Positions 1 to 64,000 of a stretch of 64,000 bases of DNA are shown here, in pieces. Both the position numbers and the translations under genes were made by a program. The first letter of the stretch is position 1. Each line of letters starts with the position of its first letter. The stretch is from contig NC_083509.1 in assembly GCF_032362555.1 (NCBI RefSeq), positions 6,285,001-6,349,000 on the forward strand, given 5' to 3'. Below the pieces are notes generated by a model that saw only the letters and a list, made by a program, of their open reading frames with translations, searched no databases and was not told the origin of the DNA. The DNA is from Amyelois transitella. Lineage: Eukaryota > Arthropoda > Insecta > Lepidoptera > Pyralidae.

Positions 1-13
1 TTGTTCAAAATTG

Positions 14-196
14 TTATTCACAGCCTGGTTTCTTTTCTTTACTCCAATCAAACTTAGAATTGTAATAGGGTAAATATCCAACGACAGCCTTCCAGTCGGT
101 TATGTAACACATGCCGATAAACGAAGCTAAGCCAAAACATATAGCTGTCGCAGTGAATCCGCTCAGCTGGTCCAGCTGCTTTTTGCCAAGTATCAT
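14..196 (-). CDS. UQCR11: Cytochrome b-c1 complex subunit 10 (UQCR11-like)
   Basis: A complete 60-residue protein in one exon. Family knowledge: UQCR11 is the smallest supernumerary subunit of respiratory complex III, one transmembrane helix in the inner mitochondrial membrane. Seen here: a hydrophobic stretch at about residues 14-32 followed by TDWKAVVGYLPYYNSKF, which matches the family pattern of TDW, a hydrophobic patch, P-Y and KF. Length is close to the 56 residues of the human protein. There is no cleavable presequence, as in the family. The start is the only in-frame ATG and the stop lies 14 bases from the window edge, so the 3' UTR is outside. No introns are needed. Main uncertainty is the short length, but the motif is distinctive. 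Confidence 0.88.
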   Translation of the reverse strand: MILGKKQLDQLSGFTATAICFGLASFIGMCYITDWKAVVGYLPYYNSKFDWSKEKKPGCE

Positions 197-619
197 GATG
201 ATTAATAAGTGTAAGCGGCGATTTCAAACATTAAAATTGGGAATTATTGCTTAAACGTCAAAAGCTATCAATTATGTCAACTTTCAAAGACTTTCGCATC
301 AATTCAGAAGGAGGATTTAAGTAGGTACCTAGCAGTAGTTATAAGTAGTGTCCGGTCAAAACTATGCACAAATTTAAAAACATTACTTGCAGAAACTATC
401 CCATAATCCAACGCTACAGAACGGATAGAAGAATGGCGTACCTACATAAGACGAAGTATATTTAATAATTGTTGAGACTTTTTTTATGAAATCATACATA
501 CCTACACAAAACAATAGATAAGTTGAAAGCGCGCTATTGTGTAGTATGACTCACTTTTTGACTGTACCTCTCCTATTCTTCGGAACTCTGTTGGAATTAT
601 TCCCTGATTTAATTTTCTA

Positions 620-687
620 AGTAATATTTTAAACGGATTAAACAGACTATGCAATGCTAGTCTGTTTAATCCGTTTAAAATATTACT
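620..687. repeat. Perfect 30-bp inverted repeat (hairpin)
   Basis: Left arm 620-649 and right arm 658-687 are exact reverse complements over 30 bases, separated by the 8-base loop TGCAATGC, whose inner part is itself nearly palindromic. Such a perfect match implies a young foldback/MITE remnant or a transcribed hairpin; the sequence does not decide which. Confidence 0.9.
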
Positions 688-1274
688 ATTTAGTTATTAT
701 TTAAAAAAACTAAGCTTTATGTTATGACCTAAACTAAGATATTTTTCACTTATTAAAACTACATGGGTAGACAAGAAATCCATATTTCCCTTAGATGTTT
801 AAAATTATGTTACAGATATTAATCTTCACGTATTTAAATTTGCCTGCCCACGACCGTAACTAAACTTACTCGTAACATTTGGTATTCGTCTGGGATTGCC
901 CGAGTGGACAGTTCCCGCGGTATCGGAATCGTCCAGACCACGCCACATGCCATAGTCGAATTACGAGACCGCCATGTAACCACTAATTATAATTTGTCAA
1001 CCCATCCCATCTACTTTTCGTTACATTTAACGATTAGAATTTAGCGCAGTATCTGTGTTCCCACATTAGTATCTAAGTAATTGTAAGAGGTAAATGTTTA
1101 ATGATATTTACTTATCATTATTACGTGAACTTATATATATATAATATATACCTAATATGATGTAGAATAGAAGTTAAAAAAAACAACAAATAAATTACCT
1201 ACCCGACCTTTACTACCTAAAATGAAACCCAACGAGATAGCTAGATACATACCCACATACAATCAATCAATGCT

Positions 1275-1480
1275 TTTTGCGGGATAGACAGAGCCACAAG
1301 TCTCGAAAAGACTGCTATCACGCTTATACGAGTACGTTACATCAAGTTACTATACCTACTAAAAAGTAAACTTGCCGCTCAACAGTACGATTTAATGATG
1401 AAATTGAAATTCAAATAGTGATAGGTTGCTAGCCCATCGCCTTAAAGAAGAACTCCAAGTTTAGTAACCTTTCCTTTGAT
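1275..1480 (-). mobile_element. Diverged fragment of the (GTAT)n-tailed SINE
   Basis: Matches, on the minus strand, the family described at 48815-49080: the GACAGAGCCA box and the CAGTC/AAGACTG hairpin region at the left, then an unrelated interruption, then the GGTTGCTAGCCCATCGCC core (about 1424-1441). Old copy with an internal insertion of roughly 70 bases. Confidence 0.65.
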
Positions 1481-2161
1481 TGACTTTTCAAACTGCACGG
1501 ACGAGAAGCGATTGGAACATGTACCTACTTAATGTTTTAAAATCTGTGGCTGGAACACATTTTGTTTTCTCTTTGTTTTCAGACCAGCATGTATACCTAC
1601 TAATGCAGATAAGTTAGATATAACGGTCACCTACACAAGATTGACCAAAAACTAAATAATATCGGGAACTATATTTTCTATCACCAAAATTTATATTTGT
1701 CATCAAGTTGTATCACCTAATAAATAGATCTATCGCCACGAAATATTTTCGTTCTCAGATAAACAAAAATTGTTCCCAGGTATGAATTATCAAATTAATG
1801 TTAATATATGTGTAAAATAAGAGATCGATAACCAATAAAATTATATTGAATTACATGAATATAAACTTCGTTCTTATAATAATAGTTTTGTTACTTAAAT
1901 AATAGCTCTGTGCTCAGAATGGTAGATCTGCCACCAAATAAATCGATTATCGATCCCTGACTGCGACTCCTTTTTATTTGATATTTTGTCACCAATACAG
2001 TAGTAACATTTTATTTCGTTCAGATATTAAATTAATAGTATTCGTTACCAATTTAATACATCAATTTATAATTTTAATGAAAAAATGATCAAAGGGGCGG
2101 AGACAAATTGGCGCGCTTTAAAAATTGACCAATCCGGCTTCAACGATGGGTAGTAGTTAAC

Positions 2162-2432
2162 TATTGATTATTTTAACTTTAATTAAGTGTTTTATCTACT
2201 ATTCTGCTAGCCATAAGCCAGCTATTTTAAACCAGCGCTGATTGTTCTGTGGTTATTATTTTTAAGAATAAATATTGATTATTTTAACTTTAATTAAGTG
2301 TTTTATCTACTATTCTGCTAGCCATAAGCCAGCTATTTTAAACCAGCGCTGATTGTTCAGTGGTAATTATTTTCAACAATAAATATTGATTATTTTAACT
2401 TTAATTGTTTTATTTACTACTCTGCTAAAAAT
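2162..2432. repeat. 111-bp tandem repeat, about 2.4 copies
   Basis: Units begin TATTGATTATTTTAACTTTA at 2162, 2273 and 2384, giving an exact 111-base period twice. Units 1 and 2 are nearly identical (a few substitutions near the end); unit 3 diverges after about 25 bases, having lost TAAGTG. No coding potential. Confidence 0.9.
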
Positions 2433-3109
2433 TTTATTTAAATATAATTTATACTACCAGTGGAAATTTAGAACCTTGGGAGTCTAGTTAAGTAGCAGAA
2501 TCTTTTGGTTGAAACGATGATGACAACCCTAATTTTTTATTTGAACTTAATGCAATTTTCTAGTAACATAATATGATTTATTGGTGATCTCTTTAAATTA
2601 GTTTGCTTAAATACTTATTAGGACACACCTATTATAATACATACAAAAACATTTATTTGGTACTAGACCTTATATCTCAGGATTTTAGGTGATTTATTGT
2701 GGAACTGATTTTGCATTGTTTGGTGACTACATTTTGGTGACAGATCTACTATGTTGAGGACAAACCCTATTATTTAAGAAACACAAAACTAATTAAATTG
2801 GTGATAGCTTAAATGATACCCAATAATATCGACTTATACAAACCCAAATAACTTTTAGTAAAGATTTTGAGTAATTCTTACCTACAAAGACACCCTGTCT
2901 ATTTAATATAGATAGAACCTTAAGTACTATTTTGACTGTGCACGTTACGCAGGTATTTACGAGGCATTTATTTATTAATGTTAATTTTCGCGGGCTACAC
3001 TAACATCACTACCATAGACAAAAGAAACTAGACTAGACGGAGCCTATATATAGGTACCTATGCCATGTACGGAGCACTGAGCACTCCGACGAAGTTAATA
3101 CGGAGCCTT

Positions 3110-3534
3110 GGTAGGTATTATTCGTTTCATTCTGTTTAGATAACATAGAAACGAATCTAAAATGGCGCTATGTACTTGTTTGTAGTGACAGATCGTAGGG
3201 TTAGCAAAAAAGTTTTTTTTAGTTCAATATTTTTTATCAATAACATTAAAAATAGATTTATGTATAACCATTGAATATATTTAGATACATAAAAACAATA
3301 TTAGGCGACGCAGAAACAGACGCAGGGTTAGAATTAATAAAGATATATGTCGTTGTCTGTGTCTGAGGACAATCACCACGCGAAACAAACATTTTACAAA
3401 ACAAACAACAGCGTATATTTCAGCATGATGTACTGGCGTGTGTGAGTAAAGACGACAACAGTTTGCAAATTATGATTTTGGCCGCCATTTTAGATTCGTT
3501 TCTACTTATATGAAACGGGTTATAAGTATTTACC
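3110..3534. mobile_element. MITE-like element with long terminal inverted repeats
   Basis: The two ends are inverted copies. The best block is 3146-3167 against 3482-3503 (TAGAAACGAATCTAAAATGGC reversed at the right), with a further weaker match running outward to GGTAGGTATTA (3110-3120) and its reverse near 3524-3534. Size about 425 bp and no open frame suggest a non-autonomous DNA transposon; the superfamily was not determined and no clear target duplication was seen. Confidence 0.6.
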
Positions 3535-4412
3535 AGTTGGACGATCAATAGGGAAATACTTATAGTAATATTTCTTTTTTGACATCATTTGCCTTTTGGC
3601 TTTGGTAATTTTGCCTTAATATACTATACGTTATCTGATTTAAATAACGGCTCGTGCTGCGAGCCGCCGATTTTGTACATCTTCGGTCACACCGAATTCG
3701 AACGTGCAGCGACTAGTGGTCGTATGACCTGCAACGACCAAACGTATCAATTCGTAACAACTGCCAGTGATACTGCAAACTAGGTATACACATCAACTAA
3801 TGTCACACACCAACAGTCAATAAGAAAGTGATCAGCCAATAGCAACGAAGAATGTAAATCGCGCAAACAAAGATTTCACGGATTGGATCATAACTACAAA
3901 TTCTAGACTCAAAATCTTTGGAGCCGCGATTCCCCAGGCACAATACCTAGCCTGGCGGAAGATCTTCCCATTGGTGGTGGCGATCGAGCCGAATCATCGC
4001 TCCCGCTACATTAACTTCTATATTTATTTTCTTTAAACTTCACGAACGAATTTTTTCGGTTGTCAAAATTCTATAAACCGTTTTTAAATTTGCATGAATG
4101 GGATTGTAAATTATGAGATGAAGGCTTTTTTATTTATTACCAACATACTCTTAAATCTCAAATCTATCAAAGACTGATTTTCTTATTAATTAAATTTTTT
4201 AAGTTAAAAAATACATAGTGGAAAATGTTTGGTAAAGGTTGGTAATACTGCACTGCTTGCATAATGACATTGACTGTGACTGACATTGTTTTAGTCGTTG
4301 TTGATTTGATTGAGTGTTGCGAGAGTCTAGAAATAAGATGAATTGGAAACAAATTTTCAAACAATAATTGGGAGCGAAACAATATTAATCCCGAGAGTAT
4401 ATATTTAAAAAT

Positions 4413-5138
4413 ATGGCATCGGAGAAAGACCCTTTAGTAAGCGAAAGGTCGGGCACGGTACGCGAAGTAGGAAATAATGCAATTTGGAGTCTTTCATCGT
4501 GTAAGCCAGGTATGACAAAAGCTGTTAATATTACAACACCCTCTTGAATTTCAGTAAAATTTTAATAAAAGTTCATTTAATAAATTTTTCTCGTTACAGG
4601 ATTCGGTATTGATCAGTTAAGAGATGATTGCATGGACACATATTGGCAATCTGATGGCCAACTCCCACACTTAGTTAACATTCAATTCCAAAGAAAAACA
4701 ATGGTGTCGCATATTTACATTTACACTGATTATAAGCTGGATGAAAGCTACACGCCTAGCAGAATTTCGATCAGGGCTGGTACACATTTTAATGATTTAC
4801 AAGAGATTGAAGTAATAGAATTGATTGAACCAAGCGGTAAGTTAGCAAACAGAGCAGACTTAAATTTTAAATGCCTAAATCAAAAACTAAAATAAACTTG
4901 AAATAATTATGAATTTTCATTTTCAGGCTGGGAAATGATTCCAATTAAAGATATGCATGATCGACCGATAAGGACCTATATGATACAAATAGCTGTATTG
5001 AGTAATCATCAAAATGGCAGAGATACACACATGAGGCAAATAAAAGTCCATTCTCCATGCGAACCTACTTCATTTGATATAAACAAATTCAGGAATTTCT
5101 CTACAGTGCAGTTCCAGCAATATACTACTATAAGATAA
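4413..5138 (+). CDS. ANAPC10: Anaphase-promoting complex subunit 10 (APC10/DOC1)
   Basis: Three exons: 4413-4509, 4600-4836, 4927-5138, all GT-AG with phase-1 junctions inside glycine codons. The protein is a single DOC domain. Family knowledge: APC10 is the processivity subunit of the APC/C ubiquitin ligase and, with the coactivator, forms the D-box receptor. Seen here: the conserved TVREVGNNAIWSLSSCKPG start, LRDDCMDTYWQSDG, PHLVNIQF, YKLDESYTPSRIS, and QIAVLSNHQNGRDTHMRQIK. The protein ends in Thr-Ile-Arg; the C-terminal Ile-Arg tail is the known docking signal for the TPR subunit APC3/Cdc27. The start ATG is followed directly by the family N-terminal region, so it is well supported. It lies tail-to-tail with EIF2B5, 601 bases apart. 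Length about 180 residues, like the human protein. Confidence 0.97.
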
Positions 5139-5203
5139 TTATTAATATTTTTATTTTTAAATGCACAGTTCTAAATGTAAATCTACTTACATATTTTCAA
5201 ATC

Positions 5204-5458
5204 GTGTAGTCCTGGCACCATTAAAAAAAAGGATAGGATCACTTCATAGCATTTCCATGGATGTCGTAAAAGGTGGCTAAATGATAGGCTTATAAACTTG
5301 GGGTTCTTTTTTTAGGTGATGGGCTAGCAACCTGTCACTATTTGAATCTCAATTCTATTATTAAGCCAAAAAGCTGAACATGGCCTATGGTCTTTTCAAG
5401 ACTGCGGGCTTTGTCTACTCTGCAAGGGATTTTGACATGATTATGTGTGTGTGAGTAT
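5204..5458 (+). mobile_element. (GTAT)n-tailed SINE copy, with a second tail fragment to about 5632
   Basis: Plus-strand copy of the family at 48815-49080: CCTGGCACCA head, CCATGGATGTCGTAAAAGG, GGGCTAGCAACCTGTCACTA core, then the CTTTTCAAGACTG block. A second short piece (5575-5632, GGCTCTGTCTACCCCGTAAG) follows after a gap and repeats the 3' end. The pieces fill the spacer between the convergent genes ANAPC10 and EIF2B5. Confidence 0.85.
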
Positions 5459-5673
5459 AGTATATAAGTCACTTGATTGTAATCTTTTTTGGATTGGCTT
5501 ATTTTGTGATAAATTTTGTAAAACACTAATAAGAGTCTTATCATACATCATATATAATTGATGAATGTTGTATGATACTGTTGGCTCTGTCTACCCCGTA
5601 AGGGATAAAGATGTGATTATACCTATGTATGTATTTTGTCTAATGTACCTATTTAAATAATAATGCTAAATCT

Positions 5674-5708
5674 AATAAAATGAACGATAAGTAGAAAATC
5701 TTTTTATT
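5674..5708. terminator. Facing poly(A) signals of ANAPC10 and EIF2B5
   Basis: A plus-strand AATAAA at 5674-5679 is the first one after the ANAPC10 stop. A minus-strand AATAAA (TTTATT at 5703-5708) lies 32 bases past the EIF2B5 stop. If both are used, the two transcripts end within, or overlap by, a few tens of bases. Cleavage sites themselves cannot be seen. Confidence 0.55.
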
Positions 5709-5739
5709 TACATCATACAGTTCTACCTACATACATAAA

Positions 5740-8700
5740 TCAATCTGATTCACTTTCTTCGCTTGCCTGCTGCAGCCATTCAAAGAACTTCACAAATGCT
5801 GTTTGAGCCACTATTGGACTTTCATTCTTCTTTAAGTCTTCAAACCACTCATTAAGAGAATCCTCATCAACAACATCAGCTTCATAGAGTAAATGTATCA
5901 CCTGGCCTGCCTTCTCATGTAGCCACTCACATTTTATGCAGCTCTCCTGAAAGTGTTTAAACAATATTTCATTCATCACATGCAATATATTTTGTGTAAT
6001 AAATGATAACTAGAGTTTATTCGCAGTTTCGCCCGCGCGAATTTAGCGCCACCTACAAAAAATTACAGGGTTTTTCGCAAATTCCACTGGAACTATAGTT
6101 TTTACCGGGATGAAAAATACCCTAAGTACTTCTCTAGATGCTTAATCTATTATATAAAAATTTATCGCAAAATGTGTTGGTAAGCACAACAACGCTTGAC
6201 CTAATTAAACCAATTTTTTTTTATTTGTTGAAGGTCGAGGATAGTTTTAGTAGTTTTTCGGCGAGAAAAATTCAAATAATTACTGGAAAAAGTTTCAAAA
6301 CAGCCCTTTTCTTTTCCCATACAAACATTGTCTAATTTAAACATTTATAAAATAGGTAAAAACAAAAACATTTTTGTCTCCTACTTGCAGTATTATCACA
6401 TGATATAGTATATAGTATTGTATTATATAGTTAAGAAGTGTTGTAGTCATTGGTTTAATGTAATTAAATTATGAACAAAAACTTACCTCCACAGCTTTCA
6501 AACAATCCATTATTGACGATTTTGTTTTAATATAATTTGCCAAAACTGGTCGGAAGAATTTCAGAATATCTTTCACTATACTAAGCACACTCTTGCTCTC
6601 AGTGAGGACAGGTAAACTGAGCAAAGCTCTAACCACGAAAAAGTTCACCTCATGTAATTGAATATTGTATGCATATCTAGAGGAGTTGATTTCTAATATG
6701 AGATAATCGCATTTCAGTTTTTCTTCATATCCTCTTGCTAGACTGTCAATAACTTCTTGAAGGAAAACTAAAAAAATAAATCACAGTCACTATACCTTTT
6801 CTTCTTTAAAAAGAAAAGGTTTTTAATTTTCAAACTTTCATAATTAACTTTTTAACATTAAAGAAACTTAATTAAAATTAGGTGTAGAAACAGTAACATT
6901 ATAAAAAAATATAAAACTTACTATTGGTATCTTCAGGTAAAGGTGAATCAGGAAGAGTGGATTCCACACTACTGTCAGATGAGTAATAAGATTCACTGTC
7001 ACTCCATGATTTCTCAAAACCAATGAATTCATCATCACTTACACCAGATGACTCATTTTCCCATTCCCCTTCTGATGTTGATTTCTTTAAAGTTTTCTCT
7101 AAAATTAAAAACAGATACTTATTAAATAAAAAATAAATAAAAGCTTTTAAAAATAGCCCATGTCGCTCCAGACAGTCTATCTATGTGAAGAATTCCTCAA
7201 TATCAGCCCAGTAGCCTCTTGTATTTCATGCAATAACTAAACCTGATTGTCAAAACTCACCACTTCCTTCATGTTCGGAATACTCAATAATTCCTGTTAA
7301 TTTCCTTCCAGCAGAAATTGTGACATGAGATCCTATGATTGTGCCTCCCTCTATGCTGCAACCTTCTTCTAATATGCAGTTATCATCAATCAAACTGTTT
7401 GTAATATTACAGTTAGCATGTATTGTCACATTATTCATTATGTGACTCCCAGATATTGTGACATTTTTTCCAATATTACAGTTCTTTCCAATAATGGATT
7501 TTGATACTACTGTATTGTCACCTATATGAGAATCCGATCCAATTAAGACATCTTCAACTAACAAGCAAGATCTAAAGATAGAAAAATGAAAACATTACAA
7601 ATATATCCCAATTAATTAAATACTTCTTTTACGAGTCATGTGTTATAATTACCTGTTCAACACAGAAGTCACATGTCGAAAATTATTATTACCCATAAAT
7701 AAATAGTTGTTTTGATAAAATGTGCCAGTTTCAATAGACAACGGATGTGCCCAGTATTGAAGTATATCTCGGCTAAAAGAAAAACCAATACTTAATCATA
7801 AGTAATTACAATATAGATCTAAAGTAAAAATAAAACTTACCATATACTTTGATAAGTTTTCCAGTTTGTCACAGAAGCAGCATATTGGTTTTCTTTCAGT
7901 AACATATAATACAGAGAACTATCTAGAATTTCTTCATTTATGAGAAGTCCATGTATAAAGTCATCACGTGTTTGGAAATCAAAATTATCAGAAAATAGTG
8001 GTGGCACTGATGGAGAACACAGAGCTATGTTCGGGTCAGCCAAATTGTGATGCAACTTCAGCTCTGACGTCTTTAGGGTCACCTCCTAACAAAATAAAAA
8101 CTATTATTATTTTATAACAAAACATACTAAATTATTATAATTGAAGATTTCATTGGCATCTTGGTGACAAAATATACAACTTAAGTATTATAGCCATAAC
8201 ATAAAGGTTTAATAACCATTTAGATAAATTAGAGATTTCACTTAATTATTGAAATAAACAGATACAGCACTAAAACCAAAATCATACCAATGGTATGTTG
8301 ATGGATTTCTCATTTGATTTGGGTTTGTACTTCTGATGTACCAAAACTTTGTTGTTATTCCCATCAGCAGCTACAAATGTAGGTTTATCACAGCTTATCA
8401 ATGGATGCTCCCATGATACTTTCTTGTATAACAAAGTCATTGCTGCTCCTTTATCTTTTTTACTTAAAACCCTGAAAACAATAAAATATATATTCTCAAA
8501 TGTTAGTGATTTAAATATATAGAATATAACAGAAAAACATTTGTGTTGCATTTATTGAATTTTCAAGAATTAAAAAATATAAATTACACAAATTATATAT
8601 AATATTTTGTGTAAAATATTATCTCCACTTTAATCACAGTGTAAATTAATTGTGCTTTCTTATTATTGGAAATGAAAACAAACCACAAGGAATTATATGG

Positions 8701-10259
8701 TTTTAACTACCTACCTAAAATGAATTGAGATTTAAGCTAAATAGACCCAGCATTTCTGTGTGTATTCATTTGTCAATCAATTTCCTTTTTTATTCAAATA
8801 CATTTAAATACTTACTTATGTTTTTCCAATAAAGATGCAAAATTGACATTAGTGATACTGTTCACCCCCATTAGAACAAAACATCCTCTTATGAGACCAG
8901 CTGCATCTATTTCTCTCATCACATCCCCCATTGTCTGACATGTATCTGACATTATCACATTGACTTCCATTGTAATACTCCATGAAGCCTTCTTGTCACT
9001 ACTTTTCCTAAAAATAATTTATGATGAAAGCATGCAGCAACTTCTCTAATTATTTTATTTTAATAAAATTGTTATGATATGTTGTGCTGTGTGGTTCCCG
9101 GCACCAATACAAAAAAGAATAGGACCACTCCATCTCTTTCCCATGGATGTTGTACAAGGCGACTAAGGGAAAGGCTTACAAACTTGGTATTCTTCTTTTT
9201 GGCGATGGGCTAGCAACCTGTCACTACTTGAATCTCAATTCTATCATTAAGCCAAATACCTGAATGTGGCCATACAGTTTTCAAGACTGTTTGTTGGCTT
9301 TGTCTACCCCGCAAGGGATATAGATGTGACCATATCTATGTACATATGTATATATGTAAATTGTTATCATCAAAATGACAACTTATGGCCACAATCCATG
9401 AGTTAAACTTATCCATGACAAGTACTCCTATATCTTACAAACCATTATTAAAGGCAAACTAAGAAGGAAATTATTTGCAAATCTCAAAAGAAAAACATAG
9501 CATATCCATTGTGATGTGACACTTAACTGTTATTTATAGGAGAAATGCAAAAAGATAACCGTAACCCAATATGATTTGATAGAAGTAGAAGTAATGGGAA
9601 ATTGTTTATTTAAAGAGGGGTTCTAAATCTAATTTGTTTGGTGGTTAATATCATTGTTGATTAAAGTATAGACATACATATACATAAAATCAGGTCTATG
9701 CGAGTGTATACCCTTATGTGGTAGACATCAAATGAATGAAATGTTCAGCTGTTGACTGAATGATAGAATTGAGATTAAAATAGTGACATGTCGCTAGCCC
9801 ATCTCCTAAAAGAAGAATCCCAGAGAATATCATAAATTACAACTTACTTGAGATATTCTTTTACTTTCACACCATCTTGACAGCAAAATAAAATAGTTTC
9901 GCCAACTCCACCTAAAGCTAATGATTCGAGCACATAGTCTATCAAAGGTACACCAGCCAATGTTAAGAACGCCTGAAAATAAACAATATAAATTATAAAT
10001 ATATTTGACAGATTACAAACAATAAAGTTAGTTTTGATTTATGATACTCAGCGATATATGGTCAATCAGTCTAAATCAAAAATTAGAGCAAGGTTGATAA
10101 ACGTTCTTAATTTAAATACTGATTATAGGAAATAATATGAGATTATAGGTGAATGAAAAGACTTACCATAGGTTTAGCCTTACAAATGGGATCAAAATTA
10201 CTATTAAACGTGTCCATAATGACGACCGCTTGAACTACATTTTCTTTGTCTATATCCAT
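5740..10259 (-). CDS. EIF2B5: Translation initiation factor eIF2B subunit epsilon
   Basis: Ten exons read on the minus strand: 10259-10167, 9972-9848, 9007-8816, 8471-8288, 8085-7841, 7772-7653, 7571-7261, 7098-6922, 6767-6487, 5946-5740. All junctions are GT-AG and keep one frame of 644 residues (human 721). Family knowledge: the catalytic subunit of eIF2B, which exchanges GDP for GTP on eIF2 in the cytosol. Domains seen: an N-terminal nucleotidyltransferase-like fold (QAVVIMDTF at residue 10, AGVPLIDYVLESLALGGV near 36), a left-handed beta-helix of hexapeptide repeats at about 320-423 (I-G-x-N-x-x-I pattern), an acidic Ser/Glu linker at 424-482, and the C-terminal W2/HEAT domain ending in acidic/aromatic DEDSLNEWFEDLK and EWLQQASEESESD, the part that contacts eIF2 beta and gamma. 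The start ATG precedes the conserved first strand directly. Introns carry SINE copies. Confidence 0.96.
9084..9357 (+). mobile_element. (GTAT)n-tailed SINE copy with target duplication
   Basis: Near full-length plus-strand copy inside EIF2B5 intron 2. Flanked by AAATTGTTATGAT (9066-9078) and AAATTGTTATCAT (9358-9370), a 13-base direct repeat with one mismatch that marks the insertion. It starts with the TGTGGTTCCCGGCACC head and ends in a TATGTA-rich tail. Confidence 0.9.
9672..9822 (-). mobile_element. Partial, diverged (GTAT)n-tailed SINE
   Basis: Minus-strand copy in EIF2B5 intron 2: tail CATACATATACATAAAATC, then TAGAATTGAGAT and GCTAGCCCATCTCC. The head half is missing, as in 5'-truncated retrocopies. 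Confidence 0.75.
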
Positions 10260-10407
10260 CGCTATATTTTACTATTTTTGTTTAATAATTGATTTTAACT
10301 GAATTCTATATTATTTTCTTTCCTTTTCTACAAAATGAAATATATGTACCTATAAAGAATTCACGTTCGACTTAAGGTTATAATTTTGATATTTGACTGA
10401 TTGATTT

Positions 10408-11832
10408 AGTGATGGGACTCGAATCACGTTTAATTCGAATGATTCGAATGATCACAATCATTACCCTATTAGGATGTATTAGATATTGATTCGATTCATT
10501 GATGATTCAAATTGTCCAATTGATTCGAATCAAAAAGTTCATTCGAATCATACGATAATTCGAATTGATCCGATTCAACTCTCTGATTCAAATCAATTAT
10601 TCTTATTCGAATCTTCATTGCTCGGCGAACTTACCTTCCTTACAGGTGAGACCACTAGGAATTTTCAAGTTAGTATTGCGATTTTAAATATTTTTGAAGT
10701 TTATATCGTGTTTAGTTTATACAGGGTGACATTTAAAACAACTGCATCCTTTTAAACATAGACTATAACCACGCTTCTGAGCCGTTTGAGCCTATTTTTA
10801 TTAAAATTAAACGTCATTTTCACATTTAAAAACCCTCAAAAACTATGTCACAAATACTACAAAAAGAAATTAAAACTAAACATGTAAATAAATGTCTGAA
10901 AAAGAAATTATTTTTCTAGTATCGTAAAGTACAGAGTTGTCGAGATCGCTCAGCTGAATGAATTGTGTCGTTGACCTCTGAATCTTACGCGTCGCTTTTC
11001 CGCCGGCCGGGGTGATATGACGTATTAGGATCGTGGATTTTGATACTTTTATTTTTTTCGTACTTTCTGAAATATGAACCGATATTTTTCTTTTAACGTT
11101 TTTAAATATCCTTTAGATGAGTACACTTAACAGTTAAATTTATGCAGTTGAATTAAAAGTCACCCTGTATAAATAATAAATAAATAAATATATACGGGAC
11201 AAATTACACAGATTGAGTTAACCTCGAAGTAAGTTCGAGACTTGTGTTACGAGATACTAACTCAACGATACTATATTTTATTATAAATACTTATATAGAT
11301 AAACATCCAAGACACAGTCCAATCAGAAAAAGTTTTTTTCTCATCATGCCCTGGCCGGGATTCGAACCCGGGACCTCCGTTATCACAGACAGCGTACTCG
11401 TACTACCGCTGCACCACAGAGGCCGTCAATGTCAACGTATATATATCTATATGTATATATATATATATCGAGTTTAGGGTTTAACTGGATTTGTGTTATA
11501 CATAAAGTGTTAGTGGGTACAATTAACTTGAACACCGTGTTGTATAGGTAAAAAAATATGGCACCGGCAAAACAAAGTAATGTTTGGGACTTTTATATAA
11601 GCTAAAATTTTTTTTTGTATATTTTCATTGCTTCGAATCATCAAATCGATCCTTATTGATTCAAATCATCAGTTAATTCGGATCAAAGCCTAATTCAAAT
11701 CGTCAAATCGATTCGTATTGAATCGAATCATCAGTTAGTTCGAATCGAAGACTGATTCGAATCACCATTCGAATTTTTTCCTGGTGATTCGAACTGATTC
11801 GAGTACAGAATTTCGATTCGAGTCCCATCACT
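10408..11832. mobile_element. 1.4-kb element with 18-bp terminal inverted repeats, rich in ATTCGAAT
   Basis: Ends AGTGATGGGACTCGAATC (10408-10425) and its exact reverse complement (11815-11832). Both flanks inside the ends, about 10425-10620 and 11630-11820, are packed with ATTCGAAT/GATTCGAATC words, so subterminal repeats are also in inverted orientation. The interior has no long open frame and includes a tRNA-derived SINE inserted later (11187-11425). This looks like a non-autonomous DNA transposon; family unknown. Confidence 0.75.
11187..11425 (-). mobile_element. tRNA-derived SINE, near complete
   Basis: Read on the minus strand, 11424-11345 is a tRNA-like head: A-box-like TGGTGCAGCGGTAGTACG and B-box GGTTCGAATCC inside GTCCCGGGTTCGAATCCCGG. 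The body continues through CTTGGATGTTTATCTATATA and ends with GTGTAATTTGTCCCGT. Further copies are at 15417-15655 and 30738-30875. Confidence 0.88.
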
Positions 11833-12073
11833 TGATATTGATGGGTTAGACATCTGTCAAGAACCGTCAATGTTATTTTTTTGTTTCCTCCATTTATTGA
11901 AAAGGCAAAGGGTACCAGCCCTTGCAGCTAAATGTTTAGCAAAGTATAATTTAGGAAAAAGAGGCTCAATGGCGGTAAGTATGTACTTGCCTTGTTTTGT
12001 TTTTTATTTGCATTCGTCTAAGGCTATCCTATATAGTATTCTCTCTGCCTACCTCGCAAGTGTAAAGATTATT

Positions 12074-12113
12074 TACAGGGCAAATTACACAAATTGAGTT
12101 AGCCTCGAAGCAG
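12074..12113 (-). mobile_element. 3'-end fragment of the tRNA-derived SINE
   Basis: Forty bases match the tail of the SINE at 11187-11425 (GGCAAATTACACAAATTGAG). The head is missing. Confidence 0.7.
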
Positions 12114-13002
12114 TGGCGATTCCTGGTGTTTATACCTAATTGGGGTGGCTCCAGCTTTTGAAATCTGAACAACTTTCAGTCTTTCATTAAGGAACTTACA
12201 ATTTGATATTCTAAAAATAAAATTTCATAAAATTTTACATTTTCATTTTTATATGGTATGGCGGCGCCATACCCGCCATTTAGCAAAATGGCTGAGTTAC
12301 GGATATCATCAGATTTTTAAGTTTATTGTATTTTACATTTTATGCTCCTAAAAAATAATTTCTTTCTTTTATTTTCTTCTCACCTATGGCACCGGAAAGC
12401 CAGTTAGACTGAAGCTTAGAGAAATGCAGGATTCGTTCCGAGCCAGAAGCCCGCGTTTCTCTAAGGTCTGAAGGGACTTACCTAAATCCAGTCATTAAAA
12501 GGTAGCTGGAACTGGACATGAATAAGTAAGAGCATTTGGGATATCTTCATGTTTACTTTATAAGTAATTTTTAAAACTAACTACTAACCGTTATTTTCAT
12601 TCCCGCGGGTATATCCGAAATATCTCTCTTAGTGCACGTCTGACCAGTCAGTTTCCTCCTAAGATTTCCTCATTTTCCTAATTATTCATAGATGACGATT
12701 GTTTAATATTTTGATTGAATTTAGAATACCTATCCTTCAGAAACTTCTGATAAATATAAGTAGGTAACTACTAGGCTAGGTAACTAGTTACTATCTATTC
12801 ATTTTAAAACCAACCAAGCATGGAAGCGAAGTCTCCGCAAAAGTTCAGTCGGTAACCAAGGTTTTATCGATTTTAAAACATTGTTTCATTTTGGCGTTGT
12901 AAATTCTACAAAGGACACGTTAACTGGCGTTTTGATGGTTTTTGAAAAATAAATGAAAGGGAAATTATAATACCTAATATCATTAATCAAATTGTATAAA
13001 AC

Positions 13003-16000
13003 ATGGATTATGATTTATCAAGGATCGACTATACCATTAGTGGTGTTACATACCCAGAAACATTACGAATATTACCTGCGCCTGGACCTAAAATGCAGCA
13101 AAAGGTAAGAAATCACCCGACTCAGGAAAAATTAAATAGAATAGAAAGCTAGAATTATATTAGATAGAACATAGCTTGTATGGCGCACCAGCATGTTTTC
13201 TAGTCACAGGGAGGTAGGACGCCGCCAGCGTATCTGCGCATCCCAGACCAGCGCGCGACACAATCGCCTAGGTATCATTGACATCCCGTCGTGGCGAATG
13301 CCGTCGTCTCGCACGATTTGGGGCTCAAGGACCACGGGGACGTCGGCGCTGACGAGCGCCCGTCTCAGGATGTCATTGAGGGCAGTATGGTGGGATTGGC
13401 GGCCGACACCCGAGGAGCAGGCAAAACCACGGTGGCCTAGGCGATCTACAGAAACCACAAGAGGCACAGCTGTGGTCTACGCAGACTTTAGCCCCGACTC
13501 GGAAACCGACAGCTACACGAGAGTTAGGGGATTGAGAAAATTTGTTAAAGCAGGAGATGGATAGGCATGAAGCCAATGTATGGACTCTGTGGTCTGGACA
13601 CAGCTAATAGTCTGGTCAACCTCTGCTTAAGGAATTTTCTAAAAGTGAACTGAATATAACAGTAAAGGCTATGGAATCCCAGGCCCTTTGGCTTATACAA
13701 CAAACAATTTTTATGCAACTTTTTTGGTAGATTTTAATAAACAGGTTGATACGTGAATATAAAAAATAAAAATTTATGTAACCACAGTAAGTGACAAACG
13801 TGATGGTAGGAACCCTTCGTGTGCGAGTGTGACTTGCTCTTGGCCGGTTTTTTTATTCATCAACAGATGCTCTCGAGGTGAAGGAAATAAATAAAAGTTG
13901 TGTAACTACCTATTATTTAATATGGGCTATGTTCGATTTTTCTCCTGTGAAAGAAATGCTAAAAATTATCTTATTTTGGTACAATTTACATACTGCATGT
14001 TAATTTTCTTTTATTACTGCCTTTTATATGTACTTACTTACCTATTATTCTAAATAATAGATTTTTTAATTTTGCAGTTTGTGATTGGAGATAAAAACGG
14101 TGTATTACAGTGTTTGAGCGTAAAAGATGAGGAACCAGTTGTTCAATTCAAAACTTTACCTGGAAAATCCATAACGTCCGTCCAACTGGCATCTACATCC
14201 GGTAACGAAACATAATTATTTGAGGTGCACTCATATAATTTCTCGGAAAACACGCGCAAAGGGAAATTTACGAGATAATTTTCTCTTTATGCAGACAAGT
14301 AAACAAGTACATTGATAAAAGTAATATTTTACCAATTTATTAACTAGGTATCAAAAATAATTATATCGTCTAGGTGGGTATTTCGAAGTGTAAACTAAAC
14401 TACTAAATTTTTTCGTAGGACCTCAAGCAGATAAAATATTCGCCGCATCAGGGAATGAAGTTAAGGGTTATACGAAAAAAGGAAAAGTATTTTTCACAAT
14501 AGAAACTTTGCTCTCGGAAACCATCACTTCTATGTAGGTAATTTTATTTTAATTACCGACCAACACTTTATTTACCTGCACTTATGTAACAATAACCAAC
14601 TCCATTAAGTACCTACTGTAGAAGTAGATTTAGAGAAAACCAAACAAAGAGTGCGGTTCGAGAATGTTGTTCTTTTGGATCCGCCCTGTATTTATGTTTC
14701 ATGTTGACCATATCCATCACAAAATTAGACAGTTCTATTTAATCCCTACATACTTATATGAAATCTTTTTGTTTAGGTGTGTTCTTGGTGGTGATTTAAT
14801 TTTGTGCAGTGGACGTACAGTGACCTGCTATAGAGACTTAAGAGAGCATCACTCTTATGTCTGTGAAGATAGAGTACTAGATGTTGCCGCATTTACGGCA
14901 CCTAATGTTAGTATTATTACAGAACAATGATAATATATGTACCAATAGATATCCTCATAGACATTACATATTTAATCATGTATTTCTTACAGAGTCCGCG
15001 CATAAGACTGCTAGTACTAGTCGCTAATAAGGGCGTGGAAATTTTGGATAGCGGACAGCTCCTAGCCCATTTAGCAATATCGGCGGGGCCGTCCCGTCTT
15101 GCTGTACCGCCGCCTCTGCACATATCGTATATCCATGCATTCTATGGAGCCGCTGATGGTTCTATTGGATATATTACTTATGAAGGGTAAGTTATTCATC
15201 ATGTTTTTATGTCACAATATCAAGTCTTTTCTTTATTGTTTACGAATCGAAAAGTAAAATTACTACAAAATAAAAAAAGCGGCTATGCTAAAGTACCTGC
15301 TTACATTAGGTATTGTTTAAAAGCGGGCCACATTTAAACTGTACTAGGAAAAGTGGTATTATTATCTAGCTCATAATAAAAAAAATTATATACCTAATAA
15401 ATATAAATATATACCTACGGGACAAATTACACTGATTGAGTTAGCCTCGAAGTAAGTTCGAGACTTGTGTTACTAGATACTAACTCAACGATACAAAATT
15501 TTATAATAGGTACCTAAGTACGTATATAGATAAACATCCAAGACCCAGGCCAATCAGAAAAATTTCTTTTCTCGTCATGCCCTGGCCGGGATTCGAACCC
15601 GGGACCTCCGTTATCACAGACAAGCGTACCTACTACCGCTGCGCCACAGAGGCCGTCGAATAGTAGTACAATAACGGAAGTTCAGGTCGAGATTTCAAAT
15701 CTGATAGGCTCAACCGCTCAAATATTTTGGAGCGATACAAAATTTCTGCGGAGGCCCATCATTGTAACTTACCTATAAAATTGGTAGGTAATACTGTAAC
15801 ATTCAATCGTTCACAGAACAAAACTTACAAGCAATTGCCTTATGGAAGGTCGAGGACTTGGTACTGTGATGTGTATGGGATGGTTCTACAATAACGCAGG
15901 AACCCATCTCGCTGTAGGTCGTCACGATGGCTCTATACAACTCTACCTCGTCGATATGGAAAATCTGACGGAGAAACCACGACTTAAATTTACTTATGTA

Positions 16001-19000
16001 AGTAATCAACACGTTTTAAACATGCCTAATATGCCATAAAATAAGAAGAAACCCAATAGAGTGCTTAGGTATATGTAGATATAGAGGAAAATCAGGTGTC
16101 TTTCCCTCCCATACTAGGTAATGTTACTCTTAAAACTGCTGTTTTAGCGTTTAATAGTTTATTACAAAAGGTGGCACCTGAAAAAACTACAGTTATACCA
16201 ATTTAAATGTTACCTTCAGTTAATTTCTTTATAGTTTTGTGGAGAACCAGTGACGTCAGTCTGTGGTGGATGCGTGGGCACAGAAGAGAGCGAACTACTG
16301 GCGGCTACTTTCTCCGGTAGAATATTTGCTCTCCGTTCACAAAGACTCATGTCCGGATTATCTAATTTAGCTAATATTTCTGCGGATGCTCTTACTGCGC
16401 GGCGTTCCAAACTCGAGTGAGTAAATTTCACACTCCATAATTTATAATAAATCCCACCCTGTAATATCTCGTCGAAGAATTCCACTCTATATTTTCTCTT
16501 TTACTGCGCAGTTTTTAAACTTTAGTGAATAAACAATGATGATCAGTGACCAACAAATTTTTACATTTACAGAACAGAAGTCGCCCGTTTAGAGAAACAA
16601 GTAGCGAACGAACGTGAAAAATATCAGAGGAACACGCGTTCTCTGCATTCCGGGATGTCTATTCCACCTCTCTTGGATATACAATACGAGGTAATAAGAT
16701 AAACATAAGCAGGACAGATAATCAAATGAAATCATTCCGAAATAGTACTTGTAAAATGATAGTTCTGGTTAGTTCAGACACCAGTCTCTCATAATCTTAA
16801 CTATGTGATGTACTTACTGCTTAGATTTGAGAGAAAATATTTGATTTGATACAAAGTTGCTTTTCTTTATGAGTTGTAAGTAGAACCTATTTTTATCACC
16901 ACATGTTGGTCTGCTACCGACCACAACGTTGTTTTTGTTCTGTTCTCAATAATCTACTTTAAAAATCGTAATGTTACTACCATGAAGCAATATTGGTCAT
17001 ACGTGTTATTTGAATTTGTGCCTTGATGTACTAACGAATTGAACCCTAAACCTGGATTGATTGCTAGCTTTCAGGAGCTACTCACGATGGTTGGCAAGAA
17101 GTGCAATTGACATCTGCAGTTCCCTTGGATATGCTGTTTATTTTCTGCAAAAGAAAGTTGAATTTGCTGACTGATAACACAGCAGTACTTAGCATATGTT
17201 CTTCGCAGGTAAGATTAGAACTCAGAACCAGAAATAAAATTTGAATCTCATTATTTTGATGACCTTCGTTGTTTATATAATTCGCCTTCATTTATGACTT
17301 TCCCTGTTTAAATATTAAATCCAAAAATCAACCTGCTGAGTTACCTATTACCTACTTATATTTTCTCCAATCGCGCAGGAAACAGAAAAGGACCTTCTTG
17401 CCACAGTCAGATGCCAAGCTGGTACACGGCGGTTGTGGGTCCGCATGTGTTACATATTACATAAAGGAAATTTAAGCAGCAGAGCACAGACAGTACGCGT
17501 TTTGATATACGTTTTACCTACAGGAGCACCAAGAGTCGCACGTCTCATAACACTAAAGTTGCCAGTGCTGCCGTATTACTCCCAGCATGAAAATTTGGAA
17601 ACAGAAAATGAAGAAAGGTATGTTTTTCATCCTGATTGAGTTGAACTACTTAGGTACCTACTTAGAAACTTGACATGTTGTTTATGGCATGGTACACAAG
17701 TTTGCGTCTACAGTGTTAAATATTTTTGAACTACTGATCAAATAGTGATCACATTAGATAGATATTACAAGTACTTTTTTATCTCATATTGTTTACATGT
17801 ATACCTACTATAAATTACTAAAAGTATGTAACGGATTTCTCATACATAGGTATAAGTATGAGTTCAAATAATTACAGATCATGGTGTCAGTTGCGGGTAT
17901 CCGGTAGTTTCTCGGTTGCAGAGATGACATCATGGCTGACCGATGCTTTGCCAAGCGATCTTCCGAGACCTTCGACTAATGTTGCTTTCGCCCGGTCACA
18001 TACTCTACTCAACACTATGCTTATTGCTAGATACCAGTAAATATATAAGGCTTTCCATAAGATTGGTTCCAGCTATATTATTCTGATTTTTGTGGTTCTG
18101 ACTCACTCTTTGGTTTTGCCTTTCAATCCCAAAATCGCAAATGATAAAATAAAGACTAAAATTATAAAGTTAGTCGGCGTCCACTTTGTTGTATAAAAAT
18201 AAATGTTATTTACACCTAAATAAAAACGCTAGATCAAAAATAATCGGAACAAATATTCGACACCGATATACCGTTCATTTTAGAAAGCTATAAATAAAGC
18301 ACGAACATAAGACGTCGATAATTATATAATTATTTTTTTCCAGACGCGGTACAGCAGTATTTAAATCTGATAATATTTCAACAATTGCCATAATGAAGGA
18401 TATCATATCAAATTGCTCTGTACAGAAATCCATTCGTGTGGAAATTTCATTTGGTTAGTTCTAATAAGTTCAATATTGATAATACAGCTCCAGGGCATAT
18501 ACTGATCCAAAGATTTCGCAAACATGAGATCATTTAAGCAGCTTTAAAAATCTGCATGTTAGTATAAAATGTTTACTCATGCTAACTAAAATGTTTCAGA
18601 TGTTCCAGAAGACACCTGTATGAAGTCTTTTTTAATGATTAAAAATCTGTTTGAGTCTGAATACAAAGTCCACAAAGATGTTGCTTTGAATAAAGCCCTC
18701 AGGTATACATGTTTTAAGCAATCTAACTGAATTTTCTAGACTGGTTCTGTCTTACCCGTAAATCATATTTAAGGGAATAGTAAACCATGAACACACTTAA
18801 CTTTATAAAATATAAACTAACAAAATAGTAACTAGTTTAGAAGATAAAAACATAGTGCACAATGTCTCAGAATATTTGCGCGGGCTTGATACACGCATCT
18901 AGCGAGGCGGCTTGCTGCCGGCACCTCCGCACTGCGCTGTCGGCTCGACGTTTGAATTGGCCCTTCCCGTGTGGATTCCCACACTTCTTATTTTGTTATA

Positions 19001-19674
19001 TATGTATGATAATTAGGTAACTATTGATTCTTGGAAAAAGGATCAGATACTGAGGTGCCCCCTTTCAATATGGAACGCAATTGACCATACCTCCAGTATA
19101 CAATACACAGGTGTCCGGTGAATCTCATTGCATAGTTAAGGACGCAGTTAATCATGAACACACTTAACTTTATGAAATATAAAACCAACTAAATACTCAG
19201 TAGTAAAAAAAATATATCAAAATAGTGCGCAGTCTTACTATGGACGCCTTGTGCTCTGTACAGGCATCCAGCTACAGCTCTTCTAGTTAATTTCAGTATG
19301 ATATTCTTCTTCCAGTTCTTTAGACTTGGAGAGTAATTTTATTGAAGAAAATACTTCTTTATGTGAAGATTACTTGCAAGTTATGAGAAATAAAGATGAT
19401 GCTAATATGGAAACACATTTTGATGAGCTTGTTGGTATGTTTGCAAAATAAATTGCTTATTAGTGATAAATATACACTTAAATACTCTTTAAAGGAATAT
19501 ATATTGTGCCTCTTCCCTTGTTGAATTCCAGAAATTATTGAGCAGTGGTATATGGACTGGCATACACTTGCTCTACAAGGGCATGATTTCCACAATGGAA
19601 GGGCAAAACTGAAGAAAGCTCTGCATGAAAATAATCTTGATAAAATTATAGATATTCTTAACAATAGACAGTAA
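13003..19674 (+). CDS. BBS7: Bardet-Biedl syndrome 7 protein (BBSome subunit)
   Basis: Fifteen exons: 13003-13104, 14078-14201, 14419-14533, 14777-14906, 14993-15186, 15817-15997, 16235-16416, 16573-16690, 17068-17208, 17379-17617, 17878-18036, 18344-18453, 18600-18702, 19316-19434, 19532-19674. They give one frame of 719 residues (human 715). Family knowledge: BBS7 is part of the BBSome coat that moves membrane proteins in and out of cilia. Seen: N-terminal beta-propeller to about residue 330 (FVIGDKNGVLQC, FKTLPGKSITSVQL, VGRHDGSIQLYLVD), a coiled coil near 335-370 (ARLEKQVANEREK), an appendage domain (TSAVPLDMLFIFCK), a platform domain (VSGSFSVAEMTSWL, GTAVFKSDNISTIAIMKD) and a helical C-terminus. 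Exon 9 needs the upstream AG at 17066-17067; the stronger-looking TTTCAG seven bases later breaks the frame. In insects the expected site of action is ciliated sensory neurons (inference). Confidence 0.95.
13160..13480 (-). mobile_element. Relic of a retroelement open frame in BBS7 intron 1
   Basis: GC-rich block unlike the AT-rich intron around it. On the minus strand it encodes HTALNDILRRALVSADVP, then RDDGIRHDGMSMIPRRL and ALVWDA. This N-D-(I/V)-(x)-R-A-L ... DGxRxDG ... WD pattern is, from memory, that of a domain found near the 3' end of retroelement polyproteins in many invertebrates. There is no flanking RT domain. About 13800-13860 holds another repeat end (TTCGTGTGCGAGTGTGACTT). Confidence 0.55.
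15417..15655 (-). mobile_element. tRNA-derived SINE in BBS7 intron 5
   Basis: Second near-complete copy of the SINE at 11187-11425, same orientation, with the head at about 15577-15654 (CCGGGATTCGAACCCGGGAC on the plus strand) and tail GGGACAAATTACACTGATTG. It differs mainly by small indels. Confidence 0.88.
18775..19255. repeat. Imperfect direct duplication in BBS7 intron 13
   Basis: CATGAACACACTTAACTTTA occurs at 18787-18806 and 19154-19173 with similar sequence for about 90 bases after each (ATATAAA, then TAGTGC-CA-TCT). The spacer includes a GC-rich patch, 18880-18965. Either a local duplication or two copies of an undescribed repeat. Confidence 0.6.
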
Positions 19675-19711
19675 TTTTTTTACAATCTTATTTCAGTATT
19701 CAAATGTAGTT

Positions 19712-19733
19712 AATAAATGAAGGTAATTTTATT
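19712..19733. terminator. Facing poly(A) signals of BBS7 and the ferritin gene
   Basis: Plus-strand AATAAA at 19712-19717, 38 bases after the BBS7 stop. Minus-strand AATAAA (TTTATT, 19728-19733), 16 bases after the ferritin stop. Cleavage 10-30 bases downstream of each would make the two 3' UTRs overlap. Confidence 0.65.
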
Positions 19734-19748
19734 ACAGAATTTTTATTT

Positions 19749-20508
19749 TCATAGTTTTAAGTATGTATAAGGATATCTCTTAGATAATTGCAAATCATAG
19801 TGGTATAAGCTATGTTCATTATCTGACAACTTACACAGGTTAACAATGTGTTGTGCAAGTTCATCAATGGAACTTATTTGTTCTGACAGAAATCTTGAAG
19901 TTACAAAATCTACACATTGGAAATCTTTTTCTGCGATAACAACAAGATCCTCCAATGACTGAGGAAAGAAGAAATTGGGGAAAGATTAATAAGACTAGGT
20001 AGACATATTTGTTTTACAAGAAATATCTCTTAGTTGCCATGGTTAATTATTTAATTCTACTTAATTATCAATGAATAAAATCCTCCTAAAAACTTACCTT
20101 TGTAACACATTTTTCCATCTCAAGAGCCTTTTGGAAAGCATCAAGCAAAGATAGTTTTGAAATTGCAAGTGGTTCTTTAAGAGAACTTATTATAGGTGTA
20201 CCTCCTCTTCTTAGCTGATAAAGTATAAACAGTTGCATGTGCCTTAACTCTTCTTCATACATTCTCATGAAAAACCCTGCTGCACCTGGCCATAACTGAC
20301 AAGGTTGTAAAAACTTTACAGCAATATTTAAATATTCCTGTGCTGCTTGTTGTTCAATTTGTATTTGTTTGTTTATAGCCACTTCATTTCCTGGAGTATA
20401 TTTGTAATGAAATGGAGAATTTGACTTAGCAGAAGTGTGGTTAAGCCTATTGAGTATGTACCACATATAATAATTCCAATTAGATTTTAAACAGTTATTT
20501 TTTATCAT
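19749..20508 (-). CDS. Fer3HCH: Ferritin heavy-chain-like, probably mitochondrial type
   Basis: Two exons on the minus strand, 20508-20098 and 19958-19749, phase-0 GT-AG intron, 206 residues. Family knowledge: ferritin subunits oxidise Fe(II) and store iron in a 24-mer shell. Seen: a four-helix ferritin core from about residue 40. The ferroxidase ligands appear conserved by alignment to human H chain: Glu in IQIEQQ (E27), Tyr in QEYL (Y34), Glu and His in YEEELRH (E62, H65), Glu in LEMEKC (E107), Gln in SEQISS (Q141). The N-terminus (residues 1-40) has Lys/Arg/Asn and few acidic residues and no secretory signal, unlike the secreted insect ferritins, which suggests a mitochondrial presequence; a later Met at residue 15 could also start it. 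The C-terminal tail of about 20 residues differs from vertebrate H chains. The gene is tail-to-tail with BBS7. The mitochondrial assignment is inference. Confidence 0.9.
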
Positions 20509-20754
20509 TATAATAAATTATGATGAAAAGTTACTGAAATTTGATAAATCAATAAATATAAAATGTCAATGTTGAATCTGACATGGCTACATTTTGAGTG
20601 TTTACTTGTGGTAATCACAGTGGTTATGCTTATGGCAATTCATTAAATGGAAATGAAAACAATATTGTATCTTTGCAATATCTAACTTTAATTTATATTG
20701 ATAAGTATGCTAAAATATCTACAACTATAATCTATGTTACAAATATGGGATGCA

Positions 20755-21207
20755 TTATTTTTGGAAAGGATAGTAATCTAATCCAGAATTATATTTAAAT
20801 TTATATGTGAAGCGATTCACTTGTGTTTTACCCACTTCAATCATTTTCTGTACTTCCTCGCGGTATGCAGGGGGCAACATCTCCGTTTCTAAAGTGCATG
20901 CATGGTCACTATCTTCTTGAACTCGAAATACTCGCTGTCTGATAATATCCACATCTCTACTATATTCTTCTTTAAGGTCTGCTACTGTTTGAGTGCCTGT
21001 GTCAATTTTAAATATAATGTAGTTAGCTTCCCGATGTACTAAGCCATGGGCACTTGTTTTATATGGCATTTTTCGAAAACCTAAATTTTCAATATTTTTT
21101 ATAATACCACCGCGATTGAAAATTGCATGAGAAATACGTGTCAATGTCGTTTTTAATTCAGGTTTTGGCATGGCTCGTAACATTAAAGATAACTCGTAAG
21201 CCGGCAT
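20755..21207 (-). CDS. mRpS6: Mitochondrial ribosomal protein S6 (bS6m)
   Basis: One exon, 150 residues if it starts at the Met of MPAYELSLML; an in-frame ATG five codons upstream (21222) exists, but the family starts at M-P-x-YEL. Family knowledge: small-subunit mitoribosome protein. Seen: YELSLMLRAM, then ENLGFRKMPYKTSAHGLVHR, which matches the bacterial/mitochondrial S6 signature ENLG-x-R-x-LPY, and SRDVDIIRQRVFRV. The C-terminal extension, ending KYNSGLDYYPFQK, is longer than in human MRPS6 (125 residues). The gene lies in tandem upstream of the ferritin gene (246 bases between) and head-to-head with THOC2. Confidence 0.95.
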   Translation of the reverse strand: MPAYELSLMLRAMPKPELKTTLTRISHAIFNRGGIIKNIENLGFRKMPYKTSAHGLVHREANYIIFKIDTGTQTVADLKEEYSRDVDIIRQRVFRVQEDSDHACTLETEMLPPAYREEVQKMIEVGKTQVNRFTYKFKYNSGLDYYPFQK

Positions 21208-21590
21208 CGTGACACTATTCAAAATAACAACAATAATATAATTTAGTTAACTAATTCACTCGTAGATTCTGGGGTCAGTCGACATACATACTAGTACACA
21301 CTACCTAACCTACTTGTTCAGTTCGTAGACAGAGTTGCACGCACACAGTAACATTGATACCAAACTGACAATTTGACATTGACAACAACAAAAATAATTA
21401 AAAGGATATGCTGTACCTATGTTATTGACTATAAATTCCTATTCTGACTCAGACCAGCCCAGCCATAGCCAATTCAGATATTCCGAATTAAATGACATCA
21501 CTAACTGGTTTTTTTTTAAGTTTAAAATATATAGTCATGGCTGCGTCGCTTGCTTGAAGTTTGATTTCGCATAGTTTGTAAACCAAAAGT
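21208..21590. promoter_or_regulatory. Likely bidirectional promoter of mRpS6 and THOC2
   Basis: Only 383 bases separate the two divergent start codons, and both genes are expected to be broadly expressed, so the control region is probably shared. No TATA box or other element was confidently seen. Confidence 0.5.
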
Positions 21591-24500
21591 ATGGCATCTT
21601 TTGCAAGATTTGTTTCTGATTATTGTAAATCTTGGGACAAATCAGGAAAAGAACAATTGTAAGTACCTACCTTATGTACCTTAAGAGACTGCTCATACGA
21701 CAAACAAACACTGGAAAAACACATGTCGAAACTATGAATGTGTACCTAATTTCAATGGTTATTTGTACTACATTATACCCTAATCAGTTAAACACAATGT
21801 CTCTTTATTTGATAAGTACTAACTCATTGACCGATTACCAAATAACCTTCCTATTTTCAGTACCTACCTTATAAGCACTAGCCAATATGAATCTTCAAGA
21901 ATATAGAAAACTAATAAAATACACTAAAACGTGGGGTATGAATTCATAACAAATATGTTTTACCTTCTGTGTAGCGTGATAGATAAACTTCCTACTAATC
22001 TGTTTATTTTTTACTTTGCCTCTTTAAATTGATATAAGTACATAGAAAATCTACTGCCCGAATGCAAACTTAGTATAATACCCCTGTCGAATTTTGAAAT
22101 CATCAAATATACACTAATTATTGATAGTAATGAGCCATTAAATTTAGCACTATATTACTCTTGTAACACAATGATCAGCTGCTGATCTGTCTAATTGTAA
22201 ATGTTATTGCATTGTCAGCTTGGCTTTCATTGGCTACAAAACTTCTGATTTAAAGTATACCAAGCATTTAAGTGATGCTTTATATAGGTACTGAATGTTT
22301 CATGCATTATCTGTTAATGCTTGTGTCCTGTGGTTGTTATATATAGAATGGGATGTACTATATTTACATTAAATCTTAATATACATATTTCTATTATTTA
22401 CCCTATAATGTAATAACTGACTCGGTCACAATTGAATTGGCTATTAGCCACAAATGTTGTAGTTGGATTGTAGATGGTTGAATTCCTGAATAAAAAGGTG
22501 TAATGTAAAGGATTACAGTTTTAAATCCTGTTTCACCATGTACTCATAATCTTATAAATGTACATGCTCTTATAATTAGGGAAAACATCAACAAGATTCC
22601 TTATGATGTTCAAAATAGATCATGATTACACATCCAGATATGTAATCACAATTACAGCCTCTGTTATGCTTGCTGCTGAGATACAAGAATCCTATTTAAA
22701 AAACTCCTATCCTTTCCTATATGTTAGGTAAGAGAATGATGGTTAACTGCAACAGTTAAATAAAATTTTGTATTTTATTTTTAGCATAAAAAATGTGACT
22801 CAATCTATAAAAGATGAAGAGAAAAGTCCTTTATTTACAAAATCTGGAAAACTTTCTGGTGTATCGCAAAGTGTTTATGACTTACTCCTTTGTGGGTTGA
22901 GGGGCAATTTAAAGAAAGATGTAGTTCTCTCTACCCTTAGAGAAATTTCTGTAAGTATATTTATCTATAATGACTTGTCAAACTTGCTTAGCAACTGATT
23001 GTATGAGTGTAATGAAATATGCATAGTAACATATTTTGTTTTTATGTTTTATTAAAATTCTTTGTATTATTTTCAGTCTTTACATGCTGACATACCATCC
23101 ATAATCCTTGATGTCTTATGTGTACTTGATGCGGAGACCTGCACAGATATCCAAAGTGATGAACGTTCAAATTTCTGCCATATTGTTAGGGAACTAGAAT
23201 CATTTATGTCTGACAAGCTTTTGAAGGAAAGATTAGAAATTGACACATTACAAGATGTAGGAACTCTGAAGAATAAAAATTTTTATACCAAATTTATAAA
23301 AATCAAGACTAAGCTATAGTGAGTAAACTTCATATTTAAAATGGTTTTGATAAAGATTAATTTCATATCATTAATTTGATTGAATGCTATATATATAAAC
23401 AAATTGTATTTTTCAGCTACAAACAGCGTAAGTTTAATCTATTTCGGGAAGAGAGTGAAGGATATGCAAAATTAATAGTGGAGTTAAATCAAGAAATAAG
23501 TGAAGATATAGAATCAAAAACTTTATTAGAAATTATACAATCCTTGATTGGTATGAATCTTGTTTGAATTTATTAAAAACACTTATTTAAAAATTATTAA
23601 TTATATTGTGTAATGGAATTAAAATAATGCTTTTTTCAGGGTGCTTTAATTTAGATCCAAATAGAGTATTAGATATTATCCTGGAGTCCTTTGAAGCCAG
23701 ACCGCATCTAGATAAACTTTTCATCACTCTCATAAAAAATTACATGGGAGATCCACAAGTTATTTCCGAAGTTTTAGGCTTTAAGTTGGGAAACATGGAA
23801 GTCTTGGATACATGTAAGGAACCTCCACCATTGATGACTGTGATAGCTTTGCTTTTACAACATCAAGTCATATCTTTAGATGACATATTTCCTTGGGTAT
23901 GTAGAATTTTTGAGAAATGTGTATGTACTCATTTTTATTTCTTTTAGTTATTAACGTTATTACATGGAATATTTTTTAGTTACGTCCAGATAATTTTTTG
24001 ATGGCCAAAGAAGCAGATAAGGAATTTAAAGCTGCTCAAGACTATATTCGGAAATTAAATATTGTGTCAACCAAAGGTCCACAAGCCAATGGGCCCACAG
24101 AATTTGTTGAAGAAAAAGCTGATCCTCAGGTGAACAATAGTTACAATAAATACAGGAATTTCATTTTTTATTTATTTACCAATTCATGTACGCAGAAAAC
24201 TTGTAGGAATCAGAAACACAAGAAACAAAAGTACATAGGTTCTGCTTATTTCTGACCTGATTTGTATGTCACAATCCTTTCCAATGTTCTAATAGTAAGC
24301 AAGTTTTCTTCATAAGAGACACTTTGTAGACAAGTAATGCAAAATCACAGCTATCTCAATATGTAACTGAATTGGTCCTCTGTAACAATGCATGTTTAGT
24401 TTTAATGTGTATGGCACCACAGAATTTAGAATTGCACCTGTGTCTACCCACCCAGCCAAAAGACTAACAGATCACATAATGTCAACACTTACTGCTTTTT

Positions 24501-27500
24501 GCAGGAGTGATGTGATTCTCTTGCTCTATATCCATCCCTGGAAAATGAATATTGTTGTCACCTACAGTTATTTACAGTTATTCTGTTAATATTTTGTAGG
24601 AGTATTGGAACAATCAAAAACTAGTTCTGAGTGAAGCTTTACTCAAAGTGACAGCATGGAAGGAATTTGCAGCCCTGTCTGCACGTTTACCTGTCACCAC
24701 AATGTTTGCAAGACCTGCTATAGCATTGTGCAATATGTTGCATGCTCTCATTGAGCCATTATACAGAACGTAAGTGCTAAGTTTCATCATATTACCGAAA
24801 TCAATTTTAGTTTGACAAGGTATTTAAGTAAATTGTGTTCTAACACTAACTATTACCTGTTTACAGACATTGCCGAGTAGCCCCAAAGATAATAGGCAAA
24901 CCAATACCGCCATTGGAGTCTAGTTTAGCCCCACCTGCATGCAAAACCTTTGATGATATGAAAGAGACCGTTATTCCCGCCCTCATTCTGTTAGGTCCAG
25001 CTCTTCATCATGATCCTGTTTTAATGTATAAGGTATGTATTTTGTGATATTACCTATATTACCTAGTTATTTAATGTGAAAAATTTGTTAACTTTTTTTT
25101 CATTTTGTTATAGATTATTCGTATTTTACGAACAGCCCGCTCAAAACCAAATGACCCATTGCATTACGAAGCGCTCACAGTGCTTGATGCTGCCATTTTG
25201 CCATCCCTTACTTTGATGGAAGGTAACTGCTGCATGGCTGAAGAAATTTACACTTTGTTGAAGTTATATCCATATCAGTGTAGGTAAGAAATATATGGTT
25301 TTCCCATTTTTCATAAAGGTAATTGAGTTTATTTCACTTATTTGGAAAAATCATTTGTTGAATAATAAATACGATGTTCTTAGATACTGTTTATATTCCC
25401 GATGGAAGAATGAAGCTGGTGAAAAAATACCCGCATTGATGCGCGTGCGTGGAAATGCTCTACAAAGAATCAAGCACATCATGAAACGTGTTTCCAAAGA
25501 GAATATAAAGCCACAAGGCCGTCTCATCGGCAAACTGTCTCATGCTGCACCAGCCTTCTTATTTGACTATATGCTGCTTCAAGTAAGTGTTATTTAAATT
25601 TAATTTTTAAACCGTCTTGGCAATATGTAGTCTGTTTGTGGCCTCATCTCTAGAGAGGGGCCCAGAATCTGCTTTTACCATAATTTTCACTACGACGTGA
25701 TTTTGACGTTCACAACTTTGCAGATCGTATATTGTTCACGTTTGATGAATAATTTCAGATCCAAACATACGACAACCTGATCGGGCCCGTGGTGGAGTCC
25801 CTGAAGTACCTGACGTCGCTGTCGCTGGACGTGCTGGGCTACTGCCTGGTGGAGGCGCTGCAGCGGCGCGGGCGCTCCGCGGGCGCCGCGCACCCGCCGT
25901 GGCTGCAGGCGCTGGCCGCCTTCGCTGGAGCCGCTTTCAAGAAGCACAACATTGAACTCACTGCGCTATTGCAGTTCGTAGCGAACAGACTGAAAGCCCA
26001 ACACAGGTAAGCACTGTCAGCAATTTTCAGCTAATAAAGATAATAAAATTGGTATATTTTATGTATGCGTTTTAAAATATAATACATATAAATATGTTTA
26101 CTTTTCAGTCATGACTTACTGATTTTAAAAGAAATTGTCCAAAAAATGGCTGGCATTGAAGCTGCTGAAGAAATGACACCAGAACAATTAGATGCTATGG
26201 CCGGTGGAGAACTATTGAAAGGAGAGGTAACCTTTTTAGTGTCTCTTAATTAACTACTCAAAATATCAATTGTTATCAAAGTTTTAGTCTTTTAAGCCAA
26301 GGGTGTCGGTTACTTACTTAAATTGAATTATTTATCTATTTATGTACACAAAATATACAGAGGAGCATTTAATACAGTAATTCTAGTTCTTATGGCTCAA
26401 ACAAAATAGATCATATGTATTCTTTTTTTATAGGCTGGCTACTTCTCTCAAGTAAGAAATACGAGGAGATCATCAGCCCGATTAAAGGAAGCCATAGTTG
26501 GAAATAATTTGGACATTTCATTGTGTATATTATCTGCACAACAACGTCATTGCTGTGTTTGGAAAGGTAATTATAGAGCCATTCATTTTCAGGTATTAAG
26601 CCTTTCCCGAAATAACTTATAATGGGGTATTTAACTTAAAAGCTCTATCAAAGGTTTTTCTGGCCCATGTTATCCCCGCATAGTTTTTTAATGTCGTTGG
26701 ACCAGCGGGTTAATAGTCTGCCAGTATTCCTCTTTCCAGCTCTTGGTCGCCATTGCAGACGGATTTGCTCCATTGACCGTCTCCACATCTACACAGAGGG
26801 CCGGCCCCCGCCCACTTATGTTTAGCAAAGTGGTGACTACGTCCACTACCTACTCTGGAAGAATGCATTCGTTGTATACCTTCTTTTAAGAGATTGAGGC
26901 AGACTTTCGGATTTAAACACCAGTTGGATTCCACGACTTATTTCTGCCTCCATTGAATTTCTGACCATAATCTACTGCCCTAAGTTAATGTCATCCTCGC
27001 TCATCCACCAAATACAAATTTACATTATGAATTAATAATTTTTAGATGAAGAAGAAGTACCCGTGATTGGCGAACCGCCAGGGTCGCAACTGAAGGTAGT
27101 TGGCAGGCTGGCCGACCAATGCCAGGAGGCGTTAGTCCAACTGGGCACATTCCTGGCGTCCTCTCATGCTCCCGACGAGTATGCCGCTCGATTACCTCCA
27201 TTGCAGGTAATGTGATGTTGTTAAAAGTTTCTTTTGTACAAATTTGGTAGATAGTATTGTTTACCAAACCACATAAAATATCTTTTTTTAAACAAATTAT
27301 ATAGCTAACCAACCAGATATATCGGAATGGAAAAGACAAAATTCAAGTCAGTTCTTGTCTCACCGTAGACCACCTATATGGCGGACTGACATACATACAT
27401 ATAATAACGTCTCATATAATAATATCCCTTGCAGGGTAGACAGAGCCAACAGTCTTGAAAATACTGAAAGGCCATGTTCAGCTGTTTGGCTTATAGATGG

Positions 27501-30500
27501 AATTTAGATTTATATAAAGTGACAGGTTACTAGCCCATCGCTTAAAAAAAGAATCCCAAATTTATAAGCCTATCCCTCAGTCGCCTTTAACGACATCCAG
27601 ATCCAGGAAAGAGATGGAGTGGTCCTATTCTTTTTTCTATTAAGGCAAGGAACCACACGGCGTTTTGACCAATACGCCATGGAGTTCTTACACGAAAAGG
27701 TTTCACCGAGAATTTATTTGGAAATGATATTGTTCAGATATAGATTAAGTAATATCAAGTTACTTCAAAGAGACATGATTAAGGATACTTCGAACATCAT
27801 CAACATTTATAAATAATCATCATTATTTTTTACAGGAACTTCTCCGAGAGTATCACGTGGACGCTGACGTAGCGTTCTTTTTGCACCGACCCGTGTTGGC
27901 TCAAAAAATAGCGGCTCGAGTTGAAGTCTTAAGAAAGAGTTCTGATCCCAAATCGGATTCTTTAGAGAAAAGTATCGAGCGTTACACAACCGCGTCGAAG
28001 GAAACATTGGAGCCGATACTGGTATCTGTCACGCCGATGTTGCCTGCACGAGTTTGGGAGGATATCTCACCGGAATTTTATGTTACATTTTGGTCAGTTA
28101 ATTTCTTAAATGAGGTATTTTTGTATAATAGGACTGTGTTTATATTTGCGAAATACTGCTAAGAAATCTTGCTACTGAGTGACTGAGATAGACATATATG
28201 TAACAGCTCATAGTAAAATTATTAAAAAATAATAAAAACTGTACGGTCTTTTGAAATTTTAGGTCATTATCAATGTACGACCTTCGAGTACCAGTGGAAA
28301 GCTATGAGCGTGAGATCGACCGTTTGAAGATAGCTGCTGCCAACGCCGGGAAAGATATGTCGCAGGGGACAAAAGGGAAGAAAGAACAAGAGAGATTTAA
28401 CACTCTCATTGAAAAGTTACAAGTTAGTAAAATATATTAGCAAATTTTATTAATTTCCTGTGTTAAAAACACATTGGTTTATAATAAGAATGAAAAAATT
28501 AAACTTATGACCAATTCAGATTTATGAAATGCTTTCTTATGGCAAACTCCTTAATTTATGTTCCACCCAGATCAAGGGAAAAGGTGTACCTCACCCCACC
28601 CATTAAGCTAGTGCGATAAATAAAGGTAGGATGATTTTCAAGCATAAGAAAATATTTAAAACGAAATATTTTCTCACATGCCGTGTGGTTTCCGGCCTAA
28701 GAATAGGACCACTAAATCTCATTCCCAAGGATGTCATAAAAGACGACTAAGGGATAGGCTTATGAACTTGGGATTCTTCTTTTAGGCGACGGGCTAGCAA
28801 CCTGTCACTTTATATGGATCTCAATTCTATCAGTAATCTAAAAAGCTGAATGTGGCCTATCAGTATTTTCAAGACTGGTTGGCTCTGTCTACCCAGCACG
28901 GACACATAGACGTGATTATAAGTATATATGTTTTCTCACATAGGAAGAGCGTCGTCGACAAGAAGAGCACGTGGCGCGTGTTTCGGCACGTTTACAGCGC
29001 GAATGTGCCGGCTGGTTTCCGGCGCGTGCCGCTAAGTCTGCCAAGAACGAGACCGTGACCCGCCTCATGCAGCTCTGTTTGTTCCCGCGGTGCGTCTTCA
29101 CGCCTGTCGACGCGCTCTACTGTGCAGAGTTCGTGCACACCGTGCACTCGCTCAAGACGCCTAACTTTTCCACACTCCTGTGTTATGACCGGGTGAGTAG
29201 TCTCCCAATCAATGGATATCCTTTATTTGTAATATCTTTATTGCACAAAAATTAATACAGTTACAAGAAATAGCTCATAGTTGTAAAAGAAATAAATAAC
29301 TTGCAAGGCGGACTTATCCGATGAAGGGATGTCTTCTAGTCAACTGGCATCTCTCTAAGCTGGGTCCAGCTCCAGAGTTAGTATTAGAACTGTGATATAA
29401 CGTGTAGAGGGGCCTCGATTACCATTCATTTCATAGTTCCTCCATGGAATTTGCACTCGCATCTTTTTGTCATAATCGGGCTCCAGTTTTCTTGTGAATG
29501 TAGTCACACCGAAATTGGAGGAGGGACGCACATCAGAAGGAAGTTGTTGAAAGAGTGAACTAAGTTGCGCTACATATTTGTGTTACCGGCAGCTGTTCTG
29601 CGACATCACGTACTCGGTGATGTCGTGCACGGAGGGCGAGGCGGCGCGCTACGGCACGTTCCTGCGCCGCGTGCTGCGCACCGCCATGCGCTGGCACGCC
29701 GACCGCGCCGCCTTCCAGCGCGAGTGCGCGCACTACCCCGGCTTCGTCACCAAGTACCGCGTCTCCAACCAGTTCACCGAGGCCAACGACCACGTCGGCT
29801 ACGAGAACTACAGGTACCTACTGATATTACTCATCCGCTTAGTTCCTGCTGTCATCACGAGATAGCACTCGTAACAGATGTCAGATGCCACTGAGTGGTC
29901 TGAACAGTGTTGGCCACATACATAAATCAGAAAAATAAAAAAACAGATAATCCCAACAATGGATCATTTTCTATAAAGAAATAAAATTTAAATGTGGATG
30001 AAGCAAAGGAAGTATGCAGAGATCGTGGCAAGTGGAAAGAGGTAGTCTCTACCTACCCCTCCGGCAAAGAGGCGTGGTTTTATGTATGTATGTATGTAAA
30101 TAAGATTTTCTAAAGAGAATCATAATTTTTAAATCTTTTCAGACATGTTTGCCATAAGTGGCACTACAAGATCACCAAAGCGATGGTGGTGTGCCTGGAC
30201 TCGCGGGACTACGTTCAGATCCGCAACGCTTTGATTGTACTCATACGTGTGCTCCCACACTTCCCGGTGCTCGAGAAACTGGGGCAAATCATTGAAAGGA
30301 AAGTTGATAAGGTAACGAGATCTTAGTCTTATTTTAAAAGTTAATTTTAAATGTACTTTTCACGTAACCGGTGACATATATTATGAAGTCATTATTATAA
30401 GCTGTTCTTATTTGAGAACATTTTGTTTTTACTATTTCAAATCATACGATAAAAAATTGTAGAATATAGTCTTTGGTTGTTTTCGAAATATACTTACGAT

Positions 30501-33500
30501 ACTACTTCTTTCGTTTATGCCATCTAAAGTAGATTTTAATATTTTTTCTTAGGTAAAAGAAGAAGAGAAGACACAGCGTCAGGATTTGTACGTCCTAGCG
30601 ACTGGCTACAGCGGTCAGCTGCGCAACAAGGTTCCTAACATGATGAGGGAGAGTGACTTCCATCAGGTAAATATATAGCTTTTTTATTTTTGTTTTACAA
30701 TGTGTTACATTTTTAAAGTAGTTGCCTTTATTTTTTTTCTGATTGGCCTGGGTCTTGGATGTTTGTCAACGAGATAAGTATTTATTATAAAATATAGTAT
30801 CGTTGAGTTAGTATCTCGTAACACAAGTCCCGAACACACTTTGAGCCTAACTCAATCTGTGTAATTTGTCATTTATTGTTTAGATGTACAAAACTGAAAT
30901 GCATATTTGAAAAGTATTTGTAAGGCTGGACTGAGGGACAGACATGAATGACAGCAGTATGAGAATTAAGAAAGAATAAAGATGTAATTACAATAACATT
31001 TGTTTTCTGTTTAAAATAGGGCAACTCAATTTTTCTTCTGTGGATGTGTCATATGCAACTATAGTTAACGGAGCCCTTCTATTGATTTTTATTTTTATAA
31101 AAAAGCTTTTCATTTTAATGGTCTTGATTAAGATAGTGACAGGTTACCGGCACATGGCCTAAAAGTAATCGCAAGTTTAAAAGCCTTCTCCTTGTAAAAT
31201 AAAATGTCACCTCTTTGCCGGAGCAGAAACTATTCGTTTCCACTCGCGGTGCCTGCATACTTTCGTTTCATTTGCATTTACACGTGTATTGATATCGGTA
31301 GTTCGAGGGGACACTGACGTGTGAGTGGTTACAGGTGGGCGACAAGCACAAGGCGGCGGGCGCGGCGCGCGAGGAGCCCGCCAAGCGCGAGGACGCGGCG
31401 CGCAGCCCGCCCACGCCGCCCGGTCAGTCGCATGCACTAGTTTAATCAATACCATATCGACTTACTCCAATTCACCTCTATTACCACGTCAGAGTTTTAG
31501 TACATTACTTTAAATACTCTTATTATTGGTGCTCTTAGAGGGAAGAAAAACATCGTGAAAATACCTGCACATTCAGGCAACGAAGTAGCTATTAGTTGCT
31601 GGTACAAATCTCTGCCGAGACAGGTTTATTTGATAAAATTCAGCCACTCGTTTTCTTTTAATCAAATTTTATCGTGAATATTAAAACAGTAAATGTTTAT
31701 TTAGATAACGACAAACGAGACTCACGGAACAGCGACAGACGTCGTGATGAGTCGGATCGAGAAAAAGAGTCCAAAAGAGATTCGAAAACGTAAGTTATTT
31801 TACTTATATTTGTGTAAGTTAGTACTTATATTTGAGAAAGACCTACTGAGTGAAGCTCCTGATAAGCTACATCGATTTATGTTTACTAAACCCACATTTC
31901 GTTTACAGATCGCTCAAAGAAAGAGCAAAGGAGGAAATCAGGAACAAAGAGAAATCTCCAAGAGAACGATCGCACAGGGTTAGTTTATAAATGTTCCGTT
32001 GAATATTCATATTTACTCTAGCTATGTACCTACATACTCTGTACAAACACTTGAAATATGTACCTTTTCATTACCACATATTATAAAGTCCCCCTAGTTT
32101 CTCGTCTGTATGTATGCTTATCTGAGAAAGTTAAGGACGAATTTTGTTTCTGTTAGAAATTTTGGAAAGACGATTTACTGAGAAAGGTAAACATTAAATT
32201 CTACCTGTGTTGAATATTTTATTAATTTATAGGAGGAGCGTTATTTGGAAGCGGTATCCCCACCACATGACCATCGTCATCCCCCCGATGACATTGAACG
32301 AGGTAATTGTTTGAATATTTTTTAACTATATAAAGCAGCAGTAAACATTGTTTATTCTTCAGACCTCTATTATGTTCTCTGGACTTCTCAGTGGCGATGT
32401 AAAAAATGTCTCTTAATTTTTTGTCTTGTGGCGTTGACTGCGTTGTTATTGGCGTGAGGGACCATGGAATTACCCGTGGAAAGTTATTCCGCTTCCGCTT
32501 TGGAATTTTTCATGTTTATGTAATAACATAAATAGGCAATTTATGTAATAGATAATCGTAAACTCCAATCCTTATATTTAAAAATATTTTTGCGTTGAAT
32601 AGACCATTTATCGAGGAAGGTTTTAGGTTATATAACATCACGCTGCAAATATAAGGAGCAAAGAAATAACAAAAAAACGGAAAATTATTCATCCTTGAGG
32701 GCTTCAATGATGCCCAAAATAAATATTACACGCGGACGAAGTTGCGGGCACAGCTATTTATTTATAACAACAAAGTGTGATGTGATTCACACTAAATTTG
32801 ACAACATAACACTTTGGTCATTTATAACGCGATATTTATATTTTTACAGACGTGAAGCGGCGTAAAGTAGAAGCCGCCGGCAATGGCAAGGTGAGTATCG
32901 TTGTGATAAACCGACCTTGCATCGCGCTAGCGCCGGACTGAGGATTGGGCTGGACGCGACACCGCGCCCAGCGGACACCACCGCCGACATGTGAACATGG
33001 ACTATGAACTGTTAACAGTGCTAATATAAATAATTAAATCAAGAAAAAGTGTACATAAACCCAAACTACTGTCAAGCCTTCAAATAAGACTTAATCTTCA
33101 CCACTGGTAAAATGAAATATATTTAATTCAAGAAGCAATGAAGATAACTGCGGAGTATGAAGCATAAGATATAAAGATAAATTAACAATCGCAAAATCAA
33201 CACCAAATAGAGACCCTTTTTTAAATGGATTATTACCTACATCTGGAATCATGAATAAAAACCAGAAGGACAATAGCAAAGCGAATGAACCTAACATAAA
33301 ATAAAGATCAGTGTAATTTTATATATTAAAACAAATAAATCTTCCTTATAATCAACATAATGTTTATAACAAAAATATTAAAATTGTTAATGTCCAGAAA
33401 CTTGAAAGATGACAATAAGATGTAAGAAAATCGAAATGAAGGTGTCTACTGCTAAAGGATCTAAGATTGAAAAATTAACAAATTGAAGATTAATTATAAA

Positions 33501-36500
33501 TAAAAATGAAGAATAAAGCAACTGTAAAAATTTTCATCATCTAATATCTACCACCACATCGAGATAGAAAATTTTGGAGAAATCATCATGCAAGAACTTG
33601 AAGACTGAAAATTTACTAATTAACAAAATTTTATACAATTATCAAATGAAGCGTGTCGTGTGTCGTAAGTCCATTCAGCCCAGTCCAATAGCAAACTGGT
33701 AAGGTTTACTTTTTATATGAAAATATAACAAAATGAGCCAAAAGGACCAAGGGATTAATTCCGTGCCCCGCGGGAAGAATTTGACATGTTGAAAAAAGCA
33801 ATTTTACAGGGCGGCCATTTTAAACTTTGGCTTCCTCTGGAAAATGCATTTGTTTGTTACATTTATAACTTATACTTTATCTAAGGTAAACTTTTTACGA
33901 TGATTCGAATAACGTACAGTAATTTGCATAATTTTTCTTAGTTTTTGAAATAATCGACATGTCAATATGCGTACCGACGACTTATCAAGTGACTAATCCA
34001 TTTATCAATATATTTTCCAGAATGTAAAGATGAGTTATCAAGTTTTTCACCTATTATATTTCGTCTTTTTGTAGTAAACAACAATTTTAAACCAAAACTG
34101 TTATTAAAATCCTTGGTGGATGGGCAGCAACTTCATCTGCATACTTTGCGACCTTGACTTGCTTGCAAAAACTGGGCCGCCATTATTAAAAATGTACCCC
34201 CAGAACATTATTTTCTATTACTATCATCATATTTCTATTACTACATATGTACATACATAAAATCACGCCTCTTTCCCGGAGGGGTAGGCATAGACTACCT
34301 CTTTCCAATTGCCACGATCTCCGCATACTTCCATCGCTTCATCCACATTCATAACTCTCTTCATGCAAGCTCGGCGGTTTTGGATACTTTTGACCTGACC
34401 AGGACGTCCTTAATTTGATCAAGATACGTTCGTCTTCCCACTCCGACCTTTCCCTCCACGCTCTCCTTGTATATCTGCTTAGTCAACCTGCTTTCATTCA
34501 TCCTCTCCACATGACCGAACTACATCTTCTTTCACATCACAACATTCCCTTATCACGCTGTTCCTTATCCGGTCACTCAATTTCACATCCATCATACTCC
34601 TTAACGCTCTCATTTCCACTGCATTTATTCTGCTTTCGTGCTTCTTTTGCCATACCCAACTTTCACTCCCATACATCAATGTCGGGACCAACACGCCATG
34701 CACAGCCAGTCGAGCCTTTTTGGATAGTTTCTGACTGCTCAGAAAGGCATGCAAAGCTCCATTTACCATGTTCCCCGTGTTCACTCTCCTTTCAATATCA
34801 CTATCACACTTGCCATCTGATGTAAACTTTGATCCTAGATATACAAACTCTTTCACTTGCTCAACTTTTTCTCCTCCAATCAAAATATTATATGCTGTCA
34901 TTTCTTTCTCCATTTCAAAAACCAGTGTTTTAGTTTTACGTACGTTCACTTTCATTCCTTTCTCCTTTAAAGCTTCATGCATACAGTGGTGGTAGTTAGA
35001 TGGTAAACCATCTCCACTAACTCTTCTGCTGATGACGCCAGTATTACCTGATCGTCGGCATAGAGCAGACATTTGACGAGTAACTCATTCATCCTTAATC
35101 CACTTTCAGACTCTTTCAAATCTGTCAAACAACTATCCATAAATAGGTGGAACAGCCACGGTGACGCAACACATCCTTGCCTAACGCCTTTCTCAATCTA
35201 AAACCACTCAGTGTGCGTTCCGTTTATCCTAAAACAAGCACTCGAATCCTCATATAAGGATTTCAGTGCTCGTATTGAGAGACTGCTCACCCCATGCATA
35301 GAAAGTGCTGACCACAATTCATTCCTCACAACTCTGTCATAGGCCATTTCCAGATCTACGAATGTGCAATAGACTTTTTGACTCTTGGCCAAAAACTTTT
35401 CGGCTATGCACCGCAAAGAAAAGACCTGATCAGTACATCCCATTCCCGTTCAAAATCCCGCTTGAGCATCCCATATTTTATCATCAGTTTCATTCCTGAC
35501 TCTATTAATCAATACCTTAGCATACAATTTGCCGACGACGCTAAGCAGGCTTACCTATACCACGATAATTTTTGCAGTCCAGTTGTGACCCTTTTCTTTT
35601 GTAAAGTGGTACGATAACAGCCTTACACCAATCTTTTGGTACTCGGCCGCTTCTCCAACACAAATTGAAAAGGCAGTACAACTGACTAGCTACTACGCCT
35701 TTTCCTGCTTTTAGCATCTCGACCGACACTCTATCATACCCAGCAGCCTTACCCGCTTTCATACTCTTAAGTGCTTCCACAATTTCGAAAATTTCAATTT
35801 GGCCTTTCATCTCATTCTCTTTTTCTTCGCTATAGCAGAAATCGTTATTATGTCCTTCCTTTTTTTTTCAAATAAACTTTTAAAATATTCCTTCTATATC
35901 TTTAGCACACATTCTTCTTTCACAACGCTACCATCCTGGCATCGGATCCTAGTCAGCTCTCTGACGGCTGACCTTACGGATTTCCAGAATACTTTCAAAT
36001 TTGACTGAAAGTCTTCTGATAGCCTTTTATCAAATTCCTCTTTATACTCTTCTTTCTTTCTAATCACACCTTTCTTAACCAAATCTTTCCTTTTTTTATA
36101 TTCCTTAAAAATAAAAGCTAGTGACAAAATGCTTACAAATGTAAAAACTTTTTTATTGTATATTGTATTCGATGGAGCCTGATGTGAGTTACTTTTTACG
36201 CAGGCGAAGCTTTGGACAACAGCTAATACGAAAGTCAATATTTATTAAAATATAAAAATATTGTGAGATTGATCAAAGTTATGTACCTACCAAACTAGAA
36301 AACAATTATACTTGCGTAAGATTAACTAATTATCTGAATATATCAATTTACTATGTAAAACAATAAATAAATTTTAAATGTATTAATCAAAATATTAAGT
36401 AACGTACGTATGATATAAATCGAGTATAACCGATTAATTCGTTTTATCACTTTACATCGGGGAAGGAGGTACAATTTCTAAAGGAACAAATTCACATATC

Positions 36501-38975
36501 AGATTAGGAACCTCATTTGTTTTTAGATCGTAAGTTGATAAAACAACTTGTAATAATTTTCACAAAAGTTATGAGAATTCGAAAATTGATATATAGTCTT
36601 GTCAAGAAAAAAACCCTAATTATCGAGTTATCCACATACTACCAAATGAAATATCTCCGCAATTATTCTACCAATCTGGCTGTTTTTTTTTGACAAGGTG
36701 AATAATAGGCTTAGAAAGCGTTTGGACCAATAAAAAAAAAAACATGTAGGTCTAGTTGTCAAGATCTTCCCGCGCGCCACGGAATTATAACTTGCTTTCT
36801 TGAGATCACACAAGACACAAATTTGGAAATTACTTATTAATAAAAACAACAGAAGACCTTCAAACTGGAAGCTGCACATCAAGGAACAACAAAAGAAAAA
36901 GGTGAAAGCTGAAAATCATGAAAGCAGACCCATAAAGTTAATCAACATTTATTTTTCCTCCAAAGAAGACAACATGTCATCGAACCAGTCATCCATGACC
37001 ATCAATCAGGTTATAAAAATCGCAGTACATTGCGACAATATAAAATTTTAGAAGTGACATCTACACACCAAGGAGAAAAGAACCACAAAGAGTTGCAAAG
37101 AAAACGAACACTGATGTAAATAAAAGTATAGTTATATTAGTCCTTTGTGCCTTTTGGTTCTGTAGTTCATTGCTATAGAATTTTTAACATATACTTTTGA
37201 ATTTTCAATATGTATATATTATCACTCTTTAAATTTATAACGATAAACTAACTTGTATTTTTTAACAAGCAGGCAAGCAAAGAAATAGAGGAACGTTCGC
37301 CTGAGAAAGAGAAGCGGAAAGCTAAAGTTAGAGGTGACGAACGTAAAGAGCGTAAGATGAGCCGCAAAAGGGTAAGTTTGCCTTATTTGTGTTAACAGTA
37401 ATCTTAGTATTGCACCGAATACCGCTTTCAGATTACGTTTTTAAAGTATTTTTGTGAATACCTAACTAGATTTTTTACTGTATCGTTCTAGGACAGGGCT
37501 GAAGAATCTTTATTGCTGGAACAAAAACGACGACGCGATGAACAGAAAGGTAAAAAAAGATGTTATAGTATATTAAGCTGTACAACATTACCTATATGAG
37601 ATGGGAGCCGCGGGCGTAAGCTAATCCACACTAATAATAAAGGGAAAAGATTTGTTTTTTTTTATGTATATAATAATGACTAACCTTAAAATCTACTGAA
37701 CTGATTTTCATTAATAATAAAGGCTACTTTTTTTCTGAAAATCTCCACAGGAGCAAAGCCCTGCACAAAAGCTAGGTTTTCTTTAATATTAAATACATAT
37801 GTATTTTAAAATCAAACAAGCCATTAGGGAAATACGTAAAAACTTTTAATTGAAGATTTTTTTTCTCTTACAGCCATTATAAAAATGAACAGCCATCAAA
37901 ACGGATCACAAGACGATCATCATTACGAGAAATATCATAAAAGAGTAAGACAGTTTTGATTACTTTTTGTTTCAATTAGTCTGGGAACTAATGGTTTTCT
38001 ATTGGTTTAAAATCGTAGAGATACATATGTATAGACTTGCCACGATCTCTGCATACTTCTTTCGCTTCATCCACATTTATAACTCTTTAAACAAGCTTCT
38101 TACAAGCTCGTCGGTTCCGGTTACTCTAAACCTGATCTTTTGCTATAACATCTACTTTATTATGACGTATATTTTATTGTTTTTTTTTTTAGGAAAAATC
38201 GCCCTTCCGTGATCGATCGCACGAGGAACCACGAGACAAACAATATCCTTTTTAATATTTTATATTTAGTAGGTATAAATAATTTATTGGAATTTTATTT
38301 CGTAAAAAGGTCAACTTTTAAGATTTTTTATACCGTATGCATTCGTTTATTTGTTGTTGACAGCTTGTCGCACTGCAGTTACGTTTTACGTAAATGTTTT
38401 ATGTTTCGGGAAAATCTAAAATTATAAGTCATAAAATCTTCAAATTTTATAATAACATTTATCTTCCTATATACACAATACAAACATAACTTTCTATAAA
38501 CACAATACATATAACGATTGCATCACTGTTTAATGCATTTAAATTGTTTGAAATGTCTTTTAGGGTTTTGTATGTATCTAAAAGGTAAAATAAAAAGCTC
38601 TATAACTAAGACTTCGCTGTCTGTCCGTCTGTCTATCACTAGGCTGTAATCTCATAAACCGTGATAGCTGAAAGCTGCCCCAAACCGTGGTACACCCCGT
38701 TAGTTTACCTGGGTGTACCATGGCTTATATTTTTAAACCTGAGTGAAAAAAGGGTACAAATTATTTTGATACGTGAAACAACTGATAAAGTACCATGGTT
38801 TACTCTACGCATACGAAGTCGCATGCATCAGCTAGTTTATTAAAACTATGAACTTTTATTACAACGCAAATTTGATTGATTATTACACTGTATCTAAATT
38901 CAATTTATTATTTGTTGTGTTATTCCTTAACTATATAGCACTAGGCGGTCGAATGAATCAAAAATGAGAAGATGA
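21591..38975 (+). CDS. THOC2: THO complex subunit 2
   Basis: Thirty exons, 1405 residues (human 1593). Exons: 21591-21658, 22785-22950, 23077-23318, 23417-23550, 23640-23896, 23980-24129, 24600-24769, 24867-25032, 25114-25283, 25384-25582, 25759-26006, 26109-26226, 26434-26566, 27046-27206, 27836-28092, 28263-28422, 28944-29192, 29593-29813, 30143-30311, 30553-30666, 31335-31422, 31705-31789, 31909-31978, 32233-32302, 32850-32890, 37273-37371, 37492-37549, 37874-37944, 38193-38242, 38942-38975. Family knowledge: the scaffold of the nuclear THO/TREX complex, which couples transcription to mRNA export. Seen: [105 protein letters not shown]. From residue 1185 the chain is a charged Arg/Lys/Asp/Ser tail, as expected. 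All introns are GT-AG except the last, a U12-type AT-AC intron. The C-terminus [14 protein letters not shown] resembles the vertebrate end SSDKHR. A poly(A) signal lies at 39083-39088. Confidence 0.96.
26630..26940 (-). mobile_element. LINE 3'-terminal coding fragment in THOC2 intron 13
   Basis: Minus-strand reading gives [13 protein letters not shown] and, upstream, [14 protein letters not shown] in another frame. This is like the (G)RPxxRWxDDIxKxAGxxWxRxA C-terminal motif of insect non-LTR retrotransposon polyproteins. Frame breaks show it is dead. No RT domain is nearby. Confidence 0.6.
27389..27661 (-). mobile_element. (GTAT)n-tailed SINE in THOC2 intron 14
   Basis: Near full-length minus-strand copy: CATACATACATATAATAACG tail, CCCTTGCAGGGTAGACAGAG, GGTTACTAGCCCATCGC, and the GAACCACACGGCG head. 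No clean target duplication was found. Confidence 0.88.
28679..28930 (+). mobile_element. (GTAT)n-tailed SINE inserted in the acceptor of THOC2 exon 17
   Basis: Plus-strand copy from TGCCGTGTGGTTTCCGGC to AAGTATATATG. It is flanked by TTTTCTCACA at 28669-28678 and 28931-28940. The second copy plus TAG forms the polypyrimidine tract and 3' splice site of exon 17 (28944), so the target duplication rebuilt the acceptor. Confidence 0.92.
30000..30103 (+). mobile_element. LINE 3'-end fragment with (GTAT)n tail
   Basis: GCAGAGATCGTGGCAAGTGG, then ACCCCTCCGGCAAAGAGGCG and TTTTATGTATGTATGTATG. This is the same 3' end as the antisense LINE at 34250-36110, here sense to THOC2 in intron 18. Confidence 0.8.
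30738..30875 (+). mobile_element. 5'-truncated tRNA-derived SINE in THOC2 intron 20
   Basis: CTTGGATGTTTGTCAACGAG through TCAATCTGTGTAATTTGTC matches the body and tail of the SINE at 11187-11425. The tRNA head is missing. Confidence 0.82.
34250..36110 (-). mobile_element. Truncated, frameshifted non-LTR retrotransposon (LINE) in THOC2 intron 25
   Basis: On the minus strand, reading from about 36110 down: a basic helical linker ([13 protein letters not shown]), then reverse transcriptase motifs [59 protein letters not shown], the catalytic YADD box (near 35055, in a different frame from its neighbours), [19 protein letters not shown] and YGSESWVW. The 3' end has the CGGAGGGGTAGG box and a TATGTA tail near 34250. 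Several frameshifts and the lack of an endonuclease domain show it is an inactive 5'-truncated copy. RTE-like affinity is a guess from the microsatellite tail. Confidence 0.88.
38032..38115 (-). mobile_element. LINE 3'-region fragment in THOC2 intron 28
   Basis: GCCACGATCTCTGCATACTT and CGCTTCATCCACATTTATAA match the antisense 3' region of the LINE at 34300-34380. Confidence 0.7.
38243..38941 (+). other. THOC2: U12-type AT-AC intron (last intron of THOC2)
   Basis: The intron starts ATATCCTTTTT, the U12 donor consensus. It ends TTCCTTAACTATATAGCAC: the U12 branch-site consensus TTCCTTAAC, ten bases before the AC terminus. No GT donor fits here; reading through would add only YPF before a stop at 38253-38255. 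Removing it joins CA to T (His) and yields [13 protein letters not shown] and a TGA at 38973-38975. Confidence 0.88.
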
Positions 38976-41900
38976 ACGGGAACAAGCAGAACATGCATGG
39001 GAGATTCGAAGTCATACACTAATGTATTAATGCATTATGGATGTAACTTTCAAGAATATATAATAAGTATACTGTGTAATGAAATAAATCCTTGTGATAA
39101 GTTATCAAAAATTTTTTTTTATTGCTTTTTACCTTTTTACTTCCGAACAACCTATTACATAAGGTTGACACATTATTATCCGACAACAAAATGTAGGTTA
39201 TCAGCTTGGCACTACAAATAAATTATACTTATTTGAATTTTGAAAGTAAGATATCCTATCTAAAATAAACATTTATTTTATAGCCTGACATTTTCCTTGT
39301 ATATTAATCCCTACTTCAAAGTGTTTTCACGCCTAAACCACTGAACCAATTTTGATGGAATTTATTACAGAGATAGGGTTAACCAAAATGAAGAACATAG
39401 GGTTATAGTATTTATCGCGAAAAGGGGCAGAAGAGGTTGACAGAGGGGGTATGTTTGTAATATATTACTTTTTTTATATAATAGAATATGGAAATACGAC
39501 GCTGACTAATAATGGGCACGCAGACGAAGTCGCGGACGATAGCTTGTATATAAATAAATATTAGCCGCTCACTGCGTGCATGCCTAAGGAGGTATCTATA
39601 AATTCTTTTGCATTTATTATTTCTTTTATATGTTTTTCTTTGAGATTTTTTGGTAGTTTACTTTTAATCACTTTTTGATTTTACTATTTTTATGGTTTTT
39701 ATGACGTCCACTGGGCAACGTTCGATCACCCAGGTATTTTATAAATATTGGTCAAAAACAACAAACTACCTAAGCACTAACCCCTTGTGGCTAGCGTCTG
39801 CTTTAAGATTGAGCAAAAGGAAGTAACATTTTTTTACTGCTGACTTATTTATCCGTGTTTATTACATAATATCCGTGTATATTATGTGATATACACAGAT
39901 AAAAAGTCAGCAGTTAACAAAATAGACACTTTATTGTTTAATAAGGATAGTCAATGAGAATACTCATTCGATCTCTACGTTGTTTACGACTGAATGTCAC
40001 ATGTTGTACATTTTTTTCCATTGATACCGTTGGTCGGTTGTTTATTATTCCAAAAGGGCCTCGTGGGGCAAAAATTTGGGATGGGCCGCATAATTTGGTA
40101 GGAATTTATTTTTTGCATGGCAATTCGCTTCATTGTCAATGTCATATATATTTTATCAACTGTCAAAACTTCAGTTTCAATTGGTGAAGGTAAATTAAAT
40201 GACATTGATTTCTTTTGTACATCAATTAATTATTGCTACGTAGCAATATTCTGTACATGAGAATAAAAACTGCGTTTGCCCGAAGTGTGTGCAAGTATGT
40301 AGGTACATAATACTGTTAAAAGATCATGATTACGTACGTTTTTTTTTATTTTACGTTTATAAGCTCTATGGTTAAGTTTTATGTCGTTTAAAGATTATGG
40401 ATTATGCCGGGTAGCTTGTGGAAATTAAAATTCTGTTCAAAAATACTGCTGTTTTTTAACCGTTCATAGAAAGTTCTAGTAAATTGAATATTTTTGATCT
40501 GTTTTTATTTCGCGATACATGGGATGTTTCCTGGTTCATATTAGTTCTTTATGATGGTCACGTGTCGCGTTGGCGGCCATTTTGTTTCGACATTTCAAAA
40601 ATGTGACTTGACTCCATGACTATAAATTGTTCGACGATGTGAATTACTAGGTAGGTACCTATAAAATTTGTTTCATAAGTAAATAATTTGCTCGTCAGTT
40701 TCCAATTGTAAGAAATGTCTTATTTTTAATTTAGCTAATATTCATTATCAGAAGTTATTTGCTCATAAAGAATAAAATATATGTATGAACTTAAGTATTT
40801 TTTGTACCTATCTACTGTTAAATTTGAAGTTATACAAATGTTTATAGATTTATGTGGCCTTGGAACGAATGATTTATGTAATGGGTAATACAACACTCAG
40901 TCGTTCTCTCGTTTTCCATGTTTTAGGTAAGCTCAGAAATGGAATGAAAAAAAAAATAATTATGTGCGATGCAAATTGATAGTACTATTTGAAATAAAGT
41001 TAATTTGTTGTAGAGCAGTTGTTAAAACAATAATACTGACAAAAAATACAAAATAAATCCAATGCCCGTATGGATGATTCGGGATAAAGATTTGTAGTTT
41101 TTTATATCAATGTTAGAGCCGCCATTTTGTTGAGGTTTAAACGTGAACCAGCCATAACCTTAGATTATCGTAGGTCCCTAATCAAAATAAAAGCGAAAAG
41201 CTAGTTAAATCTATGAAACTCAACAAATTATGAAGAGGAGTTTTATGATGTTTATTATAGTTCATTATCACAGATTATAACTACCTATTACAAAATACAC
41301 AAGTACAAAAAGATAGTACTTAAATTATGAAATTCAAAGTTGTCAATTCGACCGTATTTTTTGTGTTAAAAACCCGCGTTGTAACATATTAGGATACGGC
41401 ATTTTTTGGAAATTCCCGCGGGATCGGGGGATAAAGGTAGTTTTCGTTTTCTACCCACCCTGAAGTCGTGTAGATATATGGCTAACACCTCTTCTTACAA
41501 AGAGAAGGGATGATCCTCATCCGCATTTATCTATCTTAGTGATTAGTAAAATCCAATGCAGGCAAGAGTGTATTAAACTATCTTAATGAGCTACGTAAAT
41601 TAACTCAATAAAAAAATTAAACAGTCTTCTAAAAACACTAAAAAGCTAACAATAATTGATAATTAAATTAACAATACACAGTAATTATCAAAATTATTCT
41701 GCTAAGTAACATAAAAAATATAATGATAAACTAACCTAGCATTTCATAAAACTAATCGTTACTTCGGTTACAACTTGTGTATGTATCTAAGTATGCTTAT
41801 TAGCTTGGGTAAAAATACAGAAAATGCTAAAACTCGTTTCTAATTTGTTAAAAGATACTGACTCTCGTGAGAATTTCCAGAAATGAAGTATGCAATGATA

Positions 41901-42459
41901 CAGATTTCGCAAGAATATAAAAACTTACTTGACAAGACTTGTTGACAATTATATACACAGGGCTTCGCTTTCGTGAAAATTTCCAGAAGTTCCAGTATTG
42001 TCTGTCTCTGTGCCAAATATCATCAACATCAGTCTAATAGTTTCTGAGTTACATACAATTATAAATATTAACGTTTTTCTGTTTGGTCAGCTGATAGTTT
42101 GATAGAGAATGCTAAACGGCATTAAGTTCGCCCGTTGTACATTTTTCGTGCAAAAGTTTTAAATGAATTAATTAATAAATACATATATACATATACGTTT
42201 CCACCCTTTACGGGGTGGACAGAGCCAGCAGTCTCCAAAAGACTGACAGGTCACCTTCAGCAGCATGGTGGGAATGATGAAATAATATCAGTATGGATAT
42301 AGTAGAAGACAACCACGGCGACCTCCTCCTCCCCCAACCCTGTTTACAAGGGCCTAGCACATTTTGCGATCGTTTATTTATGAATGAAATAAACTAAAAA
42401 TATTACGAAATGAAGAGTAGGCAAAAATTATTTAACTTTATATCTGTTACTCTTTTCAG
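38976..42459. other. Intergenic region between THOC2 and the MGA-domain-like gene
   Basis: Starts with the THOC2 3' UTR (AATAAA at 39083-39088). 39290-39560 looks like a decayed repeat (ACCACTGAACCAATTTTGAT, and GACGAAGTCGCGGACGATAG, phrases typical of lepidopteran repeat ends). 42181-42262 holds a piece of the (GTAT)n SINE (ACGGGGTGGACAGAGCCAGC). No conserved coding sequence was seen. A 5' exon of the next gene may lie here, because its first visible exon begins at a good acceptor (TTTTCAG, ending 42459). Confidence 0.65.
39083..39088 (+). terminator. THOC2: Poly(A) signal of THOC2
   Basis: AATAAA 108 bases after the THOC2 stop codon. Confidence 0.6.
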
Positions 42460-42473
42460 AGAACATAATCACG

Positions 42474-45400
42474 ATGGAACAAGATGTAAAAGTAGTATTT
42501 AGTTCGGAAATAACAAGGGGAACTTGTGGCGAAAAGAATAATCTGTACGAACTTTTGAATGTCGACCCAGCAAAACCGGTCCAGCTGAATGAAGTTTCAA
42601 AGCCTTGTACTTTCCAATCCAAAAATAATAAATGTTATGAGTATAAGAAGAAAAGCAAATTAAAAGTTAACACTGTAAAAGATATAAGAAAATTGCTGGA
42701 AAAAGATGTAGAAGCTTACTTACCTCAAAATTTAGAAAAACAACAAAATATGTTGTTAAAACAAATACGAAACGGATATGCCAAGAACGAAGAAACAAAA
42801 AAGTTAGCTCGAAATATTTTAAAATCGGATAATCCCATTTTAAGAACTGCTTGGCAAATGCTGACAAATATTAATCCAGAAGAAAACACTTATCCAGTAC
42901 AATATATTTTATGGAATGGTAAAAATATTCGTATTTGTGGAAGTAGAGGAGGTTATCATAAATACATCTATAAATTTGAAGTGCACAACAGCAAATACCA
43001 ATCAAAAAATAAGAAATCTATAAAAAAAACTCTTGATAATAGGAATAAATGTCTTTTGCAAAATTCACTTTCTCTTAAAATTAAACCTGGGCCTTTAACT
43101 CAAAAGAAGTTTATTGACGACTCTTATCAGAAGCATCATGTTGGAAATTTAGATCTAGTCTACTTACCGAGACCTGGTTTGGATGTAATGCCTGTTTACG
43201 GCTCTTCTATGGAGCCCTCAATAAGGAATTTTGTCAACAGTTTGCGGAATGTTGACGGGACCATATCACAAAAATGGGCTGAGTTCGCAGTGTCAATGGT
43301 TGGGACAATCAATAAATCACACGTTGTCCAACAACAACCACTTGCTTGTACGACATTTGAGCTGAATTATAAATACGATCAGAAAAAAATGCTGATGCGT
43401 CGTGATATTGAGAATATTGTAGAAAAGTCAAATGTAAAAAGTGAAAAATCTTTATTACTGGTTAATGAAGATGATGTTTTAGAAGAAGTAGGGAAAGTGT
43501 TGTGTGACATAATTGATGCAGTTGAAATAAGCTTTAATCAAGATAAAATATATACTGGCGAAGACGAAGTTAGAAATAATAATGAGGATATAAGTAATCA
43601 GATAAGTGAGAAAAGTACCAGTAATTATCCAAAAGACAAGAAAAAAAAATTTTGTGAGCTGGACAGATTGGATGTGACCGTAATAAGGTTACCCGAAAAT
43701 TCAGAAAATTGTAAAAGCAAGCATAAGTTATGTAAGAACACCTTTTGCCAATTAGGTTGCATCTGTGACTCTTTAAATTCTACTGTTATTGTTAAAGAAC
43801 ATTGTGGGCGGCTTGAATGTATGTTTCAATGTAAATGTGATTTTTCTAACTACAAGGATTTAGACAAGTATGGCAGTGTTTCGTCAGATTTGATTCCGGG
43901 TCTATTGAAAATAGATAAAGAAATAAATAATAAACTTTCCAAAGAAGAAAAGAAATTTCACCAAACAGTAGTTCTCTCTGGAGACAAAAGTATTATATTA
44001 AAATCACATAAAAGACACTGGAAAGCTTCATCCAAATATTCAGATTTTTATAAAACCATGAGCTTAAAAATGAACAAAAAAATTGATCGCAACTTAATAG
44101 TAGTAGCCACGAATATCAATTGTGACAATATTGAACCGTGGTGTATGGTGCACAATTTGTATAAATGTTTTTGTAAAGGCCGCTTTATTCATAGTGCCAT
44201 GGATTCTGAAGGTAAAAATTTCGAAGCACCAGTGGGCGTTGCAGTTGACTGTGAGAAAATTATAAATACAGAGTCAGCGAAATCTAATCCATCTTATATG
44301 CACACCCGCCCACAACGTGAAAAACCTCTTTGGAAATCTGAAAAAAAAGAAAGGCGAAAGTCAGATAAATTATTATCTGAAAGTTATTCAATACCGGTTA
44401 ATTTGGTCGGACCAACACAACAGGTTGATTACAAAAGTTCTTGTGCTAGGTCACAAGCATACGTTGGTAGAAAGTATAGTCAAAAATATTACCGCCATAT
44501 GAATTCTAAAATTCGTGAAATGGAGGAAGATGACTTGGGCTTACATAATAAATTAAAGAGCTTAGTAAGCATTGATGTGGTCGACACATATAATTTTGAT
44601 ACAACGTACCCACAAGACTCGGATTCAATGTCTAGGAAAAATAAATGTCAACTGAAAAATAAAATGGATGAAGAAACCAACCAACCAAATAAGAAAAAGA
44701 AAACGTCATCTCTTCAATTCAGTAACGTCGCAGCAGTGCCTGCAAAAGCCTGCAAATCTACTTCAAGAGAAGAGACTCCTGAATTAAATGCAGATCATAT
44801 TCGCGAAAACATGCTATCTGGAAGATTAACTACTACTAACGTAGAGGAATCAAACAAAAGTAAATTAGTAGCTTGGCTCGAATACAGTTATAAACAATAT
44901 AAAAAACGTGTCGATCTGGGTTTAACTAAACTCACACTACAAGCTCCTCAGTCCAAAAAAATGGCGCTACTGCCTTGGAATTTTATCCTAGAACGATATA
45001 AAGAGAGGAAGAATCTGTTTTTAGTCTCTAAACAAAAACCTTTTCGAATGTTTATGGCAGTTAACCGTGACCATCCATTTTTGCAAGAATGTGTTAATAT
45101 TGATGATATTCGATTTGCTGATTTGAATATTTATCCTATTACTGTAAAAAAATTAATTACAAACGCAACTGATTTAAAAGATAGTTTTTGTATTTTATGT
45201 GGACATCCATATTGCTGGGAATTAATAGGTTCCGTCACCAAAGTAGACGAGTCTAACAATGAGGATGGTTTAAAGTATGATGCATCAATTTGTACTGAAA
45301 ATTCACTGGATTACTGTGAAATTTACAATGAAAACGAAAATTCACGTAGTGAATCTGATCCACCAATATCCAGTGACGACGATACCTTAAGTGACACTCA

Positions 45401-48400
45401 GAAAAAAAGGGTGAACACTGAAGAAGTGGACACTAAAAAAAATTATAATGAATCGGAATCTTCAAAGTGGTTTGTGATGACAGTAGAAAAGGATTTCAGT
45501 GAAATTCAGTTTTATAACAAAGGCTTTTTTGTTAAATATGACAGTATTATTAAAGCCATAAATATTGCGAGATACTCCAAGAAAACAGTACGCCTTTCTT
45601 CGCAAAAGTGCGCAGAGAACAGTAATAATTCACAATTTGGTATTTACGCTATACCGAATTCTAATGAAGATAGTGTCTTTATTGGGCCATATGAATGCGA
45701 TGAAAGTTTGGGCATAGAAACTATCAGATCAATAACTCACACAAGACGAACAAGAGGTTATTGGATAACTACAAATAAAGTGGATAATAGAAACGTTATT
45801 GATAACCCGATGTCATTCATGCCTCCCGAAAATGAAAAGCCTAGCAAAATTCTTTCTTTAAAAAGTAAACCTAACGAGAAAAAGGATAGCTTTTCCTATA
45901 ATGAAGATGAAGAAAATATAGTTAATCGCCTTTCCCCAATTAAAAAGTTATTGTTGAATCCTATAAAAATAAAGAAAATTAATAATTTTTACTCTTTGTC
46001 AAATAGTTTTTTGGGACAACCTACGACACAAGTAATGGAAACAAACCAGATAGAACAAAGCAATACATTAGATAATGAAAATACAATTCTGGATACAAAA
46101 TTGGCTTGCAATACAACATCTGTATCGATAACTGATTTACTGATAAAATTAAATGCTCAGATGACCGATGAAACAAATGAAAAATCAACCTCAAATTTAG
46201 ATCAATCACTGCTGAAAAAATTGAATTCTGATTCTAAAGATGTTAGCGCAAAAAATGATGTAGATAAATTGACGGGGGACACTAAACCCGAGGACGGAAA
46301 AGGAGGATTTGCTATACTTAAACCAGAAGAAATTAATAGGAGAATAATGAACACTAATATATTTTTCAAACCAGATGATCCCTTAGATGAAGAAAATTCC
46401 GTTGGTATTTCGCAAAATACTGATTCACAAGTTGAAAAAGACATTGAGACTTTACTAACAACTCCATTGAAGTCTATTCAAGATACTAACATGGATGTCT
46501 TAGTTATATCAGACGATGATGAAAACTGTACAGATGAGAAGTCAGACGCTCCAACTATTACTGCTATTTGGATTGAATCAAGAAATGTAAATCTAGGCTG
46601 GATAGAGGGATTACTTAACAATAGAGACAATCAGATATGTTTCCAGTTTCCTGGATTTCAGTATTCGTCGTATTATCCAAAACAAACTGCTTTTGAAAAA
46701 ATTAACCAGTAAGTATTAAAATTTTTATAAACCATTGTATTTCGTATCAACCAGCCAAAAGATCAACAGCACTTAAGTCTGATTTACTTTATACAAGCTT
46801 CATAGTTCATTTAAGAATTTAGGGCTAAAACAAAAGTAGCATTTCTGCATAACAAGCAAGAAGTGTATCAAAAATTGTTCCGACTCAGAAAAGTGTTAAA
46901 TGTTAATTAAACATCTTTTCACACTTCCGGTGTAAGTCCCGGTTACTTCCTCACTTTTCAGGAGCCCGGGTTTTAACTATGATCCTGGTTTGGATGAGTC
47001 AGGTTTTTGTCACGAAACGACTCCCATCAGACCTCCGCATCTAACACATTTTGGATCATGGTTACACATCAAGTTGCCTGAATGAGTAGGTACATTGTTT
47101 TTCTTTTCACACCATGTAGAAAATTATTCACTCAGTGCGGTTAGCAGTCCTTGTCTTTTGATACCGTCATCTGCTAATTCAGTCCCGTAGAAATACACTT
47201 GATTATGATGAGGGACAAAATTTACGAAATTATTAGCACATGAAAATGGAAATGTAGTAAAAACATTTTAATACTCTCATTTAGTTAGACGGCCAAATAA
47301 ATAAGAAAAATATATTCTAGCTAGTTCGATGATCGAAGTATGTAGTGAGAATGCGAACATACGGTTTTCGTGGTTTTCTTTTATATCACAAGGAACAATG
47401 CAGATTCGATATATTTGTCTATTTGTTTCTCAGCTTGTTCATGGATCAGGGACAAGTCAGGACTCTTAGTAACTGAGCAATGTTAGTAAAGTCAGTAATT
47501 TAGCAATAGTACCTAAAGCCAATGAATTTTTTTTTACGTATTGTTTTTTTATTACAGAATTTTATCTCGGAGGATTTTTATTCCTGTAAAAATTAAAATC
47601 GAATGGCATATTCTGACGCAAGCAAGCGACCTAAGAGTTTCTAGAAAATTGCAATTAAGTGATCTGGGACGAGATCGCGTAAGTTATTATTTTAATAATT
47701 TATTTACGAACTTTATACTACTGTAGCTTGTAAGTGAGAAACAGATAAAAGAACAGAATTTACATACTCTCAAACCTCACACCGCTACTTTACCACCTAC
47801 GGTAAACGGTACGGTATGGTAGTTTCCCCCAATTGCAAAAATGCTGCAAAAAAAGTTTATTATGAAGCGATTATGTACCCTTAATCGTCGAGTTTTCATG
47901 AATAGAGTAATGTAATGGATGAAGCAAACGACATGCAGAGATCATGGCAAGTGGAAAGGTGTAGTGGTTTTATGTTTATTCTGGCTTTTGCGCGTGGCTT
48001 CGCTTACTTAGGAATTCTCAGAAAAATATGTTATTTCAACTACATTTTGTTAAAATCGATCCAGTAATTTTTGAGTTTATTCGTTATAAACAAAAATCAA
48101 ATGTCAAATCAAGGTGTAGTGTATAATTATAAGTAAAAGTCCCAACATTCGGCCGTTATGATTGAGATGTGGAATAGAAAATTTATGGTAGGTACCTAGA
48201 GGACGCCGGCGGCTCCGCCCCCTTAAAATGAAAAAATCCCGTTAATAGGGATGATACATGATGATGATGACATGGTCTCGAAACAATAGAAATTAGCCAA
48301 TAACATACACGTAATTAAAACGTTATGTGAATATTAGTAACGACGCCATAGATGTTTTGATATTCATTCAAAATAAGATTGGGGAGTTTTGGGAAATCCT

Positions 48401-49476
48401 CTCTTAGTGCACCCCTACACCATATAAGTACATGTAGGTTACATGCCAAATTGAAAGGCTCTAGATCCAGTCGTTTGCGCTGTACGTTGTCCGTCCGTCA
48501 GGTAGTCAGTCAGAGTATATATGTATATGTACTTAACTTTAATTGGCCATATAATGATTTAACAATAACAATGATTTTCTGTTACCCACAGGTATTGACA
48601 AAAAGTGGCATTCGTGATAAGCGGAATTTTCTGATGACAGTACCTTCTTTAGTTAAGACATATTCAAGGAAATCAAAAACTGCAGAATCCTTAAGTGATG
48701 AGGAAAAGGTATTATGCATGTGTGGTGTACTTATTTTAAATAAATATAAAAATAATATTACATACACCTCAGAGATTAAACCCGACGGGATTTTTTGCAC
48801 ATATCTAGATTTAATGCCGTGTGGTTCCCGGCACTATTACAAAAAAGAATAGGACCACTCCATCTCTTTCCCATGGATGTCGTAAAAGGCGACTAAGGGA
48901 TAGGCTTATAAACTTAGGATTCCTCTTTTAGGCGATGGGCTAGCAACCTGTCACTATTTGAATCTCGGTTCTATCATTAAGCCAAATAGCTGAACGTGGC
49001 CTATCAGTCTTTTCAAGACTGTTGGCTCTGTCTACCCCGCAAGGGATATAGACGTGATCATATGTATGTATGTATGTATGTATCTAGATTTAACATTTGT
49101 CATTGTCATAATTCTTCACAAAAAAAGATATGTAGAAAAATGTGTAATTGTGTGCATGTTTAACATGTAGGTTAAAGTTTAATGTAAGAAACATGCAAAC
49201 TCAAAAACAAAAAAATGAAAATCATGTGTTTTGTATTAGGTACTTTTTCTTACTTTATACTATACTTCGGTAATTCTGTGTTTACACGTGTTACTTTCTT
49301 GAGAGCGTCGGTGGTCGAAGGGGTTGGCTTGAATTCAAATTCTATTATCTATCTAATGTTATTCTATTATTATGTACTTTTAATAATAACTAATACTGTA
49401 CTTGTAAAAATTTTAGGTGGTACCGGTAAATGAAAACTCTAGTGAAAGTATCAGTGAAGATTGCGAAACAGACTAG
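42474..49476 (+). CDS. Large nuclear-type protein resembling the MGA conserved domain family
   Basis: Four exons: 42474-46708 (a single 4.2-kb exon), 47558-47678, 48592-48708, 49417-49476; GT-AG, one frame, 1510 residues. Seen: a Cys/His cluster at about 416-457 (KLCKNTFCQLGCICDSL, then HCGRLECMFQCKCDF), which by eye resembles the MGA conserved domain (DUF4801) of the MAX partner MGA and of a Drosophila relative; a second cluster near 557 (WCMVHNLYKCFCKG); an aromatic/basic block near 797 (VAWLEYSYKQYKKRV); CILCGHPYC near 906; then long Ser/Asp/Glu/Lys-rich segments. No bHLH or T-box was seen. The short 3' exons encode a folded-looking end (RRIFIPVKIKIEWHILTQA) and an acidic tail ending ENSSESISEDCETD. 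The exon stays in frame upstream of the ATG to its acceptor, so an additional 5' coding exon is possible. The gene model is solid; a chromatin or transcription role is inference. Confidence 0.82.
47930..47980 (+). mobile_element. Short LINE 3'-end fragment in an intron of the MGA-like gene
   Basis: CATGCAGAGATCATGGCAAG and GGTTTTATGT match the LINE 3' end seen at 30000-30103, with a deletion of the CGGCAAAGAGG box. Confidence 0.6.
48815..49080 (+). mobile_element. Best-preserved (GTAT)n-tailed SINE, with 13-bp target duplication
   Basis: Reference copy of the family. Runs from TGCCGTGTGGTTCCCGGCAC through CCATGGATGTCGTAAAAGGC, GGGCTAGCAACCTGTCACTA, CTTTTCAAGACTGTTGGCTC and TACCCCGCAAGGGATATAGA to a (GTAT)n tail. 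Exact TATCTAGATTTAA repeats at 48802-48814 and 49081-49093 prove retroposition. It lies in the last intron of the MGA-like gene. No convincing internal A/B box was found, so its RNA origin is unclear. Confidence 0.95.
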
Positions 49477-52400
49477 AGAAGAAGAAAAGATCTCGTTAAG
49501 TGTACGTAATTCTTACAAGACTGATTTAATTTAAGTTCTTATTTTAAACGACATTGTTTGCAACGAGATAATCGACGGTGTCTCTGTAAATAATGATTTT
49601 ATTTGTTTTACGTTAAATATGTGTCAAAATTTTTGACAACATTAAAAATACTGTGATACTACTCATTTTACTTCTTATACGTCAAAAAGGCGGACGAAGT
49701 TTTACAAAACGGAAAAATGAAGCACCAATAGTATACCTACCCACGGTATATATACACGCCTCACGCACACACTCTCGCCAATAGCGTGACAGTCGGCCGC
49801 CATTACGCTTTTCACTTTTTCGACAACACTTCGTCTGCCTTTTTATCTACCTACAACGTTGTTTTACTTAGTTAAAAAAATGTAAAATTTCATGAAAGGT
49901 AACCCGAACCTGTAACACATGATCATTTCGGTGCCAGGTTTCAAACTCTTGAAAAGGATTTTTGTTTTGTAAATTATATAAATTATTTATTATGTTATAC
50001 GGGGCTTACATTCTGTAGATATGTAAATATTTTTATGAGTAAAACCACATTTAGTATTATTTATGTCGATATTTATTAGAAAAATTGCCATCCTTACTGA
50101 CCATTGTTAATTCGGATTTATTTGAAAATATTTGTTTATCACAATGGTTTTTGTCTTAAGACTTTTTATTATTATGTAACTCAATCGTTTTAATAATTCA
50201 CTAGCTATTGACAAAAAAAAAACTTGGTCATTACAGTTACCGTAGGTATGGTTATTTCTACCTTTTGAAATTTTTTCCAAAATAGATTTGAAAATTTCTT
50301 TCTCATCTTTGCTTGTTATCTCCGCTACATTGCTGCTGGGCTTAGGTTTTAATTTATTTGAAAATTATTGAGTTGTAATTACACAATTTTGATTTGCAGT
50401 CCATATCAAAAGCAACCTGAATCGTTCGTTTACGAAAATACAGTTAATGAAGATTTTAAAGCAAATGAGGCGTAATAAAATATAGAGGTAATAAGGGGAG
50501 ATTTGATTCTTGCCGAGTTTTTACTCCGATAAGTTATGTAAAAAGTGAACCGCCTCCAATCGACATCCTCTTTTTTTGAACTGGGTTTAATTTCTAAAAC
50601 CTTCTCCTAAGTGTAACAGACACCTGAAACCACTTCAAAATCGGTTCAGTGAAACGCGAGAAAACCGCGGACATACATACATGCATACAGGTCAAACTGT
50701 GAACCATCTTTTTTAAGGAGATTAAAAAATAAATCAGTTTCTATATTTAGGTACAGTTAGCTGCATGAACTTGTTCGGTATAATGAGCACGCTTACAAAT
50801 GTAAAGTTAAGAGTTATGAAGTTCTAAGTGTTTCTGAAATCTTTCGCTCTCATGATTATACCTACATACATACATATGGTCACATCTACATCCCTTGTGG
50901 GGTAGACAGAGCCAACAGTCTTGAAGAGACTATAAGTCACGCTCAGCTATTTGGCTTAATCATAGAATTGAGATTCAAATAGTGACAGGTTGCTGGCTCA
51001 TCGCCTAAAAAAATCCCAAGTTTGTAAGCCTATCCTTCAGTCGCCTTTTACGACATCTATGAGAAAGAAATGGAGTGGTCCTATTTTTCTGCACTGGTGC
51101 CGGGAACCACACGGCACTCATGATTATGTTTTACCAATTTAATTCTCAGCAGCTGTCAATCTTTTTATTTACTATTAAAATTTAGTGTTATATCTTTAAT
51201 ATCTTAATTCATTTGAATTTTTGAACACGTACATTTGGATCTCTATAGCTTTTTTTAATTTCTTAAAGTTGCATTGTACAAAAATATATGAATGTTATTA
51301 CACTTCATTTTTAATTTTAGTTTTAATAATGTTAATTGTTATTTAATGAAAGACAAAGTAATTTTAACTCATGACTATAGTCTTTATTGTTCCAATAAAA
51401 TAACTCTTTAGATCTTTACATTTAGGTAAACCCTGACGCTTTGTTGATGATATTAATACATACTAATTAGATAATACTTATAACAGTTTATTCGTTTTTG
51501 GGTTGGGGTTGTATAGTACAATCAAATAATCTAAAATGATCTCTACATAACAAATTAGTAGCATTCCGGTATTTAAATATTAAAGTTATCACATTGTCAT
51601 TTATCTGCGTAAAATATAAAAAAATAATTGAAATTCAACTATATATAGTTGAAATAAATATATTTATATTCTCTGAGACGAGGAATGTAAAATAAATTAT
51701 TTTCTTGCGGGTAATGAAAGTTTAATAAAAAGGGAAAATAAATGCATTATGTCATAATAAGGTTGTTATGATAATCTGATTTTTAGTAGAGGTATATATG
51801 TTATGAACAATTCATCAAATTCAGTATTCTTTAAAACAATAGAAAAATGCCTAAAATTGTGAACAAGTGATGATATAATGATGTTAAAGATACCGTAAAT
51901 TATTAAGTAAGTATAATATTTTACGCATTTAAGTCATTGCAAATATAAAGGCATGTATGGGATGATAAGATTCATTCGATTTAATTTTTTTGGTTCACTT
52001 ACAGGAAAAAGTAATCTGTAGTTATAATAAAATAAAAAAAAATATTTTATACATCAATTTACTTACGATAACTTTAAGTACCTACATTAATCTGTTAACG
52101 GAAAGTGAAATACACACAGTAGGATAGGCAAATCAGCTACAATTAGGATCACAGAATAAAAACACCTAACAAATTACTTCAGACAAATATTCCACATTAT
52201 TAAGGTCTGGCCAACAACAATCTACACAGGTGCAGGTCACGCGCAGCGCAGGCCATCGTGTTCTACAGCGGCCGTTAAATATCACAAACTCTTATGAGGA
52301 GTACAAAATTACAGGGACAGTAAGCGATCTACCTATGCGTCGTGTTTTTTAGAAATGACCAGTGATTTTGTTCCATATTTCTTACAGCTTTTAACGTAGG

Positions 52401-52477
52401 CATACCTATCTAATTTTGTTATTTAATAACAGTAAAATAGAATAATTTGCATCAGTGGTCATTTTTAAAGACAGAAT
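49477..52477. other. Convergent intergenic region: 3' UTRs and a SINE
   Basis: Holds the 3' UTR of the MGA-like gene at the left and that of MADD (minus strand) at the right. One SINE copy (50860-51116) lies between. The rest is AT-rich with no supported coding segment. 52210-52275 is a somewhat GC-rich part of the probable MADD 3' UTR. Confidence 0.65.
50860..51116 (-). mobile_element. (GTAT)n-tailed SINE with 11-bp target duplication
   Basis: Minus-strand full-length copy: CATACATACATATGGTCACA tail, GGGGTAGACAGAGCCAACAG, and GGGAACCACACGGCA head. Flanked by exact CTCATGATTAT repeats (50849-50859, 51117-51127). Confidence 0.93.
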
Positions 52478-55400
52478 TTAGTTTCGATCGGTAGTAGAGG
52501 ATCTTCGGGAGTTGTTTCTCTGCGGGATGACGAACTCTGCGTGTCGCGGAGAGGTGAAGGGGTTGGTGGAGGCGAAGGGCGCCGCGCCCGCCAGCCCCGC
52601 GCCACTCACGCGCCGCGCGTTCACTACACTCGCTCCCGATCTGGAAAACAAATAAGTAAGTATAATTATGTGTATATTTTTGTAATAATATAAACAAATG
52701 GATGTCAGATAACTACAAGTGCCTTAAATATGAATATTACCTGGGCGAGCCGACGAGGTCAGCGGCGGCGGACATCTGCCGTGGCGGAAGCGCGGGCGGC
52801 GGACCCGGGGTTCGCCCGCCAGCGGTTCGAGGTGGAATCTACACAAGTAGTAAGTAGGTAAATTTAGGCTTTTCAGCCTGATTAAAAGGATAGTACTTTG
52901 AACTAAGTACGTAATACCTATTTAAAATGAAAAAGTGACCGTCTCATCACGTCACACATCTATCAATGCAAGACAAAACGAATTTAAGCTAAAACCGTTC
53001 GAAGTTCAGATTGTTGTCAAAAAACTTGTCCTTATAAGAGTAGAGGATTTAGATGAATCTGCTTTTCGCGTCGGCTAAGCTCTAAGCATTAGAGGTGGGT
53101 TACCAATCAGGTCTTAAAATTAAGTCTTTTAAGCCCGAGGACCGAGACCAATTGGGTGACGTATGATAGAAGTGTTACGACGATACAGGGTGTGAACTGA
53201 CCAAAGGCGGGTCGGCGGGGCGCGGCGGCGCGGCCTGCGAGTGCGCGCGCGCCAGGCGCGGGGACGGCGCGGGCGGCGGCGGCCGGCGCGGCGGCGTGCT
53301 GCCCGACCGCGACAGGGAACCCTGACCCACATCGAACATTCGTTTTTAATTACTAGTCTTTTGTACTACGAATGGAAGCCAGCAAACAGGGTTGAAAATA
53401 AACAAAACAAACATACAAATAAGCCTAACGGAGTAGATAGGGACGATAGTCTTGTACTGTAGGTATGGCTTAATGAAGGAATTGAAAAAAAAGGCAAATA
53501 CTCATAAAGATACCTGCGCTACAATGGCCTCCTCTGGTTTGCCGGGCGATACACTGTCGTGTCGTTCCGCCGGGAAGGCGTCAGACTGCTTTCTTTGTTC
53601 CAACCCACTGCTCGCGAAACTTTTGCTGCGGTTGTCCATCATACTCCTGTTATGACTATCCCCGACACTCCTCCCTTGACTATCCGCTACACTCCTGCCT
53701 TGGCTTTCTGCCATACTCTTGCTATGACTATCTGCCACACTCTTGTTGTGGCTCTCTGGAGGTACAGTACTCTCTACTGAAATGCTTCCCCGCGACTCCA
53801 CTGCGCGATTCACTGGAGACCGACGTTCCGCCTGACAATAATTTCTCATAAGTATAAAGGGTTTGATTAAATTTTAAACAAACAAGGTTTAGGCACATAA
53901 TAGCAATAGTCTCGCTCGGTTGCCTGGTAAAGAAGATTAGTCTGTCGTTGACGTTTTTTGTAATAAAGTAAAATAAAACAGAATAAAGCACGGACTGTGT
54001 AAACTTATTTGTATGTATCCTTAGGGTTCAGTAGTTTCTACTCGGTTGAGCATTTGTACATTTGATTTAATTATGACCTTATTTAAGGCGATTCTTTATC
54101 GGCTATAAAAAAATGAATCGTTTGAAGTATATAATATGATAAACAATCGTATAAAACGCATCAACGTCATAGAAACTTACCAGAGGGCTGGTTTTCGTTT
54201 TGGGCGAGGTTTCGGTGTCAGTGAGCGTACGACGCGCGGGCGCGGGGGAGAGCGGGCGCGCGGGCGTGGGCGGGGGCGCGGGGCACGCGGGGGAGGGGGG
54301 CACACGCGACGCCTGCTCCAGGATGGCCTTCTTCTGCTCCTGTCCCGCGGCGAAGTACGAGAACACGCATAATACCGCGTAGCATATTTGATCCGCCTGT
54401 AATCAACATTATAAATTGTTATTATTATCCTTACGCTTTTACGCTGTAATAAAAAATGATGACGTGTTATTTTAAGAATTTGTTGGTGTACAACAGCTAC
54501 AGGTGCGTTAATTTGGAAGCAAAAATAGAAACTGCAAGCTCCGTATGGTCCAATGTTAAGAATAATCGAATATTGTAAAGGTAAAAAGTTTATGTTGCCA
54601 AAAATAATGAAATATAATAAATATCTTTAATTTGTTAAAAATAAATTATGATTAAGTTTAGCACCGTACGTTAAACAAGGTATACCTTATATTGTATTTT
54701 AAACCTATTGTAAATAAATATATGTTTAGTTAAAGAAAAGACGAACATTGAACGTGATTAAAATTTTAGAAAAAATGGTGTCGTGAGAGAGCCTCCGAAG
54801 CTGTAGGTAAAACGTGCAAAATGAAAAAAAAAAAAACAGTGGTACATACATCTGAAGGGGTCATGAAACGTAAGGTGCATAATGCTCAATTCCATTGCTC
54901 TCGACAAAGTACCGAGAAAGCCATATGGAGAAGAAACGGTGAAGATCAAGCACTACTTTCTCAGCCTATAACATAAGACACGTGAAAATGAATATAACGA
55001 AAGGAAACTAAACACAAACAAGACTGTGGTAGATTTTCAAATACTTGCCATTATAGATTTGTACTTCCTTTGAATTATTTGTCTGGTCTTTGGATCTAAA
55101 AAGAATAATGTTAGTATGCAATTATGTATTTTAACAACGAATAGAAACAATTAATTTTTGTCTGTAGTTTATTGGAATGTACTTATAAAAAAAGCTTATT
55201 AATATAGAAGCCACGTTTTTCCAAACTGTAGGCAGGTAGGCATACCTATTTATTTGTAACTAAGTATTTTAATGAGAATCTCTCTTTTTCTCTGATTATG
55301 TTAAATATCAATTGCGCTTTTCAGCCTTAAGTAAGTAAATTGAGAATATGAGCTGAAATAATACTTACTAAATTCTTCTAAAACGAAGATACCGCCGTTT

Positions 55401-58400
55401 TGTGTGAAGCATTTTCGAATATGATCGAGCCGCACAAAAAACTGAAAACAATAATTGTGGTTAAACGTCGTGCGTGTTATGAGTGGATATAAAACTTAAG
55501 TGTATAATTACAGATATTTTCAATGTATCTAAACATAGTAATAAAATTTATATATGACGTATTGCAACAACTGAACTTTCAGTCTTCTCAGTGCTGTTGG
55601 CTCCGTTTACCCCGAAAGTCTGTATGTATGTCTATTGCAATTTAAAACGAATTAAGCTTTGTCAATTAATTGTCGGGTCGGAACATTTTTTGCTGCACGC
55701 AAGAGAATATCTGCTTTACTACGTAAACACAAACTAAATCTACTAAGTAACAGCCAGACAAACTGCAAATGCAGCCCGATTTAGCAGTTTTTCTACAAGT
55801 CATGAAATAATTGCTGTTCTATCACTTTTAGTACTTACAAGTACTTATTAAGCTTAATGCAAAATTTGATTATTAGTTAATGTTATATCATGATTTTTAG
55901 ATATCATGTGATGGGTTTCTTTTTACATCCGGTTAGTATTTAAAATTTTTTGTAAGCGCAGCATTTTGTTTGAAAATTAATCAGCTAGTAATGCTCTTCG
56001 GCTAAGTACGTTGAGCGTCATGCTTCATGCGAACATGCAGAGTAGCAGCGATGCGATATTTCATTTTCACTACACCAATCAACTGCATACTAGTAGATGA
56101 TCATTCAATAATTTTGGTGTAATGAAAACTGACATTATAATATTATGTACAAAAATTTAACAATTTTTTTTAAGGTTATAATTTATAGTTGTTGAATTTT
56201 TGTACTTGGAAATTTGTAATAAATGAGCACAGGCGGGCGGCGAGGCGGGTGACTCGGGGTGATACAGAACAATACTTATTGGCTCGATTTTCTGTAAACT
56301 GTTTATTAACATTTTCCAGATGGTCGCAGCGTCCTATGAACACTTTGCACAGTCGGCACCAACATAGAATAGTGAAAAAGGAGACGCGGTCGGGATAGGT
56401 GCGCGGGGTGGTAGTGGGTCTGTGCGAAGCCAAGTGCGGATGTATGAGGGGCTGGCGACCGGCCGCCCCAGAACTTGTGAGATGGCGATGCTCTACGACT
56501 GACCTCGTCCTCGCGTCCGTTACGACGCTCGCTCGGGTTTCGGTCAAAGGGGACGTACAAACTAAATCTCGAGACCGCTCGCCGGACGATCCACGATATC
56601 GAATGCAAGCTGTCGGGTGCGTAATATAAACAGATAATAAACAAAGGGCGTCTATGCATGCACGACCGCGCGCATCGGCGCTCGCCGCACTCGGGAGAAC
56701 TAATACAACGCTAACAACGGCTAAAAACAATCGGTAAGCCTCAAAACTACAAGTAAAGCCCTACGACCTCGAACGATCATCTCTACCAGTGCGCCACGTG
56801 GACGTGACAGAGATCATAAAGGTCGTAAAGGTCGCCATTACTAGTGAATGAACCACTGTGTACCTCGAAATCCTTTAGCGCAGCGGGTTCGGCGTGTCCG
56901 GAAAGAGTAGAACAGACAAAAAGATGATATTAGTAGAGGGCGGCCGAGCGCGGGCCAAGGACCATCTCAAAAGTTCCTAGCGGAGCCAGCGGGGCCGGGT
57001 GGCAGACAATAGCACATGCACATCGTATGGACTAGGTATACGTCAATCAGATGGACAACGGTCAACCTTAAATGTAAAACTCTAAGCTATTACATCGAGT
57101 TAGTAATTGAAAGATATCGAAGGGCAAAATACTAGATATCAATTACATATTAAGCTATATTTTATGATAAAAATAATTAGAAAATTAATGCAAAATCGCT
57201 CGAAAACGATATAATATAATAAAAAAATGTATAGAGATATAGATAATAATACTGAACAAATATTAAAATACAAAAGTAAAGATATTGAAGGGAAATCGAA
57301 GTAGGAAAGTTTGAGTGGTCCTTGCATCCGGGATGGATATCAGTACTATGTAAATGAGTTATAAGACCATCTTGTTGGAAGAGTGGTATCACCGGGGATC
57401 GGATTGAACTCGTATCGCGTTCGTCGCGAGAGAAGCGAGTTGAAGGCCCCGTGTGAATTTCTTCGTCGGATGGAGAAGCTTCGTTAATGTAAACAATGCG
57501 CTAACGGCACCGATACAATATTGAGACAATGAAGCATTGCCCAGCGGGGACGCGTCCCGGTAGACTGGCGTACTCGCTCGGGTACGGCACTCTACCCGTC
57601 CTTCGATCATATCGAGACTTTCCAAATAAGCGAGGACACTGACAGACATCTCACCTGATTCATTTAACCTGATAAATATACCAAAACTTTTTGTAAAAGC
57701 AATAAAATTAAACAACAATTTTATTTACTTAAAAATAAATGAAAATTTGCGAAGTTTTGGTATAACATCAGAGTTACAAAAAATAAGCCGACAAAAAATA
57801 CGAACATCAAGCATTTCGACATACCTTGCTGTGATGAAACAGAAGCCCGACGCCTTCCATGCACACCTAAAATTTGAATTTTTTATTATTAACAAAAGTA
57901 AACTGAATTAAGTAGTTACAAAGTTGAAGAAAAGTACTTACTTACGTCTGATAAAGCCTAAAAACCGTCAAAATATTGTTGGCAGTGACTTTGTGTGCTG
58001 ATTGTATTTATAGTAATTTAAACTAACATTACCCTATGACATATTATTATGATAAAATTTATATTGATTAAATAAATATTTGACCTCTCATATTTATACC
58101 GACCGAAATAAGGTGAACTGAGGTGGCGACTTATAACAGACACCAGCAACCTTATATTTCCGTGTGGACGAGACAGTTTTGTCTGGAGTTTTGTTCGTTC
58201 TAAGGAAAATCGCTGACATATGTTGACCATTTTGGCTCCATCTTTTATGGCATAATATAAAAAATGCGTAACGTTTTAGCGAAATTTCATTTATAAAATA
58301 TGCGAAATAATGATACCAAAAAACGTTATGCTTTTGTCAAATTATGCCATAAAAGATGGAGCCAAAATGGTCAACATATGTCAGCGATTTTCCTTAGAAC

Positions 58401-59972
58401 GAACAAAACTCCATGTATGTGGTCGGTATATTTCATAATTTGTATAGACTCCACTTGCAAACCTGTTCTCTGTAGGTTATACATATTCTAAAGTTACCTG
58501 AAGAGATCACTTTAGTGATACGGTCCCATTTTGCTGCAATGTCTACACGTAAATGTGATTTTTTTTTGGCACAACAAACAATTAAGGCTCAATGCAGTGC
58601 AGTTTAAAAGCGGACCCGCGGCATTTTGTAATACAAGGAATTCTCCGAACTCGTCACAACAAATAAAAACGCGGACACGCGCTTAAACTGCTCTGCCGCC
58701 GCACCGCAGTGTGAAGACTTTGAAGAGTTTCTTATAGTACAACTTGATGCGGGCCCGCTCCCAAACTGTATTGTACCCGCTTCTAACCTCTATTGTATGA
58801 GGTCCAGTATGGGGTAGTGTACCTGTATGAGGCCGCCCTCGCCCGAAGCGCAGTCCTGCACGGGGAACTCGCCGCCGAGCTCGGCTGCGTCCTGTCTGCG
58901 CCCGCTCTTCTCCATCGCCTCCTTGATGCAGTAGTACAGGGCTTTGCACTGCAACACGCGGTACGATCTCACTTTTCAGGTGCACATCACAATAATATTT
59001 ATAAGATGATTGACACTTCTTAAGAGTGACATCAACATACACTGCAACATTCCGCTTTAGCGATAATGGTGACTGATTTTTGTTAAAAGTAAATATCAAA
59101 TACCGAGTAAGTGATGAAGGTGAAATCGCACGTCAAACATGTAAATTACCTTCTTTGTGTAATATTTATGTAATTGCGTCTGCCCGCCATTTTTCCTCCA
59201 AAGGCACAACACCCGTATCTTCGGACTGTACGTCATATTCACCAGCCTCTCGTACCACCATCGCTCCACGATTGTACCTGAAAGTTAATATAGTATTTTA
59301 AAAGCAGTGTTAATTTTATTTGTACAAATACCAGATTTTATTAATAAGGTGACAGAACCAAATAAGAATTAGGTACGTTTTTCCATTGTAAAGTTTCATG
59401 AGACAGTTATTGGTGGTAATGTAAAACACGCGATAAATATACATCCGTTACACTTTAGTTAACTAAGAGTTATAATTTTATTATATACTAGCGACCCGCC
59501 CCGGCTTCGCACGGATGCACAGCCGATACTAAATATATCTCTATTAGAACTAACTAAAAGACCGCCCGCAAAGCGGCTAACTAAGTCTTGCTCACTTCGC
59601 AACGGGCCGTGCAGCTGAAATCGTAATATTTTAATTTCACCACAACTTCACAACCAAACGTCCAATTTTAATCATTCAAAGACCAAATATCTACATAAAC
59701 TGTATGTATACTGTAACTTATTGATGAAATTATTTATTTTGATAAGGATTAATAGCATGAGTAAAAAAAACGCGTTTAAATGTAGACCAAAAAAAATTCA
59801 AGATTTTTAAATAAAAATGTGGTTGTTGTGCCTCACTCGACATAGATAGGTATAGTGTGTCGCGGACTTTTTTGTAGATATTTATAAGATCTACAATTAA
59901 TGAAAACATTTTATGGTTTAAATTAATTGGTTACTATCTTTTTACTACGCTTTTATTAGCTTGGGTTGTATG

Positions 59973-60003
<31 letters not shown>

Positions 60004-63000
60004 CGGAATCTTTGAGCTTAATTTTCACTGATTTCTAAACGTCTGATCAACTTGAAACTTTGCACACGTATCAAGGACCGATGACAATGCAATATTTTGA
60101 TAAGAGTTTCTCATTATCCTTATTAAAACTGTCAGGATTAATAAATTCATTTTTAGATCCTTCGTATGAGAGTAAGAGAGACAGAGATAGCACAAGTGCC
60201 AGTAATCTCCATACAAGAAACCAAGAAGTTCTGACGTATAAGGAGTCCAAAAAGAGATGTAATATATTTCCATATAATCTGAGGCTTTTTTATTTCATCG
60301 CATCGCTCCATTTAGAATTACCATTAGAAACAATAGTAGAATTAGTAGAATATTTTAAAACAATAAAAAATATATAAGTAATAAAACAAAAGTAATAAAT
60401 GAAAATTGAACAACAAAATTTACAACAATACAAGAATAAAGTTACTACCTACAGAACTTTGCGATATTTAATACGTATTTAACATATTAATGCGATTCTT
60501 GAATTAACATTATGTAACTTTTGCATATTTATAATAGCAACACTGTAATACTCGCTTGGAAAATGAGTGACAGTTTGTTTATTTATGTAAAATAAGTTTT
60601 GCAGTAAGTTTTGAATTCGATTCTAACACCTGTAAACTTTCTTTCTGTTTTTTTACCGGTGCCTGTGTATTTACCTATTTGCACTTTGTTTTGTGCTGAT
60701 AACTTGTCGTTATTTGGAGTTTGGAATCTTCCGTTGAGTCGAGCTTTGTTCTTCCGGATATTCGTGTGATTTTATCATCTGAGATTGGACTCTGACTGTG
60801 TTCACTGTGTTGTGCAGATATTTTGAGATAGGACTCCTGTAAAAAGTACCTGATTATTTGAGATAGGAGTCCCAAGTTTGTGTTTGTTTTTGTGAAAGAC
60901 AGATTTTACTACAAAAGTGCCACGATGTCTTCAGATAAACATTGTTGCGTTCCTGGTTGTAAAGGCAGTGGAGGTATGTTTGAAATATTTTTGTTCCTGT
61001 ATCAATCTGCCTCTTAATCTTGTGGTTTGATTCCTGGCAAGGCCACAATCGAAAATTGTTATGTTTGCTGGATAGTCAAAAATATTATTAACAGTGATTT
61101 ATCACTATAAAATTCTTTTCAACTGGGTTTAACAATCATCATACATACATGCATACATATAATCACGTCTATATCCCTTGCGGGGTAGACAGAGCCAACA
61201 GTCTTGTAAAGACTGATAGGCCACCTTCAGCTATTGGGCTTTAAGATAGAATTGAGATTCAAATAGTGACAGGTTGCTAGCCCATCGCCTAAAAAAGAAT
61301 CATGATGATGAGAATATTATGAGATTTAATCCAATCAGGCCACATATAACTTTAAGAAAGTTAGTTGTGAAAACCTCCGGCGATGGGCGCATGGTTGCGA
61401 AAGTCATTTCTAGTAAGATAGTTATACAGCGTAGTAGAAGTAGTAGGAAGTTAACACTTCTACCAAAAAATAATTGTATAAAAAAACTAAAAAACTAGGC
61501 GTTTTATTGCTAATCAAACTAAAAAATAGAAAATAAATAATAGTTTAAAAAAAACTAAAAAACTACGCTTTATTGCTAATCAAACTAAAAAATAGAAAAT
61601 AAAATTTAAAGACAAAGGAATTATAAAACAGTAGTAGCAAGTCGAACAATCGGTTATAGTCAATTACCTCCGATTAAAATTATAACAAAATTAAATTTAT
61701 AAACAAAACAATTTAAATCAGAGTAAAAAGCGTGGGGTGCATTTTACTTCATTTTCATAACTCTCTTGTCATAAATATATGCTAATAGAATGATTTTAAT
61801 ATTTACTACATCAGGCACCCCACGCTTTTTACTCAGATTTCAATTGTTTTGTTTATAAATTTAATTTTGTTATAATTTTAATCGGAGGTAATTGACTATA
61901 ACCGATTGTTCGACTTGCTACTACTGTTTTATAATTCCTTTGTCTTTAAATTTTATTTTCTATTTTTTAGTTTGATTAGCAATAAAGCGTAGTTTTTTAG
62001 TTTTTTAGTTTAGGCAGTGTACGCAAAATAAGTAACTAGCGATTTTTTCAGTTTGTGTCCGAAAAATCCAAATATATAACGGAACCCTATTTTTTTCCAA
62101 AATAAAATATAGTCTATGTTACTCGTGGATAATGAAGCTTTCGAATGGTGAAAGAATTTTTAAAATCGGTCCAGTAGTTTTTGACCTTATTCATTACAAC
62201 CAAACAAAGTCTTCCTCTTTATAATATTAGTGTAGATAATAAACTCTATTATATATCTATAATTATTATATATAATCAACCATATATCCAATATAAATTT
62301 ACGAAAATTCAGTAGTGACAGCAGAGCGGCTTTACATAGATTCCACGTGCTACACGCTTCATTGCGTTCAACAACAAAGTTTATAAAGACCTTGCGTGGA
62401 GCGCAGTATGAGGCCGTCGTCGCGGACCTCCATGAAGCGCAGCTCGCCGGCCGCGTCCGCCTCGTGCACGGTGAAGGTGGCGCGCCGCAGTAGACGCGAC
62501 CCCAGCGGCTTCAGCTCAATGTCATTGCCGTGCTGCACATCCAGAAAGTCATTACAAAGCGTCAATAAAATCCTCAGAGGCCTAAGGGTACAGTCCAAGG
62601 CACGCCAGCTCTAGTTCCGATAAATAGTAGCGGACTATTGGGCTTGAGGTCCGCTTTAAATCGATTAGTTTTTTACATTTTAATTTAATTCTATTTGTCT
62701 CATCGTGATACCAATAATTGTAAATAAGAAAAAAATCATTAAAAAAGAACTATTGATTGTGCCTTGATTTTCAACGAAACTTACCAGAGTATGGACAACG
62801 TCGAGCAGGTGATTGACTTCCTGACTGTACACAAGTCCGATATGACTTTTGGCGAGTAATCGCCGCACTTTGTTCCTTATAATATCCGCTTCCACACCAA
62901 AAAGTACCATGGCTGCAGCTAAATTATAGAGAGCAGTCGAAAGCAGTCTGTCCTCTTCGTGCTCGAGGCGTTTTCTCTCCGTCTCACTCAGACACTTGTA

Positions 63001-63701
63001 CCGTTCCATCATCTCATTAGCTCCCTGGTCCATTCCAATCATGTCACGTTCCTGACTCACGGCATCAAGAAAAGCGTCCTCCCAGAATTGCATTTGGTCC
63101 CATAAGTTGGACCTTTCTTTGCCTTTAAATAAAATTAATAGAATATTAATGTACTCGAAATCTTTTTAAGTTTTAATCTAAAAAAAATGTGCGAAGAATG
63201 GTTTTTGATAATGTGTGCAGCGTCGGCGAGTAAATATGTTACCCAATTAAATACATAGATTACATTAAATCCAAAAGCATGACAAAAATCACATCGGTGT
63301 ATAAAGGGTACGTTTTTTTACGGTTACGGCATAACATTAGTAATCCTTATAAGCTCAGGGTTCGCTTTAGTCAAGTCCAGATGTGAATAAGATTCCGGTG
63401 TCATCACAACTCTCGTACTTAAGCGGATCTGGGATTTGTGGTAATATTACAGAAATATATCTGAATGTAGGTGATATATAGTAAGGGGAGCTACAACTGG
63501 TAAATAGGAATAAGTGATTAAACAAAACAAAGTATTAAAGTTACCAATAAGTCCTTGATAGAGGTAGGTCCTGGCAGTGTCGGGTGAGGTGATTGGCGAG
63601 GTGACGGGCCCGGTCACAGGCGGCCGGTACCCGCTCAAGGAGGACTTGGAGGAAAACACGCTGGCCGCCCGGGGCTTGCCGGGCCCGCTGTTGCGACCCA
63701 C
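52478..63701 (-). CDS. Madd: MADD / Rab3-GEF (DENN-domain protein), 3' part
   Basis: Thirteen exons on the minus strand: 63701-63545, 63122-62785, 62532-62391, 59277-59150, 58948-58823, 57866-57825, 55441-55369, 55095-55049, 54396-54181, 53831-53514, 53321-53202, 52838-52741, 52640-52478; 655 residues to the stop. The DENN domain and other upstream exons lie beyond the right edge. Family knowledge: a GDP/GTP exchange factor for Rab3/Rab27 in synaptic vesicle traffic; the vertebrate protein also binds TNF receptor 1. Seen: [93 protein letters not shown], all close to human MADD. The tail is insect-specific: Pro-rich, then a Ser-rich repeat (SHNRS/SQGRS units), ending in TNPF (an EH-domain binding type motif) and [17 protein letters not shown]. 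One intron (54397-55048) has a GC donor. The large introns are full of repeats. Confidence 0.96.
54397..55048 (-). other. Madd: GC-AG intron of MADD
   Basis: On the minus strand the exon ends ...TCTATAATG and the intron starts GCAAGTATT; the acceptor is GATTACAG before GCGGAT. The only phase that joins KYKSIM to [14 protein letters not shown], matching human HKYKTPM-AHEICYSVLC, needs this GC donor. A GT four bases downstream (GTATTT) breaks the frame. Confidence 0.85.
56176..57720. other. Unexplained GC-richer block inside a MADD intron
   Basis: About 1.5 kb within the 57825-55441 intron has more balanced base content than the AT-rich introns around it, and holds open frames up to 184 codons on the minus strand. 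None resembles MADD: the flanking exons already join residues that are adjacent in human MADD. No protein family recognised. It could be an intronic transcript, an alternative terminal exon, a regulatory region or unrecognised mobile DNA. Confidence 0.35.
59968..60002 (+). repeat. (GTAT)n microsatellite
   Basis: GTAT repeated about eight and a half times without interruption. Same word as the SINE and LINE tails here, so probably the tail of a retrocopy whose body has decayed. Confidence 0.95.
60925..60973 (+). pseudogene. THAP-like first exon, antisense inside a MADD intron
   Basis: ATG at 60925 opens [16 protein letters not shown] followed by a good GTATGT donor at 60974. C-x(3-4)-C at a THAP domain start usually reads (C)CxVxxCxN; the CCVPGCK form occurs in insect THAP proteins. 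The rest of the domain (His, Cys, AVPTIF box) was not found downstream. A non-SINE open stretch at 61305-61498 (ending [17 protein letters not shown] and KKLKN then stop) may be its last exon. Candidate remnant of a P-element-like transposon or a nested gene. Confidence 0.4.
61140..61302 (-). mobile_element. 5'-truncated (GTAT)n-tailed SINE
   Basis: ATACATACATGCATACATAT tail, CCCTTGCGGGGTAGACAGAG, GGTTGCTAGCCCATCGCC, then breaks off after CTAAAAAAGAATC; the head half is absent. Confidence 0.88.
61551..62004. repeat. Long inverted repeat, 190-bp arms and 74-bp loop
   Basis: Arm 61551-61740 and arm 61815-62004 are reverse complements with only a few mismatches (for example AATTTAAATCAGAG against AATTGAAATCTGAG). 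Inner ends are GCGTGGGGTGC and GCACCCCACGC. The outer 38 bases of the left arm are also repeated directly at about 61499-61537. No coding capacity. It fits a foldback-type or MITE element and would form a long hairpin if transcribed. Confidence 0.93.
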
Positions 63702-64000
63702 CTGCAATACCAACCCCGTCGCAATGGAAATTTAAACTGTCATAATAAAATTGCGAGAAACGTTCAAAATTATTAATTTCTGGGATACATATTTTGAAGT
63801 TAGTTTTAATGGAATATTGTGTAGTTTCTCAAGTGTTTCTCGCAATTTTATTAAGAATAGTTTCCTATTTAAATTTTTTTGAGGTGCAGCTAAAGCCAAT
63901 GATAAAGTTATGAGACCTTGTTTAATAGCTAAGTGAGGACTTCTTTTAGATAAGCCACTTTAAGGTTCCCTAAAATTATTTGACTGTTTATAGGAAAGAA

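Follow-up and report, generated by a model that had tools for sequence, protein, structure and literature searches.

How the coding region of THOC2 ends is the question raised by a gene in the pyralid Amyelois transitella, on the forward strand of the 64,000 nt stretch of contig NC_083509.1 analysed here (the window). A sequence-only reading had proposed that its last coding intron belongs to the rare U12 type, begins with AT and ends with AC. We modelled the gene, scored its splice signals, compared its end with that of human THOC2 and weighed the other ways in which the transcript might be processed.

Gene model and splice signals of the last intron

The model was built from the genomic sequence, with exon borders placed by eye and checked by the frame remaining open across all exons. 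The coding part runs from 21591 to 38975 (+) and comprises 30 exons encoding 1405 residues. Pfam domains THOC2_N (E 2.6e-68), Thoc2 (1.9e-22) and Tho2 (2.8e-108) were found in residues 1-1184, the portion submitted, and human THOC2 chains in PDB match the window protein, the C-terminal 315 residues giving E 2.6e-26. Judged by these matches the gene is the mRNA-export gene THOC2, as had been proposed. Introns 1-28 are GT-AG (28 of 29), and the only AT-AC intron is the last, at 38243-38941 (+; 699 nt, phase 2).

U12-type introns are marked by the donor consensus [A/G]TATCCTT and the branch consensus TTCCTTAAC, the latter also given by the sequence-only reading. Scores here are plain counts of consensus letters matched rather than weight-matrix values. 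The 5' splice site of the AT-AC intron, ATATCCTTTTT at 38243-38253 (+), matches the donor consensus at 8/8 positions and the U2-type GTRAGT at only 2/6, its core ATATCCTT being a perfect U12-type donor. The putative branch site TTCCTTAAC lies at 38923-38931 (+) and matches at 9/9, with A38929 and A38930 as candidate branch adenosines. The AC 3' splice site at 38940-38941 (+) ends 10 nt past the last base of the branch motif and 11 nt past its second A, A38930; counted from A38929 the distance is 12 nt. Either spacing falls inside the optimum of 11-13 nt described for U12-type introns in PMC3584512. The same source describes these introns as lacking a distinct polypyrimidine tract before the 3' end; here the count of 9/15 pyrimidines lies within the range of the 28 GT-AG introns (7-14), so that this measure does not separate the classes. 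The combination of an 8/8 donor and a 9/9 branch site occurs in one of the 29 introns, and in the last 40 nt of each of the other 28 no branch score exceeds 7/9. The donor, the branch site, the AC end and the exact coordinates of the sequence-only reading all held, and with them its assignment of the intron to the U12-type AT-AC class.

Among the gene's donors, that of intron 12 (26227-26433) comes second, the U12-like GTAACCTTTTT matching at 7/8; the AG acceptor of this intron is pyrimidine-rich (12/15). We considered intron 12 as a second minor intron on account of this donor (GTAACCTT, 7/8) and rejected it, as its best branch score is 5/9. It is possibly a converted intron or a mere look-alike.

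We then asked how often such signals arise by chance. The full grammar was defined as AT..AC or GT..AG ends, the last base 10-16 nt past the branch A and a length of 60-5000 nt. Perfect instances numbered one on the forward strand of the window and none on the reverse, and were found in 16 of 1000 simulated strands (1 of 100 in a separate smaller run). As the simulations required neither a donor at an exon end nor a join that keeps the frame, the true chance is below the simulated rate. Perfect donors by themselves are common in the AT-rich DNA of the window, with four on the forward strand, five on the reverse and approximately 2.9 per simulated strand. The perfect branch motif is rarer (0.26 per simulated strand), and the copy at 38923 is the sole one on either strand of the window. 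Allowing one mismatch in the branch motif gave one pair on the forward strand and two on the reverse (0.81 per simulated strand), one mismatch in the donor gave six and none, and one in each gave 12 and 14. Mismatches thus soon yield chance pairs and a loosened grammar is of little value.

Exon 29 (38193-38242, +; 50 nt) ends with GACAAACA, its last base at 38242. The coding sequence upstream of the AT-AC intron amounts to 4184 nt, which places the intron in phase 2 of codon 1395, a histidine split as CA|T. Splicing would complete His1395 with the first nucleotide of exon 30 (coding part 38942-38975, +) and add ten residues, most of them basic or polar, ahead of the TGA at 38973-38975, for a total of 1405. 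The intron thus closes the coding region, as had been claimed, being the last of 29 with the stop in the next exon. With the intron kept, the frame runs into a TAA at 38253-38255 and the protein ends ...DKQYPF after 1398 residues, the YPF dead end that had been predicted for unspliced transcripts. The further claim that a gene finder limited to GT-AG introns would truncate the protein is true, but the effect is small (1398 against 1405 residues), the last 11 being replaced by QYPF. Skipping of exon 29 leads to an immediate stop. An AATAAA motif at 39083-39088 (+), 108 nt past the stop, could by its letters serve the spliced mRNA as poly(A) signal.

Comparison with human THOC2 intron 37

Human THOC2 provides the closest comparison. 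Intron 37 of NM_001081550.1, whose donor is at c.4754+1, is described in PMC12547740 as a U12-type AT-AC intron; for a control, RT-PCR and Sanger sequencing are reported in the legend of Figure 6 there. The change c.4754+1A>G at this donor in a patient diverted splicing to an AG within exon 38, so that 7 nt were lost and the frame shifted, which is presumed to explain the phenotype. From the published position we calculated that the human junction (4754 = 3 x 1584 + 2) is also in phase 2, in codon 1585 of 1593. The human protein in PDB 7znk chain B has the tail ...GGKEEKKHHKSSDKHR, ending at residue 1593 with ...KEEKKHHKSSDKHR. This register makes codon 1585 a histidine preceded by lysine. The published deletion and the change p.His1586Pro (PMC12547740) would fit a human exon 38 that begins with T, as exon 30 does here.

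The two introns, the human one as described in that paper, therefore share their U12-type class, AT-AC ends, phase 2, a split histidine codon preceded by lysine, an AG near the AC and the position of last coding-region intron. They differ in what follows: eight residues come after the split codon in human and ten in the window, and the human tail HKSSDKHR is unlike that of the window. The alternative human AG drops 7 nt and shifts the frame (PMC12547740), whereas the two AGs that flank the AC in the window, each at a distance of 3 nt, keep the frame. In phmmer searches of PDB sequences, the 105- and 28-residue window tails gave no match at E up to 10, and the human and window tails do not align by sequence. 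The introns are thus matched in position by their phase, their subtype, the split histidine and the number of residues left before the stop (10 in the window, 8 in human).

Weighing these signals, we consider it very probable that the window intron is the last coding-region intron of THOC2, of U12-type AT-AC class and orthologous to human intron 37. The two agree in gene, phase, subtype, split residue and location close to the protein end, and a single old intron explains this most simply by far. Both introns would then descend from an intron of the common ancestor.

The sequence-only reading had matched the two protein ends by the letters DKHR, said to coincide with the vertebrate THOC2 terminus. 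These are indeed the last four letters of human THOC2, but as residues 1590-1593 they all follow the junction in codon 1585, whilst the DKHR of the window straddles its own junction. An alignment on DKHR is thus out of register and was discarded; the junction-matched human sequence is KKH|HKSSDKHR. The sameness with the vertebrate intron is probably correct, but not because of DKHR.

Whether this is also the last intron of the transcript depends on the 3' untranslated part. PMC12547740 describes 38 human exons, with exon 38 as the final one. PMC7026477, by contrast, refers to an exon 39 and reports a deletion of exons 37-38 by which 34 residues are lost and an RT-PCR product drops from 999 to 876 bp. 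By our arithmetic on these published sizes, the 123 nt deleted exceed 34 codons plus a stop by 18 nt, which implies that human THOC2 has a further intron 18 nt beyond its stop codon. The designation 'last intron' is therefore safe for the coding region only and perhaps not for the transcript. In the window, eight GTs lie between the stop and 39110. None close to the stop makes a strong donor, and GTAACT at 39043 (U2 donor 5/6) scores highest. On this sequence the window THOC2 may have an intron in its 3' untranslated part.

Other ways of processing the exon 29 boundary

The nearest alternative retains the minor intron and moves its end. In-frame AGs at 38937-38938 and 38943-38944 (both +) end exactly 3 nt either side of the AC, so the acceptor position is uncertain by one codon: use of the upstream AG would give 1406 residues and use of the downstream AG 1404. 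That one of these AGs (intron end 38938 or 38944), rather than the AC, is the main 3' splice site fits the preservation of frame by both. It also has parallels in human THOC2, where the AT-to-GT donor change in the patient shifted splicing to an AG with the loss of 7 nt (PMC12547740), and where knockout of RBM41 in human cells alters the choice of a U12-type 3' splice site (PMC11039992), which indicates that acceptor choice there can shift. According to PMC3584512, however, AT-AG pairing is disfavoured, and of the three acceptors it is the AC, 11-12 nt from the branch adenosines, that falls within the optimum described there, the flanking AGs being at 8-9 and 14-15 nt. We regard a flanking AG as the main acceptor as unlikely. 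Should the AT of this donor become GT and a flanking AG be used, approximately one residue would change and the frame would be kept.

The remaining alternatives dispense with the U12-type AT-AC intron. If the intron were simply retained, exon 29 would be the last of THOC2, the protein would end ...DKQYPF, and the U12-like motifs further downstream would be chance or remnant. The unspliced frame does stop at 38255, and an AATAAA lies inside the intron at 38589. Against this, donor, branch site and spacing are perfect, the join stays in frame up to a stop, and an AT-AC U12-type intron occupies the matching codon of human THOC2 (PMC12547740), which makes retention very improbable. Conventional splicing would have to start from GTGATC at 38209, the only GT in exon 29 before the read-through stop. 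At 4/6 this equals the weakest of the other 28 THOC2 donors (4-6 of 6 to the U2 donor), and acceptors are plentiful: 30 AGs lie between 38270 and 39080, ten of them with at least 9 pyrimidines in the preceding 15 nt. Yet none of the joins from 38209 to these ten enters the frame of the ten residues of exon 30, the resulting tails look arbitrary, and a perfect U12 donor would be left idle 34 nt downstream; such a GT-AG intron seems to us scarcely plausible. Processing of the AT-AC intron by the major spliceosome has precedents in the U2-type AT-AC introns of sodium channel genes (PMC2831892). Those introns are described as having G at +5, whereas the window intron has C, and its donor matches the U2 consensus at 2/6 against 8/8 for U12, so that we give this reading almost no credence.

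Proposed splicing, significance and distribution

As expected for its class, removal of the U12-type AT-AC intron would begin with recognition of ATATCCTT by U11 and pairing of U12 with TTCCTTAAC. The AC 11-12 nt past the branch A would be taken as the 3' splice site, and the minor spliceosome would join exon 29 to exon 30 inside the His1395 codon, supplying the last ten residues and the stop. We infer that 38243-38941 is spliced in this fashion in A. transitella, which presumably has a working minor spliceosome.

The THOC2 tail matters in mammals, as indicated by the deletion of exons 37-38, which in the patient of PMC7026477 also added 16 residues from the 3' untranslated part and which is described as hypomorphic and disease-causing in PMC10853216. 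A U12-type intron in mammalian THOC2 is also reported in PMC5435706 and PMC11039992, whose accounts give no intron number. Together with PMC12547740, these papers as consulted document that splicing of the intron can be disturbed rather than a regulatory switch. A regulatory role for the window intron, an interest raised by the sequence-only reading, is possible. One form it might take is a conserved feedback valve, in which slow minor splicing would keep export-factor mRNA nuclear and, in this lineage, three in-frame acceptors (AG, AC, AG) would allow tails one residue longer or shorter that keep the frame, as the human acceptor shift does not; we hold this to be a long shot.

By its sequence the intron is real, apparently old and of an already familiar kind, the invertebrate counterpart of a minor intron known from human THOC2. 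In one human patient, mis-splicing of the minor intron near the end of this gene is the presumed cause of disease (PMC12547740); in an insect, such an intron appears in the matching codon. It is a good example of an AT-AC intron preserved over a long time, and it cautions in practice that annotation restricted to GT-AG introns would mis-call the end of THOC2. As the coding effect is small, confined to the last 11 residues, the survival of the intron lends itself well to testing whether minor introns are retained neutrally or for a function.

Flies provide a point of comparison. Table 2 of PMC2831892 gives 19 U12-type introns in Drosophila melanogaster, 16 of them with a U12-type human ortholog. 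AT-AC ends, as in the window intron, occur in nine of the 19 rows (eight according to the text of the paper), and THOC2, unlike in the window, in none. Its absence from that table is in line with the heavy loss of U12-type introns in Diptera described in PMC10639083. The terms 'thoc2' and 'tho2' do not occur in the main text of PMC7644725, whose supplementary list of 48 further fly introns lies outside that statement. Amongst the open-licence PMC matches listed, no title or abstract concerns a U12-type intron in insect THOC2; papers under other licences, or unlisted, may have one. In the part of PMC4291461 on Bombyx snRNAs, only papers on U1, U2 and U6 are named for Bombyx. Rfam at gathering thresholds returned a single match in the whole window, a tRNA, and no snRNA. 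Two scans of viral contigs for THOC2 relatives gave 11 and 22 pattern matches, none of them confirmed.

The surroundings of THOC2 contain several further features. Head to head with it, an ORF at 20755-21222 (-) matches ribosomal protein S6 (Pfam Ribosomal_S6) and is presumably a mitochondrial ribosomal protein. The two start codons are some hundreds of bases apart (THOC2 starting at 21591, +), an arrangement that suggests a shared promoter region. The minus strand also carries, downstream of the S6-like ORF, an ORF with a ferritin-like domain (20086-20508). The longest THOC2 intron (32891-37272) is 4382 nt. On the minus strand within it, approximately 34494-36100 resembles by eye a degenerate retrotransposon reverse transcriptase; one 192-residue ORF in this region had no Pfam match at 0.001. 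The tRNA calls at 11347-11423 (-) and 15578-15653 (-) do not overlap between programs, Rfam making one weak call (30.3 bits, gathering score 29) and ARAGORN a different one (tRNA-His); both may be tRNA-derived repeats. Exons at 13000-19680 (+) resemble by eye those of the ciliary gene BBS7. Downstream of THOC2, a single ORF of 1412 residues at 42474-46712 (+) carries an MGA conserved domain, and an ORF at 62680-63093 (-) matches the MADD death domain (Pfam Death_MADD, E 7.9e-37).
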